Of a DNA stretch of 64,000 bases, positions 1 through 64,000 are shown piece by piece (positions within the stretch are counted from its first letter, which is position 1; every line of letters starts with the position of its first letter). The notes below the pieces were generated by a model. It saw nothing but the letters and a program-made list of their open reading frames with translations. It ran no database searches and had not been told where the DNA came from. This DNA comes from Unio delphinus (lineage: Eukaryota; Mollusca; Bivalvia; Unionida; Unionidae): NCBI GenBank assembly GCA_029339505.1, contig JAQISU010000097.1, positions 1,333,001 to 1,397,000 on the forward strand, given 5' to 3'. The translations under genes and the position numbers were made by a program.

Positions 1-79
1 AAATTTGAAGTATGTATACCGGTATTTGACATTGACAGCATCCCGTTTTTAAGCAATTCTTACATTTAATTGTGTGAGT

Positions 80-3041
80 ACCGTATTTTCCGGCCTATAG
101 GTCGATGCGGAGTACAAGTCAAATTGACCAATTTTGTAAATTTTCCATCCTTCATCCATATACAAGTCGATTCGGAGTATAAGACGAGGCCAGGTCAATA
201 ACTTGGCTTTGTAATTTATACTACCGGTAGTAACTTCCGGTTGCATGAATATTGATGGTATCGTCGTATGATATTCCAAACAACCGGCAATATCCATTGC
301 AACAAGAGCTATGATCATTCCTTCCATTTGAAAGTTTAAACCTACGGTAATTTATTTGAGAAACTTTGTCAAATACAATTACGGTACTTTATTTAGAGAA
401 CCATGCATTGGTACATACACGTGTCTAAGTTATATATATACATGTATAATCTATTGCATGAAAAGAGTATCAACACCGTCTACTCACCAGCGAATCTTGT
501 AGCATACATTGAATCCATAATACAAATATTTCCATCGAAAATATCCACACACGGATGTAAAATATTCAATAGTTTTGTCACAGATCATTATGTGACTGAA
601 TTCAATGAAAAGAAAATAAAAATTACGTAACGGATGTACGTAATGAATGATGAAATAGTACATGTCCGTAGATTAAATAATGGAAGCTAAAGTGTATTCT
701 TATAATAACTACATGTAAAGTATTTTCCTGCCTGTAGGTCGATGCGGAGTACAAGCTGAATTGACCAATTTTGTAAATTTTCCATCCTTCGTCTATATAG
801 AAGTCGATTCGGAGTATAAGATGAGGCCAGGTCAATAACTTGGCTTTGTATTTTATACTACCGGTAGTAACTTCCGGTTGCATGAATATTGATGGTATAG
901 TCGTACGATATTCCATATTACAGGCAATATCCATTGCAACAAGAGCTATGATCATTCCTTCGAGTTGAAAGTTTAAACCTACGGTAATTTATCAGAGAAA
1001 CTTTGTCAAATACAATTACGGTACTTTATTCAGAGAACCATGCATTGGTACATACACGTGTTTAATTTATATATACATGTATAATCTATTGCATGAAAAG
1101 AGTATCAACACCGTGTACTCACCAGCGAATCTTGTTACATACATTGAATCCATAATACAAATATTTCCATCGAAAATATCCACACACGGATGTAAAATAT
1201 TCAATAATTTTGTCACAGATCATTATGTGACTGAATTCAATGGAAAGAAAATAACAAAAAATACGTAATGAATGATGAAATAGCACATGTCCGTAGATTA
1301 AATAATGGAAGCAAAAGTGTATTCTTATAATAACTACATGTACATCTCAGGATCTTTCTGTCTCTGAATTCAGTCATTGTAAATTTCAGCACATTTTCCC
1401 ACCCAAGCTGCTAGTCAAAGTTCTTTGAACTTGCCGCCCAGCTATTATGTCATGTTCTTTTGATGTACTCTAATAAATACAGCAGGCAGAACTGGCTGTA
1501 TTTTAACCAATGAATTGTGTCACTGTAAATATCAGCACAGCTAAAATGATAAAGTACCGTAGAAACATGATGTGGGGGATTCAGTAGAATGCATGATCTA
1601 CATTATTTTATAAATAATCATAGAACGCTAGAGTTAATATGGATTACATCCCTTTGTAGGATCAATTAGATCAATTAAAAAAAAGCTATGCCGGTAATTG
1701 CTCACGTGTGTCCAACATTATACTGGAAAATCAAATATTAATGGACCAGTTATATCATATCTTTTTTTTTAAGGAACAAACAATATTCTTTGAATTAGTA
1801 CATTACACTACCGAGTATAGACTGTAAGTGTGCTATGCGACCCGGTGAAGTTTTTGCCGGTAATTGTTTTCTTTTATTTTATGTTTGAGAAATAATAAAA
1901 AACACGCAGAATGCAAAATAAATAATGACAAAACTTACAAATATAAATGCAGTCATATTATTTTATGACAATTTTTTGACAGTAATTTAACATGAATTTG
2001 TACTTCTATGTGACCTGTTTTCGATTATGCCGATTAAAGAGCAATATCAATAGCATACCGGATACTGTAATCCATATATAAGTCGATGCAATTTCAATGA
2101 CAAAATCCATATACAAGTCGATTCAGAGTATAAGACGAAGACCGAACTTTCAAGTCAAAAAGCCTCGACTTGTACGCCGGAAAATATGGTACATCTCAGG
2201 ATCTTTCTGTCTCTGAATTCAGTCATTGTAAATTTCAGCACATTTTCCCACCCAAGCTGCTAGTCAAAGTTCTTTGAACTTGCCGCCAAGCTATTATGTC
2301 ATGTTCTTTTGATGTACTCTAAAAAATACAGCAGGCAGAACTGGCTGTATTTTAACCAATGAATTGTGTCACTGTAAATATCAGCACAGCTAAAATGATA
2401 AAGTACCAAAAAACATATGATTTGGGGGATTCGGTAGAATGCATGATCTACATTATTTTATAAATAATCATAGAACACGCGAGTTAATATGGATTACATC
2501 CCTTTGTAGGATCAATTGGATCAATGAAAAAAAAAAGCTATGCCGGCAATTGCTCACGCGTGTCCAACATTATACTGGAAAATCAAATATTAATGGACCA
2601 GTTATTTCATATCTTCTTTTATTAGGAACAAACAATATGCTTTGAATTAGTACAGTACACTATCGAGTATAGACAGTAAGTGTGCTATGCGGCCCGGTGA
2701 AGTTTTTGCCAGTAATTGTTTTCTTTTATTTTATGTTTGAGAAATAAGAAAAAACACGCAGAATGCAAAATAAATAATGACAAAACTTACAAATATAAAT
2801 GCAGTCATATTTTATGACAATTTATTGACATAGTAATTTAACATGAATTTGTAAATCTATGTGACCTGTTTTCGATTATGCCGATTATAGAGCAATATCA
2901 ATAGCATACCGGATACTGTAATCCATGTACAAGTCGATGCAATTTCAATGACAAAATCCATACATAAGTCAATTCGGAGTACAAGACGAAGACTGAACTT
3001 TCAAGTCAAAAAGTCTCGACTTGTACGCTGGAAAATACGGC
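80..3041. mobile_element. Composite DNA-transposon-like repeat with both halves duplicated
   Basis: The left edge ACCGTATTTTCCGGC (80) and the right edge GCTGGAAAATACGG (about 3027-3040) are imperfect inverted complements, which suggests terminal inverted repeats of a non-autonomous DNA transposon. Inside, the left half occurs twice in direct orientation (about 80-717 and 718-1340, offset 637). The right half also occurs twice (1342-2190 and 2191-3041, offset 849), and each right copy ends in the same GGAAAATAYGG edge. The copies differ by scattered substitutions and small indels. I see no transposase. Small ORFs in it are mirrored between copies and have no recognisable domain. The class is not certain; the edge resembles a repeat family that is widespread in animals. 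Confidence 0.5.
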
Positions 3042-4032
3042 ATTTGGTCTTCGGTGCCATGGAAATATTACTAGCCCGATAGTTAGCCAATTAGTAGGAG
3101 CAAACGTCACAGAGCAGAGTGTTAGTGAATTTGAACCATGCTGGGGTCATTAGTAGTGAAGTTAGGTACAAGCCGAATGACTGTACCTGGTGTAACAGTC
3201 GATATTAAAATTCATCGGTGTATAAAAGTGTTGTGGTTGAAATGGCAGTATTTATGGTTGGAAATCAGTAAATTATATAATGGAATCAATAAGTTGGAAC
3301 TTGTGTCCAAAGTGGAAAATGGGTGTTATGTATATGAGCGTGATACGCCGGAAATTCTGTGGATTGACTGGTCTAGGGTCACGCAGTTAAATTCTTCCCA
3401 GTTAATAAGGGGATACTAGTGTAATTTCTATGGCATGACGGGCTGGCGGTACAGAAATCGGATGATAAAGAAGGCGGTACGGAAATCGGATGATAATGAA
3501 GAAAAACCATGCAAAGGTGCTGTTAATGGACTTTTGGGCAAGTTGTCTCATCAGGGTCGCCAATTAATTAGAGCAAGGATTATTCAATATAGCAGACACG
3601 TCCCTCTTTCCATTTTACAACTCAAGTTGTATGAAGTCTTTGGAAATGTGGGGAAAGCGTCCAGCGTGACTTGCGCCAGGGTTTTGACACCACGCGTTTA
3701 AGTGGATACCCCTGTGCGTGTAACAAGAAATTTTCTGGTGTGCGTGTGTGTAGATATATATATATATATTAAATAGGTTAAACACAAGCTTAATTATCAC
3801 AAAGTAGGTTGTCTGCCTTGATTTTGTATGACATGATTCACACTGTTTTGCAATTACTTGTCTAACTGACCAACAAAAATAAATTTGGTATCCTTGTTTT
3901 CAGGAAAATAAGCTCCATCTCTTTATAAGTTTTATTTTTGTGTGCTAATTATTGTTTAAAAAATGCCATGGAATACCTAATGGTAACGACAGCTTTTTAC
4001 TTAAAGTTTCAACAGCGCTGCAATTTCCTTAG
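3042..4032. other. No recognisable gene
   Basis: Two small plus-strand ORFs (3138-3419 and 3435-3701) have no domain I recognise and no homology to anything else in the window. A short TA microsatellite lies near 3757-3770. I see nothing else to annotate. Confidence 0.4.
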
Positions 4033-4069
4033 CAGAGCCTGGATGTACGAGTAACCTTTCCAGGCTCTG
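4033..4069. repeat. Perfect 11-bp stem inverted repeat
   Basis: CAGAGCCTGGA is followed after a 15-bp loop by its exact complement TCCAGGCTCTG. No adjacent gene supports a terminator or RNA role, so the function is unknown. Confidence 0.5.
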
Positions 4070-4176
4070 TATCAAACACCAATAAACAAGAACTTGTGAT
4101 ATTGCCGTTAGTTCTATATGAAAACGAACTTCATGATGTGTGAAAGTAATTTTTAATTTGGTTTAAGATACACCAC

Positions 4177-4247
4177 TCCCTCGATAACGCGCATATCGGG
4201 GTCCCAAAACATCGACCGCACTATAAGCGAGACGAGTTATCGAGGGA
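4177..4247. repeat. Short inverted repeat resembling Tigger/pogo-type transposon ends
   Basis: TCCCTCGATAAC at 4177-4188 is answered by GTTATCGAGGGA at 4236-4247. Ends of this kind (CCCTCG..TAACGCG) are typical of pogo/Tigger-like DNA transposons. Only about 71 bp lie between the outer ends, so this would be a tiny deleted derivative or a palindromic end. No TA target duplication could be confirmed. Confidence 0.35.
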
Positions 4248-5583
4248 CCTACAATAATATTTTTTTTTAAAAATCGATCCGACCGAAGTAGCACAGTCCA
4301 CCAGTTTCTACCCTGCAGTAAATATGCTGAATAATATGATGAAAGTAATTTCACAAGATAAAATGTTTATCTTGCTTTTTATTTTTGATTAAAAATTTTA
4401 TTTAAATTTCCAGAACAGAAATATCTAGTCAAAGTTCAGAGTAAAAATAACGGTTGATGACGTCAAAAAAATTTCTCTAATATTCAAAGACAAGAGATTC
4501 TGCGCAGTGTTCCCAAGATGAAAAATTCCAGAAAATTGCACATTTCAGAAGCCTCAACTTCAGTTTCGTACAACGTATAAAAGCTAATGATGGCTTGATG
4601 AATAGAAAAATATCGGAAGAGTAAAACAAGTCATATAGAATGGTTGTGTGCTTTTAAACACGGAAATAGCAGAATGAAATCGAGAGTCATGGTGGAATCA
4701 AGTATTTGGAAGTTGCGAACCTTCTCTTTTTATATAGTATGATTGAGAGGGTCCTATGTCAGAATGAGTCATGGGGGTAATCTATGGTATTTTTCTCGCT
4801 CTGTATGATTTTTTTTCCTTTAGATCATTTTTTTTTCTCCTTCACGTCAAGCTCGCGTCGAGCACATGTGCTTTCACCGTTTAAAAAAAACAAAACATTT
4901 ACTAGCCAAAGGAAATTGTAAACTTGTCCTGTTGTACTTGTTTGTAACAATAACAGATTATGCACTGATATTGTTTAAAGGTACAAACGGCATTGGTCTA
5001 TTTCTCTCACGATTGATTATACATCCCGTCCGTTCTATATTGGACTATGATACCCGATCAACTAAAAAATTAGGCTTTAAACAAAGGATATGGACACTGA
5101 TCAATCTCACGTTCCTAATTTGAACACTACGATTCAACAAGCAATAAATGAAATCTAGACAACAAAATTATAACTCGCGCAGAATGTATCGTAAAATGGT
5201 TCCACCATGAAAAGAGAGCCGGTGCAGGTTTGTGCGGCAAGCTTGAGGCGGATTTGTACCGGCCTAAGTCTGCAAAGAAAAAAAGAGCATCATGCCACGA
5301 GATGCTAAATTCAGGCAATTTAATATACACACAGTATGAGAGAAACATGCTTTTAAATTCTAGTTAACGACTGAAGTACACATTATGTTCTCTACAACTT
5401 TCTAAATTTGCAAGAAAATATGCACCCACGTGCGGCTCACATGCTTTCAACAACGTGGGTTTCGGCCATTTTGGAAGTTTCCTACCATAATACGGGTTTT
5501 TAAAAAAATCTAAATTAATGACTGCTTCGTGATGGAAGAGGAACATGAACATGTATTTCTCATTCCTTCATGCAGACACTTAC
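4248..5583. other. No recognisable gene; intronic position possible
   Basis: AT-rich sequence with no domain-bearing ORF. It lies immediately downstream of the 5-prime splice site of the minus-strand IGF2BP-like exon, so it is probably intron of that gene. I found no second RRM or KH exon here. Confidence 0.4.
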
Positions 5584-5755
5584 CGTTTAGTTTGTCAATG
5601 GCTCTGTCAACGTTGGCCTGGTCCGGACAGTCTACAAATGCAAAGCCCCTTTTCACCACGACGTTGTCGACCACAATACCCTCCTCTTCAAATACACCAC
5701 GCAGCGTCTCTTCGTCAACTTTCGGATCAAGATTGCCGACGTACACTTTAAACAT
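5584..5755 (-). CDS. First coding exon of an IGF2BP/Imp-type RNA-binding protein (partial)
   Basis: Minus-strand reading from ATG at 5755 gives 57 codons of an RNA recognition motif. It has RNP2 (KVYVGNL) at residues 3-9 and RNP1 (KRGFAFVDCP) at residues 35-44, then the helix leading to AIDKLN. The exon ends at a strong donor (G|GTAAGT, intron from 5583 leftwards) in phase 1, after which the frame runs out of the domain. The tract TTATTTGCAG upstream of the ATG looks like a 3-prime splice site, implying a 5-prime UTR exon at higher coordinates. The sequence FVDCPD and a short RRM1 starting almost at the initiator Met match the IGF2BP (VICKZ) family, which binds mRNAs through two RRMs and four KH domains in the cytoplasm. 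The remaining exons are not visible. Another RRM protein is possible. Confidence 0.6.
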
Positions 5756-6237
5756 GTTTGCGTTATCTGCAAATAAATGTTAAGTTTCAGTTCAGTTATG
5801 ATATGCAAATACAACAAATATACCCGACAGCTTCCAAAAATATCAAGGCACTATTTACTTGGTGGATTAATATGACCGGCAATCGTGAGTCATTTGTAGC
5901 GAATGAATTTGACCTTGGATAGTCTACAACATTAAAAGGGGTGACGAGTGTAATGTCAAGCACACTTGTACGTAATTTAATTCAGCAATTCCCCATTATT
6001 AACTTTATTTTGCCAATAATTAACATTATTCTCTTTAATTTCGTAATAGAGCATTTTTATTGTTTATTTTTTTATCCTAATTAGAAAACTTCAAAAAGCT
6101 TATATAGCCTTCTCGATTGTGGGTCCTACCGGCTCGTGCTTTGCCAAAATGAGTTACTCACGTGGTCCGAACATTCCGCCAAAACTGCGTTAGGATGTAC
6201 AATAAATACCTCATCAATGAATTTGTAAGCGTCGAAT

Positions 6238-6240
<3 letters not shown>

Positions 6241-6300
<60 letters not shown>
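6241..6300. repeat. Compound C/CT/CA microsatellite
   Basis: A C run is followed by (CT)n and then (CA)n. Confidence 0.95.
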
Positions 6301-6302
<2 letters not shown>

Positions 6303-6386
6303 GCAACGTATTTATAGCTTAAATTATGTGTAAAGGCAGGAATTGTGGTCCCTAGGAAAAATTATCCAGTAGGACGCTATGAATTA

Positions 6387-6470
6387 TGGCAGCGGTGGGG
6401 AATGACTTAATGATTAGAGCGTCCGCCTCGGATGCGGGAGGTCATGTGATCAATCCATGCCAGAGTCATA
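6387..6470 (+). mobile_element. Truncated tRNA-derived SINE head
   Basis: This tRNA-like segment has an anticodon-arm-like block TTAGAGCGTCCGCCTCGGAT and a degraded B-box-like stretch. The block matches the head of the SINE at 48360-48656. It lacks the tail and the fold is degraded, so I do not call it a tRNA gene. Confidence 0.5.
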
Positions 6471-6571
6471 ACAATGGCACAAATGGAAATTCAATAGTTT
6501 TGTTCGTTAATATCTTTACGTTAGCAAGTAGTCGACTTATTTTGACTTTTGGTTTAAGTGGCTTTGATATA

Positions 6572-6781
6572 CGTAAGGGCAGAGGCGTAGCGATGATATT
6601 TTGCGCCCGGGGACGAACTATAAAATTGGCGCCCCAGCGATCTTGTGACCAATTTATTACTCTTGTTTACTTATTATAATGTAACGTTGCAAGCCTCATT
6701 TTGGCGCCCCTGTACCTTGGCGCCCGGGGACATATGTACCCCCCTTCCCACCCCCACCCCAGCTACGCCTCTGCGTAAGGG
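6572..6781. mobile_element. hAT-type MITE (194 bp, 6580-6773) with 8-bp target duplication
   Basis: The element starts CAGAGGCGTAGC at 6580 and ends with the exact inverse GCTACGCCTCTG at 6773. It is flanked by a perfect 8-bp direct repeat CGTAAGGG (6572-6579 and 6774-6781). An 8-bp duplication and CAGAGGCG-type ends are hallmarks of hAT transposons. There is no coding capacity, so it must be mobilised in trans. A near-identical copy interrupts the capsid gene of the second virus-like element (34381-34577). Confidence 0.9.
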
Positions 6782-7855
6782 TCACATCTTACGGGCGCGC
6801 AAGTCTGGGTCGTACATGCTTGTAATAAACTGGAATAAAATGTACATGGATTTTAATTTTAAAAATATGCTGATAAATGAACAGCGACATCTTAATTATT
6901 ATTGTATGCTACGAGTAATATTTTACAATCCTGACAGTAAAGTTAGAAATTTTTACAAAATTCCATGACGGATACAGTCTTGCCTACGTGGTAAAATACA
7001 ATGGGAGGAGAAAGCCGTCTGATGTTAATAATAAACATTATTAACCTAAATGACGTCTATGATACTATCCTTTACTCAACATTTAATTTATGAAACTGAG
7101 CAACACATAACGAACAATATTAACAAATATATACAAAGGGTGTATCATACATGAGTGCTGCATAGGTTGAAAAAAAAATGTGTTTCACCTTCAACAAATC
7201 AGTGAAGGAATAAATATCATATTTTCTCTTCTGTGCCTATATTTGTATCACGGACTACTGTAATTTCCTTAGACGACGTGTTTTATGTTGAACTTAAAAT
7301 ATTAATCGAGAGGAAAAAATATTTGCTTTGACTGTTTAGTGGAGACCGAAAGTTCTAATTATTTCGACTATAATATAATTCTGGAACTGCTGCGAATCGT
7401 TCGAAGGAGTTCTGGACGGCGTCGTATTGACAACGTCACGATTCTTATCGGAACAGTACATTTTCCGGTTTTGAACTTTATACTGAACGCTTCATTCATT
7501 AGGACGTATAAAGAACTTAATAAGGATTGGTATGGATTCACTGCATAATATTGTATGTCCCTCTCGCGCTTACATTAATAACTTTATAATTTAAGAAAAA
7601 TGTTGGCGTTGACCCATTTGAGCTTGTGATTTTTGGAGATCACACTGGTAAATCTGGCTGAGATCTCTGACAACGGTGGATCCAGAGACAGTGGTGTGTC
7701 GGTTGACTTTATTAAAAAAAAAAGTATGTTGATGATCCTAATCCAGATCAACAAAAAAATCGATGTTGTATTATTGCTAGTACCGCCATTGCGTGTAATA
7801 ACTTGACAGATCCGATATCTTAAATATTAGTCAAAGAAGGAAATATATAATAGGG
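6782..7855. other. No recognisable gene
   Basis: AT-rich. A 69-codon ORF at 7339-7548 has no recognisable domain. Confidence 0.4.
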
Positions 7856-8310
7856 TCAATCATAACCAGTCTATTGCACAATAGGCCAATGATTACCAGT
7901 CTACTGCACAATAGGCCAATGATTACCAGTCTATTGCACAATAGGTCAATGATTACCAGTCTATTGCACAATAGGCCAATGATTATCAGTCAAATATATA
8001 AATGATCAATGATTACGAGTCAATTGCACAATATGTCAGTGATTACCAGTCAAATATATAATAAGCCAATGATAACCAGTCAGTTGCACAATAGGCCAAT
8101 GCTTACCAGTCAAACGTACAATATGCCAATAATTACAAGTTAAACGAATAATAGGCCAATAATTACCAGTCAAACGTACAATAGGAACATGACGATAAGT
8201 CAAATGTACCATAGGTCATTGATTACTATTCAAATGTACCATATGCCAATGATTACCAGTCAAAAACATACAATAGACCAATTATTACCAGTCAAATGTG
8301 CAATAGTCTA
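7856..8310. repeat. Minisatellite, unit about 30 bp
   Basis: About fifteen head-to-tail copies of a unit containing CAATGATTACCAGTC and GCACAATAGG. Divergence increases to the right. Confidence 0.9.
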
Positions 8311-9529
8311 ATTTTTAAAAGTCAAAAGTATAAAATAGATTTCCAATTGAAAAGATATGTCTTCCTGTGGATTCTGGACTTTATTCTGTTCAAGTCTGGA
8401 CACGAGACCAAAACAATAATGAGAACATAAGTGATGGAAATCATTTGGCGGGTATAAGAAATAACAAACGTATTTGATATGGGTATAACAAACATGTATT
8501 GCATATATGTATAACAAAAAAAATGTATTGTAAATGGGTATAAAAAAAACATGCATTGCATATGTTCCCACCCCTGCCTTATTACCGTGCCACTTCAAAA
8601 CTCGATAAAATTTATAACCTGAAAACATTTAATATTGCTTGTTGTTTAATTCAGGTCATCATAACAGGTATCGTCTGCATGGTTCGGTTTCTTTGGCTTG
8701 TAATCAGACGGTAAAACATCAACGACCTATTCGTCTCCTATCGGAAATTCGAGGACTCTAATTAAAGCGTTGAGTTTATTTCCCAGTCATTATGTGATTT
8801 CTTTGGAAAATAAAATAATTTCTGAATCCACTAGCCAATTCGATAAGATCATTAAACACAACTGGAGCTACTTCTGTCTCGTCATGTCAAATCCCCACTC
8901 TTTTTCTTAAATGGACCCATCCGCTAGACCTTAATGTCATAAGCTGATTGCAACAAAAACCCATTACATATATTATAGTTCATGTGCTAAGATTGCATCT
9001 TTACAGTTTTGTCGTTAAAAAGTAACATTAAATCTAATTCAAAGTAAATTATGTAAATGCTTAGTTGTGTTTCACAATTCTGGTATTTCATAATCTGTTT
9101 GTAAATAACTACTAGTATTTATTATGCCACAGGATTGAGTAAAGTTTACACATTTAGACCGCGTTTCGTTGATAGGGATTTAGAGCTTCCGCGTCAGATG
9201 CCTTTCCTCATCCTCGCACTACTGTCTGGGTTGTCTTCATTTTGTTTTTCGCGCCGAAGCGCTCTTTTTTTTCAGCATTTGATAGGCTATACAAGGAAAG
9301 CAGCTGATAACGTTTCTCACATACACATGCTGGCCGAGCCGATAGTCGAACCCACGTGGACAAAGGTGAGATGTCAGTGATCTGCAAAAGCGAACGTCTT
9401 CAACACTAGCAAACATTGGTTAATCTACATTAAAAGTAAAAACTCGTTGTACGTTTAGTGATAATGAAATCAAAGCCACAAGGCAAAAATACAAGTCATT
9501 TATATCTAAGACGGTTTGGACTATGTTAA
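8311..9529. other. No recognisable gene
   Basis: Low-complexity AT-rich DNA. ORFs on both strands are short and carry no motif. Confidence 0.4.
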
Positions 9530-9806
9530 AAAAATCTATACTACCTCATTTCCATCAAAATCGGTACTACCTCATGGCCATCAAAATCTGTACTACCTCA
9601 TGACCATACAAATATGTACTAACTCATTTCCATCAAAATCTGTACTACCTCATGGCCATCAAAATCTGTACTACCTCATGACCATACAAATATGTACTAA
9701 CTCATTTCCATAAAGATCGTTATTACCTCATGGTCATCAAAATCGGTACTACCTCATGGCCATCAAAATCTGTACTTACCTCATGGCCATCAAAATCTGT
9801 ACTACC
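9530..9806. repeat. 26-bp satellite, left part of the array split by the Polinton-like element
   Basis: Degenerate copies of a 26-bp unit built on TACTACCTCATGGCCATC. The same array resumes at 24922, directly after the inserted element. This shows that a single array was the insertion target. Confidence 0.9.
9802..9806. other. Target site duplication, left (CTACC)
   Basis: Matches 24922-24926 exactly. It is 5 bp, against the 6 bp usually reported for Polintons. Confidence 0.85.
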
Positions 9807-10128
9807 AGCAGCAGAGGGGGTGAATCGGACAACCTTTTTCGGATATTTTTGATTATACCCTTAAAACGGCAAATAGAACCTTCCTGCGAAAACTCATTTT
9901 TTAACCAGAAAAAAAATAAGTCTCCATTTGACAAATAGACCCTTAGTGATTTTTGTCTGAAAACATGAGTTTTCGCAGGTGATACTTTATTCGCGTTTTC
10001 GTTGATTAATCATAAATGTCGCAATGATGTTGTGACTCACCCCCTCTGCTGCTAATGGTTTACGGTGAAAATCGTCCGATTTACCCTCTCTGCTGCTACT
10101 GTTTCAACCGAATATTTTATCAAGTCCT
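9807..10128 (+). repeat. Left terminal inverted repeat (322 bp)
   Basis: Matches the complement of 24600-24921 with no difference I could find by eye. It is internally folded. The terminal block AGCAGCAGAGGGGGTGA recurs inverted at about 10036-10051 and, with variants, at 10083-10098. CCTGCGAAAACTCA (9883) is answered by TGAGTTTTCGCAGG (9966-9979). The repeat could therefore form a long imperfect hairpin. Confidence 0.95.
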
Positions 10129-10142
10129 TAGGACGAAAATCA

Positions 10143-11498
10143 CTACGACTTTACAAACAGACTAATTTGTAAAACCTCCTCTTGTAAATCAATCAGATTA
10201 TTAGACTGGTCAGTGAGTTTGAAATTAATTCTGGTTAATGAATTATTATGACATCGCATATAGACTGGATTCACCGGGGACTCAATTATTAAAAATCCTG
10301 GAGGGGCTGTTGGTGCAAATGAATACAAAATATATCCTTGCTGAGCTTGATTTGATCGTTCTAAATTTATTTGATAGCTTCCTTCGATAACATCACACAC
10401 TAAATTGATCGCTATCACCGATGAAATATTCACATTGAACGGAGCAATATGCCTGCCGCCACCATCTGGGTCATTATTGTGTGTCAGGATAGTTGTTTGT
10501 GGTTGTGATGGTGTTTTTTTCCATTTGTCATGGATTTTTTGAAACCTTCATCGATGGTGTCACTGAGATGTTTTGTTAGTTGTGGTACGTTATATCCTGG
10601 TAGTTTGAATGTTGGAATATCTTCTATGCGGATCTTATAGTCTGTTGCAAATAAATCTCTTGTTTTAGGATTACTGTCACCTAATACCTCTTGAATGATT
10701 TGCGCATTAAATGTTTCCATGTCATTGATGATTTTGTTACATGTTTCTACAACGCTGATAAATTCATCTCGGGTGAGAGTGCCGGATCTAAGGGATATAA
10801 ACAACAACGAAATATCGCTATTCATCGCTCCGAAATTTACAGTGATGTCATCCGGTCGAAGATAGTGGTAGATCTTCTTAGTGGGAGGATCTACCAATTC
10901 AATAAAAAAAATACAATTTGTCATAATCGCTATAGCTTTTTACTGGATTGTCAGATTTTATCCTGTCGGTGATATAATCAGTTTTTTGTGGTTCTGGTAA
11001 TTTAACGGTTTTTTCCCGGGGTGGGATTTCAGGCCATCCTAGTACGGTCCTTATTGAGCTTTGATAGATATCTACGACATAACCCTCTGTGCTTATTTCA
11101 ATGGCAGATGATAGTGTCGGCTCATGAACTGTTATAGCTATTTTTGATTCTTTTCCAGTAATCGATTTTATTCTACGCGCGAATTCATTATTGATTTGTT
11201 CGATTTGGTATGACCCTGTTGGTATGGAAACGACGTTCCAGTCTGGGGTACCGTCGTCTTTATTCTTATTTGCAAATACCAGTGAATTATTCGGTTGTTG
11301 ACCACGAAATGATTTTGACCTAATATTTGGCCAGCTGTGATACACTCGTAATTTTGCTAGCGCGATTTCCTTCACTGGGACCGGAGAGGGGAAATTCACA
11401 CTGAATTCTGGATTCGTTGATGTTATTGAGATCATGCTGGTTTGTACTGGGTTTGTGTTCTCCACTATTTGTTGAAGTAATTCCATCTGTGTTGTCAT
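10143..11498 (-). pseudogene. Capsid-module protein of unknown function, one reading split over three frames
   Basis: Three consecutive minus-strand reading frames look like pieces of one gene. The first runs from ATG at 11498 to 10899, the second covers about 10924-10484, and the third is open from about 10540 to the stop at 10143. The switches coincide with an A8 run (plus strand 10904-10911) and a T7 run (10514-10520). In the related copy at 38202-39410 the first two parts are fused in one frame, which supports a single gene. The third part has a clear homologue at 52754-53060. It contains a cysteine and a PVYxxxHN..LxRIxFxLTDQ block. I recognise no catalytic domain. By position and conservation with the capsid genes it is probably a virion component. 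Confidence 0.6.
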
Positions 11499-11963
11499 TG
11501 TTATTATATTCATGATGTATTTCTAATTTTGACATCGCAGAATCATATATATCTACCATCGCTGAAAACTCACTCTCTGATATAATTGTATCATCGAGAG
11601 ATGACGATATCAATGAGGATAATTGCGAGCATGCAGTGGACACAACATGAAATTGAATTATGTAGTCTTGTAGTTTTCGTTGGCTGCATGATGATATTTT
11701 TTTGTGATTATTGAAATTATTCCCGCGATTGTTGTTGCCGCAGAAATGCAAATTGGAACAGCTATCGGGGCCATCATTGTCACTGAAGACAGTATAATAC
11801 CTGCTCCGGTGATTACACCACTCACTGAATACACGGTAACATCGATTGCGGTAATTCTCCTGCGATATTTTTTAATTTTCATTGCATACTCCTCAGACAG
11901 GGTTTTGAGTCTAGTTTGAAATTCTCTGACCTGATCATAGCGATATTGCGATGATGAAATCAT
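11320..11963 (-). CDS. Membrane-segment protein plus downstream overlapping frame
   Basis: The first frame (11963-11658, 101 aa) has a basic coiled N-terminus (residues 5-38) and then two hydrophobic segments (about 43-61 and 64-87), so it is probably membrane-interacting. A second frame (11751-11320, 143 aa) follows and overlaps it. Its conserved region starts just after a T7 run (11697-11703). The same two blocks occur in the same order at 37750-38329, where the frames are also offset. They may be one protein with a frame break, or two overlapping genes. The end of the second frame overlaps the start of the next gene (11498) in another frame. The function is unknown and a minor virion or membrane protein is an inference. 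Confidence 0.55.
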
Positions 11964-11976
11964 TTTTATTTTAAAT

Positions 11977-11986
11977 ACGCTAGCGT
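11977..11986. promoter_or_regulatory. Palindrome ACGCTAGCGT upstream of a late-type gene
   Basis: A perfect 10-bp palindrome lies 14 bp before the ATG at 11963, with an AT-rich TATA-like tract (ATTTAAAATA) between them. The same palindrome lies at 15329-15338, and a variant at 15803-15818. Confidence 0.4.
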
Positions 11987-12024
11987 TTTCAGTTGAAACC
12001 GTTAGTGAAATTGCTTTGCAATTT

Positions 12025-12852
12025 TCAATTTAAATCCGCTACGAATTCCACATACCATGTTGTTGAGACCCTAACCAAATTTTTATCAGTAAATGTGATT
12101 GTGAACTTTTCAGTTGTATTCTTGTCGATGATCGTTGAAATCGTATTATTGACCCCAGATGAACTGGACGATGAAATATTAAATTGAGTCAATGGTGTCA
12201 CTAGTGTTAATCGATAAATACCCTTGACGGTTGCAGTGATATCTAATTTGTTGTTTGTAGGTGTCCACGCAAATGATCCGTGTTGGATCGTGTATTCTAC
12301 GTTATTGGTTTTCTCATGAGGGATTTTTGTTTTTTCAATAATTGTTATCATCCTCGAAAAATCATTTTTGATGGCCTCGGTGAAGATTTTCGTCTCATCG
12401 ATGGATTTTTTAATATCAGGGAGTTTTAGTTCAATTTTATCGAATGTAGTTCCAATAAATTTATCAATGATATTTCTACGAAATGAGGTAAACTGTTTTA
12501 TGTGTTCTTCGGTTTTAGATTGAAGTGTTGCTAGTTCCAACGCAGAATCGTTGAGAGTTTTAAATCGATCTGCAATCGTCGAAAAAAGTACACCCGGTTT
12601 GAGTTTACCCTGATCGGAAAATAACGCGATAGTATCCTCGATTGCGTGTCGTTGTTTAACTAAAAATATCATCCAGAGAAATATTACTAGTTTTCAATTT
12701 ACCCTGTTTGTCCTGAAATACAACTATTTCATTCGGGTCAACACTTGTTAAATTTAACGTCTCAGCGATTTCATCTTTAATTTTTTTTTATATCACCGGT
12801 TGCAGTGTCATCGGGTTTGGGTTTCAGAAGTCTTCCCCAAATATCAATCATG
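12025..12852 (-). pseudogene. Fibre-like protein: stalk region and C-terminal beta-rich domain
   Basis: The reading starts at ATG 12852 (MIDIWGR, matching the start of the homologue at 36464). It changes frame at a T9 run (12781-12789) and again near 12675, then stays open for 215 codons to 12025. Residues of the long frame up to about 120 are charged, heptad-like helix (LATLQSKTEEHIKQF). The last 90 or so are beta-strand-like and Ser/Thr-rich (HGSFAWTPTNNKLDITATV). A helical stalk with a C-terminal knob suggests a trimeric attachment fibre; this is inference from architecture. The homologue in the second element has a much longer stalk. It lies just downstream of the protease gene. Confidence 0.5.
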
Positions 12853-12857
12853 ATATT

Positions 12858-13271
12858 TTATACACCTCTCTCTAAAAAGCGATTACTAGTGTATTCATTT
12901 ACGACAATATGAGGTGGTTTTCTAGATGCTGAAATAGCGTCAAGGACATTTAATACTTCACTGCCGCATATTGGTGGGTCATTGATTTGTTGTGTTGGTA
13001 GCGTAGAATACCAAGTCTTCATTGAAATTTTTTTTATATAACGCATAAATTCTTTTGGCGGGGCTAATCCATATGAATCAAAATAGACAATCCCACGTGG
13101 ATCAATAGCGTATGCAACCCAGTGAGTTCCGGGTCCGGTGCTGTTATCGAGATTAATGATACCTGTTTCAGTTTTGTTTGGTTGATGTGGTAATTGATCT
13201 TTCATAAAAACACCTCTGAAATTTTTAATCGCTAGTTTTTTAGCAGCATCCATTAAATCAAAATTGGACAT
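12858..13271 (-). CDS. Adenain-like cysteine protease (capsid maturation)
   Basis: 137 codons from ATG 13271 (MSNFDL). This start is chosen because the homologue at 36051 begins with the same MSNVDL. The adenovirus-protease family triad is visible: His50 in GPGTHWVAY, an acidic residue Asp65 in YFDSYG, and Cys102 in PPICGSEVL. Adenain-type enzymes cleave capsid and core precursor proteins during virion maturation, and this is a standard Polinton gene. The open frame extends upstream to 13373 through a 45-bp in-frame repeat, but that part is not conserved. The gene is intact and stands just downstream of the small hydrophobic capsid protein. Confidence 0.9.
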   Translation of the reverse strand: MSNFDLMDAAKKLAIKNFRGVFMKDQLPHQPNKTETGIINLDNSTGPGTHWVAYAIDPRGIVYFDSYGLAPPKEFMRYIKKISMKTWYSTLPTQQINDPPICGSEVLNVLDAISASRKPPHIVVNEYTSNRFLERGV

Positions 13272-13292
13272 AGATTCCTCAATTAATAAACC

Positions 13293-13427
13293 GTTCCTGG
13301 TAGTCTTAGACCCCTTCCGCTGTACCATGAATACGGGGTTCCTGGTAGTCTCAGGCCTTTTCCGCTGTACCATGAATACGGGGTTCCTGGTAGTCTTAGA
13401 CCCTTTCCCTTTTTTTATATCCTTGTC
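13293..13427. repeat. 45-bp tandem repeat between two capsid-module genes
   Basis: GTTCCTGGTAGTCT recurs at 13293, 13338 and 13383. The unit is 45 bp with about 2.7 copies, so it keeps frame. It covers the end of the gene at 13396-13791 and extends the frame upstream of the protease. Confidence 0.85.
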
Positions 13428-13791
13428 CAGTTGCCTTTTTCAACGCCATTCCTGCTGCAGTACCAACGGCTCCTAACGCCGCTGCTTTAGCCACTGCTGG
13501 GGCTGCTGCTGCAATCAATGCTGGTATTGCAGCTAACAATGGAAATATACCGCCTGTTTTAATCATATTTTTGATAGCAGCCGCAGAAAGAGTAATCTGA
13601 ACACCCTTTTTTGCTACAAGTGCATCATTGAAATGTTTTATTTGACGAGTTGTCAGCGATAATTTATTTGCACCTCCAGTCATTTGATTAGGTTTCAACG
13701 TGATTGTGGTTCCACATTTTTAAGCCGATTCTGATTGCAATTTTTTGATTTGACCAGAAGTTAACGCAACACTAATAACACTATATGACAT
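13396..13791 (-). pseudogene. Small hydrophobic capsid-associated protein with an in-frame stop
   Basis: The reading starts at ATG 13791 (MSYSVISVALT), meets an in-frame TAA at 13720-13722, then continues to 13396. The second element has the same start and order (35653-36064), so the conserved gene includes the part before the stop. Two similar blocks (L.LTxxQI...) are followed by an Ala-rich hydrophobic stretch (IPALIAAAAPAVAKAAALGA) and a basic tail. This suggests a small membrane- or DNA-associated virion protein. I cannot name the family. A start after the stop is also possible. Confidence 0.55.
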
Positions 13792-13847
13792 TATACATAA
13801 TAGATTGATTCTAAATCGTTTACAATTTCAATGAAAAATCGAGAAAA

Positions 13848-15269
13848 TCAAAGATTTTCCACTGGTGCATCTACCACTCTCATTCTTCCTCCAACACCTT
13901 CAAGTGGCATTGATTTATCACTAAGAATGACAGCAACCGCTCTATAATTAGCAATACCACCAGGACGGGTTACACGGGCTCTAAAGTGTATATCAACAAC
14001 AGATTGTCTCATCAAATCAAGATGTTCCAATGAAAAGTAATAAATCGGATAGAGGCTTTTGAAATCCAATTGTGATATTTGCAAACCAGTATCCACATTT
14101 AGATCACGTGCCATAAATGACAACAGGTTATGATAGACACGTGCAATATGGTTGTGAGTGTAATCGAGTTGTATATCCTCGGATGGTTCCTGTTGTCCGT
14201 TTATTCTCAGTGAGACCTCTCTAACACCTAACTGATCAAATATCATATGACTTCGTTGTTGATTACCAACTCGTGCATTATTCTGTAACGCCACAAATAT
14301 ATGACGTGGAGCTGAAACACCTTGTTTTGATGCCAGATGCCAAGTAAATATATCATCAACATTATCTAGTTTAATATCAGTGGTCACTGATAACCAACTC
14401 AACAATGATTTTCCTCCTTGGTCCATAAATGATAACAATTTTTCTTCTGCTGTGATTGATGGAGTTAACACTGGCATCCACAATGCTAGTTTTGTTAAAA
14501 TGACTTTACCATCAGCAACACCAGCATCATGCCATATTGCATCATTATCAGTACCCTTTCGTACAAGCGCTACTGTGTGTTTAGCTCCATAATTAACTTT
14601 TCGGACGTTTCTACAGAATCCAAAAATATGATGCAGTGGAATTGCACATGAAAACTGTCGACGCTGTCCATGCAACGTTGCTACACGTGTTGCAAACCCT
14701 AGGTTGTAGTTAGTAATATTATTTATGACATCAAAATCACCAGCTGGTCTTGTATATCCGGCTGGTGCTGGATTAACTGAAGAAGCATGTGTTGCCTTGA
14801 CTCTAGAATACTGGTTGTGTTCAGGGTGATCAGTAATATCCTTAGAAAACATCATAGATGGACCAACTGATCCTGTATAATCATCAGAATATCTCGCTAA
14901 CCCTATGATTGTTGTGGCCACATCAACATCACAATCAATGGATTCAATTTCTTTTCCATCAATGAGATATTTAGCGCTTTCAAATAACGCCATAATACCG
15001 TTATTAACAAAACCGACTTTGATAGTTGGGTTATTGTCATATGGAGGATCATTATGAGCAGCATCATTTGTTACAAGTTCTCCTTCTACTTCAATAAATG
15101 CTTCACACGGCAAAAAGTATTTACTGGTATCATGAACTTGAAGTTCAATTCGCGATCGGAGATCGGGTTGTATTGCATGATAAGAATAAAATTGAAAATC
15201 GCGTACAGAATCATTCTTGCCAACTGGGGCATCCATATCAAACGCTGGATCAGGTGACCTTTTGAACAT
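13848..15269 (-). CDS. Major capsid protein (double jelly-roll type)
   Basis: An intact 473-codon ORF, the largest in the left module. The length and mixed beta composition fit the double jelly-roll capsid proteins of Polintons and adintoviruses. The central block FSCAIPLHHIFGFCRNVRK (about residues 206-224) and the C-terminal block YPIYYFSL are strongly conserved in the decayed copy at 34017-35623. That conservation across two diverged elements indicates past purifying selection. The order minor protein, MCP, small hydrophobic protein, protease is conserved between the copies. The protein would build the icosahedral shell. Identification rests on family pattern and context, not on a structure comparison. 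Confidence 0.85.
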   Translation of the reverse strand: MFKRSPDPAFDMDAPVGKNDSVRDFQFYSYHAIQPDLRSRIELQVHDTSKYFLPCEAFIEVEGELVTNDAAHNDPPYDNNPTIKVGFVNNGIMALFESAKYLIDGKEIESIDCDVDVATTIIGLARYSDDYTGSVGPSMMFSKDITDHPEHNQYSRVKATHASSVNPAPAGYTRPAGDFDVINNITNYNLGFATRVATLHGQRRQFSCAIPLHHIFGFCRNVRKVNYGAKHTVALVRKGTDNDAIWHDAGVADGKVILTKLALWMPVLTPSITAEEKLLSFMDQGGKSLLSWLSVTTDIKLDNVDDIFTWHLASKQGVSAPRHIFVALQNNARVGNQQRSHMIFDQLGVREVSLRINGQQEPSEDIQLDYTHNHIARVYHNLLSFMARDLNVDTGLQISQLDFKSLYPIYYFSLEHLDLMRQSVVDIHFRARVTRPGGIANYRAVAVILSDKSMPLEGVGGRMRVVDAPVENL

Positions 15270-15328
15270 TTTATTCTATTTATCAGAGTCTAAATCGTGA
15301 AATCATAAAAAGATTTTCATCGTGAAAA

Positions 15329-15338
15329 ACGCTAGCGT
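15329..15338. promoter_or_regulatory. Palindrome ACGCTAGCGT between two capsid genes
   Basis: Identical to 11977-11986. It lies in the gap between the MCP start (15269) and the end of the minor-protein gene (15355), about 60 bp before the MCP ATG. Confidence 0.4.
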
Positions 15339-15354
15339 GAAAATCCGTAGGATT

Positions 15355-15795
15355 TCATCGACGTGGTTTTTTAAAGCCACTTCCCGCTATCATGTTTGCT
15401 ATCATGTTATTTTGGTCACTTGGAGTCACCAATGATGCTAGTTTTTCATCTACTGCGTTATTTATTATTTTACTAACACTTGCAGGCATTTCTGCTGTAG
15501 ATGGCAATGATACCGGTTTCTTTTTTCGTCTCACTAATGATGTTATTTTATTCTTCGCGGCTGAAAACGCTTTTCCGGTAAGATCTCCAACAGCACCAAT
15601 ACCCTTATCACGAATAACATCAATGGCTTTCATTGATAATTGTTTAGCTAACGGCATCACTTTTGGAGCCATTCTTGCAAATAACCCAGCAATGGTATTA
15701 CCTAAACCATCTCCGTAGTATGCTCTATAAACAGGCAATCGTGAATTAACTACATAGACGAGGGTTGGTTTATCATGATTGTAGTGTATGATCAT
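15355..15795 (-). CDS. Minor capsid protein, pVI/pX-like
   Basis: An intact 146-codon ORF. An N-terminal segment with NSRLPVYRAYYGDGLG precedes amphipathic helices (residues about 33-60), then a strongly basic stretch (VRRKKKP) and a C-terminal helix. Small basic proteins with an amphipathic helix next to the MCP gene are typical of the penton-underlying, membrane-lytic minor proteins of this virus group. The homologue at 33563-33991 keeps the motif VMNSRLPVYKMYHGDGL. The pVI-like role is inferred. Confidence 0.65.
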   Translation of the reverse strand: MIIHYNHDKPTLVYVVNSRLPVYRAYYGDGLGNTIAGLFARMAPKVMPLAKQLSMKAIDVIRDKGIGAVGDLTGKAFSAAKNKITSLVRRKKKPVSLPSTAEMPASVSKIINNAVDEKLASLVTPSDQNNMIANMIAGSGFKKPRR

Positions 15796-15802
15796 TATTA
15801 TA

Positions 15803-15818
15803 AAAACACTAGTGTTTT
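15803..15818. promoter_or_regulatory. Palindrome AACACTAGTGTT upstream of the minor-protein gene
   Basis: A variant of the ACGCTAGCGT palindrome, only a few bases upstream of the ATG at 15795 with a TATAATA tract between them. Confidence 0.4.
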
Positions 15819-15841
15819 CAATTGTTATTTATCTAATCAAT

Positions 15842-16781
15842 TCAGTCACTGTGATACCCATTTGCTAACTCGTCAATGATATCTCGATATGTTTTGATAT
15901 CCATGATACCACCTTGAAATAACCGTCTACAGATATCAGCTGCTTCATTAATTATTTCTGGTGAGTTATTTCCAGCTCGTTTTCCTCCGATGAGAACTTC
16001 TAACCGTGATATATCACTGACAATGTTACCAGGACAAGTAACGCTAGCGTTTCCAACTAGACGATTTTCCCGTGAAATTCCACTCCCCAGAAATTCCTAC
16101 TCATCGTATGGCTGTCTTAAATGGAGTTGAAATTTTCCCTTGAAGTCCCTGTATTCCTTCATCCTTCTATCTAAATTTCCAGTATTTATTTCATACACTA
16201 TATCAGCCCATTCATTATGTGACATTCTATAATTCGTATAATTGTCCTTGAAAAACTTCTCTTGTGAATCATAGCTGTTAGCAGCAAATTCACCTAAATT
16301 GTCTATATCCTCCTTGAGAATTCGTTTTTTAGCGCTATCGGTAAATATAATTGATATAGGTAGTTGTCCACTAACTAGTTCTTCCTGAAATCCTTCAAAT
16401 TTTTGTTCTGAAGCGGTTGATATATCCTGAGGAAGTGTTTTTAATGATTTTTTTTGTTTGTTTAGTTCTTTTTGCTATTTTTTCTAACACAGGGAGAAAA
16501 GTCTCTTCTTGTTTTTTTCCTTGTTCAGAGATTGTTGACACTATCTGTTTCGTTGTTGTAGTTATTGGTTTAAACAGCTCTTTAGATTCCTCAGCAAAGT
16601 CAGTCTGAAGACTCTGTCGTTGTTGCAGTTTATTTCTGACAGAGTCACGAATTGGTACAAATCTCTTAATTGCATCTAATCGTTCACGAGCCAATCGGGT
16701 CGTTAATGCTTCATTGACCATTATTTGAAATCGCAAACCATTTTTCAATTGCAAAACAATTTTCCCCATCGATGATTCCAC
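15842..16781 (-). pseudogene. Capsid-module protein with coiled N-terminus, broken
   Basis: The first frame (16781-16395) encodes a basic helical region with RLDAIKRFVPIRDSVRNKLQ. The second frame carries on from about 16450, after a T8 run (16448-16455), reaches an in-frame TAG at 16097-16099, and continues to TGA at 15842. The C-terminal block SRLEVLIGGKRAGNNSPEI is almost identical in the second element, and so is the N-terminal block. This shows one conserved protein of about 300 residues. The function is unknown. A palindrome ACGCTAGCGT (16041-16050) falls inside this reading. Confidence 0.6.
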
Positions 16782-16799
16782 CCTAATGGTCCAATATTT

Positions 16800-17720
16800 T
16801 ATTGCTGTGAAATATTTTTATTTTTATTGCTGTGAAATATTTTTATTTTTATTCACTGATTTCACTGATTTTTTGAAAGTTTTGGTGGTTTTTCACTGAT
16901 TTTTTGACAGTTTTGGTGGTTATTCTCAAAGAAATTTTACGGTCAAGTAGTCGATTTTGCATGGGATTTTCCGTAGAGAAAAGCTGTCAGGATTGATTTT
17001 CATCGATTTTGAGCCAATTTTTGATGATTTTCAGTCATTTTTGATGATTTTTAGTCATTTTTTGATGATTTTTATCAAAAAACCACGTAGGGTCAAGTAG
17101 TCGATTTTGCATGGGATTTTCCGTAAAGAAAAGCTGTTAGGATTGATTTTGATGGTTTTTCAGTTGAGTGGTCGATTTTCCGTAAAGACATGATTGTTGC
17201 AACAGAATCTAGTACCATTGAAATATTTTTACTACTGAAATAATTTTTGTTGTAGTGCCTCTGAAATATTTTTACTACTGAAATAATTTTATTTGTAGTG
17301 CCTCTGAAATATTTTTACTTTTTTGCCTGTTTATCACTGATTTTGTGTTATTTTTGTACCATTTTGTACCATTTTGATGGTTTTTTCAGTTGAGATTTTA
17401 CGGTCAAGTAGTCGATTTTGCATGGGATTTTCCGTAGAAAAAAGCTGTTAAGATTGATTTTCATCATTTTTTAGCTATTTTTCATCAATTTTTGCCTGTT
17501 TTCAGCGACTTTTGGTCATTTTTCATCGATTTTTATCAAAAAACCACGTAGGGTCAAGTAGTCGATTTTGCATGGGATTTTCCGTAGAGAAAAGCTGTTA
17601 GAATTTTATTCAGTGATTTTTTTATTTAGTGTGAAATAGTTTTTGATAATTTCAATCAAAAAGTGCTAAAAAAATATGAAAATCCCATTGAGATTTTACG
17701 GTCACAATCAAAAAATGATA
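16800..17720. repeat. Repeat-rich spacer between morphogenesis and replication modules
   Basis: A block containing GGTCAAGTAGTCGATTTTGC and CCGTAGAGAAAAGCTGT occurs four times (about 16940, 17091, 17402, 17552), with partial copies near 17168 and 17697. TTTTTGATGATTTT and CTGAAATATTTTTA runs lie between them. There is no ORF. It sits between convergent-neighbour genes of one transcription direction and could hold an origin, a promoter or a terminator. The role is inferred from position only. Confidence 0.7.
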
Positions 17721-17732
17721 AGGGTCGGGCAA

Positions 17733-18131
17733 TCAATTTTCTTGAATTAGTGCTCGTAGGTTTCTAATTTTAGAGTTGACTTCTTTTTTCAATTCGTATT
17801 CGTTACCTAATTCTTTTCGTATCCCCTCTACGATAGTATACAACGGGACGAACACACTGATGTCACTGGAAATTGAAAGAGAGTCTCTAATAGAATTCTG
17901 AATTCTTTTGATGAGTGCATATTTCTTTGGTAGCATATATTTATTGTTGTTAACTCCGTATTCTATATCCTGAAAATCAGACACAATTTGATCAGGATTT
18001 AATCCATCTGATAGTTTGATATCCTGATTTTTCAATTTTGCTATTTCAACTATGATGCTATTCATGTTTTCAGAATTCATTATTCTATAACATGACATAT
18101 CTCTAATTGAAAAATATGACGCATTAGACAT
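17733..18131 (-). CDS. Hypothetical protein downstream of the HNH endonuclease
   Basis: 132 codons from ATG 18131, which overlaps the stop of the preceding gene (ATGTCTAA), so translation may be coupled. The protein is mostly helical and charged, with no recognised domain. It has no counterpart in the second element, whose copy of this region is missing. Confidence 0.45.
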   Translation of the reverse strand: MSNASYFSIRDMSCYRIMNSENMNSIIVEIAKLKNQDIKLSDGLNPDQIVSDFQDIEYGVNNNKYMLPKKYALIKRIQNSIRDSLSISSDISVFVPLYTIVEGIRKELGNEYELKKEVNSKIRNLRALIQEN

Positions 18132-18611
18132 AACTAAATTGAACTTTTTGCCCGCTCTTTTTTGAAATAGCCGATCGATAAATCCCCTCTGCAACGAATC
18201 GTACTGAGGCTCTACAAATATCGAAAAAATTACCGGCCTCATATAATGATTGAAATATTTTCTCTTCGTTAGTTATTGTATTCAAAGATTTTACGGGTCT
18301 CGCTTTATTTGAACAAGTGCCAGTCTTCCCCCTTTTCAAATTCTCACTTTGTGTTATAGCTTGCAGATTTGATAAAGAATTGTTTTTCGGATTAGAATCC
18401 TTGTGATCGATAACAAAATCATCCTCGATCAATCCATTGAAACATTCACTATTCTGTGATTGAGATAAGTTTTCTTTCCAACAGTAAACCTGAAATACCC
18501 ATGAATACTCACAACACCAACTGGTTTGTTTAGTCTACGGTTTCTGACAGTACCATCACTGAATGCTTCATAATTTGTAATCAAGGGATGCTGTCTGAAT
18601 TCTTGGTTCAT
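18124..18611 (-). pseudogene. HNH endonuclease of the NUMOD4/HNH/NUMOD1 homing type, one frame break
   Basis: The first frame (18611-18429) has a NUMOD4-like YEAFSDGTVRN region and the start of the HNH motif (LNHRIV). The second frame (18432-18124) continues with VIDHKDSNPKNNSLSNL, the core His-Asn part of the HNH fold. It ends with a NUMOD1-like helix-turn-helix segment (residues about 55-100). The frame changes near 18430-18450 without an obvious homopolymer. Such proteins cut DNA and spread as selfish genes in viruses and introns. Here it lies as a free-standing gene next to the repeat spacer. It may be an invader of the element or a recruited nuclease. Confidence 0.7.
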
Positions 18612-18625
18612 TCGTATACATAATA

Positions 18626-18994
18626 CTATTGTTTGTCTAATTCATTGTTTGGTTCAATAATGAACCTTTCGATGTAGTCTTGAGGGGTTCTTATGATTTT
18701 GTCAAGGACGTTGTCAGCGTCAGGGTCAAAATTTCTGATTGATTGTCCATTTTTTATTCTTTTATCATAATAACGCTTCAATTCCCTGTATCGCTTACCA
18801 CCGCAATTTAGACATAATCGTGATTTTCCCCTGACCCCAACCCCACATCGAATACAGGGTAACGGACCAAGGCTTCCACGACGAAAGCTTTGCATATGAT
18901 ACCCACAGAACTCATTTCTGCATGATTTGTTACACGGGATTACTGATCCAATCATAAGCCATTTGCAGTGATTCATTATACATAAATCTTTCAT
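18626..18994 (-). CDS. Small Cys-rich zinc-binding protein
   Basis: 122 codons, intact. Cys10, Cys21, Cys25, Cys30 and His33 are followed by a CxxC pair at 47/50 and another at 61/64, then a basic helix. This looks like two zinc-binding modules and suggests a nucleic-acid-binding regulator. It is transcribed divergently from the polymerase run, with only 24 bp between the two ATGs (18994 and 19019). Confidence 0.6.
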   Translation of the reverse strand: MKDLCIMNHCKWLMIGSVIPCNKSCRNEFCGYHMQSFRRGSLGPLPCIRCGVGVRGKSRLCLNCGGKRYRELKRYYDKRIKNGQSIRNFDPDADNVLDKIIRTPQDYIERFIIEPNNELDKQ

Positions 18995-19018
18995 TTAAAT
19001 GCTTGTTTTAATTATAGT

Positions 19019-19544
19019 ATGGAGGAGTTCGAGAGATTATCGATAAATTAAGCCCTGGAAAAGTGTTCAATTCAATCTTGATAGAGTTTCTGATACACCA
19101 AAGAATAAAATTCTTGATAGAACCTTGATTAGTAAAATCAGAGACTTTTTTAATGAATTCAAGCGTGATGGGGCAGCTCATTGTTGGTCGACATTTCGAA
19201 TACAAGGCCGTGTTGACGCTACCATGAATGATGAAAAAGCAGCAGTGATAATCTCACGTCTTGGGGAAGAAAGAAATTTTTTTCGAATAAAATTCCTTAT
19301 CCGTGATAATGGAAAATGGATCATTAGGGATAAATTTGAACCCATTCTTAAGGACAAAAAAACTGTCACTGTGAATCAGGATTCAAAACCAGGAATTTTG
19401 ACTGGAATTGATAAACCATACTACGAAAGATCTTATCCTGTCACAGCAGTTGTTTACGGGATATATCCGCTCAATGACAAACCTGATATTGCAAAACTAG
19501 CACCCATGAAATATTCGACAGGGCTCAATTGTGTAGCAACATGA
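19019..19544 (+). pseudogene. N-terminal part of the polymerase-helicase gene
   Basis: An ATG at 19019 opens a short frame that stops near 19049. A second frame is open from about 19049 to TGA 19542-19544, and the same frame continues from 19548 into the polymerase ORF. The protein has no start codon of its own before TTG 19125, so this is best read as the N-terminus of the downstream gene with a frame break and a nonsense codon. No exonuclease motif of family B polymerases is visible. It could also be a separate small gene ending in the TGA. Confidence 0.5.
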
Positions 19545-19547
19545 ATA

Positions 19548-21581
19548 ATGGAACACTTCACAAATGCGTCCCGGGGAAATAAACTAACTGATCTAAGACG
19601 AAAAAAAATAACCGAATGGGAACTGACAGTGAAACAGCATGGGGCAACAATTCAGGATATAGCTAAATTAGAAACATCATTGAGATTTCCAATATCAGTA
19701 ACGACAATCACCGGTGAAGTATTATACGAATCGAAATATAAATCAAAAGGAGCCCCAATACAGATTATTGATCATAACGAACATGCGTGGTCATCTGCAG
19801 TAACAATATTTCCACGGGATAGAACCGTAAAATATCTGTTTGGAACAGAAGAGTTTTTTTCAGAGCAGAAATTATTTGATGCTATTTACCATTTGAGTAA
19901 AAACGATTCTGTGTCAGTGTGGCTATTTCATAGTACTTCAGACGAGGAATGTAGATTTGATCAGTTTGTAAGGCCCAACGGAGAATTATACCGTACTGAA
20001 GAGCTGCATAATCAAATGAAACAACTAGCTAGTGAGTTTTCTCCAGAGAACTCTCTGGAGGAAGACAACGATCAATTATTAGCAAACTGTTTTACACTAC
20101 CATCAATTGCAGCACATTTTGCTAGAAATAAAAACGCGTGGAAACCAACACGAAGTGAGTTTTTATCAGATGTCAGATTGTCCTGTCTTGAATACAGCCA
20201 TGGAGGGTTATGGAATACAAAATACGACCCTGATACCGTTATTTCAGTTGATATGATTGCGTGTTATCCAGGAAGTTTTCTTGGGTATGGAGAATGCGAG
20301 AAATATTTCAAACGATTTGGACACCCCACACACGAAATGACCCGTGTTGCTATTAATGGACCACTGCCTGATTTTGATTTAATCGGATTCGCTTGTGTAG
20401 TATCATTTGAAATGGCTACAGGACTTCATCCGTGTAGTTATCTTTGGATTGGTAAACACATGTCTGAAAAACACTGGATGCCAATAGTGTTATTACGGTA
20501 TATGCTTGATTGTACGATGTTAAAATCATTAATTGTCAGTGAAGCAATTATATCCTATCGAGCACAGAAATCAGTCTGGTTACCACAACCTGATCTAGAA
20601 AAAATAATTAGCGAAGAGCGAAAACTGTTTCCTGATTTTAATGAACAACAAATCATGAATTGGTCCAAACAGTTATTTGAAATCAGAAACAATGAAGCAA
20701 AAGATCTTGGACGAAGAATAATCGGTAAATTCACTCAGGGTGGCAAATACGACAATACGAGATATTCTTCACGATTGATTATAGACAATGCTGAATACGA
20801 TTTTGTAATCGCGGATTTAACGAATAAAGGCCTATATGTCAATCGTAAGGACGCATTTATGTCCGATGGAACCAAATTAGGTACAATTGTTACTTACAAT
20901 GATGGATACAATCCGCAGTACACACATTTGAGAGCTTCTATGCTTGGTTATGCTTCTATTAATCTGTTTTCAATGATTAATAAATTTCCTGACACCGCAG
21001 TTAGAGTTGCCACTGATTCATTTTACATAAATAGCAAAATGGCTGATTTTAAGGCTACTGGCAACGAGAATTGGGGGTCATGGAGAATTAAGAAAGAAAT
21101 GATTCATGATTATATTCAATCAGCAGATGTTACCATTGAAAATAATTATTTAAAAAGCAATCAGTGTTCAGAATTTTCTAATGCACCACCGATTTCTGAT
21201 CCAATATGCCGGTATAAAACAGTTTATTTAAACGGCTGTGGTGGGTCAGGAAAAACAACCCGGGCAATTGAGTTATTTCGTGTTTCCAATCCAAATATGA
21301 TTGTACTAACACCGACTCACAGACTTGCAAGAGAGATGATACAGAGAGGGGTAAATGCCTGCACTTATCACAGCTTTTTCCGATGGAAGGGAGATAAATG
21401 GACTCCTGAGCGTATGGGAGAGAAATTTATTCCTGAAATCATGATTTGGGATGAAATAGACACAGTGTCAGAAGATGTATTAAAAATATTTCTTGAGTGG
21501 TTGTTATTGAAAAATACAAAAATCGTCATGTGCGGGGATCACGGCCAACCACCACCATTTGTCGGTGCATCCCCCCCATGA
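19548..21581 (+). CDS. Hybrid protein: B-family-polymerase-like palm fused to SF1 helicase (first part)
   Basis: 677 codons. Polymerase signatures: motif A-like VDMIACYP (Asp235, Tyr240-Pro241), a central basic region LGRRIIGKF (388-395), and motif C-like VATDSFYI (Asp490). After a short linker comes a superfamily 1 helicase: Walker A GCGGSGKTT (563-571), Walker B IWDEID (633-638), and motif III CGDHGQPPP (662-670). The frame ends at a C7 run (21571-21577) and the helicase continues in the next ORF. Canonical Polintons carry a longer protein-primed polymerase with exonuclease motifs, and those motifs are not visible here. The protein would be the replication enzyme of the element. Whether the palm is catalytically active is not certain. 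Confidence 0.8.
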   Translation: MEHFTNASRGNKLTDLRRKKITEWELTVKQHGATIQDIAKLETSLRFPISVTTITGEVLYESKYKSKGAPIQIIDHNEHAWSSAVTIFPRDRTVKYLFGTEEFFSEQKLFDAIYHLSKNDSVSVWLFHSTSDEECRFDQFVRPNGELYRTEELHNQMKQLASEFSPENSLEEDNDQLLANCFTLPSIAAHFARNKNAWKPTRSEFLSDVRLSCLEYSHGGLWNTKYDPDTVISVDMIACYPGSFLGYGECEKYFKRFGHPTHEMTRVAINGPLPDFDLIGFACVVSFEMATGLHPCSYLWIGKHMSEKHWMPIVLLRYMLDCTMLKSLIVSEAIISYRAQKSVWLPQPDLEKIISEERKLFPDFNEQQIMNWSKQLFEIRNNEAKDLGRRIIGKFTQGGKYDNTRYSSRLIIDNAEYDFVIADLTNKGLYVNRKDAFMSDGTKLGTIVTYNDGYNPQYTHLRASMLGYASINLFSMINKFPDTAVRVATDSFYINSKMADFKATGNENWGSWRIKKEMIHDYIQSADVTIENNYLKSNQCSEFSNAPPISDPICRYKTVYLNGCGGSGKTTRAIELFRVSNPNMIVLTPTHRLAREMIQRGVNACTYHSFFRWKGDKWTPERMGEKFIPEIMIWDEIDTVSEDVLKIFLEWLLLKNTKIVMCGDHGQPPPFVGASPP

Positions 21582-22140
21582 ATGGCTAAAGGGTTTTGTA
21601 GACTATTATGAAGAAATTGATACCGATCATAGATCACTTGATGAAAAATTAAAAGAATTTAAGAAACTAATTAGATTACAACCGGATAGAATCCAGTGTG
21701 AAATAGCCCGTGAAATAATTTCGGAAACTCCAATGAATGAGTTTTGGGAAGCATGGAGACCAAACGATTTGATCATTGCAAGTAGAAAAATAGTCAGAGA
21801 CACACTTCAGATGAAATTATTTGAATTGCATAAACAAAAATTTGCAACACTTCCAGTGCCTCTTTGTTATAGGCCATCGGATACACGAAAACAGAACATT
21901 GAAGTTGATATTCCAGGCCTGACAGAGTCAGGAAGTGAAAAACAAATTCTGGTATTAAATGATGTTGTGCTGGTTGATATCAATGTCGTTGAAGATGCAT
22001 TGCGTGCTAATAAATCCCCATGGACGCTAGAATACGCAGCAACAATATACTCTTCACAGGGATTAACTATATCAGATACAATTGTTTGGATAGTAGATAA
22101 TCGCATAGAATGGTCGCAGTATCCAGAGTACGAAAAATAA
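21572..22140 (+). pseudogene. C-terminal half of the SF1 helicase
   Basis: Continues the helicase in the frame opened at 21559. Motif IV-like NDLIIASRK is at residues 69-77 of this ORF, and motif V/VI-like YAATIYSSQGLT (159-170) is the Gln-Gly segment typical of Pif1/RecD-type enzymes. The join to the previous ORF falls at the C7 run at 21571-21577. The frame ends at 22140 after an A5 run (22133-22137). Confidence 0.75.
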
Positions 22141-22476
22141 ATCAACTTCGAAGAATTGTCCTCGATGATGAAATCATTGGTGATGATAATGACACCACAA
22201 TAGATGATATTATTGATAAAAAAAAACTCTCCGGTTACAAACAACAGGACAAAAAAAAAACAACGAGAATTTGATATTGATGCTGAATTAATAATCACTT
22301 TGAAGAAACAACAGAATAATCACTGCGCAAGTTGCAATTGTATAATGCGTTGGCAGTATTCGGATAAGGATCCTCGCCAATTTACCGTTGACAGAAAAAA
22401 TAACAATCTCGGTCATGTCAGAAATAATGTGATGTTGACTTGTCTTGAGTGCAATAGACGCAAGGGTGCTAGTTAA
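22141..22476 (+). pseudogene. C-terminal HNH nuclease domain of the polymerase-helicase run
   Basis: After 22137 one frame stays open to an A10 run (22251-22260). The frame at 22204-22476 then carries a classic HNH domain: CASCNCIMRW, VDRKNNNLGHVRNNV, CLECNRRKG. The paired Cys-x2-Cys, the Asp-Arg, and the Asn-x-Gly-His and Asn positions are all present. This suggests one polypeptide of polymerase, helicase and HNH nuclease. A stand-alone HNH gene is possible. Its stop overlaps the end of the convergent integrase gene by 8 bp. Confidence 0.65.
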
Positions 22477-23414
22477 GACCATGCGGTGGCAATTTAGTAT
22501 CCTCGGGTATCACTTGTAATTGTTGTCTAGTAAAACCCCGCTGAGGGGCAGTTGAATCCAGTTTATAGACTGGAGGTCTACCCGTAGATCGTGTTATACT
22601 AGATATCTTGTGTGCAGTAACACTCCAAATAGGATCAGTAGCCCTTTTTCTGCCACCCTCAAGCTCTCCTGGTTCGTATAAATATCTCACAATGACATTA
22701 CTACCAAGAATTGGTTCTTTGAAATCTTTTTGTGGTTTTTCAGGTATTGACTTCATTTTAATCGCATTGATGGGTTTCATGTTGATGGTTCTAATAATCT
22801 CGTTATTCAGTGCAGTAATCACAGCTGGTAACCTTTTAACCCATTCACGGGATCTTTTTTCTTGGATGAATTCTTTTGCGTATTGATATCCAAATAACCG
22901 CTCAGCAAGGGTTTTATTAAACCGTTCAACAATTGCCTGATCACGATGCAGTGCAGTATGCCCCCGTCTGATAGTGACATTGTGATATTTCATTGTAGAT
23001 AACACTGCACCCTGAAATTCCTTGCCAGGATCAATTTGTAATAGATTTGGCCAGTGCAGAGGACCCCTTCGATAAATCTTTTCAAATGCAGAAGCTACTT
23101 CAGTGGCCGATTTTGTTTTTAACGGTTCTGCTTCTTTGTATCGACTTGCAATATCAACTACGGTTAATGCGTATTTGTAACCGTGGTCATGTGGCAGAAA
23201 TAATAGATCAGCCTGATGAACTTCATTAGGAAAGGTCACATCAAAATGCGAGACATTAATTTGTTTAGGCGGTGGTAAGTAAATTTGCCATAGTGCCTGT
23301 TTGGATAACCAATGAGCCGCAGTGGTTTTTTTTCACTTTTGCAGCGCTAGCGAGTTTATGGATTGCTGATTTACCCCTCCAGTATCCTCTTGGGGAATAA
23401 TAAATAGATTCCAT
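22469..23414 (-). pseudogene. DDE (retroviral-type) integrase
   Basis: The long frame (23239-22469, 256 aa) carries the rve catalytic core: Asp11 in HQADLLFL, Asp70 in LQIDPGKEF, and Glu105 in AIVERFNK. This is a D,D-35-E arrangement. The C-terminal part is basic and chromo/SH3-like in size. The N-terminus reads from ATG 23414 (MESIYYSPRGYW), in another frame up to an A8/T8 run at 23326-23333. Integrases of this kind insert Polintons with a short target duplication, as seen at the ends here. Apart from the frame break the gene is complete. Confidence 0.85.
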
Positions 23415-23421
23415 GTTGTTA

Positions 23422-23941
23422 TTAATTACCAGCACCTAACATCAATTTACTTTTCATAGCCGATTTTATCAAACATGAAGCCAATTGTTCTTTGAAGGAT
23501 TTATCAGGAATAGCATTTAACGCATGAATTAATTTCACATCAGCTAGATGCCTGTGTTGCAAATTGCTGCTTTTATAAGCGACATCATGAAGGTGACAGG
23601 CCTTATCAATGGCGTTTATTGGTCCTTCACCGGGGTTGGGTTGGTTATGATTATTGAGTCTGATATCTAATCGTGTTCCCGGGCCACAGTAGCTATATCC
23701 TGGAAGGTGCTTTTCTCCAGGGTATTTTGCCCATGGGGTTCCAGGGAGTTTTGCTAACTTGGCAGCGATATCACCTCCTCGTTTTTTTTAAAGGCTCTTT
23801 TGGTTTAGAAACAAATCTAAATTTCTTTGTACTACATTGTACGCATTTACCAGAAAGCGCTGATCGGTTATTTTTAGTTGTAATCGTCGTCAAGTCATCT
23901 GTGCCAGTACGCGCCCTACACTTCACACAATATAGATCCAT
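23422..23941 (-). pseudogene. Zinc-ribbon plus phospholipase A2-like virion protein
   Basis: ATG 23941. The N-terminal zinc ribbon has CVKC and CVQC pairs. The frame changes at a T8 run (23782-23789). Then follows a PLA2-like domain with calcium loop GYSYCGPGT and catalytic CHLHDVAY, ending at 23422. PLA2 domains of this parvovirus VP1-like type help virions breach endosomal membranes, and they occur in some Polinton/adintovirus genomes (family knowledge). The gene is divergent from the packaging ATPase gene, with 17 bp between the starts. Confidence 0.75.
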
Positions 23942-23958
23942 AATTTATATATAACGGC
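23942..23958. promoter_or_regulatory. Short divergent promoter region
   Basis: Only 17 bp separate the divergent ATGs, and they contain TTTATATATAA, a TATA-like tract usable in both directions. Confidence 0.4.
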
Positions 23959-24624
23959 ATGAATATAATTGATTATTCAGCTACCCGACGACGGGAACCT
24001 ATTAAACACCACGAAATGTTGCCGAATTCAATTAGAATGATTCTAATCGGACCATCTGGAAGCGGAAAGACACAACTGTTACTTAATTTGATAACGAGAT
24101 GGATGAAATGGAACAAATTGTATTTAATAGCCCCGAGTGTAGACGATCAGCGATGCTATGAAGTGCTAAAGGATTTTAACGAGAAAGCAAAAGAATTTCA
24201 AATCGATGATGATATTATTGAATTTATTACTGATATAGAGGAAGCCCCGAGCATTGATGCTATTGATGGAAGTATTAACAATTTAGTTGTGTATGACGAA
24301 ATCATGTTAGATAATCAAAAAAATCCTGCTAGAATATTTTCCCGAGGCAGGCATAAAAACACTGATGTGATATATGTCACTCAACGATACACTCAGATAC
24401 CAAAAGTGATCAGAGATAACTGCAATCTGCTGTGTGTATTCAACGGCGTTGATACTCATACGCTACGAAATATTCATCAGACCTGGTGCAGCGGTGATAT
24501 AAATCATAATCAGTTTAGAAATTTCTTTAGTCACGCTCAGTCAAAACCACACGGATTTGTGACAATAAATTTAGCAGACCCTAGGACACGATATCGTATA
24601 GGACTTGATAAAATATTCGGTTGA
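23959..24624 (+). CDS. A32-type genome-packaging ATPase (FtsK/HerA superfamily)
   Basis: 221 codons, intact. Walker A GPSGSGKT is at 31-38, Walker B LVVYDEIM at 109-116, and a following VIYVTQRY (138-145) matches the conserved Gln segment of this family. Packaging ATPases pump genomic DNA into preformed capsids and are hallmark genes of Polintons, adintoviruses and virophages. The last eight codons and the stop lie inside the right terminal inverted repeat (from 24600), so the left repeat carries a copy of this gene end. Confidence 0.9.
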   Translation: MNIIDYSATRRREPIKHHEMLPNSIRMILIGPSGSGKTQLLLNLITRWMKWNKLYLIAPSVDDQRCYEVLKDFNEKAKEFQIDDDIIEFITDIEEAPSIDAIDGSINNLVVYDEIMLDNQKNPARIFSRGRHKNTDVIYVTQRYTQIPKVIRDNCNLLCVFNGVDTHTLRNIHQTWCSGDINHNQFRNFFSHAQSKPHGFVTINLADPRTRYRIGLDKIFG

Positions 24625-24921
24625 AACAGTAGCAGCAGAGAGGGTAAATCGGACGATTTTCACCGTAAACCATTAGCAGCAGAGGGGGTGAGTCACAACA
24701 TCATTGCGACATTTATGATTAATCAACGAAAACGCGAATAAAGTATCACCTGCGAAAACTCATGTTTTCAGACAAAAATCACTAAGGGTCTATTTGTCAA
24801 ATGGAGACTTATTTTTTTTCTGGTTAAAAAATGAGTTTTCGCAGGAAGGTTCTATTTGCCGTTTTAAGGGTATAATCAAAAATATCCGAAAAAGGTTGTC
24901 CGATTCACCCCCTCTGCTGCT
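24600..24921 (-). repeat. Right terminal inverted repeat (322 bp)
   Basis: Reverse complement of 9807-10128. It ends ...CTCTGCTGCT at 24921 and is followed by the duplicated CTACC. Confidence 0.95.
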
Positions 24922-24926
24922 CTACC
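24922..24926. other. Target site duplication, right (CTACC)
   Basis: Matches 9802-9806. Confidence 0.85.
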
Positions 24927-27105
24927 TCATGGCCATCAAAATAGGTACTACATCATAGTCATCAAAATATGTACTTACCTCATGGTCATCAATATGTAAT
25001 ACCTCATGGTCATAAAAATATGTACTACCTCATGGTCATCAAAATATGTGCTACCTCATGGCCATCAAAATCTGTAGTACCTCATGGCCATCAAAATATG
25101 TACTACCTCATGGTCATCAAAATATGTACTACCTCATGGCATCAAAATATATACTACGTCATGGTAATTAAAATATGTACTACCTCATGGCCATCAAAAT
25201 ATATACTACCTCATGGTCATCAAAATATGTAATACCTCATGGTCATCAAAATATGTACTTACCTCATGGTCATCAAAATATGTGTTACCTCATGGCCATC
25301 AAAATCTGTAGTACCTCATGGCCATCAAAATATGTACTACCTCATGGTCATCAAAATATATACTACCTCATGGCATCAAAATATATACTACGTCATGGTA
25401 ATCAAAATATGCACTACCTCATGGCCATCAAAATATATGCTACCTCATGGTCATCAAAATATGTACTACCTCATGGCCATACAAATAGGTACTACATCAT
25501 GGCCATACAAATATGTACTACTTCATGGACATCAAAATCTGTAGTACCTCATCGTCATCAAAATGTGTACTACCTCATGGCCATACAAATATGTACTTCC
25601 TCATTGCTATCAAAATATGTACTACCTCATGGCCATACAAATATGTACTACCTCATGGCCATCAAAATATGTACTACCTCATGGTCATCAAAATATGTAC
25701 TTACCTCATGGTCATCAAATTCTGTGCTACCTCATGGTCATCAAAATATGTACTACCACATGGACATCAAAATATATACTACCTCATAGTCATCAAAATA
25801 TGTACTACCTCATGGACATCAAAATATGTACTACCTCATGGCCATACAATTATGTACTACCTCATGGCCATCAAAATCGGTACTACCTCATGGCCATCAA
25901 AATAAGTACTACCTTATGGACATCAAAATATATACTACGTCATGGTAATCAAAATATGTACCACCTCATGGTCATCAAAATATGTACTACCTCATGGCCA
26001 TACAAATATGTACTACCTCATGGCCATCAAAATATGTACTACCTCATGGTCATCAAAATATGTACTTACCTCATGGTCATCAAATTCTATGCTACCTCAT
26101 GGTCATCAAAATATGTACTACCACATGGACATCAAAATATATACTACCTCATAGTCATCAAAATATGTACTACCTCATGGACATCAAAATATGTACTACC
26201 TCATGGTCATCAAAATACGTACTACGTCATGGCCATACAAATATGTACTACCTCATGGCCATCAAAATATATACTACCTCATAGTCATCAAATTATGTAC
26301 TACCTCATGGACATAAAAACTGGTACTACCTCATGGACATCAAAATATGTACTACCTCATGGTCATCAAAATATGTACTACCTCATGGTCATCAAAATTG
26401 CTATTACCTCATGGTCATCAAAATCTGTAATACCTCATGGCCATCAAAATAATACTACCTCAGGGTCATCAAAATATGTACTAACCTCATGGTCATCAAA
26501 ATATGTACTACCTCATGGTCATCAAAATATGTACTAACTCATGGTCATCAAAATTGCTACTTCCTCATGGTCATCAAAATCGGTACTACCTCATGGCCAT
26601 CAAAATAAGTACTACCTTATGGACATCAAAATATATACTACGTCATGGTAATCAAAATATATGCTACCTCATGGCCATCAAAATATGTACTACCTCAAGG
26701 CCATCAAAATATGTACTACCTCATGGCCATACAAATAGGTACTACCTCATGGCCATCGAAATATGTACTACCTCATGGTCATCAAAATATGTACTTACCT
26801 CATGGTCATCAAATTCTGTGCTACCTCATGGCCATCAAAACATGTACTACCTCATGGTCATCAAAATATATACTACCTCATGGTCATCAAAATATATACT
26901 ACCTCATGGCCATCAAAATATGTATTACCTCATGGTCATCAAAATATGTACTACCTCATGGCCATACAGATAGGTACTACCTCATGGCCATCAAAATATA
27001 TACTACCTCATAGTCATCAAATTATGTACTACCTCATGGCCATCAAAATTGTTAGTACCTCATGGACATCAAAATAGGTACTACATCATGGCCATCAAAA
27101 TCATT
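24922..27105. repeat. 26-bp satellite, main part
   Basis: About 80 copies of a 26-bp unit (TACTACCTCATGGYCATC...), with variants GGACATC, ATACAAAT and CTTACC. Blocks of several units recur, such as a block with a 27-bp variant, which suggests higher-order duplication. ORFs of up to 324 codons across it arise because stop-free units are repeated in shifting frames. They are not genes. Confidence 0.95.
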
Positions 27106-27899
27106 CAAAGTACATGTTTATTATTTAAATTGACCATAAATATGAAGATGAAATGAAATTCAGTTAAACGGTAAACTTCATGGCATGATTGCCTAAAGAT
27201 AGGTAGCACGTTATTGTAATTGTATGAATCAAACAGAGAGATAGGTCAGGAAACCATTGTTTTGTGTCTGCTTCCAGCATTTTTGGAAATTCTTTGAAAG
27301 ATACTCTGCATACATTGTAAGACTATTAAGGTTGTCAAACTGTTATTGATTTTTTTTTTAACAGTATGCTCATAATTTTTTCCAGAGCAGATAGCCCAAC
27401 AAAGGATAAAAATGTATCGCCGTCAGATATACGATTCTCCATCTATTTGACATGTCGCCTGCTCAGCAGCAATTTCAAATAAAATTTAGGGGTGAACTCT
27501 CACCTATCATATCTCCCTTGAAGAAATTCCATATTTTCCCCAAACTAATGTATTTTTTCCAGGGGAAAATAAATCCACAAATTTGGCATTATGAGGGCCG
27601 ACAAGAATCCACAAATGTTATTTCTATTCTTAAGAGACATAATTACTTTTTGTTTTGTTTTGTTTGTTATGGTTTTGTTTGGTTTTTCTTTAAACTATAA
27701 TAGAAAGTAAGGCAGTTAGATCTTCACGTGCAAAATGTGAAAATATCTCGAAAGTGACATAATGACTTACTTTAAATCCATCTGAATGTCATGTCGGTGT
27801 GCACAACATAAATATATTTGAAACAAAATGTAAAAAAAAATGGCATTGCTTCGCGTTTAAACAACAGCAAAACTCATGATGAGCTAACTGGAGGTAACC
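27106..27899. other. No recognisable gene
   Basis: AT-rich sequence. The ORF at 27452-27700 has no domain. Confidence 0.4.
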
Positions 27900-28150
27900 A
27901 AAAACAGTGTTCGTGTCAATAGTTCTGATTCTTTGTGCAGTTTAATACCAATAGACTGATTGTAGGCAAAAGCAGATTACGTGTCAACATCTTTGATCCT
28001 TTGTGCAATTTAATACCACTAGACCGTAAGCAAAAGAAGTATACGTGTCAATAGCTCTGATCCTTTGAGGAAATTTAATACCACTTGACTGATTGTAAGC
28101 AAAAGCAGTATACGTGTCGATAGCTCTGATCCATTGTGCAATTTAATTTT
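27900..28150. repeat. Minisatellite, unit about 64 bp, four copies
   Basis: Units contain ACGTGTCAATAGCTCTGATC and TTTAATACCACTAGAC. Confidence 0.85.
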
Positions 28151-29250
28151 TGATCCGTCAATAGACCACTAAAACTCGTCAGATGCGAGTGTGTGAATTT
28201 AAAATTAAACTTTTTGGGACCAATTAGATTGCGGAGAAAACTAATTTTGTGAAGACAAAATCTTTCTATTTGACATCATAAATAACCGCATAATATAACC
28301 ACATAATAAAGAGTGTAATCTCAAAGAAGAGACAAGTCCCTTAATAAGTTGATTTGATTTTTACGAGTTAGTTCCCATAAATCAGTTCAACATATGCAAA
28401 TTTACCGAAAGCACGAACACAATAAGTGATACAGCATATGCTTTATGTATCAATTAGAAACAATGATGGCACTGGAAGAACTACATTACAGAATGAAACA
28501 GTGATGTAATACACACACATTCAAATCAATACATGATAAAGGTTTGCATGCATACCTCACAGTCTAGAAATCTTTAATTCCGAACCAAACATATGAATGC
28601 ATTTACTGAAAATAGATGATATCGATATCAAATTTGGAAATTCGTAAAGGTACAAAGATGAATGTCGTTATTAATTAACATTGGAAAATCTATAAATATT
28701 TATGAACAATACTACATCCTACCTGTAGAGTAAATGAATTGAAACTAGAAATAATGTGTTGACATTGTAAAAATGATTTCAGTAGGTTGGTCCTAATGAC
28801 GACAAAAATGACAAGTTCCATCATATTGGAATAGTGTTTGTACATAATTAAAACTCATGCCGTCATTTCCCAGAATTAGCAAGGTTCTTTCGGAAACGAC
28901 GAAACAGAATAAATTATATTTTAATAATATTTCGAGTAAAAGTGGGGGAAAAATATGAGTATTCTAATGTAAACTTAGTTTAACCTAATTCCCCGCATAT
29001 AATAGCTTAGTTGTTTAAACACGTGACAACCTTTAGTGTTTTTCTTAAATAGAAATAGCATTCGTTCAAGCAGTAACTTGCCATCATGCGCATACTTGCA
29101 TACATACAAAGTAAATACTACTGGACTCAAAACAAGATAAAACTTAATCTATTTGTAACACTAATACCAAACCAAATTTTAAAAAACACAACCTTTAAAA
29201 ATGCAGCATTTACCGAAATTCTACTTATGCTTTCTTCTCTGTTGTTGTTG

Positions 29251-29291
<41 letters not shown>

Positions 29292-30266
29292 TTCCTTCTT
29301 CTTCTAATTCTTCTTCTTGATGCGCGTAACTTGCACTAATACAAGCCTGATGGAGCAAGGCTAAATACATAACTGTTCAGTTTTAAAAACAAATGTCGAA
29401 CACTCCAAACTTTGTTGTGTTTGAGTAAAGTTTCAGTGTCAATTTTGACTTGTCTAGATTGCCACGTATTTTGTTTTAAATATCAGATTAATCTTAATCT
29501 GTCTGCAGTAATGAAGTGATGAAAAAGTAAAATCAATGCATTTCAAATTGAATTGTTTCAGAGTAATGTTAATGGTTTTTTTTTTGGATGAAATGTAACC
29601 TCACCACGTGATTGTATTATAATTAACCAAAACAAATTTTTACTGGTGTACCGCAACCGCCCAATTTAAGTTGTCCTGATAGTAAATCACATTACACGGT
29701 GCTCCATATCTGTACACAGAAATCTTAACGATCAAACCAGTCTGGTTATTAGGGTATTCAATGGCATGTACTAGTCTCATTCGTGTACAAATGTATATAT
29801 CTCGCTAATTGCATATGCTGTTAGCAAAGATGGGTCAGTTTGTAATCAATATTTTTATTTAATATAAAAGCAGGACTGGTATATACATTTGTTTATTTAT
29901 AGGGTTATATAATGTGGTGTAATCTGTCTAGCATTTATTCGAGTGATATTTATTTTGACATTATATTTACCATATCATGAATTACATTTTCTTGATGAAT
30001 AAACGCATGCGTATGTGCCTAAGGTCGTCCTTATAAGTTTTGTTTTTTGTTTTTGTAAATTGTAAACGCTGATTCGGGCCGCACTTAATGCAGGCAAAGT
30101 TGCGAAGTCAACTTATTCAGCTTTGTAATACAGTTAACAGGTGGCAGCACAGATGAAGAGAGTTGCAGCTATTTTCACAACGCCATTAGCGAGCAATGGC
30201 TGTCCGATAACTTGGTTCTCAGGGGTTTTTTTCTTCAAATTTTCGCAGGGTTGCGCAGTATATAGC
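28151..30266. other. No recognisable gene; TTA microsatellite
   Basis: AT-rich. (TTG/TTA)n lies at about 29240-29290. I see no conserved ORF or element ends. Confidence 0.4.
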
Positions 30267-30495
30267 CGATGGACTTCTTGCTAGCTGTGTTTGACTAATG
30301 TAACGAGTTATGATCAAGACGTCGATGGACTTCTTGCTAGCTGTGTTTGACTAATGTAACGAATTATTACCAAGACGTCGATGGACTTCTTGCTAGCTGT
30401 GTTTGGCTAATGTAACGAGTTATGACCAAGACGTCGATGGACTTTTTGCCAGCTGTGTTTGGCTAATGTAACGAGTTATGACCAAGACGTCGACG
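30267..30495. repeat. 56-bp tandem repeat, four copies
   Basis: Copies start with GATGGACTTCTTGCTAGCTG at 56-bp steps from 30268, and the last copies are more diverged. Confidence 0.9.
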
Positions 30496-31478
30496 TTCAG
30501 AGTACACATGTAATTAAGCAAACGCTTGTTCTTAATTCGTGTCTTCATGTTAGTTGAAAGATGACAATAATAATCAGTTTATTATGCAAAAGTCATTGTC
30601 ATCATATTATTATTTCGATTAACAAAAACCGTACACAAATAGGATTTTTAAAAAAAAACGAATAATGGAAAAAAACTGAATTCGTGCATTGCTGAATTGC
30701 GAAAGTTGATCTAGTTTAGACATAATCAGTGCTTGTAGTAACATACCGATCGACATACCGATATTCTAGGTCGGCCCCACGTACTCCTAACGCCGCTTCT
30801 GCTCACAGCTGAAAGATTGGTGTACACTTTGTCTATCAAACATTTTGAAATTTTCCTTTAGTCACCTTTAAATTCTCGACCTGCATCCAAATATCTGAGA
30901 ATCCGACTTTTGAAAATAATTGGAGAGCAAATATTTTTGTCCATTTAATTGTTTGCCAAGTAATATGCATCTAGTATCGTGTAATTAGTACGTAAAGAGC
31001 AAATTATAAACGCCGCCTGTGGATGGCACATTTTCTTAATAGAATCACATTTTGGACGATATTCATCACGTGGTTAAACCTGTCAAAAACTTTCACGAGT
31101 ACTACTTTTAGCAATGAACACAGTCGCCATAAAAATGGCGACATGGAACGAAACTACCATTGAAAATCTGGGACAAACTGCAGGAGGATAACTTAGAACC
31201 TGAAAGTCACCGAATCCCCGATACATACAAATATTACGATTACAATGTAACTGTTAAGTTAAAATATAAATATTTATTCTTTAATTGTCAAAACCTAATA
31301 TTCATATTATCACGTGTTCTCCATGAGAAAATGCGAGACTGACCTTAACATTGGCTACAAGATGGAAATGTTACAATAGATAAAACAATTTAACCAGTTA
31401 GGCAGAAAAAGAATGTGCTACATACAAACGCTATTATAGGTGCTGATATATGTGTTGTGGTGAGATCACTGTGTTAAA
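30496..31478. other. No recognisable gene
   Basis: AT-rich with only short ORFs lacking motifs. Confidence 0.4.
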
Positions 31479-31487
31479 GACACTGTC

Positions 31488-31741
31488 GGGGCCCCGAGCC
31501 GAGTGGTCTAAAGCGCTGTCCGTTACGGATTACTGCCATCTCACCTCTGTCTGCGTGGGTTTGAGTCTCGGATTCAGCCAATGTGGGTATGTGAGAAAGC
31601 TTGCCAGTAGCTTCTCGTGGGTCGGTGGTTCTTTTCCGGGGTTTTTCGGGTTCTTCCTCCACCATTAATACTGGCCGCCATGTATAGCCTATCTTGTGCT
31701 GAAAAATGGCGTTCAACCATAAAAACAAACAAATAAACAAC
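31488..31741 (+). mobile_element. tRNA-derived SINE with 9-bp target duplication
   Basis: The head is tRNA Ser/Leu-like with an A-box-like GAGTGGTCTAAAGCGCT and B-box-like GGGTTTGAGTCT. A body with GAAAGCTTGCCAGTAGCTTC and an A-rich tail (AAACAAACAAATAAACAA) follow. GACACTGTC precedes it (31479-31487) and repeats after it (31742-31750). The same family is at 63763-64000. Confidence 0.85.
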
Positions 31742-31782
31742 GACACTGTCAGAACATAATACATTCGGATCTACGTGTGTGC

Positions 31783-31783
<1 letters not shown>

Positions 31784-31872
<89 letters not shown>
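31784..31872. repeat. GA microsatellite
   Basis: (GA)n of about 44 units. Confidence 0.98.
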
Positions 31873-31877
<5 letters not shown>

Positions 31878-31884
31878 ATTTTTA

Positions 31885-32010
31885 ACGTAGATATAACTGG
31901 GGCATCATGCTGCAGACATGTGGCAAGATATCACATTATCCTGACACCAGGACGACATTGTTGTTAGAGTTGGTATGACTCGGCTAGGGTTCGAACCCCA
32001 AGGCATTAGG
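31885..32010 (-). mobile_element. SINE fragment, second family
   Basis: Read on the minus strand it shares GGTTCGAACCC, GAGTCATACC, GTGTCAGGATAATGTG and GTCTGCAGCATGATGCC with the SINE at 48360-48656. It is truncated at both ends. Confidence 0.65.
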
Positions 32011-32620
32011 AACTGTCGGTAAATTAGCTATTAACAGTTTTTGTTATTTTACTCAGACACCGACGTTCAATAAAATTTCTTCCATATTGTATCATTCCCT
32101 CAATCTCATGGACATGCCTGAGGGCACGTTATACGTAACTATTTGATATTAACCTAAACGAATTTGAGCTTGTCCCGGGAGTCGGGAAAAATTATTTGCA
32201 AATCTAGCAAATATGAATGATTCAATATTATAAAAGATCGTTTTATTTAATATGTGATAACTGCAAATATAGCACTAAAATCGTTGATAAATGCAAGTCA
32301 AATCGACTGGTGAAATAAAGTTTAAAGAATATCTTGTATATTTACAATTAAATAATTAAAACTCATGACACAGTAGACACAGTATTACTCATCATCAGAA
32401 TAAAACAGCAACAAAGTCCCAAAAATCTACTTGCGACGGAGAGAGCGATCCCTGCAAAAGGCGATAGAAGCCTTATTTTGCCAAAATAACAGTTTCATAA
32501 TAGAAGCCTTATTTTGCCGAAATAACGAGTAAAAAATAGCGGAGAGAGATCCCTATAATCGAGTGTGATCGTTACAAACGCGTTAACGTCAACACCGAAT
32601 TAATGTAACGCGATAAATAT
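32011..32620. other. No gene; short direct repeat
   Basis: TAGAAGCCTTATTTTGCC occurs twice (about 32467 and 32502) and GGAGAGAG twice nearby. This may be the remnant left flank of the second element. No terminal inverted repeat was found. Confidence 0.4.
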
Positions 32621-33542
32621 ATGGCGAATATCGGAGAAGCGCAGATGACTAGATTAAACAGGGAAATGTTAGCCGCTATTAAGAAATTTCTTCCGGTGAG
32701 AGATTCTTTCAAGGATAATCTCCAAGCGAGACAGCAACAAAAACTCGATTGTATCGCTGATACTGAACAGTTGTTTAAGCCGATAACAATTCCTATTGAA
32801 AAGGTTGTTACGGCTACTAAAAAAAAATTAGCGAAACAAACAAAACACTTCCTATTAAAGTTGAACAACCTCAACCAATACCACCACAACCATTAGAACC
32901 TAAACAGCAAGATGAGGTTGAGGAAGCTACCGGTGAAAGAGTTTCCTTCAATGATAAATTTCTTCCGGGTAAACTTAATGAAATAAGAGATATGAAATTT
33001 AATAATAATGAAGAAGTAGTTAAATTTTTCGTTAGAAGTTTTCATCGTAGAAAAGATTATATACAATCTGATTACATCCCCATGAGTAAAACTATGTGGT
33101 ATAATGGGTCATATCGTGTAATAACCGGTGTAACTAAAGCATCGGAAAAAGATAAAACGTATAGTGAACTCATGGATGAAGTAAAAAGGATTGAATCATC
33201 TTCAACAAAACAATCAGAACCTGGATTTCTCCGATTACCAGAAAGATCAAAATTATTAGATATCGAGAAACCTTATTTAGGTGCAACGGGTAAAAAAAAA
33301 AAGCAAAAGGTAAAACCGGTGAAGGATATTCTCACGGTGGTAATCTCTGTTCAAGAAGTGTCCTCGATGATATATCACGATTAGAAGTTCTCATCGGAGG
33401 AAAACGCGCTGGAAATAATTCTCCGGAGATAATTAATGAAGCCGCTGATATCTGTCAAAGGTTATTTAAGGGGGAGTTTATGGATATTAAATTATATCGA
33501 GGTTTCATCGATGAATTAATCGACGATTATCACAGCGATTAG
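32621..33542 (+). pseudogene. Homologue of the coiled capsid-module protein (15842-16781)
   Basis: The reading starts MANIGEAQMTRLNREML at 32621 and passes through at least two frame changes (near 32890 and 33310, both next to A runs). It ends at TAG 33540-33542. The C-terminal block SRLEVLIGGKRAGNNSPEI is almost identical to the other copy, and a middle block with YNGSYRV is not. That makes it a useful guide to the true extent of the gene. Confidence 0.75.
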
Positions 33543-33562
33543 ATATATAACATCTAAATAAA

Positions 33563-33991
33563 ATGTATTGTAACAACCCAAGAAGAGTTTACGTAATGAA
33601 CTCGCGATTACCCGTGTATAAGATGTATCACGGAGATGGATTAGATAATATCATCTCAGGATTATTTACTAGAATCGCTCCAAAGATTATTCTTGTGGGT
33701 AAAGAACTAATTTCAAAAGCTATTGGTGCTATCAGTAGTAAAGTTATCGGGCAGATTGGTGATTTAGCCGGTAGCGCTTTTGATACCGTCAAAAACAAAC
33801 TCGTGTCATTGTTTAAAAAAAAACGAAAACCTGATATATAACCGTCCACGGAATTAATGCCACCTAAAATAAGTAAACAGGTGAATGAAATAGTGGCTCA
33901 AAAATTAGCTCCGTTGATAAATTCTGATGATGATTCCCAGGGAAATATTACCGCTAATTTAGTAGTTGGTTCTGGTCTTAGAAGATTATGA
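33563..33991 (+). pseudogene. Minor capsid protein homologue (pVI/pX-like)
   Basis: ATG 33563. The 92-codon frame stops at TAA 33839-33841, and the same frame then continues to 33991 with the conserved C-terminal block. The motif NSRLPVYKMYHGDGL and the helix ISGLFTRIAPK match 15355-15795. Confidence 0.8.
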
Positions 33992-34016
33992 TTTAAATCA
34001 GTTGATTAATAATAAA

Positions 34017-35623
34017 ATGTTCTAATCAGTTATCGATGATGCCTTTGATACGGACGCCCCTGTACCGCGATTTGATTCTACGCGCTATTTTCAATTTTTC
34101 TCGTATAGTACAGCGACTCCTGATATTAGATCAAGAATTGAAATCCGATTTGATGACACCTCCAAATACTATTCACCATGTGAAGCTTTTCTCGAGGTTG
34201 AAGGGCATTTATTGAGAAATGATAATAGTAATCAGTATGATAATCTCTCAACAACTCCGATTGGTTTTGTTAATAATGGTATAATGGCGTTATCTTGCAG
34301 CGCGCAGTATTTGATTAATTCTAATCGAATAGAATCCATCGATAATGACATTGACGTTGCGACTATGATACTAGGAATCGCAGAGGCGTAGCGATGATAT
34401 TTTGCGCCCGGGGACGAACTATAAAATTGGCGCCCCAGCGATCTTGTGACCGATTTTATTACCCTTGTTTTCTTATTATAATGTAACGTTGCAAGCCTCA
34501 TTTTGGCGCCCCTGTACCTTGGCGCCCGGGGACATATGTACCCCCCTGCCCCCCCCCACCCCCTAGCTACGCCTCTGAGGACTTGCGAGATACTCCGATG
34601 ATTTTATCAGATCCGCCGGTCATTCAATAATGTTCGCGCAGGATCTTACTAATAACGTCGATAATAATCAATTTGTAGTAAGACGACCAAGAAATAATGC
34701 AGGAACTGCTGATGAAGATATCGAGAATATGATTATTAGTCAAAACTCTAATTATAATCTAGGATTTGCAACTCGAAAAACGATGTTAAACTCCGATGGA
34801 AGATTTTCATGCGCGATTCCTCTCTCTCATATTTTTGGATTTTGTAGAGATGTTAGAAAAGTTATCTTTGGGTCTAGCCTTACCGTGGTAGTTATGAGAA
34901 AATCGAAAGACGATGATGCTATCTATCTCGGTGCTGGTGTCACTGATGGTAAAATATTTTTATCTAAACGAGCGTTATGGATGCCTGTGATGACTCCGTC
35001 ACTCGACATAGAAACACGATTGTTATCTTCTATGGATCGCTGAGGAAAATCATTATTGTCATGATTAGACGTTACAACGGCTACTACATCAAGTTCTTCT
35101 CCGGGAATATTCACCTGGCAAGTCGCGTTAACAAAATATGTTTCCGCGCCGAGACATATCTTTATCGCGTTGCAAAATAAAAATCGAACAGAGGAGATAA
35201 TAAGCATCTATATAGCCATATGATATTTGATAAAATAAATGTCAGCGAGGTGTTACTGCAAATATATAATCAGCAGGAACCCGCTGAAAATCTTCTGATC
35301 GATTATGGTAATAATCAAATAGGTCGTGTACATCATAGATTATGGTCTTATATGGGGTGTGGTCAAAATATTGATACCGGATTACAGATATCGCAGTGGG
35401 ATTTTCAAAATTTGTATCCGATCTATTACTTCTCGTTACAACAATTTGATTTATCTAAACACTCCGTCGTCGATGTGAAGTTTCAAGCTCGTGTAATAGG
35501 ACCGTTTCTTGTTGGTTTAGCAGCGTATAGAGTAATCGGGTAATTCTGAGTAATAAGACAATGACGCTAGAAGGTGGTAATGGTAAAATGAGAGTAATCG
35601 ATGCGCCTGTGGAAAACTTGTAA
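34017..35623 (+). pseudogene. Major capsid protein homologue, split by a MITE
   Basis: ATG 34017 is followed by a stop at codon 3, then a long reading matching residues 8-125 of the intact MCP. The reading is interrupted by the hAT MITE at 34381-34577 and resumes at LARYSDD. Further stops occur at 35041 and beyond. The block FSCAIPLSHIFGFCRDVRK is kept, and the frame ends with VIDAPVENL at 35623. Confidence 0.85.
34373..34585. mobile_element. hAT-type MITE (34381-34577) inserted in the decayed capsid gene
   Basis: Ends CAGAGGCGTAGC / GCTACGCCTCTG, nearly identical internally to 6580-6773. The flanks AGGAATCG and AGGACTTG are an 8-bp duplication with two differences, so the insertion is older than the one at 6580. 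Confidence 0.85.
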
Positions 35624-35652
35624 CAATTAGATGCTCTATTATTTAAATAAAA

Positions 35653-36064
35653 ATGTCGTATAATCACGTTAATGTCACCTTGACACCTGGTCAGATAAAT
35701 AAGTTAACATCGAAAACATCTAATGGGGGAGCAAGAATAACTTTAAAATATACACAGATAGCTAATGGAGGACCTAATAAACTCTCTCTCTGACAAAAAC
35801 TCGCCTTAAACATTTCAATGACGCTAAAAGAGCTGGTACAGGAGTTCAGATTGATTTTTCATCCGCGGCAATTTCTAATATGATCAAATCAGGTGGTTTC
35901 TTCCTCTTCTCTTTCCACTAATTACCGGTACCCTCTCTGCGTTTGGCGGTTGGGGAATAAATAAAGTTTTAAAAGGGAGATACAAAAACAGGGAAGAGGT
36001 TATCGATTACCAGGAAGCCGATTTACAAGGGTCATCAACCAATAACTCCGATGTCAAATGTTGA
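35653..36064 (+). pseudogene. Homologue of the small hydrophobic capsid-associated protein
   Basis: Starts MSYNHVNVTLTPGQINKL at 35653, with a stop after NKLSL and frame changes afterwards. The final frame ends at 36064 and overlaps the protease start (36051). Confidence 0.7.
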
Positions 36065-36457
36065 TTTAATCACCGCGGTAAAGAAAACTCCAATAAAATA
36101 TTTCAGAGGTGTTTTATGAGAGATCAATTATTTAAATTACCGATTATACCAGAAACCGGTATTATTAATCTAGATAATAATACCGGCCCGGGAACTCACT
36201 GGGTAGCTTACGCGATACACCCACGATCAATTATTTATTTTGACTCGTACGGGTTAGAGCCTCCACACTAATTTATCAAGTATGTATCACCGTTAAAAAT
36301 ACCGATGTGGTATTCGACGTTACCCACACAGACTTTAACTGATCCTCCGATATGTGGAAGAGAAGTTCTTAATGTGTTAACAGCGATTTCAACATCTCCT
36401 AATCTACCTCATAAAACCGGACACGATTATACCAGCTTTTTAAAGCGATATCAATGA
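36051..36457 (+). pseudogene. Adenain-like protease homologue, inactivated
   Basis: Starts MSNVDL at 36051. The frame changes near 36112. His in GPGTHWVAY and Asp in YFDSYG are kept. A TAA lies at 36269-36271, between the Asp and the Cys. The Cys block PPICGREVLNVL follows, and the reading ends at 36457. Confidence 0.85.
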
Positions 36458-36463
36458 TATAAC

Positions 36464-37722
36464 ATGGTAGATATTTGGGGAAGATCATTACCGCGTATTA
36501 AACAACCCGGTGGCGGAGACGGAAGGGTTTCCATCGAACGAGAAAATAGTCTTACATCGAGCACGATCACGGACAGATTAACGGATCTCGGAGCATCGGT
36601 GGAATCCTTAAAAACCTTCAATGATAAATACGACGCTCATGTAAATCAATTTGAACATTTACAGAAATCTGTTACAGACGTTCAAATTCTCATCTATGAT
36701 TTCTTTGGGATTCCACCGGTGGTCACGCCGAAACTCGATAAGATAAATTTCGACCTCGATAATTTACGAGTAATATTAACAGAGTATTTAGATTTTCGTA
36801 TGAGATTTCTTAGTTTTCTCGGTGATCCTCCGATAGTTACAACAAAACTCGCGGATATAAAAAAATTTGTCGATGATATAAAAAAACTCATGATGATCAT
36901 ATTATCGCGTATGATATATTTTATCAAGGTCAAATAAATTTAGAGTTTATAGATTTCTTAGGAAGAAGAGTACCACGAGATGTTAAATTAAATATCGTCG
37001 ATATAAAAAAAACGCCATCGATGATATAAATAAAACTCAACATGAACATATTATCGCGTATGATAGATTTTATCAAGATCAATTTAAATATAATATCGAG
37101 TTCTTGAACTTTCTAGGAGGAAAGCTACCGCGGGATATCACACTGAACCTCTCCGATATAAAAACCGCTATTGATGAGTTAATAGCACTTCAATCAACAC
37201 ATGAAGATCACGTAAAACAATTTATATCGTTTCGTAGAAACATCATTAATAAATTCTGTGTAGGTTTAAACAGCATCGAAATAAAATTCCCTGACATAAA
37301 AAATCCATCGATGACATCAAGACGATTCAAGAAGCCGTTGAAGTTGATCTTCAAACCGTGAATAATAAACTCGATAAGACGAAAATCCCTCATGAAAATA
37401 TCAAAAACGTGGTATACACGATTCAACATGGATCTCTCGATTGGACGCCGGAGAATAACACATTAGATTTTACAGCAACGGTTAAAGGAATTTATCGATT
37501 AACAATAATTCCATGGAACAGTTTACTATTGTGGGACGTGCTGGTATTGATCGCCTTAACCCTGATCAAGCAGTTATTAATATAACACGTTTTAATAATG
37601 TTATAACATTCTTTGTGTTGGATGGGTTTAAAATGCAATTTAAGATAACAGCCACCAAAGATACCGTAATTAGGGAACAAATAACATTTTGTATAGAACT
37701 TGTGGTAGATCTAAGTAAATAA
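36464..37722 (+). pseudogene. Fibre-like protein homologue with long repeated stalk
   Basis: Starts MVDIWGRSLPR at 36464. The stalk contains several repeats of about 50 residues with the pattern FLGxPP..TTKLADIKK.VDDIKKL, at about 36690, 36820, 36950 and 37110. The knob-like end IPHE..VVYTIQHGSLDWTPENN lies at about 37390. Several frame changes break it. The stalk is longer than in the complete element, which has about one repeat equivalent. Confidence 0.65.
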
Positions 37723-37749
37723 CTTAATTGAAATCGTCGTAGTTTAATA

Positions 37750-38329
37750 ATGTCGCAGCAATACCGATACAACCAGGTGTTACAGCTACAAACTAAACTC
37801 GTGTTGCTCTCCGAGGAGCATCAAGCGAAAATTAAAAAATATCAGCGAAGAATTACCGCGGTTGATGTCACCGTGTATTCAATCTCATGTGTAGTTGCCG
37901 GAGCAGGAATAATACTATCTTCGGTGGTAATGATTGCTCCGGTCGCTATTCCTATTTGTATAGCCATGATGTCAACCATCGCAGGAACGATTTCTATAAT
38001 CACAAAAAATATCGTCGTGATCTCAGCGTAAACTTCAAGATTACTCAATAAACTTTCATACGGTATCAACCGCGTATTCGCAATTATCCTCGATGATCTC
38101 ATCAGGCCTCGACGATTCATTGATATCCGATGTAGAACTCTCCGCGATAATGAATATCTATGACACCGCGATGTCAAAATTAGGAAAACGAGATAATAAT
38201 AATGTCATCGCTGGATCTACTTCAACAAATAGCGGAGAACACCGCCCCGGTGAAAACAACAATGATATTGGTGTCATCAAGGAAACCGGAGTTTATTATC
38301 GAATTTCCTGCTCCGATCCCGATAAATGA
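37750..38329 (+). pseudogene. Homologue of the membrane-segment protein and its overlapping frame
   Basis: The frame 37750-38031 has the same basic start (RYNQV..QTKL) and the two hydrophobic segments. The following block QRKLQDY..VSTAYSQLSS is in another frame and has a TGA just upstream. It runs to 38329. Confidence 0.7.
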
Positions 38330-39410
38330 GCTCGCGTTAACTCGTCTTCGAGTATATTAAAGCTGACCAAATATTTTTTCGGAACCGTTTGGGGGAAGAT
38401 CACCTAATAACTCTCTTGTATTCGCGTATAAGAATAAACCCGATGAAACACTTGATTGGCAAAAAATATATCTTCACAAGGGAACTTATGAAATCGAAGA
38501 TATCCGTAATGAAATTAAACACCAAATGTCAGTAATAACCGGGAAAAATATCGTTGAAGGTGAAAAATATCCCATTGAAATAACCGGACGCATACACACA
38601 TTATCAACAGCCATCTATATAAATTCCTCCGAGTACGCCGTTGATATATATAATAGTTCGATTAGAACAGTATTGGGATGGCCAGAAGAAAAAAAACCAT
38701 CGATGATTTTTCTTACGCGGCTACCAGAACCTAAAAAATCTGATTTTGTTACAACCGTTGAATCCTCCAATGATGCTTATTTAAATTATGTTGGATATTT
38801 ACACACGTTACAAAATCGCGCGAATCTTACTGAAAAATATACCGTGTACGATGATCCAAGTAGCTACGAGTATAAAACGTACGGTTATGTATTATGTGAT
38901 TTTAAATTTCCGCGTCAACAAGGAGGATTTATTATCACGATGAAATATTTGTATAATGATTTTAATAATATTGATAACGCGTATGAAACAAATTTACAGC
39001 AACTACGACAATATTTTCAAGATTATCTCCTCGATATAACAGCGCCACGTGATCAGATTATTAAACAGGTCGAGTTGTTAAATTATATTATCTCCGATAT
39101 GAATTTCCTCAACGCGAGATTACTCAAGGTGATCATCGATGATAGCGGTACAAGCAAACAAAAGTTTTTAACAAAATTTTCACTAACGGAGGCTACATTA
39201 CCCGGTTATAAATTTCAAGGGTATCGCGAATTAAAAAAATCGCTTAACGATCTCATCGATGAGTATTTTCCTCTGATTCATGCTAACTGTGGAGAAATAA
39301 ATCCCGTGATAAAAGAACTTGTCATCGACGATTATATCACTGATGAAAATCCCGTCTCTGAAATCGATATAAATTATCCCGATGATGGATTTTTTCACGC
39401 GAGGCATTAA
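38202..39410 (+). pseudogene. Homologue of the 10143-11498 capsid-module protein
   Basis: The start MSSLDLLQQIAENT at 38202 overlaps the previous frame. Stops occur near 38357-38365. A 294-codon frame (38526-39410) then fuses the parts that are split in the complete element. It ends with DDGFFHARH, and the conserved C-terminal domain found at 10143-10433 is missing. Confidence 0.75.
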
Positions 39411-41512
39411 AAAAATTCAATACTAATGCATTGATTGATTTAAAACTTCGATATTAAGTATTAATTAACTTAACAAACCCACATCGGAAAAAAACGCTCG
39501 CTTATATAACTCTTGTAGTTTTGTGGAAAAAACTTATAATTACAATAAAAATTGAGAAAATTATAGAACAACAACATAGGAAGCAATCTTAAATAGGAAA
39601 TTAAATCGACATCATTGAAAATTAATTATAAATTATTGTAGATAGTTATTTATTTTGCTCAGTGTGTTATTATTTTAGTAGAAAGATTAATAAATACAGT
39701 TTGACTTTGGGTGGAGTAGTGTGAAAAGAAGTGATAATTCATTGAATTAATTCGACATTTTAGAGAGTTAAATTCAATATTGTGCAAATATATTGTCATT
39801 CAACATTACACCACTAATACGTTGTAGATGGCACACCTAGATCATTTTCCCATTTGTATATAAAATCAATAAGATTTTGTACTCAAATGAGTCGATTCTG
39901 ACTTTCAAAAGTAAGGTACTTTTATAATCATAATTCATTTTCTTTGTTTTTTACTTGAAGAATTCAACATAGCGGGAGGTATCATATAAATATATCATTA
40001 TATTTCCATCGGAGCAAAGTTGAAGATCACTAGAACACTAAAAATTACCTGTATCAGCATCTTGTATAGGGATAAGAGGAAACTAACATAATATATGCTC
40101 TCAAAATAAGTAATATAAAATCAAAAATATTTGTAAAATTCAAAAAAAGTTATTTTCCTAGAATATAAAGTGAAAATGGAAGAAATATTTTTTAACGGTA
40201 CTCCGAATTAAATTCCAAGATAATTCTAAAACTTATAAACACAAATACTAATACCATACGTTTGGAATAAACTATACTGAAAATCCAATTAAATCCAATG
40301 CTGAAAGTGATTATGTGCCAATGATAGCTCGTAAGTGTTGATGTGTCAACAGTCTTCTGTTGGGTCACGCTAATATAATTCCCAGTGAATGTCTCCATCC
40401 AAGAATATTACTTTTTATGAACACTGTATATCCAGTGAAAAAAGAAGTCACCGAAAAAATAATTTGAAGGATTAATTTCCAGCCCAAATAAGCGTCGGGA
40501 CACAACGGTAATACAAAATTTATTCTGCTAGATTTTAAAACACGAATGAATAATCTTTCCAGTGACAAGATTATGTAGTACTCTACTTGACCGCAGGTTA
40601 CAATTAACATTTTCTAAAAAGAAAACTATTATCTCTTGGGATATAATCTTCTAAAAACTTCTTAATATTTAAACAGATTTTGTAAAGTTATAATTAGACA
40701 TTCTGTTACTAAAATTATAATACATAACCTGGACTACACAGGTAAATTGAAGTGGAATTATAATAACCTTGACTTAGACCCAAAAATGAACGTGTTTACT
40801 TCTATTAATAATGATCCTGATAATAAACCATTACATACAAATGATATTTTTGCAATGCATTAGTTCTTCACACAATTAAAAAACAAATAATTCAGGTAAA
40901 GTAGAAAATACACTTGATTTTGTTGTACAAGGTTAGGTCCAGCATATACTGTTGAATTACAACGGCATATAAAGAAATACAATTAAAAAAATATATTAAA
41001 AAATAACTAACACACTATGCATATTAAATGCACATAACACCATGCGTTTTAAAAAATACCGCTAAACCAACCTAAGTTGGTCTTTCAGATAACATTACAA
41101 TTTTATATAGTGCAGACTTGACTTGTTGAAATTCGAGAATATATAACTATTGAATGCACTATTTTTTTTAGTGCACAATACACGTTTCTCTTGATTGTAG
41201 TTAGCTAAAACTTTGTCACGAATTAGACTGGGGTGCTTCCCATCAGTAATTTGTTTTGAATTAGATGTTTTCTAAGTTGGCATACATGTAAAAGCCATGT
41301 GTTGCACTTTTTGACATGTATATAGGGATCTGCCGCTCTGCTATGTGCAGAATCTGCCATTTTGTGTTTTGTCACGTTATAAGGATTAACCAGATTTCAA
41401 CATATATATGTTGGACCCTGAGGCAAATAATTTCGCGCCGTCAATATGTATGAAGGTCAATTCGGCGAACAAAGGTGTCAAGCCAGTTAACTGACATAGC
41501 CATACAATTCGT
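39411..41512. other. No recognisable gene
   Basis: Very AT-rich. Small ORFs (40192-40610, minus) have no motif. No right end of the second element is visible. Confidence 0.4.
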
Positions 41513-44092
41513 AACTCTCCCATGACACTTAGAAAGCTTTCCCATGATACTTAGAAAGCTTTCCCATGACACTTAGAAAGGTTTCCCATGATACTTAGAA
41601 AGTTTTCCATCATACGTAGAAAACGTTCCCATGACACTTAGAAAGCGTTCCCATAATATTTAGAAAGACTTCCCATAATATTTAGAAAGATTTCCCATGA
41701 TATTTAGAAAGCTTTCCCCATCACACTTAGAAAGCTTTCCTATCATACTTAGAAAGCTTTCCCATCACACTTAGAAAGCTTTCCCATGATACTTAGAATG
41801 TTTTCCCATGACACTTAGAATGTTTCCCCATTACACTTAGAAAGCTTTCCCATGACACTTAGAAAGCTTTCCCATAACACTTAGAAAGCTTTCCCATGAT
41901 ATTTAGAAAGAGTTCCCCATTACACTTAGAAAACTTTCCCATGACACTTAGAAAGCTTTCCCATGACACTTAGAAAGCTTTCCCATGACACTTAGAAAGC
42001 GTTCTCATGATATTTAGAAAGCCTTCCCATTATATTTTGAAAGCGTTCCCCATCACACTTAGAAAACTTTCCCATCACACTTAGAAAGCTTTCCCATGAC
42101 ACTTAGAAAGCTTTCCCATGATACTTAGAAAGTTTTCCACCATACATAGAAAACGTTCCCATCACACTTAGAAAGCGTTCCCATGATATTTAGAAAGCCT
42201 TCCCATAATATTTAGAAAGCCTTCCCATGATATTTAGAAAGCTTTCCCCATCACACTTAGAAAGCTTTCCCATCACACTTAGAAAGCTTTCCCATGACAC
42301 TTAGAAAGCTTTCCCATGACACTTAGAAAGCGTTCTCATGATATTTAGAAAGCCTTCCCATTATATTTTGAAAGCGTTCCCCATCACACTTAGAAAACTT
42401 TCCCATCACACTTAGAAAGCTTTCCCATGACACTTAGAAAGCTTTCCCATGATACTTAGAAAGTTTTCCACCATACATAGAAAACGTTCCCATCACACTT
42501 AGAAAGCGTTCCCATGATATTTAGAAAGCCTTCCCATAATATTTAGAAAGCCTTCCCATGATATTTAGAAAGCTTTCCCCATCACACTTAGAAAGCTTTC
42601 CCATCACACTTAGAAAGCTTTCCCATGATACTTAGAATGTTTTCCCATGACAATTAGAATGTTTCCCCATTACACTTAGAAAGCTTTCCCATGACACTTA
42701 GAAAGCTTTCCCATGACACTTAGAAAGCTTTCCCATCATACTTAGAAAGCGTTCCGATGATATTTAGAAAGCCTTCCCATATTTAGAAAGCGTTCCCCAT
42801 CACACTTAGAAAACATTACCATCACACTTAGAAAGCTTTCACATGACACTTAGAAAGCTTACCCATGACACATAGAAAGCTTCCCCATCACACTTAGAAA
42901 GCTTTCCCATCACACTTAGAAAGCATCCCAATCACACTTAGAAAGCTTTCCCATCACACTTAGAAAGCTTTTGCATCACACTTAGAAAGCTTCCCCATGT
43001 CACTTAAAACGTTTTTCCATCACACTTAGAAAGCTTTTTATCGATACTTAGAAAGTTTTCCCATCACATTTAGAAAGCTTCCCATCACACTTAGAAAGCT
43101 TTCCCTCGATACTTAAAGAGCTCTCCCATGACAATTAGAATGTTTTCCCATGACAATTAGAATGTTTCCCCATTACACTTAGAAAGCTTTCCCATGACAC
43201 TTAGAATGCTTTCTCATGACACTTAGAAAGCTTCCCATCATATGTAGAAAACGTCCCCATGATATTTAGAAGCTTATCCATGATATTTAGAAAGCTTTCC
43301 CATGACACTTAGAAAACGTTCCCATGACACTTAGAAAGCTTCCCCATCATACGTAGAAAGATTTTCAATAATACTTAGAAAGCTTTCCCATCATAGTTAG
43401 AAAACGTTCCCACCATACTTAAAAAGCTTTCCAATGACACTTACAAAGTTTTCCCGTGACACATAGAAAGCTTTTGTATGACATTTAGAAACTGTTCCCA
43501 TAATACTTAGAATGCTTTCCCATCATACTAAGAAAGCTTCCCCGTCATATTTAGAAAGCTTTTCCATGCTACTTTGAACGTTTTCCTATCATACTTAGAA
43601 CGTTTTCCCATGATACTTAGAAAACGTTCCCATGATACTTAGAAAGCTTTCTTATGATACTTTGAAAGCTTTCCCATCACACTTAGAAATCTTTCGCATC
43701 ACAATTAGAAAGATTTCCCATGACACTTAGAAAGATTTCCCATGACACTTAGAATGGTTTCCCATAACACTTAGAATGGTTTCCCATCATACTTAGAAAG
43801 CTTCCCATCATACCTAGAAAACGTTCCCATGCTACTTACAGCACACTTAGAAAACTTTCCCATGATACTAAGAAAGCTTTCCCATCACACTTAGAAAGCT
43901 TTCGCATCGCAATTAGAAAGCTTTCCCATGACACTTAGAAAGGTTTCCCATGATACGTAGAAAACTTGCCCATGATACTTAGAAAGCGTTCCCATTACAC
44001 TTAGAAAGTGTTCCCATCACACTTATAGAGCTTTCCCGTGACACTTAGAAAGCTTTACCGTCATACTTAGAAAGCTTTCCCACGACACTTAA
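41513..44092. repeat. Minisatellite, unit about 22 bp
   Basis: More than 110 copies of AGAAAGCTTTCCCATGACAC-TT with variants. Blocks of about 300 bp recur (compare 41995-42240 with 42330-42590), so higher-order duplication is present. Confidence 0.95.
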
Positions 44093-44199
44093 AATTGCTT
44101 TTTCCTTTTCAATCTTCATTACCATCAATCGAATCCTTTTGGCAGAAAGGCACGATGGACCTGCCAGACCGTAAATATTTCGAAAATAATAACACCAAC

Positions 44200-44342
44200 G
44201 AATAAGTACTGTCTACAATAATAAGTACTGTCTACAATATAGGTACTGTCCACACTAATAGGTACTGTCTACAATAACAGGTACTGTCTACAATAATAGG
44301 TACTGTCTACAATATAGGTACTGTCCACACTAATAGGTCATC
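44200..44342. repeat. Minisatellite (GGTACTGTCTACAATAATA type), left part
   Basis: Units of about 18-19 bp. The array resumes at 47767 beyond the inserted retrotransposon. Confidence 0.9.
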
Positions 44343-44351
44343 ATTGGCGCC

Positions 44352-45899
<1,548 letters not shown>

Positions 45900-45938
45900 G
45901 TCTGTTGTCGACCTGCCTGCTCTGAAGCCGCACTGGGA

Positions 45939-46670
45939 TTATGGGTACACAAGGTCTGCCAGCAACTGCAACCTGTTTAGTATGATGCGGGCATACACTT
46001 TACCAACGATGCTCAGAAGCGAGATCCCTCTGTAATTATTGCAGTCACTGCGGTCGCCCTTGTTTTTATAAAGGGTCACAATCGTGGCATCACGCATGTT
46101 TTGGGGGACTGCTCCTTCCTCCCAGCAGAGGCAAAGTAGTTCGTGCAATGGTTGGAGAAGTGTTGGTTTCCCACATTTGATAGCTTCGGGCGGGATGCTG
46201 TAACTACCTGGTGCTTTGTCATTAGGGAGGGAGTCAATTGCTTTGTTGAGCTCTTCTAAGGTTGGCACTTCGTCAAGCTCCTCCATGATGGGAAGATTCT
46301 TTATGCTGCTGAGGGCTGCTTCAGTGACTACCGTTTCACGGGAGTATAGCTCTGAGTAGTGCTCCCCCCATCTGGCCATCTGTTGTCCACGGTTTGTGAT
46401 CTTCTCTCCCATCATGGATTTCAGGGGAGCGACCCCTTTCACTGTAGGGCCTAGAGCCTTCTTGATGCCACTGTACATACCTTTTATGTTTCCGGTCTCG
46501 GCACTGCGCTGGATTCCTTCACACAGTTGTTGCCAGTACTCGTTCGCGCACTGTCTAGCGATGCGTTGGGTGTTGCTTCGAGCACGTTTAAGAGCAGCAC
46601 GCGTCCGTTCATTGTGGCATTTTTTGTACGCTATAAAGGCTTTTCGTTTCTCCTCGATTTGTGGTTCCAT
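45939..46670 (-). pseudogene. Reverse transcriptase, N-terminal part
   Basis: 243 codons including EELNKAIDSLPNDKAPGSYSIPPE and the NYRGISLLSIVGKVYARII block (RT domains 0-2). It is separated from the next part by an in-frame TAA near 45939 and from the endonuclease by an in-frame TAG near 46692. Confidence 0.85.
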
Positions 46671-46691
46671 CCTTGTTAGGTGTGCGTTGAA

Positions 46692-47675
46692 CTAGTCCTG
46701 ACTGGGTCGTTCCTTTTTGCCAAACGTGGACATGGCTGTTTTGTAGATGGTACCCTTCATGGCGTTCCACTTGGCTGTGGCGTCGTGCTCTGGCAGGTCC
46801 TGGAGAGCCTTGTCCAGGGCGGACACATACTCCTGTACCTTGGAAGGAACCGACATCTGTGCGGTGTTTATGCGTGGGTGTCCTTTTGGTTTTGAACGGT
46901 GTAGTGTCTTTGGTGGCTGTAGTCTCACCCTGCTGCTCACGAGGGCATGGTCGGAGTCGCAGTCTGCACTGTGGTAGGTTCTGGTGGAGAGGACGCTGTT
47001 AAGGGCAGAGCGCCTGGTGATGACCAAGTCAAGTTGGTGCCAGTGATGGGACCTGGGGTGTTTCCATGACACTTTGTGTTGTGGCTTACCCTTGAAAAAA
47101 GTGTTTGTTATGCACAGGCCATGGTAAGTGCACAGCTCCAGCAGTCTCTGACCGTTTTCGTTGGTCTTTCCAGTACCATGATATTCGAGGCAGGTAGGCC
47201 AAGATTCGTGATCCTCACCTATTCTGGCATTGAAGTCGCCGAGGAGAAAAAGTGATTCGTGTTTGGGGCATCTTTTAATCTGTTCATCCAGCTGCCCATA
47301 GAACTGATCTTTGGTGTCTTCTGAAGACGAGAGGGTGGGGGCGTAGACACTAATAATGTTGACAGGACCTGCAGTAGTGGTGAGGCGGATGGACAAAAAA
47401 CGCTCAGTGCCCCCTGTGGAAGGTTCAACCAAGTCCAGAAGATTGTTTTTGATGGCGAAGCCCACTCCGTGCTGACGGGACTCCTCAGGTTCACGACCCT
47501 TCCAGAAGAAAGTGTAGTTTTCCTCTCTGAGGGAGCCATTAGAGGCCAGTCTACTTTCCTGGAGGGCAGCTATGCTGATATTTAGCTTGGTGAGTTCTCT
47601 ATCGATGATGGCCGTTTTCCTGGTGTCATCCACTTCTCTGAGGTCATCGGAGATGCCCGTACACATAGTGCGCAC
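46692..47675 (-). pseudogene. AP-type endonuclease domain of the retrotransposon
   Basis: Contains the EEP-family motifs ALQESRL (catalytic Glu), SVYAP, LLGDFNARIG, QLDLVITRR and SDHALV. The frame is open further upstream to about 47766. It would nick target DNA to prime reverse transcription. Confidence 0.88.
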
Positions 47676-47766
47676 ATTCCAGCTTACAAATCGAAGAGCT
47701 GGAGTCTTCTTTATTCGTTTCTTTTTATTTTTGTCTGGTGTGGAATTTTCGTCTGCTTGTCTGCTA

Positions 47767-48110
47767 ATAGGTACTGTCTACAATAACAGGTACTGTCTAC
47801 AATAATAGGTACGGTCTACAATATAGGTACTGTCCACACTAATAGGTACTGTCTACAATAACAGGTACTGTCTACAATAATAGGTACGGTCTACAATATA
47901 GGTACTGTCCACACTAAAAGGTACTGTCTACAATAACAGGTACTGTCTACAATAATAGGTACGGTCTACAATATAGGTACTGTCCACACTAAAAGGTACT
48001 GTCTACAATAACAGGTACTGTCTACAATAATAGGTACTGTCCACACTAAAAGGTACTGTCTACAATAACAGGTACTGTCTACAATAATAGGTACGGTCTA
48101 CAATAAAAAA
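47767..48110. repeat. Minisatellite (GGTACTGTCTACAATAATA type), right part
   Basis: About 18 copies with ACGGTCTACAATATA and CCACACTAAAA variants arranged as a higher-order unit of four. Confidence 0.9.
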
Positions 48111-48117
48111 TGTCTCA

Positions 48118-48359
48118 AAATGTTATTGGGCAGAAGAACTGTATGACAAAAGTAACTGAAATTGTACAAAATGGTATACTCGATGAAAGATAAGTATTAT
48201 TTTAATGACAAAGTAACTAAAATTGTACAAAATGGTATACTCGACGAAAGATAAGTATTATTTTAATGACAATGTAACTAAAATTGTACAAAATGGTGTA
48301 CTCGATGAAAGATAAGTATTATTTTAATGACAAAGTAACTAAAACTGTACAAAATGGTA
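48118..48359. repeat. 61-bp tandem repeat, about four copies
   Basis: Units contain GTAACTAAAATTGTACAAAA and GAAAGATAAGTATTATTTTA. The last unit is cut by the SINE. Confidence 0.9.
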
Positions 48360-48656
48360 TTAGAGCGTCCGCCGAGGGAGCGGGAGGTCGTGGGTTCGAT
48401 ACCCGGTCGAGTCATACCCAAAGCTCAAAACAATGGTAGTAACAACTGCTTGGCGCTTAGCATTAAGAGGTTAGTATTAGGACTGGTTGGCTTGGTGTCA
48501 GGATAATGTGACTGGGTGGAACATCATGCTAATTGTCTGCAGCATGATGCCTCAGTGCTAGACATCACTATAAACTGCCAAACTGCAGAGATCGAAGCGA
48601 TATGACTGAAAATTTGTTAAAGACGTTAAAAATCCTAATCAAACAAACAAACAAAT
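48360..48656 (+). mobile_element. tRNA-derived SINE, second family
   Basis: The tRNA-like head has the B-box-like GGTTCGATACCCGGTC. The body has GGTGTCAGGATAATGTG and GTCTGCAGCATGATGCC, and the tail is (CAAA)n. Related fragments are at 6387 and 31885. Confidence 0.8.
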
Positions 48657-49164
48657 CAAATGTAATGAGTGTCAGTAGTAACGTATAGGAAGAATCCGTC
48701 ACACCTTTCTAGAGGTCATGTACTAAGACAGATAGTCGTTATGACACATTTTTGTAATACACGCCTGACTATGGATGATCTCATTTCATTAGGCAGTTTT
48801 GAAATTATATGTATAATGTACTTCATTATATCACTATAAAAAAGAATACTGTCAAACTCTGAGGATGAGAGTGATTGCTATAGAAGAGCGCTTTAGACCA
48901 CTCGGCCACTCGCGACCCTGACATATTATATTGACTGTTTGCAATACACTTATATGGTTTGAGGACAGGTATTGAAAAATGTTACACAACTTCAATACAT
49001 TTGTAAGCATTTAAAAGCAAATACATAACCGCAATAAAAGCAATCAACTAGTCACACACAAAGTACACTTGTATGTTAACATCCGTTAACATCACTTCCC
49101 AAAATATACAAACTAAACAAGCGCTAACTATTGTCTCGGCTTTTAGAACTTTATATTGGTATAT
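48657..49164. other. No gene; small SINE head fragment
   Basis: At about 48882-48920, on the minus strand, GCGAGTGGCCGAGTGGTCTA resembles the head of the SINE family at 31488. Otherwise nothing is recognised. Confidence 0.45.
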
Positions 49165-49475
49165 TTTGGGATACGATTTTCAGAGCTATCTATATGCATA
49201 TATAAGAATACGGCTTTCAGAGCTATTTATTTGCAAACATGGGGATACGATTTTCAGAGCTATCTATATGCAAATATGAGAATACGGCTTTTAGAGCTAT
49301 TTATTTGCAAACATGGGGATACGATTTTCAGAGCTATTTATACGTATATATGGGAATACGGCTTTCAGAGATATCCACATGCATACATGAGGATACGATT
49401 TTCAGAGCTATCCATATGTATATATGGGAATACGGCTTTCAGAGGTATCCACTTGCATACACGAGGATACGGCGA
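49165..49475. repeat. Minisatellite, 36-bp unit in a 72-bp dimer
   Basis: GATACGATTTTCAGAGCTAT alternates with AATACGGCTTTCAGAGCTAT. Overlapping ORFs here follow from the multiple-of-three unit and are not genes. Confidence 0.9.
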
Positions 49476-49899
49476 ATAGTGAAATTGTCAGTTATGCTGG
49501 TTACTAATTCTGATTACAACCATATCTTCCCTGCCCTAGGCGAAGATCTGACGACGATCGCTTATGGGTCATGTTCTGGTGAGCTTTGAATTATTAATGG
49601 AAATGAAGCTTTATAAAATAGTAAAGCAAACCGGATTCAGATCGGTTGGTAAATATTTAAACTCTTCATCCACACTGTTTAGTCTCCGAAATACGAATAT
49701 ATATGACTTCATCTGATTGGGTGGTAAAAAAAAATTAGCAATGGTGGTAACACCATATGTTATCAGGACATGACCCCGAAGCGATCGCTGTCAGATTTTC
49801 ATATATAACAGTGGAAATTTGATTTTAATCCGATGGGATGAGCACTGTTAATGACTGATCAATCAAATCTCAAAATGTCACCTCTTGGTACTAAAAGAA

Positions 49900-49902
<3 letters not shown>

Positions 49903-49972
<70 letters not shown>
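49903..49972. repeat. TC microsatellite
   Basis: (TC)35. Confidence 0.98.
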
Positions 49973-49977
<5 letters not shown>

Positions 49978-51435
49978 AATTGTATATTGTCGTTATGGGT
50001 AGAAGCAGGCGTTAGAGTGTATTTCAGCATTTTTCATGTGACATAACATGCATATTTAATTGTTTCTGCGAATATTGTCATTGATCATCCCGACTTTTAG
50101 CGCATAACTGCACCACGTTGAAATAAGACTGGCTCTTGGGACTGCTCATTTCTGGCAGAAACCCCTCATGAAAGCAAGAAGTCGTCAACTCACAGCAAAT
50201 AAAAGATTACAAAATGTTTTCTAAAACGGACGTAGTTAAGAAGTTTAAATGAAACGTCAGTGATTTGCTAAGATAAATTGGTTTTAAAAAATATAGAAAG
50301 AAAAATAATTTTAAAAAATCAGCAACAAATTTTTATAATTTGACAGCAAAAAGAAAGAGTGCAAAACAAAAACCCAAACAACAAAAAAAAATGAAGTGTA
50401 AATTAAGAGAAATATTCAACATGCATTTTAAAGGTAATGCGTTGTATATGTAATAAATATCGTACACTGATCACAAGAGATTGACTAAACTAGTTAATTA
50501 AGTTAGATGTACATACAATGTCTTTCGTCATCACGTAGTTAGAATTAACTTCATGTTGTTGCTTTCATTCATGCTATAAGGATGAGCAGATACTGGTTTG
50601 GTCGACGTTAGTAAACGTTCATAGTAAAACTTGCGTTGGTCAAAATTTACATATTCAATACGCATTCTCATACAAGATGGCGGCATGTTCGATAGTTGTT
50701 CCGCCATGCTCTGACAAGCTTTACCCGACTGTTATTGTCCGTCAGTAGATCCTCAAACGGAATTACCAATCCATCACATTGAAACTCCACCCCACCCTCC
50801 ATATAAAGAAGACTCTAAATTGATTTTGAAGGAATTACTTTTTTTTAAAACAGTTTTAACGAGCAGAGAAAATGACAGAGGGGGGTGGGGGTTAAAACAT
50901 TACGCAAAAAATACACGGAATGACCAACGAATAATAACACAAACTTTATTTGACACATAATGATGCTTTCTGTGTCATTTTATTTGAATTTTTAAAATCA
51001 TAATATGAACAATATAACGGGTTAGGGGGTTATCTACCAAATGGTGAAAAGACCAAGTGAAAATGACGCCAAAAATTATGCAAGATCGATTGTATTGACA
51101 AATGATATTGAATATATAGTTGTTTACTGATCAATTTACTGACACTGTATTATTTGGTTAAGCCTCTTCGATGCAGTAGACTTGCTTAGGCCTTTATCTA
51201 AGCTGTTTAAAACAGAAAACATATTAATATCGACATATTTTCCAGCAGAGTACATTGAATTAATTTGTTTCACCGATATCCAGATTAAATGTTTTGGTAT
51301 TTTTTGTGTTTACCGGCTGTCCCACGTTTACTGTTTTCACTTGGGGTAATTGCATGAAGATTTTCAAGGTTATCTTTTATATTCGAGTTAATATGATCAA
51401 TCAAGAGACGTTCATTAAATACGCCATTGAAACAC

Positions 51436-51469
<34 letters not shown>

Positions 51470-52349
51470 GAATACTTTGTATAGCGTCTAATGTTCAAAA
51501 GCTCTAAGCGCTTTACAACATCTATACTGATATGACTAACAAAACATAAACAAAACACCATGAAAGTGTTTCTGGGCCCTGGTATGCAAAAGAACATTGT
51601 CTATATGACTTCGTTTTCATAGTGGGAATACTGACTATATGAATGTCAGAAGAGGAGCGTAGGTATCTCGCTGGTGTGTACACATTGGTGAGGTCGGATA
51701 GGTATGCTGGACTGGAGTCCGTCAGTGAAATGTAGCACATAGAACACATTTTGTGTTTGATTCTGGATCGAATGGACAGCCAGTGTAGGGTATAGAGCAG
51801 CGCGGTGTTGTGCTCTGATCATAATACTCTAAAGATGATCTGAGCAGTTGTGTTTTTAACGTTTGGACGCTTCTGGAGTAGATAGTCCATTCATGAAAGT
51901 ACTAATGAACACACCAGTGGTCCAGTGGCATCAACTGAAAGACTGTTTGAATTCAAATAAGATACAAGTTGGGTTAGAACAGATTGTTCTAAGACTTTTG
52001 ATATGAACGGGAGATTAGAAACTGGGCGCTAGTTCTTTAAATCGTTATTGTCAGTGTTGGTTTCTTCAGCAGAGGCTTTTTACAACGGCAGTTTCGAAAA
52101 ATGATGGGAATTCCCCGGATGAGAAAAAAATATTAATAACATCAGTTAGTGAAGAGACAGGTTCAAATGCTTCTGAAGGTTGTTGCTGAAATTTTGTATG
52201 GTGACGACTAGTCAATGGAAATTGTGTTGTCAAGCGTATCTCTAATGGATTGCACTTTGTCACGGAAGAAATTTGCAAATAGGTCAGGAAGGTCTACTGG
52301 AGAGAAGGTAGTTGGAAGTGGTGTACATTTGTTCCTTTACGATAAAACT
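49973..52349. other. No recognisable gene; ATA microsatellite
   Basis: (ATA)n lies at about 51437-51467. The ORFs are short and without motif. Confidence 0.4.
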
Positions 52350-52431
52350 ATAGATAAGACAATGTTTCATTTGTTTTACTTCCATAAATTCCAATACCGA
52401 TTATAATGTAACCAACGTTATTGATAATGAG

Positions 52432-52719
52432 ATGATACATCGGCGGCGTGAAGAGGGCATATATACAGTCACGGTTGAGTATAGATTATTCCAATTACTC
52501 CAGCGCGAAACGAATTTGACATTGACGAATTTGCACGAACAACGTGATATAACTAATTTTGTTTCATTGTCAAGCGCTATTGCGAAAAGGCAATCATATT
52601 TGTCTCGACAATATGAAACTCGGCCAGCTGTAAGTGTACATGCCGAACAACTAAATGGTTGGAGTCTATTAGGATTTCAACAAAGCGAGACGAATAGTCC
52701 AAACAGCCAAATAATATAA
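52432..52719 (+). CDS. Hypothetical small protein
   Basis: 95 codons, and the frame is open upstream to about 52350. Glu/Arg/Gln-rich and helical, with no recognised domain. It lies just beside, and convergent with, the Polinton-like fragment at 52754-53060. It could be a further piece of that element, an exon or chance. Confidence 0.25.
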   Translation: MIHRRREEGIYTVTVEYRLFQLLQRETNLTLTNLHEQRDITNFVSLSSAIAKRQSYLSRQYETRPAVSVHAEQLNGWSLLGFQQSETNSPNSQII

Positions 52720-52753
52720 TAATAATCCCAAAATAGTAACAACATTTTTAGGG

Positions 52754-53060
52754 TTATTTTATTTTCATCAGTGGTGTGCTGTTATGATATGTCACGACAT
52801 AGAACTTCAATACTTCATCACGTGTGTCCAATACATTACCGTCTTGGTCGGTTAGATTAAAACGTATTCGTGACAGCAATGGATTATGATATTGTAAATA
52901 AACGGGAGTAACGAGCACCGACACAATCAAATCACCCTGAGAAAGGCTGTAATGAACATATCCCTGATTGACCTGCCCATGCAATGACTCAGTATAGCTG
53001 CCTTTGACTTCGTCACAGACTACATTAACAACACCCCATATTGTTGTCTGTGTTGGTAAT
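52754..53060 (-). pseudogene. Fragment of a third Polinton-like element
   Basis: The minus-strand reading matches the C-terminal domain at 10143-10433 over about 85 residues. VVCDEVKGSY matches LVCDVIEGSY, and TPVYLQYHNPLLSRIRF matches NPVYMRCHNNSLTRINF. LTDQ is followed by an EVL block. The frame is open from about 53060, before an ATG at 52984. No neighbouring element gene was recognised. Confidence 0.7.
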
Positions 53061-54399
53061 ATTAAATACTAGATTGGTGTGTCACCGGCTAATACCTTAA
53101 TTCTTTCGATGGTGCCAATCCAGTGGAATCGAAATAAACAACTCTTCTCGCCATTTGGTCGATTACCCCCTCCCTTCCTTAATATGTTGTTCATATTGTT
53201 ACTAAAACTCAAATATAATAACACATAAAAACATCACGATATCAGCAAATAGTTTATGTTATCATCCGTTGGTCATTCCAAACGTTTCATTTTTGTTTGC
53301 TTCATTTTTTCAACCTCTACCCCCTCCCCGGCCGCCATTTTGTCTGCTCAAATTTTCTGCTGATTGATTTACGCTTTTTTAAAAATGTATCTTCATTTGT
53401 TACACATAATATATGATAGGCACCTTAGTTCTGTTCAACTAAATATAACACTTTTTAGCATGATCGTTTTTTTTTGTTCTTTCTCATTTATTCTTTCTTT
53501 CTTTTTTCTTCCTTCTTTTTCTCATCCTTGATACGCACACAAATTGTATTCCCACTCTGAAGGGACACAAGACCCGAAAGATAAATCGCATAAGGCGGTC
53601 TTGATGACGAGAATTTAAGGTCGACCTAGTTTGGGCGTGACAGCACAATGGTACACTAGCCTAGCGCAGATTCTCACAGCATCCAACGACATAAGCCAAA
53701 CTATATTTGGAAAGAAACGATCAATGACATGCAAAAGCTGTTATTCCACGTATGCTGCCTGCGTCATTGTTAAATCTAAAGACGCGAATGCTGGAATACG
53801 AATCAATATGTCATTGATGTAGTTTTCTGCCTGTAACTGAATGAAAAACATAAGACTTTTTAACCGCAGGTTTTTGTGAGACGGATATTGTATAACAAAC
53901 ATTGTCAAGAACGAAACTAATTTCAGTAGGGTGCGATTATTTTCCTTCATACTTAAAGTCATTTTATTTGAACAAGAATTATAGAGCTAAGCATAAAGAC
54001 GTTCGAAAACAACACACTTGTTAGTTTGAACTCTTGTACTAACGACGACTATTGATACGACAAAAATAACTGATTTTACAAAGAGAAGCTTATACAAATT
54101 AAATTTTTGAAAAAATAGACATATGGTGACACTGATATCTCAAGAAATTGTTATGATTTAGTGCGTTATTATATTGAGAGACTCACCTCCGGATCTCAGA
54201 GACATGCAAGAAAAGGTTACAAAGACACTACTGATTGACTTGAAAACACCGGTAATTTGATAATTGTCTGATGACTATATGCATGTTAACAGTATTTAAT
54301 TACGGTGCAGATGTATGCGATTTTAATCCAGCTACGTGTAAAGATTGAGTGCAGAAAATGTTTTGTAATCAATGACTCAGAAGCGAACGATCAACAGCT
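53061..54399. other. No recognisable gene
   Basis: T-rich tracts near 53468-53520. The ORFs at 53631-53962 lack motifs. Confidence 0.4.
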
Positions 54400-57300
54400 G
54401 ATGTTTTCCTATCAGGAAGAATGTCTATGTCTAATATGTCAAGAAGAATGCCCATGTCTAACATGTCATGAAGAATGCCCAATGTCTACTATGTCAGATA
54501 GAATGCCAATGTCTACTATGTCAGGATGAATGCCAATGTCTATTACAGGAATAATGGCAATGTCTGCTATATCAGGATGCATGCCAATATCTACTAAATC
54601 AGGATGAACGTCCATGTCTACTATATCAGGATGAATGCCCATGTTTACTATATCAGGATGCATGCCAATGTCTACTATATCAGGATGAATGCCAATGTAT
54701 AGGAAGAATGCCAGTGTCTGCTATTTCAGGATGAATGCCCATGTCTACTATATCAAGATGAATGCCCATGTCTACTTTATCAGGATGCATGCCAATGTCT
54801 GCTATATCAGGATGCATGCCAATATCTACTAAATCAGGATGAACGCCCATGTCTACTATATCAGGAAGAATGCCAATGTCTGCTATATCAGGATGAATGC
54901 CCATGTCTACTATATCAAGATGAATGCCCATGTCTACTATATCAGGATGCATGCCAATGTCTGCTATATCAGGATGAATGCCCATGTCTACTATATCAGG
55001 ATGAATGCCCATGTCTGCTATATCAGGATGAATGTCAATGTCTAGTAAGAATGCCAGTGTCTGCTATATCAGGATGAATGCCCATGTCTACTATATCAAG
55101 ATGAATGCCCATGTCTACTATATCAAGATGAATGCCAATGTCTATTACATCAGGAAGAATGCCAATGTCTGCTATATCAGGATGAATGCCCATGTCTACT
55201 ATATCAAGATGAATGCCCATGTCTACTATATCAGAATGAATGCCAATGTCTGCTATATCAGGATGAATGCCCATGTCTACTATATCAGGATGCATGCCAA
55301 TGTCTGCTATATCAAGATGAATGCCCATGTCTACTATATCAGGATGAATGCCGATGTCTACTATATCAGGATGAATGCCCATGTCTACTATATCAAGATG
55401 AATGCCCATGTCTGCTATCTCAGGATGAATGCCAATGTCTGCTATATCAAGATGAATGCCAATGTCTGCTATATCAGGATGAATGCCAATGTCTACTATA
55501 TCAGGATGCATGCCAATGTCTGCTATATCAAGATGAATGCCCATGTCTACTATATCAGGATGAATGCCGATGTCTACTATATCAGGATGAATGCCCATGT
55601 CTACTATATCAGAATGAATGCCAATGTCTGCTATATCAGGATGAATGCCAATGTCTGCTATATCAAGATGAATGCCAATGTCTGCTATTTCAGGATGAAT
55701 GCCAATGTCTACTATATCAAGATGAATGCCCATATCTACTATATCAGCATGAATGCCAATGTCTGCTATATCAGGATGAATGCCAATGTCTGCTATATCA
55801 GGATGAATGCCAATGTCTGCTATTTCAGGATGAATGCCAGTGTCTACTATATCAAGATGAATGCCTATATCTACTATATCAGGATGAATGCCAATGTCTG
55901 CTATATCAAGATGAATGCAAATGTCTACTATATCAAGATGAATGCCAATGTCTACTATATCAGGATGCATGCTAATGTCTTCTATATCAGGATGAATGCC
56001 CATTTCTACTATATCAGGATGAATGCCCATGTCTACTATATCAGGATGAATGCCCATGTCTACTATATCAGGATGAATGCCAATGTCTGCTATATCAAGA
56101 TGAATGCCCATGTCTACTATATCAAGATGAATGCCCATGTCTACTATATCAGGATGAATGCCAATGTCTATTACATAAGGAAGAATGCCAATGTCTGCTA
56201 TATTAGGATTCATACCAATGTCTAGGAAGAATGCCAGTGTCTGCTATATCAGGATGAATGTCAGTGTATACTATATGATTATGAATGCCAATGTCTGCTA
56301 AATCAGGATGAATGCCTGTTTCTGCTATATCAGGATGAATGCCAATGTCTGCTATATCAGAATGAATGCCAGTGTCTACTCTATCAGGATGAATGCCAAT
56401 GTCTGCTATATCAGGATGAATGCTAATATCTGCTATATCAGGACGAAAACCTATGTCTACTACATCATTATGAATGCACATATTGACTAAATCAGGATGA
56501 ACGCCAGTGTCTGCTAAATCAGGATGGATGCCAATGTCTGCTATATCAGGATGAATGCCAGTGTCTACTAAATCATTATGAATGCCCATGTCTACTATAT
56601 CAGGATGAATGCCAATATCTGCTATATCAGGACGAAAACCTATGTCTACTAAATCATTATGAATGCCCATATTGACTAAATCAGGATGAATGCCAGTGTC
56701 TGCTATATCAGGATGAATGCCAGTGTCTGCTATATCAGGATGAATGCCAATGTCTGCTATATCAGGATGAATGCCAATGTCTACTATATCAGGATGCATG
56801 CACATGTCTAGTATATCAAGATGAATGCCAATGTCTACTATATCAAGATGAATGCCCATGTCTATTACATCAGGAAGAATGCCAATGTCTGCTATATCAG
56901 GATGAATGCCAATGTCTGCTATATCTGGATGCATGCCAATGTCTGCTATATCAGGATGCATGCCAATGTCTGCTATATCAGGATGAATGCCCATGTCTAC
57001 TATATCAAGATGAATGCCAATGTCTACTATATCAGGATGAATGCCAATGTCTATTACATAAGGATGAATGCCAATGTCTGCTATATCAGAATGAATGCCA
57101 ATGTCTACTCTATCAGGATGAATGCCAATGTCTGCTATATCAGGATGAAAACCTATGTCTACTGAATCATTATGAATGCACATATTGACTAAATCAGTAT
57201 GAATGCCAGTGTCTGCTAAATCAGGATGAATGCCAGTGTCTGCTATATCAGAATGAATGCCAATGTCTATTACATAAGGAAGAATGCCAATGTCTGCTAT

Positions 57301-60300
57301 ATCAGGATGCATACCAATGTCTAGGAAGAATGCCAGTGTCTGCTATATCAGGATGAATGCCAATGTATACTATATCATTATGAATGCCAATGTCTGCTAA
57401 ATCAGGATGAATGCCAGTGTCTGCTATATCCGGATGAATGCCAATGTATGCTATATGAGAATGAATGCCAATGTCTGCTAAATCAGGATGAATGCCAGTG
57501 TCTGCTATATCCGGATGAATGCCAATGTATGCTACATGAGAATGAATGCCAATGTCTACTCTATCAGGATGCATGCGAATGTCTTCTATATCAGGATGAG
57601 TGCTAATATCTTCTATATCAGGACGAAAACCTATGTCTACTAAATCATTATGAATGCCCATATTGACTAAATCAGGATGAATGCCAGTGTCTGCTAAATC
57701 AGGATGAATGCCAATGTCTGCTATATCAGGATGAATGCCAGTGTCTACTAAATCAGGATGAATGCCCATGTCTACTCTATCAGGATGAATGCCAATGTCT
57801 GCTATATCATTATGAATGCCAATATCTGCAATATCAGGATGAATGTCAATGTCTGCTATATCAAGATCAATGACAATGTCTGCCATATCAGGATGAATGC
57901 CAGTGTCTACTAAATCAGGATGAATGCCCATGTCTACTCTATTAGGATGAATGCCAATGTCTGCTAAATCAGGATGAATGCCAGTATCTACTATATCAGG
58001 ATGAATGCCAATGTCTGCTATATCAGGATGAATGCCAATGTCTGCTATATCAGGATGAATGCCAATGTCTGCTATATCAGGATGAATGCCAATGTCTGCT
58101 ATATCAGGATGCATGTCCATATCTACTAAATCAGGATGAATGCCAATGTCTTCTACATCATTATGAATGCCAATGTCTACTAAATCAGGATGAATGCCAA
58201 TGTCTACTCTATAAGGATGAATGCCTATGTCGACTCTATCAGGATGAATGCCAATGTCTGCTATATCAGGATGAATGCCAGTATCTGCTATATCAGGATG
58301 ATTGCCAATGTCTGCTATATCAGGATGAATGCCAATGTCTACTCTATCAGGATGAATGCCCATGTCTACTCTATCAGGATGAATGCCAATGTCTGCTATA
58401 TCAGGATGAATGCCAGTATCTGCTATATCAGGATGATTGCCAATGTCTGCTATATCAGGATGAATGCCAATGTCTACTATATCATTATGAATGCCAATGT
58501 CTGCTAAATCAGGATGAATGCCAGTGTCTGCTATATCCGGATGAATGCCAATGTATGCTATATCAGAATGAATGCCAACGTCTACTCTATCAGGATGCAT
58601 GCGTATGTCTTCTATATCAGGATGAGTGCTAATATCTTCTATATCAGGACGAAAACCTATGTTTACTAAATCATTATGAATGCCCATATTGACTAAATCA
58701 GGATGAATGCCAGTGTCTGCTAAATCAGGATGAATGCCAATGTCTGCTATATCAGGATGAATGCCAGTGTCTACTAAATCAGGATGAATGCCCATGTCTA
58801 CTCTATCAGGATGAATGCCAATGTCTGCTATATCATTATGAATGCCAATATCTGCTATATCAGGATGAATGCCAATGTCTGCTATATCAAGATCAATGAC
58901 AATGTCTGCCATATCAGGATGAATGCCAGTGTCTACTAAATCAGGATGAATGCCCATGTCTACTCTATCAGGATGAATGCCAATGTCTGCTAAATCAGGA
59001 TGAATGCCAGTATCTACTATATCAGGATGAATGCCAATGTCTGCTATATCAGGATGAATGCCAATGTCTGCTATATCAGGATGAATGCCAATGTCTGCTA
59101 TATCAGGATGAATGCCAATGTCTGCTATATCAGGATGAATGCCAATGTCTGCTATATCCGGATGAATGCCAATGTCTGCTATATCAGGATGCATGTCCAT
59201 ATCTACTATATCAGGATGAATGCCAATGTCTTCTACATCATTATGAATGCCAATGTCTACTAAATCAGGATGAATGCCAATGTCTACTCTATCAGGATGA
59301 ATGCCCATGTCTACTCTATCAGGATGAATGCCAATGTCTGCTATATCAGGATGAATGCCAATGTCTGCTATATCAGGATGAATGCCAATGTCTGCTATAT
59401 CAGGATGAATGCCAATGTCTACTATATCATTATGAATGCCAATGTCTGCTATATCAGAATGAATGTCAATGTCTACTAAATCAGGATGAATGCCAATGTC
59501 TACTATATCAGGATGAATGCCAATGTCTGCTATATCATTATGAATGCCAATGTCTGCTATATCATTATGAATGCCAATGTCTGCTATATCATTATGAATG
59601 CCAATGTCTGCTATATCATTATGAATGCCAATGTCTTCTACATCATTATGAATGCCAGTGTCTGCTATATCAGGATGCATGTCCATATCTACTAAATCAG
59701 GATGAATGCCAATGTCTGCTAAATCAGGATGAATGCCAATGTCTGCTATATCAAGATGAATGCCCATGTCTACTATATCAGGATGAATGCCAATGTCTAC
59801 GATATCATTATGAATGCCAATGTCTTCTACATCATTATGAATGCCAATGTCTGCTATATCATTATGAATGCCAATGTCTTCTACATCATTATGAATGCCA
59901 GTGTCTGCTATATCATTATGAATGCCAATGTCTGCTATATCATTATGAATGCCAATGTCTTCTACATCATTATGAATGCCAGTGTCTGCTATATTAGGAT
60001 GCATGTCCATATCTACTAAATCAGGATGAATGCCAATGTCTGCTAAATCAGGATGAATGCCCATGTCTGCTATATCAAGATGAATGCCCATGTCTACTAT
60101 ATCAGAATGAATGCCAATGTCTACTAAATCAGGATGAATGCCAATGTCTGCTATATCAAGATGAATGCCCATGTCTACTATATCAGGATGAATGCCAATG
60201 TCTGCTATATCAGGATGAATGCCAATGTCTGCTATATCAGGATGAATGCCAATGTCTACTATATCATTATGAATGCCAATGTCTGCTATATCAGAATGAA

Positions 60301-60510
60301 TGCCAATGTCTACTAAATCAGGATGAATGCCAATGTCTACTATATCAGGATGAATGCCAGTGTCTACTAAACCAGGATGAATGCCAATGTCTGCTATATC
60401 AGGATGAATGCCCATGTCTACTATGTCAGGACGCATGCCAATATCTACTAAATCAGGATGAATGCCCATATCGATTAAATCAGGATGAATGCCCATGTCT
60501 ATTATGTCAA
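54400..60510. repeat. 27-bp minisatellite, 6.1 kb
   Basis: About 220 copies of a 27-bp unit (GGATGAATGCCAATGTCTGC...). Because the unit is 9 codons with no stop in several frames, both strands are open for over 1 kb. The longest is 1124 codons, 60676-57302 minus, with the pattern GIHPDIADI. Differences between units change amino acids freely (Ile/Leu/Arg, Pro/Asn/Leu, Met/Ile/Thr). This argues against coding selection. Large blocks are duplicated (compare 57700-58300 with 58700-59300). Confidence 0.95.
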
Positions 60511-60712
60511 GAAGTATCAAGATGTTGCTTCGAAAAGTGAATAATCTAAATATCATACTGTTATATCTGAATGTTGTGTTTATTCCTTGTGAGGTGGACA
60601 ATGAGAGGAACTTATTTATTGAAGGAAGGACAGTGCACATTTGTTTTTGGTGAAGTATGCTTGAGGCCATCATCAAACGGATATTAAATCCGTTTACCAG
60701 GGCGTAACTTAG

Positions 60713-60865
60713 AATTAAATGATTATGTTATTAGGAATAAATGATTATGTTAGTAGGATTAAATGATTACCTTATTAGGACTAAATGATTATGCTAAAGG
60801 ATTCAACGATAATGCTATTAGGATTAAATGATTATGTTGTTAGTTATTGATATAAGGACTCAACG
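60713..60865. repeat. Short tandem repeat (about 22 bp)
   Basis: Copies of TAGGATTAAATGATTATGTT. Confidence 0.8.
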
Positions 60866-60892
60866 ATTCAATTATTTTTATGATTTACATAG

Positions 60893-61240
60893 GGGACTCA
60901 CCTCTTATGTTTTATTAGTGATCGGTACATGGGTCTCAACTCGTATGTTTCATTAGTGATTGGTACAGGGGTCTCAACTCGTATGTTTTATTAGTGATTG
61001 GTACAGGGGTCTCAACTCGTATGTTTCATTAGTGATTGGTACAAGGGCCTCAACTCGCCTGATTCATCAGTGATTGGTTCAAGGGCCTCAACTCGCCTGA
61101 TTCATTAATGATTGGAATAGTGATTTCAACTCGTCTGATTCATTAGTGATTGAAATAGCAATCTCAACTCGTCTTATTCATTTGTGATTGGAATAGCGAT
61201 CTCAACTCGTCTGATTCATTAGTGATTGGTATATGAACTT
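60893..61240. repeat. 37-bp minisatellite, about nine copies
   Basis: Units contain CATTAGTGATTGGTACAGGG and CTCAACTCGT, and they diverge to the right. Confidence 0.85.
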
Positions 61241-61794
61241 AGAGTCACCTGGTTTATGGATCTGAGCGCAACTGTTTTATTAGAGATTTGCATATTTACA
61301 TGGTCAGAAACTCATCCATTTTTATAACTATTGGTAAGGTGCAGGCGGATTGTATTAGTAGGAGTGTCAGCGTGGCGCCCTCTTCCCTCTGTTGAGCTTT
61401 AAACAGCCTACATATAGCTAAGTGGTAAATTTTTTTCACTGGATACGATCAAAATGAAGGTCTTTTTTCCATCACACAGACTCATTGCCTGCTTGTTTAG
61501 GCCCCTTCCCCTCCAAATAATATTCCTAGATCTGCCCCTAATTTGATCTCATCTCTTATACTAGTGATTGATATACGGGCCGAACTCGACTGTTCTAATA
61601 TTCTATACTGACATTAACTTATAATTTACTTTTTCAGGATACTGATACAATACAAAAAAATGGACTATAGAATTGTGCAAATTCATTTTCTTACATTTTT
61701 GCTTAATCTTATGATAGAGGTTGGTAGGTATGGTATTTAAGAATTCTACGGAAGAGTTAGTTTCGTTCATCTCAGATACTTTATTTATTTACAT
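61241..61794. other. No recognisable gene
   Basis: No ORF with a motif. Confidence 0.4.
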
Positions 61795-62235
61795 CAACAC
61801 ACATGCTTTCTGAAGAACAAGTTCTAACTTCTGTCAAAGAAAACACACACGCTTTTTGAAAGGAATTGTACCTGCTGTCAAAAACAGCACATACGCTTTC
61901 TGAAGGGAAATTTTAACTTGTCAAAGACAACACACACTTTCTAAATGGAGATTTAAACTGCTTTAAAAGACAACACATACTCTTTCTGAACGGAATTGAA
62001 ACTGCTATACAAGACAGCACACACTCTTTGTGAAGAGAATGTTCTACGCTTGTCAAAGACAACACACCCTTTGTGAAGGGAGATTCTAAATGCTGTCAAA
62101 AACAACACACACACTTTCTGAAAGGAAGTTCGAACTACTGTCAATTAGAACACAAATGCGTTCTGAACGGAGTTCTAACTACCGTCATAGACAACACACG
62201 CGCTTTCTTAAGGGAAGTTTTAATTGCTGTTACGT
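61795..62235. repeat. Minisatellite, unit about 43 bp
   Basis: Units contain CTGTCAAAGACAACACACAC and CTTTCTGAAGGGAA. A stray unit lies near 63001-63040. Confidence 0.85.
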
Positions 62236-63369
62236 GCTTAGGCTCTAATAAACAGTAACATAGAAAGAGTGAAAATAACAAGCTTGTAAAAACTTAATAA
62301 ACAATTTATTGAGCACAAATATTTTCCAGAAAAGAAAAATAAACTTAAGGTTTTAAGAATCAATTCAAAAAATTAATCCAAAAATAACTCAAAATATAAT
62401 CCACTAGTGATATTGCAAAAGTCCTGGTAATAAAATGTCCTAATAATTCCCAGTTCGAATCTTGGTGAAGCATCCAAGATGGAAGACGATGTCACGTGAT
62501 GAAGTCAGTTCTGGTCTTATGAAATTCAATGAGCACAATTATTTCCCAGATAAATAACAAAATAAATCCTCTTGAGACAAACGAATTGAAATAATTTCTA
62601 GTAATTTAAAATAACTTAAATCGACACACAACTTAGTATTCTAACAGCCCAACTTCTACTAAATAGTTCGCTCCAAAACATAATTTATATGCCTGTGTTT
62701 ACGTAAACAAGGAAGGGGTCACATGATCTTCTAGAATCTGTAGAACAAATTTACGTTCAAAAAATCAAACTAAAAATAGAAAGATGTTTGTAACAAAGCT
62801 CCATAATGTCCTTGGAATCAACCAATCATTTTAAAAGCTTGTTTACAACTCTGAAGCCAAGTCAGAAATGAGATCATCCCACTTTTTTTTAAAAAAGTAT
62901 CTCCCAAGGAATGAATCTTAACCTTAAAATGTCAAATTTAAATCTGACAAACAAACAATTAAAATAAAAATAAATGACTTAAATCAAATATACGTAAAAC
63001 TGCTGTCAAAGAGAACACACACTTTCTGAATGGGGAAGTTTGATACTGTCAGAATTCAAGTTCCTGATTGTGCGTCAGATCTGCAGGTAAGATTTGTTAG
63101 ATGGTCTATATGTAACCGTGTCATTATCCAGCTTAGATCTTACAAAAGTTTTGTGCATCCGGAGTACTGCTTTCCGGTTTACTCCACATCCTGTGTTTGC
63201 CACAACTGGTAGTAGATCTAGGAAACATTTATGACATTTGTCATTGAGGATGTAATATGCAGAAGGAAAACTAGTTCCTCTCAATACTAAATTTACTCTC
63301 TTCTAAAACAGAGACATGACAGCCGCAAACTAGTGTTTGCGATGGCTGCAAATATAATATAAAAAATGA
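62236..63369. other. No recognisable gene
   Basis: AT-rich. The short ORFs at 63030-63284 overlap on both strands and have no motif. Confidence 0.4.
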
Positions 63370-63480
63370 ATTGATATGTCAAGAGTGTAATCAAAGTCTA
63401 TGAAGCAAGAGTGTAATAAAAGGCTATTAAGCCAGATTGTAATAAAAGGCTACGAAGCCAGATGTAATTTGCATGGGCTT
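63370..63480. repeat. Short tandem repeat, about 28 bp, four copies
   Basis: Units contain GTAATAAAAGGCTATGAAGC. Confidence 0.8.
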
Positions 63481-63762
63481 TTGGTATGGTTGCATTTTGT
63501 TTCGTGCATCAAACGAAAACGCTAAGTAACATCTTGATATTTAATTATCAGACAGTGAAAATTGATACGTGTTTTCTTGAAATGGATACTGCAGCTATTT
63601 TTGTTCTTCCTTAACCTTTGATATTGTTAATCTACAATAAGTTCAAAATAGAAAACAAATTGCTTTTCTTCTATAATTTTATCTGGTTGTTGACTGGGTA
63701 CATATTACATAATCTGTAGTTTCGTAAACCATTAGGGTACTTACAATCCCGTTACATTTGAG

Positions 63763-64000
63763 ACCTCGAGAGACCTAGTGATCCAAGGCACTCGCCTTCA
63801 CAGATCACTCATATGTTACCTCGGCCGTGTGAATTCTAGTCTCGACTCGGCCAGCGTGGGTAAATAAGAAAGCTTGCCAGTAGCTTCCGTTGGATCGGTG
63901 GTACATCCGCCGGTTTTCTAGGGTTCTTCCTCGCTCAAATATACTGGCCGACTTCTATAGCCTATCAAGCGCTAAAAATAGCGTTTTATTCACAAAGCCA
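63763..64000 (+). mobile_element. tRNA-derived SINE, first family, cut by the window end
   Basis: Shares GAAAGCTTGCCAGTAGCTTC, the GGTTCTTCCTC block, ATACTGGCCG and TATAGCCTAT with 31488-31741. The tRNA-like head is diverged. Confidence 0.75.

What the first reader, a model, noticed from the sequence alone, without database searches (positions are those of the whole stretch)
19019..22476. Polymerase palm, SF1 helicase and HNH nuclease in one reading replace the usual Polinton polymerase
Motif A-like and motif C-like residues precede Walker A/B and the helicase Gln-Gly motif, and a classic HNH domain follows in the same direction. No exonuclease motifs and no protein-priming region are visible. 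A three-part replication enzyme in an otherwise Polinton-type element would mark a distinct lineage.
Basis: partly seen in the sequence, partly recalled or inferred. Interest (0 to 1): 0.88.

Follow-up and report, generated by a model that had tools for sequence, protein, structure and literature searches.

The report
Tlr1-like polymerase-helicase of a Polinton-type element

Summary
Window 19019-22476 encodes a polymerase-type palm, an SF1 (Pif1/RecD-like) helicase and an HNH domain, in that order. Here the gene is broken into pieces in three frames. Elsewhere in the same 2.5-Gb genome it is intact: 9 of 16 fetched copies read palm, helicase and HNH as one ORF, 6 of them from the start codon. 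Pfam, PHROGs and NCBIfam do not see the palm. Motif order and spacing, and a weak profile match to phage protein-primed PolBs, support it; motif C reads ATD. The gene sits in a 15,115-bp element (9807-24921) with perfect 322-bp terminal inverted repeats, a 5-bp target duplication, RVE integrase, A32-type ATPase, DJR capsid gene and adenain-like protease. This matches the published Tlr1-like helicase (pPolB-S1H): no exonuclease, ATD-type motif C, HNH or GIY-YIG at the end. So it is a new member of a known kind. Open: the host (probably animal), and why 18 of 20 related capsid loci show no replicase on the side read.

The parts
9802..9806 (.). left 5-bp target-site duplication CTACC
   Evidence: read directly; the flank is a 26-bp minisatellite
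9807..10128 (+). left terminal inverted repeat, 322 bp
   Evidence: 100% complementary to 24600-24921; begins AGCAGC
12858..13373 (-). adenain-like cysteine protease
   Evidence: PF00770 E 0.0026, below the curated cut-off
13848..15269 (-). [quoted passage not shown]
   Evidence: PF21738 E 2.9e-16
18124..18611 (-). separate HNH_3 endonuclease gene, split into two ORFs here (18124-18432 and 18429-18611), one ORF of 173 codons stop to stop in several other copies
   Evidence: PF13392 E 2e-8; single ORF in L140, L141, L142, L144, L145, L146
19019..19544 (+). N-terminus of the replication protein: putative terminal-protein region and start of a vOTU-like region ending in ...LNCVAT; broken by a frame change near 19047 and a stop at 19542-19544
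   Evidence: Cys invariant in 10 aligned natural copies; TP and vOTU assignment inferred by position
19545..21581 (+). rest of the vOTU-like region (DHNEHAW), PolB-type palm (motifs A, B, C) and helicase motifs I to III
21511..22140 (+). helicase middle part up to motif V (SSQGLT), in another frame
   Evidence: Pif1-like PDB match of the intact family, E 4e-8
22101..22274 (+). helicase motif VI (AVSRVR) and linker, in a further piece
   Evidence: natural copies read on in one frame
22204..22476 (+). C-terminal HNH nuclease domain
   Evidence: PHROG 1035 E 2.8e-11; fused in frame in natural copies
22469..23332 (-). retrovirus-type (RVE) integrase, stop-to-stop frame
   Evidence: PF00665 E 1.9e-7, just below the curated cut-off; 316 aa ORF in L147
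23959..24624 (+). A32-type packaging ATPase
   Evidence: PF04665 E 3.1e-15
24600..24921 (-). right terminal inverted repeat, 322 bp
   Evidence: ends GCTGCT
24922..24926 (.). right 5-bp target-site duplication CTACC

Best explanation
The run is the replication gene of an integrated Polinton-type element. Intact copies encode one protein of about 1,150-1,170 aa (about 1,300 in one subfamily): a putative TP region, a vOTU-like region, a protein-primed PolB palm without exonuclease, a Pif1-like SF1 helicase, and HNH. This is a Tlr1-like helicase (pPolB-S1H). Most likely mechanism: the N-terminal TP region offers a hydroxyl on which the palm starts copying at the inverted-repeat ends; the vOTU frees the TP from the polymerase; the palm copies by strand displacement with the fused helicase unwinding ahead; the integrase inserts the linear product with a 5-bp duplication. 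The HNH domain is most likely a homing-type nuclease that became fused. Shown here: domain order, motifs, in-frame fusion, purifying selection, TIRs, target duplication, gene set. Inferred: TP and vOTU identity, polymerase and helicase activity, every step of the cycle. The window copy itself is broken. The stated confidence is for the identity (Tlr1-like pPolB-S1H); the first rival below concerns activity only and is nested in it.
For: In-frame fusion: 9 of 16 fetched loci read palm, helicase and HNH in one ORF, 6 of them from the start codon; 8 of the 16 were picked by me for long frames. Palm: motif triplet in 2 of 200,000 shuffles; profile-profile match to 13 phage protein-primed PolBs at motif C and the following 'GxW' stretch, score 28.6 against a shuffle mean of 14.6 (0 of 150 shuffles reach it), while the N-terminal and helicase segments do not match. 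Helicase: AAA_19 E 7.6e-11, Pif1-like PDB chains E 4e-8 with both halves aligned. Selection: omega 0.19 palm, 0.13 helicase, 0.22 HNH between L153 and L150; 0.25-0.28 against the 69-70% identical relative L167. ATD motif C, no exonuclease and C-terminal HNH as published for Tlr1-like helicases. TIRs, target duplication, integrase, ATPase, MCP, protease.
Against: No profile library sees the palm; the only structure model was worthless (pLDDT 31.4); the intact family's profile found no polymerase in the PDB. The HHalign probability of the PolB match is itself low: 7.9%, E 0.0043, and 2.0% without L167, score 23.3, reached by 2 of 200 shuffles, best shuffle 28.0; the whole protein gave 0.6%. Motifs A and B lie outside that alignment. 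8 of 13 phage PolBs fail the motif pattern. In L167 motif C reads AID. No published Tlr1-like sequence could be compared; none was found in the collections scanned. The vOTU call rests on a few invariant residues.
Confidence: 0.86

Rival explanations
1. The palm is catalytically dead: the protein works as a helicase-nuclease and a host or other polymerase copies the element. (Nested within the best explanation's identity.)
For: Motif C lacks its first Asp in the copies examined and reads AID in L167. A 2016 paper title, seen only in reference lists, speaks of an 'inactivated DNA polymerase'.
Against: Motifs A and B are invariant in the 10 aligned copies and palm omega is 0.15-0.20 between subfamilies. 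The 2024 preprint notes that the same Asp is missing in polymerases that are active, such as those of mavirus and pipolins.
Confidence: 0.2
2. The fusion is a chance run of neighbouring genes or an assembly artefact.
For: In the window the pieces lie in three frames.
Against: 9 of 16 loci, each on its own contig, read palm, helicase and HNH in one ORF, with whole-protein omega of 0.17-0.41 over the nine pairs compared, where defined.
Confidence: 0.02
3. An ordinary Polinton pPolB plus a separate helicase.
For: The rest of the element is Polinton-like.
Against: About 156 residues between DHNxH and motif A leave little room for an exonuclease domain, no exonuclease profile hit was found, and the helicase is fused.
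Confidence: 0.04

Closest known systems
Tlr1-like helicase (pPolB-S1H) of the Tetrahymena Tlr1 element, polinton-like viruses and transpovirons
   Same: palm without exonuclease, ATD-type motif C, C-terminal SF1 helicase, C-terminal homing nuclease; Tlr1 also has an RVE integrase (PMC11071308: passages, section 10)
   Different: Tlr1 itself carries GIY-YIG where this has HNH; the genome here is large and looks animal-like rather than a protist's; no direct sequence comparison was possible
Polinton/Maverick and adintovirus elements
   Same: TIRs, RVE integrase, A32-type ATPase, adenain-like protease, DJR capsid protein
   Different: as described in PMC11071308 (passages) their pPolB has an exonuclease and no fused SF1 helicase; target duplication is 5 bp here, against 6 bp recalled for Polintons
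OmPLV SF1-pPolB fusion of Oxyrrhis marina (PMC12721341, abstract and passages read)
   Same: SF1 helicase and pPolB in one protein
   Different: OmPLV has the helicase at the N-terminus and a complete exonuclease; the order is reversed
Cryptophyte and Symbiodinium PLV helicase-HNH proteins (PMC12220804, passages read)
   Same: helicase fused to HNH, in one cluster next to an RVE integrase gene
   Different: there the HNH is N-terminal to the helicase; here it is C-terminal

Membership tests
Tlr1-like helicase (pPolB-S1H) | PolB palm with motifs A and B | tested here: met
   motif level plus a weak profile match (HHalign probability 7.9%), no structure
Tlr1-like helicase (pPolB-S1H) | motif C without the first Asp | tested here: met
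   ATDS in the window and the 8 long-ORF copies scanned; AID in L167
Tlr1-like helicase (pPolB-S1H) | no exonuclease domain before the palm | tested here: met
   by spacing and absence of hits only: about 156 residues between DHNxH and motif A, no exonuclease profile hit
Tlr1-like helicase (pPolB-S1H) | TPR1 and TPR2 subdomains | not testable with these tools
   structure model failed; motif spacings A-B 150 and B-C 103 leave room for both
Tlr1-like helicase (pPolB-S1H) | vOTU with Cys and His before the palm | tested here: inconclusive
   invariant Cys171 and DHNxHxW in 10 aligned copies; no profile or structure support
Tlr1-like helicase (pPolB-S1H) | terminal-protein domain at the N-terminus | not testable with these tools
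   about 170 residues precede the Cys; no profile hit; fold unknown
Tlr1-like helicase (pPolB-S1H) | C-terminal SF1 helicase in the same protein | tested here: met
Tlr1-like helicase (pPolB-S1H) | palm and helicase group with Tlr1, PLV and transpoviron proteins in a tree | not tested
   no reference sequences could be fetched
Polinton/Maverick | terminal inverted repeats | tested here: met
   322 bp, 100%
Polinton/Maverick | RVE integrase, A32 ATPase, protease, DJR MCP | tested here: met
   integrase and protease below curated cut-offs
Polinton/Maverick | pPolB with exonuclease | tested here: not met
   a palm-helicase-HNH protein instead; no other polymerase was recognised in the element's ORFs scanned
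Polinton/Maverick | 6-bp target duplication (recalled) | tested here: not met
   5 bp CTACC in this one insertion, which lies in a minisatellite

The most novel reading that the evidence does not exclude
A pPolB-S1H-HNH lineage, described in the papers read here from protist-associated elements and transpovirons, has multiplied inside an animal genome. A few replicase-bearing elements may serve a much larger crowd of capsid-bearing relatives that carry no replicase of their own, so that copying would happen in trans.
Probability: 0.2. Interest if true: 0.65.

Novelty: new member of a known kind. Interest (0 to 1): 0.42.

Why it matters
It gives a well-delimited 15.1-kb element with perfect ends and several natural intact copies of the Tlr1-type replicase, including near-identical and about 30%-diverged relatives in one genome. 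If the host is an animal, it extends this replicase type beyond the protist and giant-virus world of the papers read here, and it offers alignments that could help settle whether the ATD palm is alive.

Tried and rejected
Chance neighbouring ORFs: rejected by intact copies. Single-sequence AlphaFold of the palm: useless (pLDDT 31.4), so no fold search was run. Pfam, PHROGs and NCBIfam on the palm: nothing. IMG/VR: eight scans brought no relative of replicase, ATPase or MCP. The five stretches were not replicases. GTDB genomes: none. Phage records: 66 records matched the 677-aa ORF, and the 15 listed all match its helicase part. The host test with the Wnt family PF00110 could not be run, so the host stays unproven. 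Papers PMC5499653 and PMC11161782 are not held and were not read; PMC5499653's title was seen in reference lists only.
Full report
WHAT IS THERE. The window holds the ORFs named in the finding: 19548-21581 (677 aa) and 22204-22476 (90 aa), with an ATG at 19019. Reading stop to stop shows that the run is broken here: 19019-19048, 19047-19544, 19545-21581, 21511-22140, 22101-22274 and 22204-22476 lie in three frames. I searched the pieces apart and mended nothing. Whether each break is decay or assembly error I cannot tell.

THE ELEMENT. Perfect inverted repeats of 322 bp lie at 9807-10128 and 24600-24921, so the element is 15,115 bp. It starts AGCAGC, ends GCTGCT, and is flanked by CTACC on both sides. 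It sits in a 26-bp minisatellite, of which 66 matches with up to two mismatches were found in the window. Inside are a DJR capsid protein (PF21738, E 2.9e-16), an A32-type ATPase (PF04665, E 3.1e-15), an RVE integrase (PF00665, E 1.9e-7, just under its cut-off), and an adenain-like protease (PF00770, E 0.0026, under its cut-off). A second, decayed relative of the structural genes lies at 32.6-39.4 kb on the other strand, with its MCP about 52-60% identical over the long stretches; tblastn found no second replicase in the window.

ONE PROTEIN IN NATURAL COPIES. In 24 of the 66 rows an open frame of at least 1,150 aa is listed with no stop inside (my count); a long frame does not prove that the HNH is in it (L152 is a counter-example). 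Of 16 fetched loci that cover the gene (L139-L146, the best rows; L147-L154, picked by me for long frames; L155 left out as it holds only the matched part), 9 read palm, helicase and HNH in one ORF: L143, L146, L147, L148, L149, L150, L151, L153 and L154. Six of these (L147, L148, L149, L150, L153, L154) run from a start codon at the family's N-terminus to the HNH end; L151 begins inside the N-terminus of its subfamily, and L143 and L146 have a broken N-terminus. The other 7, window copy included, are interrupted somewhere; in L140 and L141 the N-terminus to the helicase is one ORF and only the HNH is out of frame. L150, L151 and L152 have a longer, different N-terminus.

IS IT A POLYMERASE PALM? 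No library recognises it: Pfam, PHROGs and NCBIfam give nothing for the segment, and a profile of ten copies finds helicases and chance matches, no polymerase, in the PDB. The motif triplet D..A.YPG - K.......GKF - ATDS, with pPolB-like spacing, occurs in 2 of 200,000 shuffles and 0 of 525 decoy ORFs; 5 of 13 phage protein-primed PolBs pass the same pattern and 8 do not; I wrote the pattern after seeing the window. A profile of the 8 long-frame copies against the 13 phage PolBs: whole protein, HHalign probability 0.6%, aligned at motif C; palm only, score 23.3, probability 2.0%, reached by 2 of 200 shuffles, best shuffle 28.0. With the diverged relative L167 added the score rose to 28.6 (probability 7.9%, E 0.0043), reached by 0 of 150 shuffles (mean 14.6, sd 2.2, best 21.6), aligning motif C and the 'GxW' stretch after it; the N-terminal and helicase segments did not match (31 of 40 and 37 of 40 shuffles reached their scores). 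Motifs A and B lie outside that alignment. I take the palm as supported, not proven.

PRIMING REGION. In ten aligned copies Cys171 and D251-H252-N253-x-H255-x-W257 are invariant, upstream of motif A at 411. L167 keeps DHNDHAW. Position and residues fit the vOTU published for Tlr1-like helicases, with a terminal-protein-like domain in front; this is inference, with no fold or profile behind it.

HELICASE AND HNH. A natural copy (L153) gives AAA_19 E 7.6e-11 and AAA_30 E 3.7e-9; the family profile gives Pif1-like PDB chains at E 4e-8, with both halves aligned. The HNH piece matches PHROG endonuclease families, best E 2.8e-11; Pfam HNH E 0.0054, under its cut-off; no useful PDB match.

SELECTION. 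Between L153 and L150 omega is 0.36 (N-terminus plus vOTU), 0.19 (palm), 0.13 (helicase) and 0.22 (HNH, six changes only); whole protein 0.22. The N-terminus is looser in other pairs too (0.43 for L140/L150, 0.45 for L153/L148). HNH comparisons with L140 are out of frame and meaningless, and the close pair L150/L151 gives 0.41 for the whole protein on 26 changes. Against L167, 69-70% identical, omega is 0.25 and 0.28 at dS 0.8 and 0.7. L140 and L141 are identical over the gene, which may be a recent copy or a duplicated haplotig.

RELATED CAPSID LOCI. A 137-aa MCP piece of the decayed element has 150 scored matches, 58-100% identical. I took stretches of about 9 kb on one side, upstream, of 20 of them. 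L167 holds a broken, diverged replicase with integrase and ATPase; L174 holds integrase, ATPase and a replicase fragment; the other 18 show no match to replicase (tblastn E 1e-3), integrase or ATPase (E 1e-4) there, though one (L171) holds parts of a second structural module.

WHAT IS KNOWN. The 2024 preprint by Krupovic and others (PMC11071308; section 10 read whole, passages) describes Tlr1-like helicases as palm without exonuclease, motif C lacking the first Asp, SF1 helicase, vOTU and variable TP-like domains in front, and C-terminal GIY-YIG or HNH. PMC12721341 (abstract and passages) describes the reversed fusion in Oxyrrhis. PMC12220804 (passages) reports HNH fused N-terminally to helicases. 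Passages only were also seen of PMC11071296, PMC4642659, PMC10328495 and PMC3671162. In the passages of PMC11071308 found with 'animal', 'invertebrate' and 'metazoa' I saw no animal host named for a Tlr1-like helicase; that is no proof of absence, and a tree legend in PMC3671162 lists Hydra among its taxa. Paper searches.

HOST. Unproven. The size of the genome, a non-LTR retrotransposon at 44-48 kb and a 12-finger C2H2 gene near one capsid copy (L181) suggest an animal; the direct test could not be run.

VERDICT. The enzyme is best read as a new member of the Tlr1-like pPolB-S1H kind with a C-terminal HNH, in a Polinton-type element. The claim of a distinct lineage marked by this enzyme is not supported, nor is the claim that no priming region exists.

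Noticed in passing
window 32615-39410 (+): A second, decayed Polinton-type structural module (MCP, protease and small genes), about 40-63% identical to the first gene by gene over the longer stretches, with no replicase seen in the window.
   Followed up: partly
L164-L183: 18 of 20 loci upstream of related capsid genes show no match to replicase, integrase or ATPase within about 9 kb on the side read; they may be defective, trans-dependent or arranged differently.
   Followed up: partly
window 18124-18611 (-): A second, separate HNH_3 endonuclease gene beside the replicase, one ORF in several other copies.
   Followed up: partly
window 9807-24921: The inverted repeats are perfect although the replicase is broken in several places; the copy may have been moved by another copy's enzyme, or some breaks may be assembly errors.
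   Followed up: no
window 54410-60513: A long tandem array with open frames on both strands and a nine-residue peptide unit (IHPDIADIG-like; 27 bp by eye).
   Followed up: no
window 44352-47675 (-): A non-LTR retrotransposon split over three ORFs, with endonuclease and reverse transcriptase domains and higher G+C than its surroundings.
   Followed up: partly
L150, L151, L152: A subfamily of the replicase with a longer and different N-terminus.
   Followed up: no
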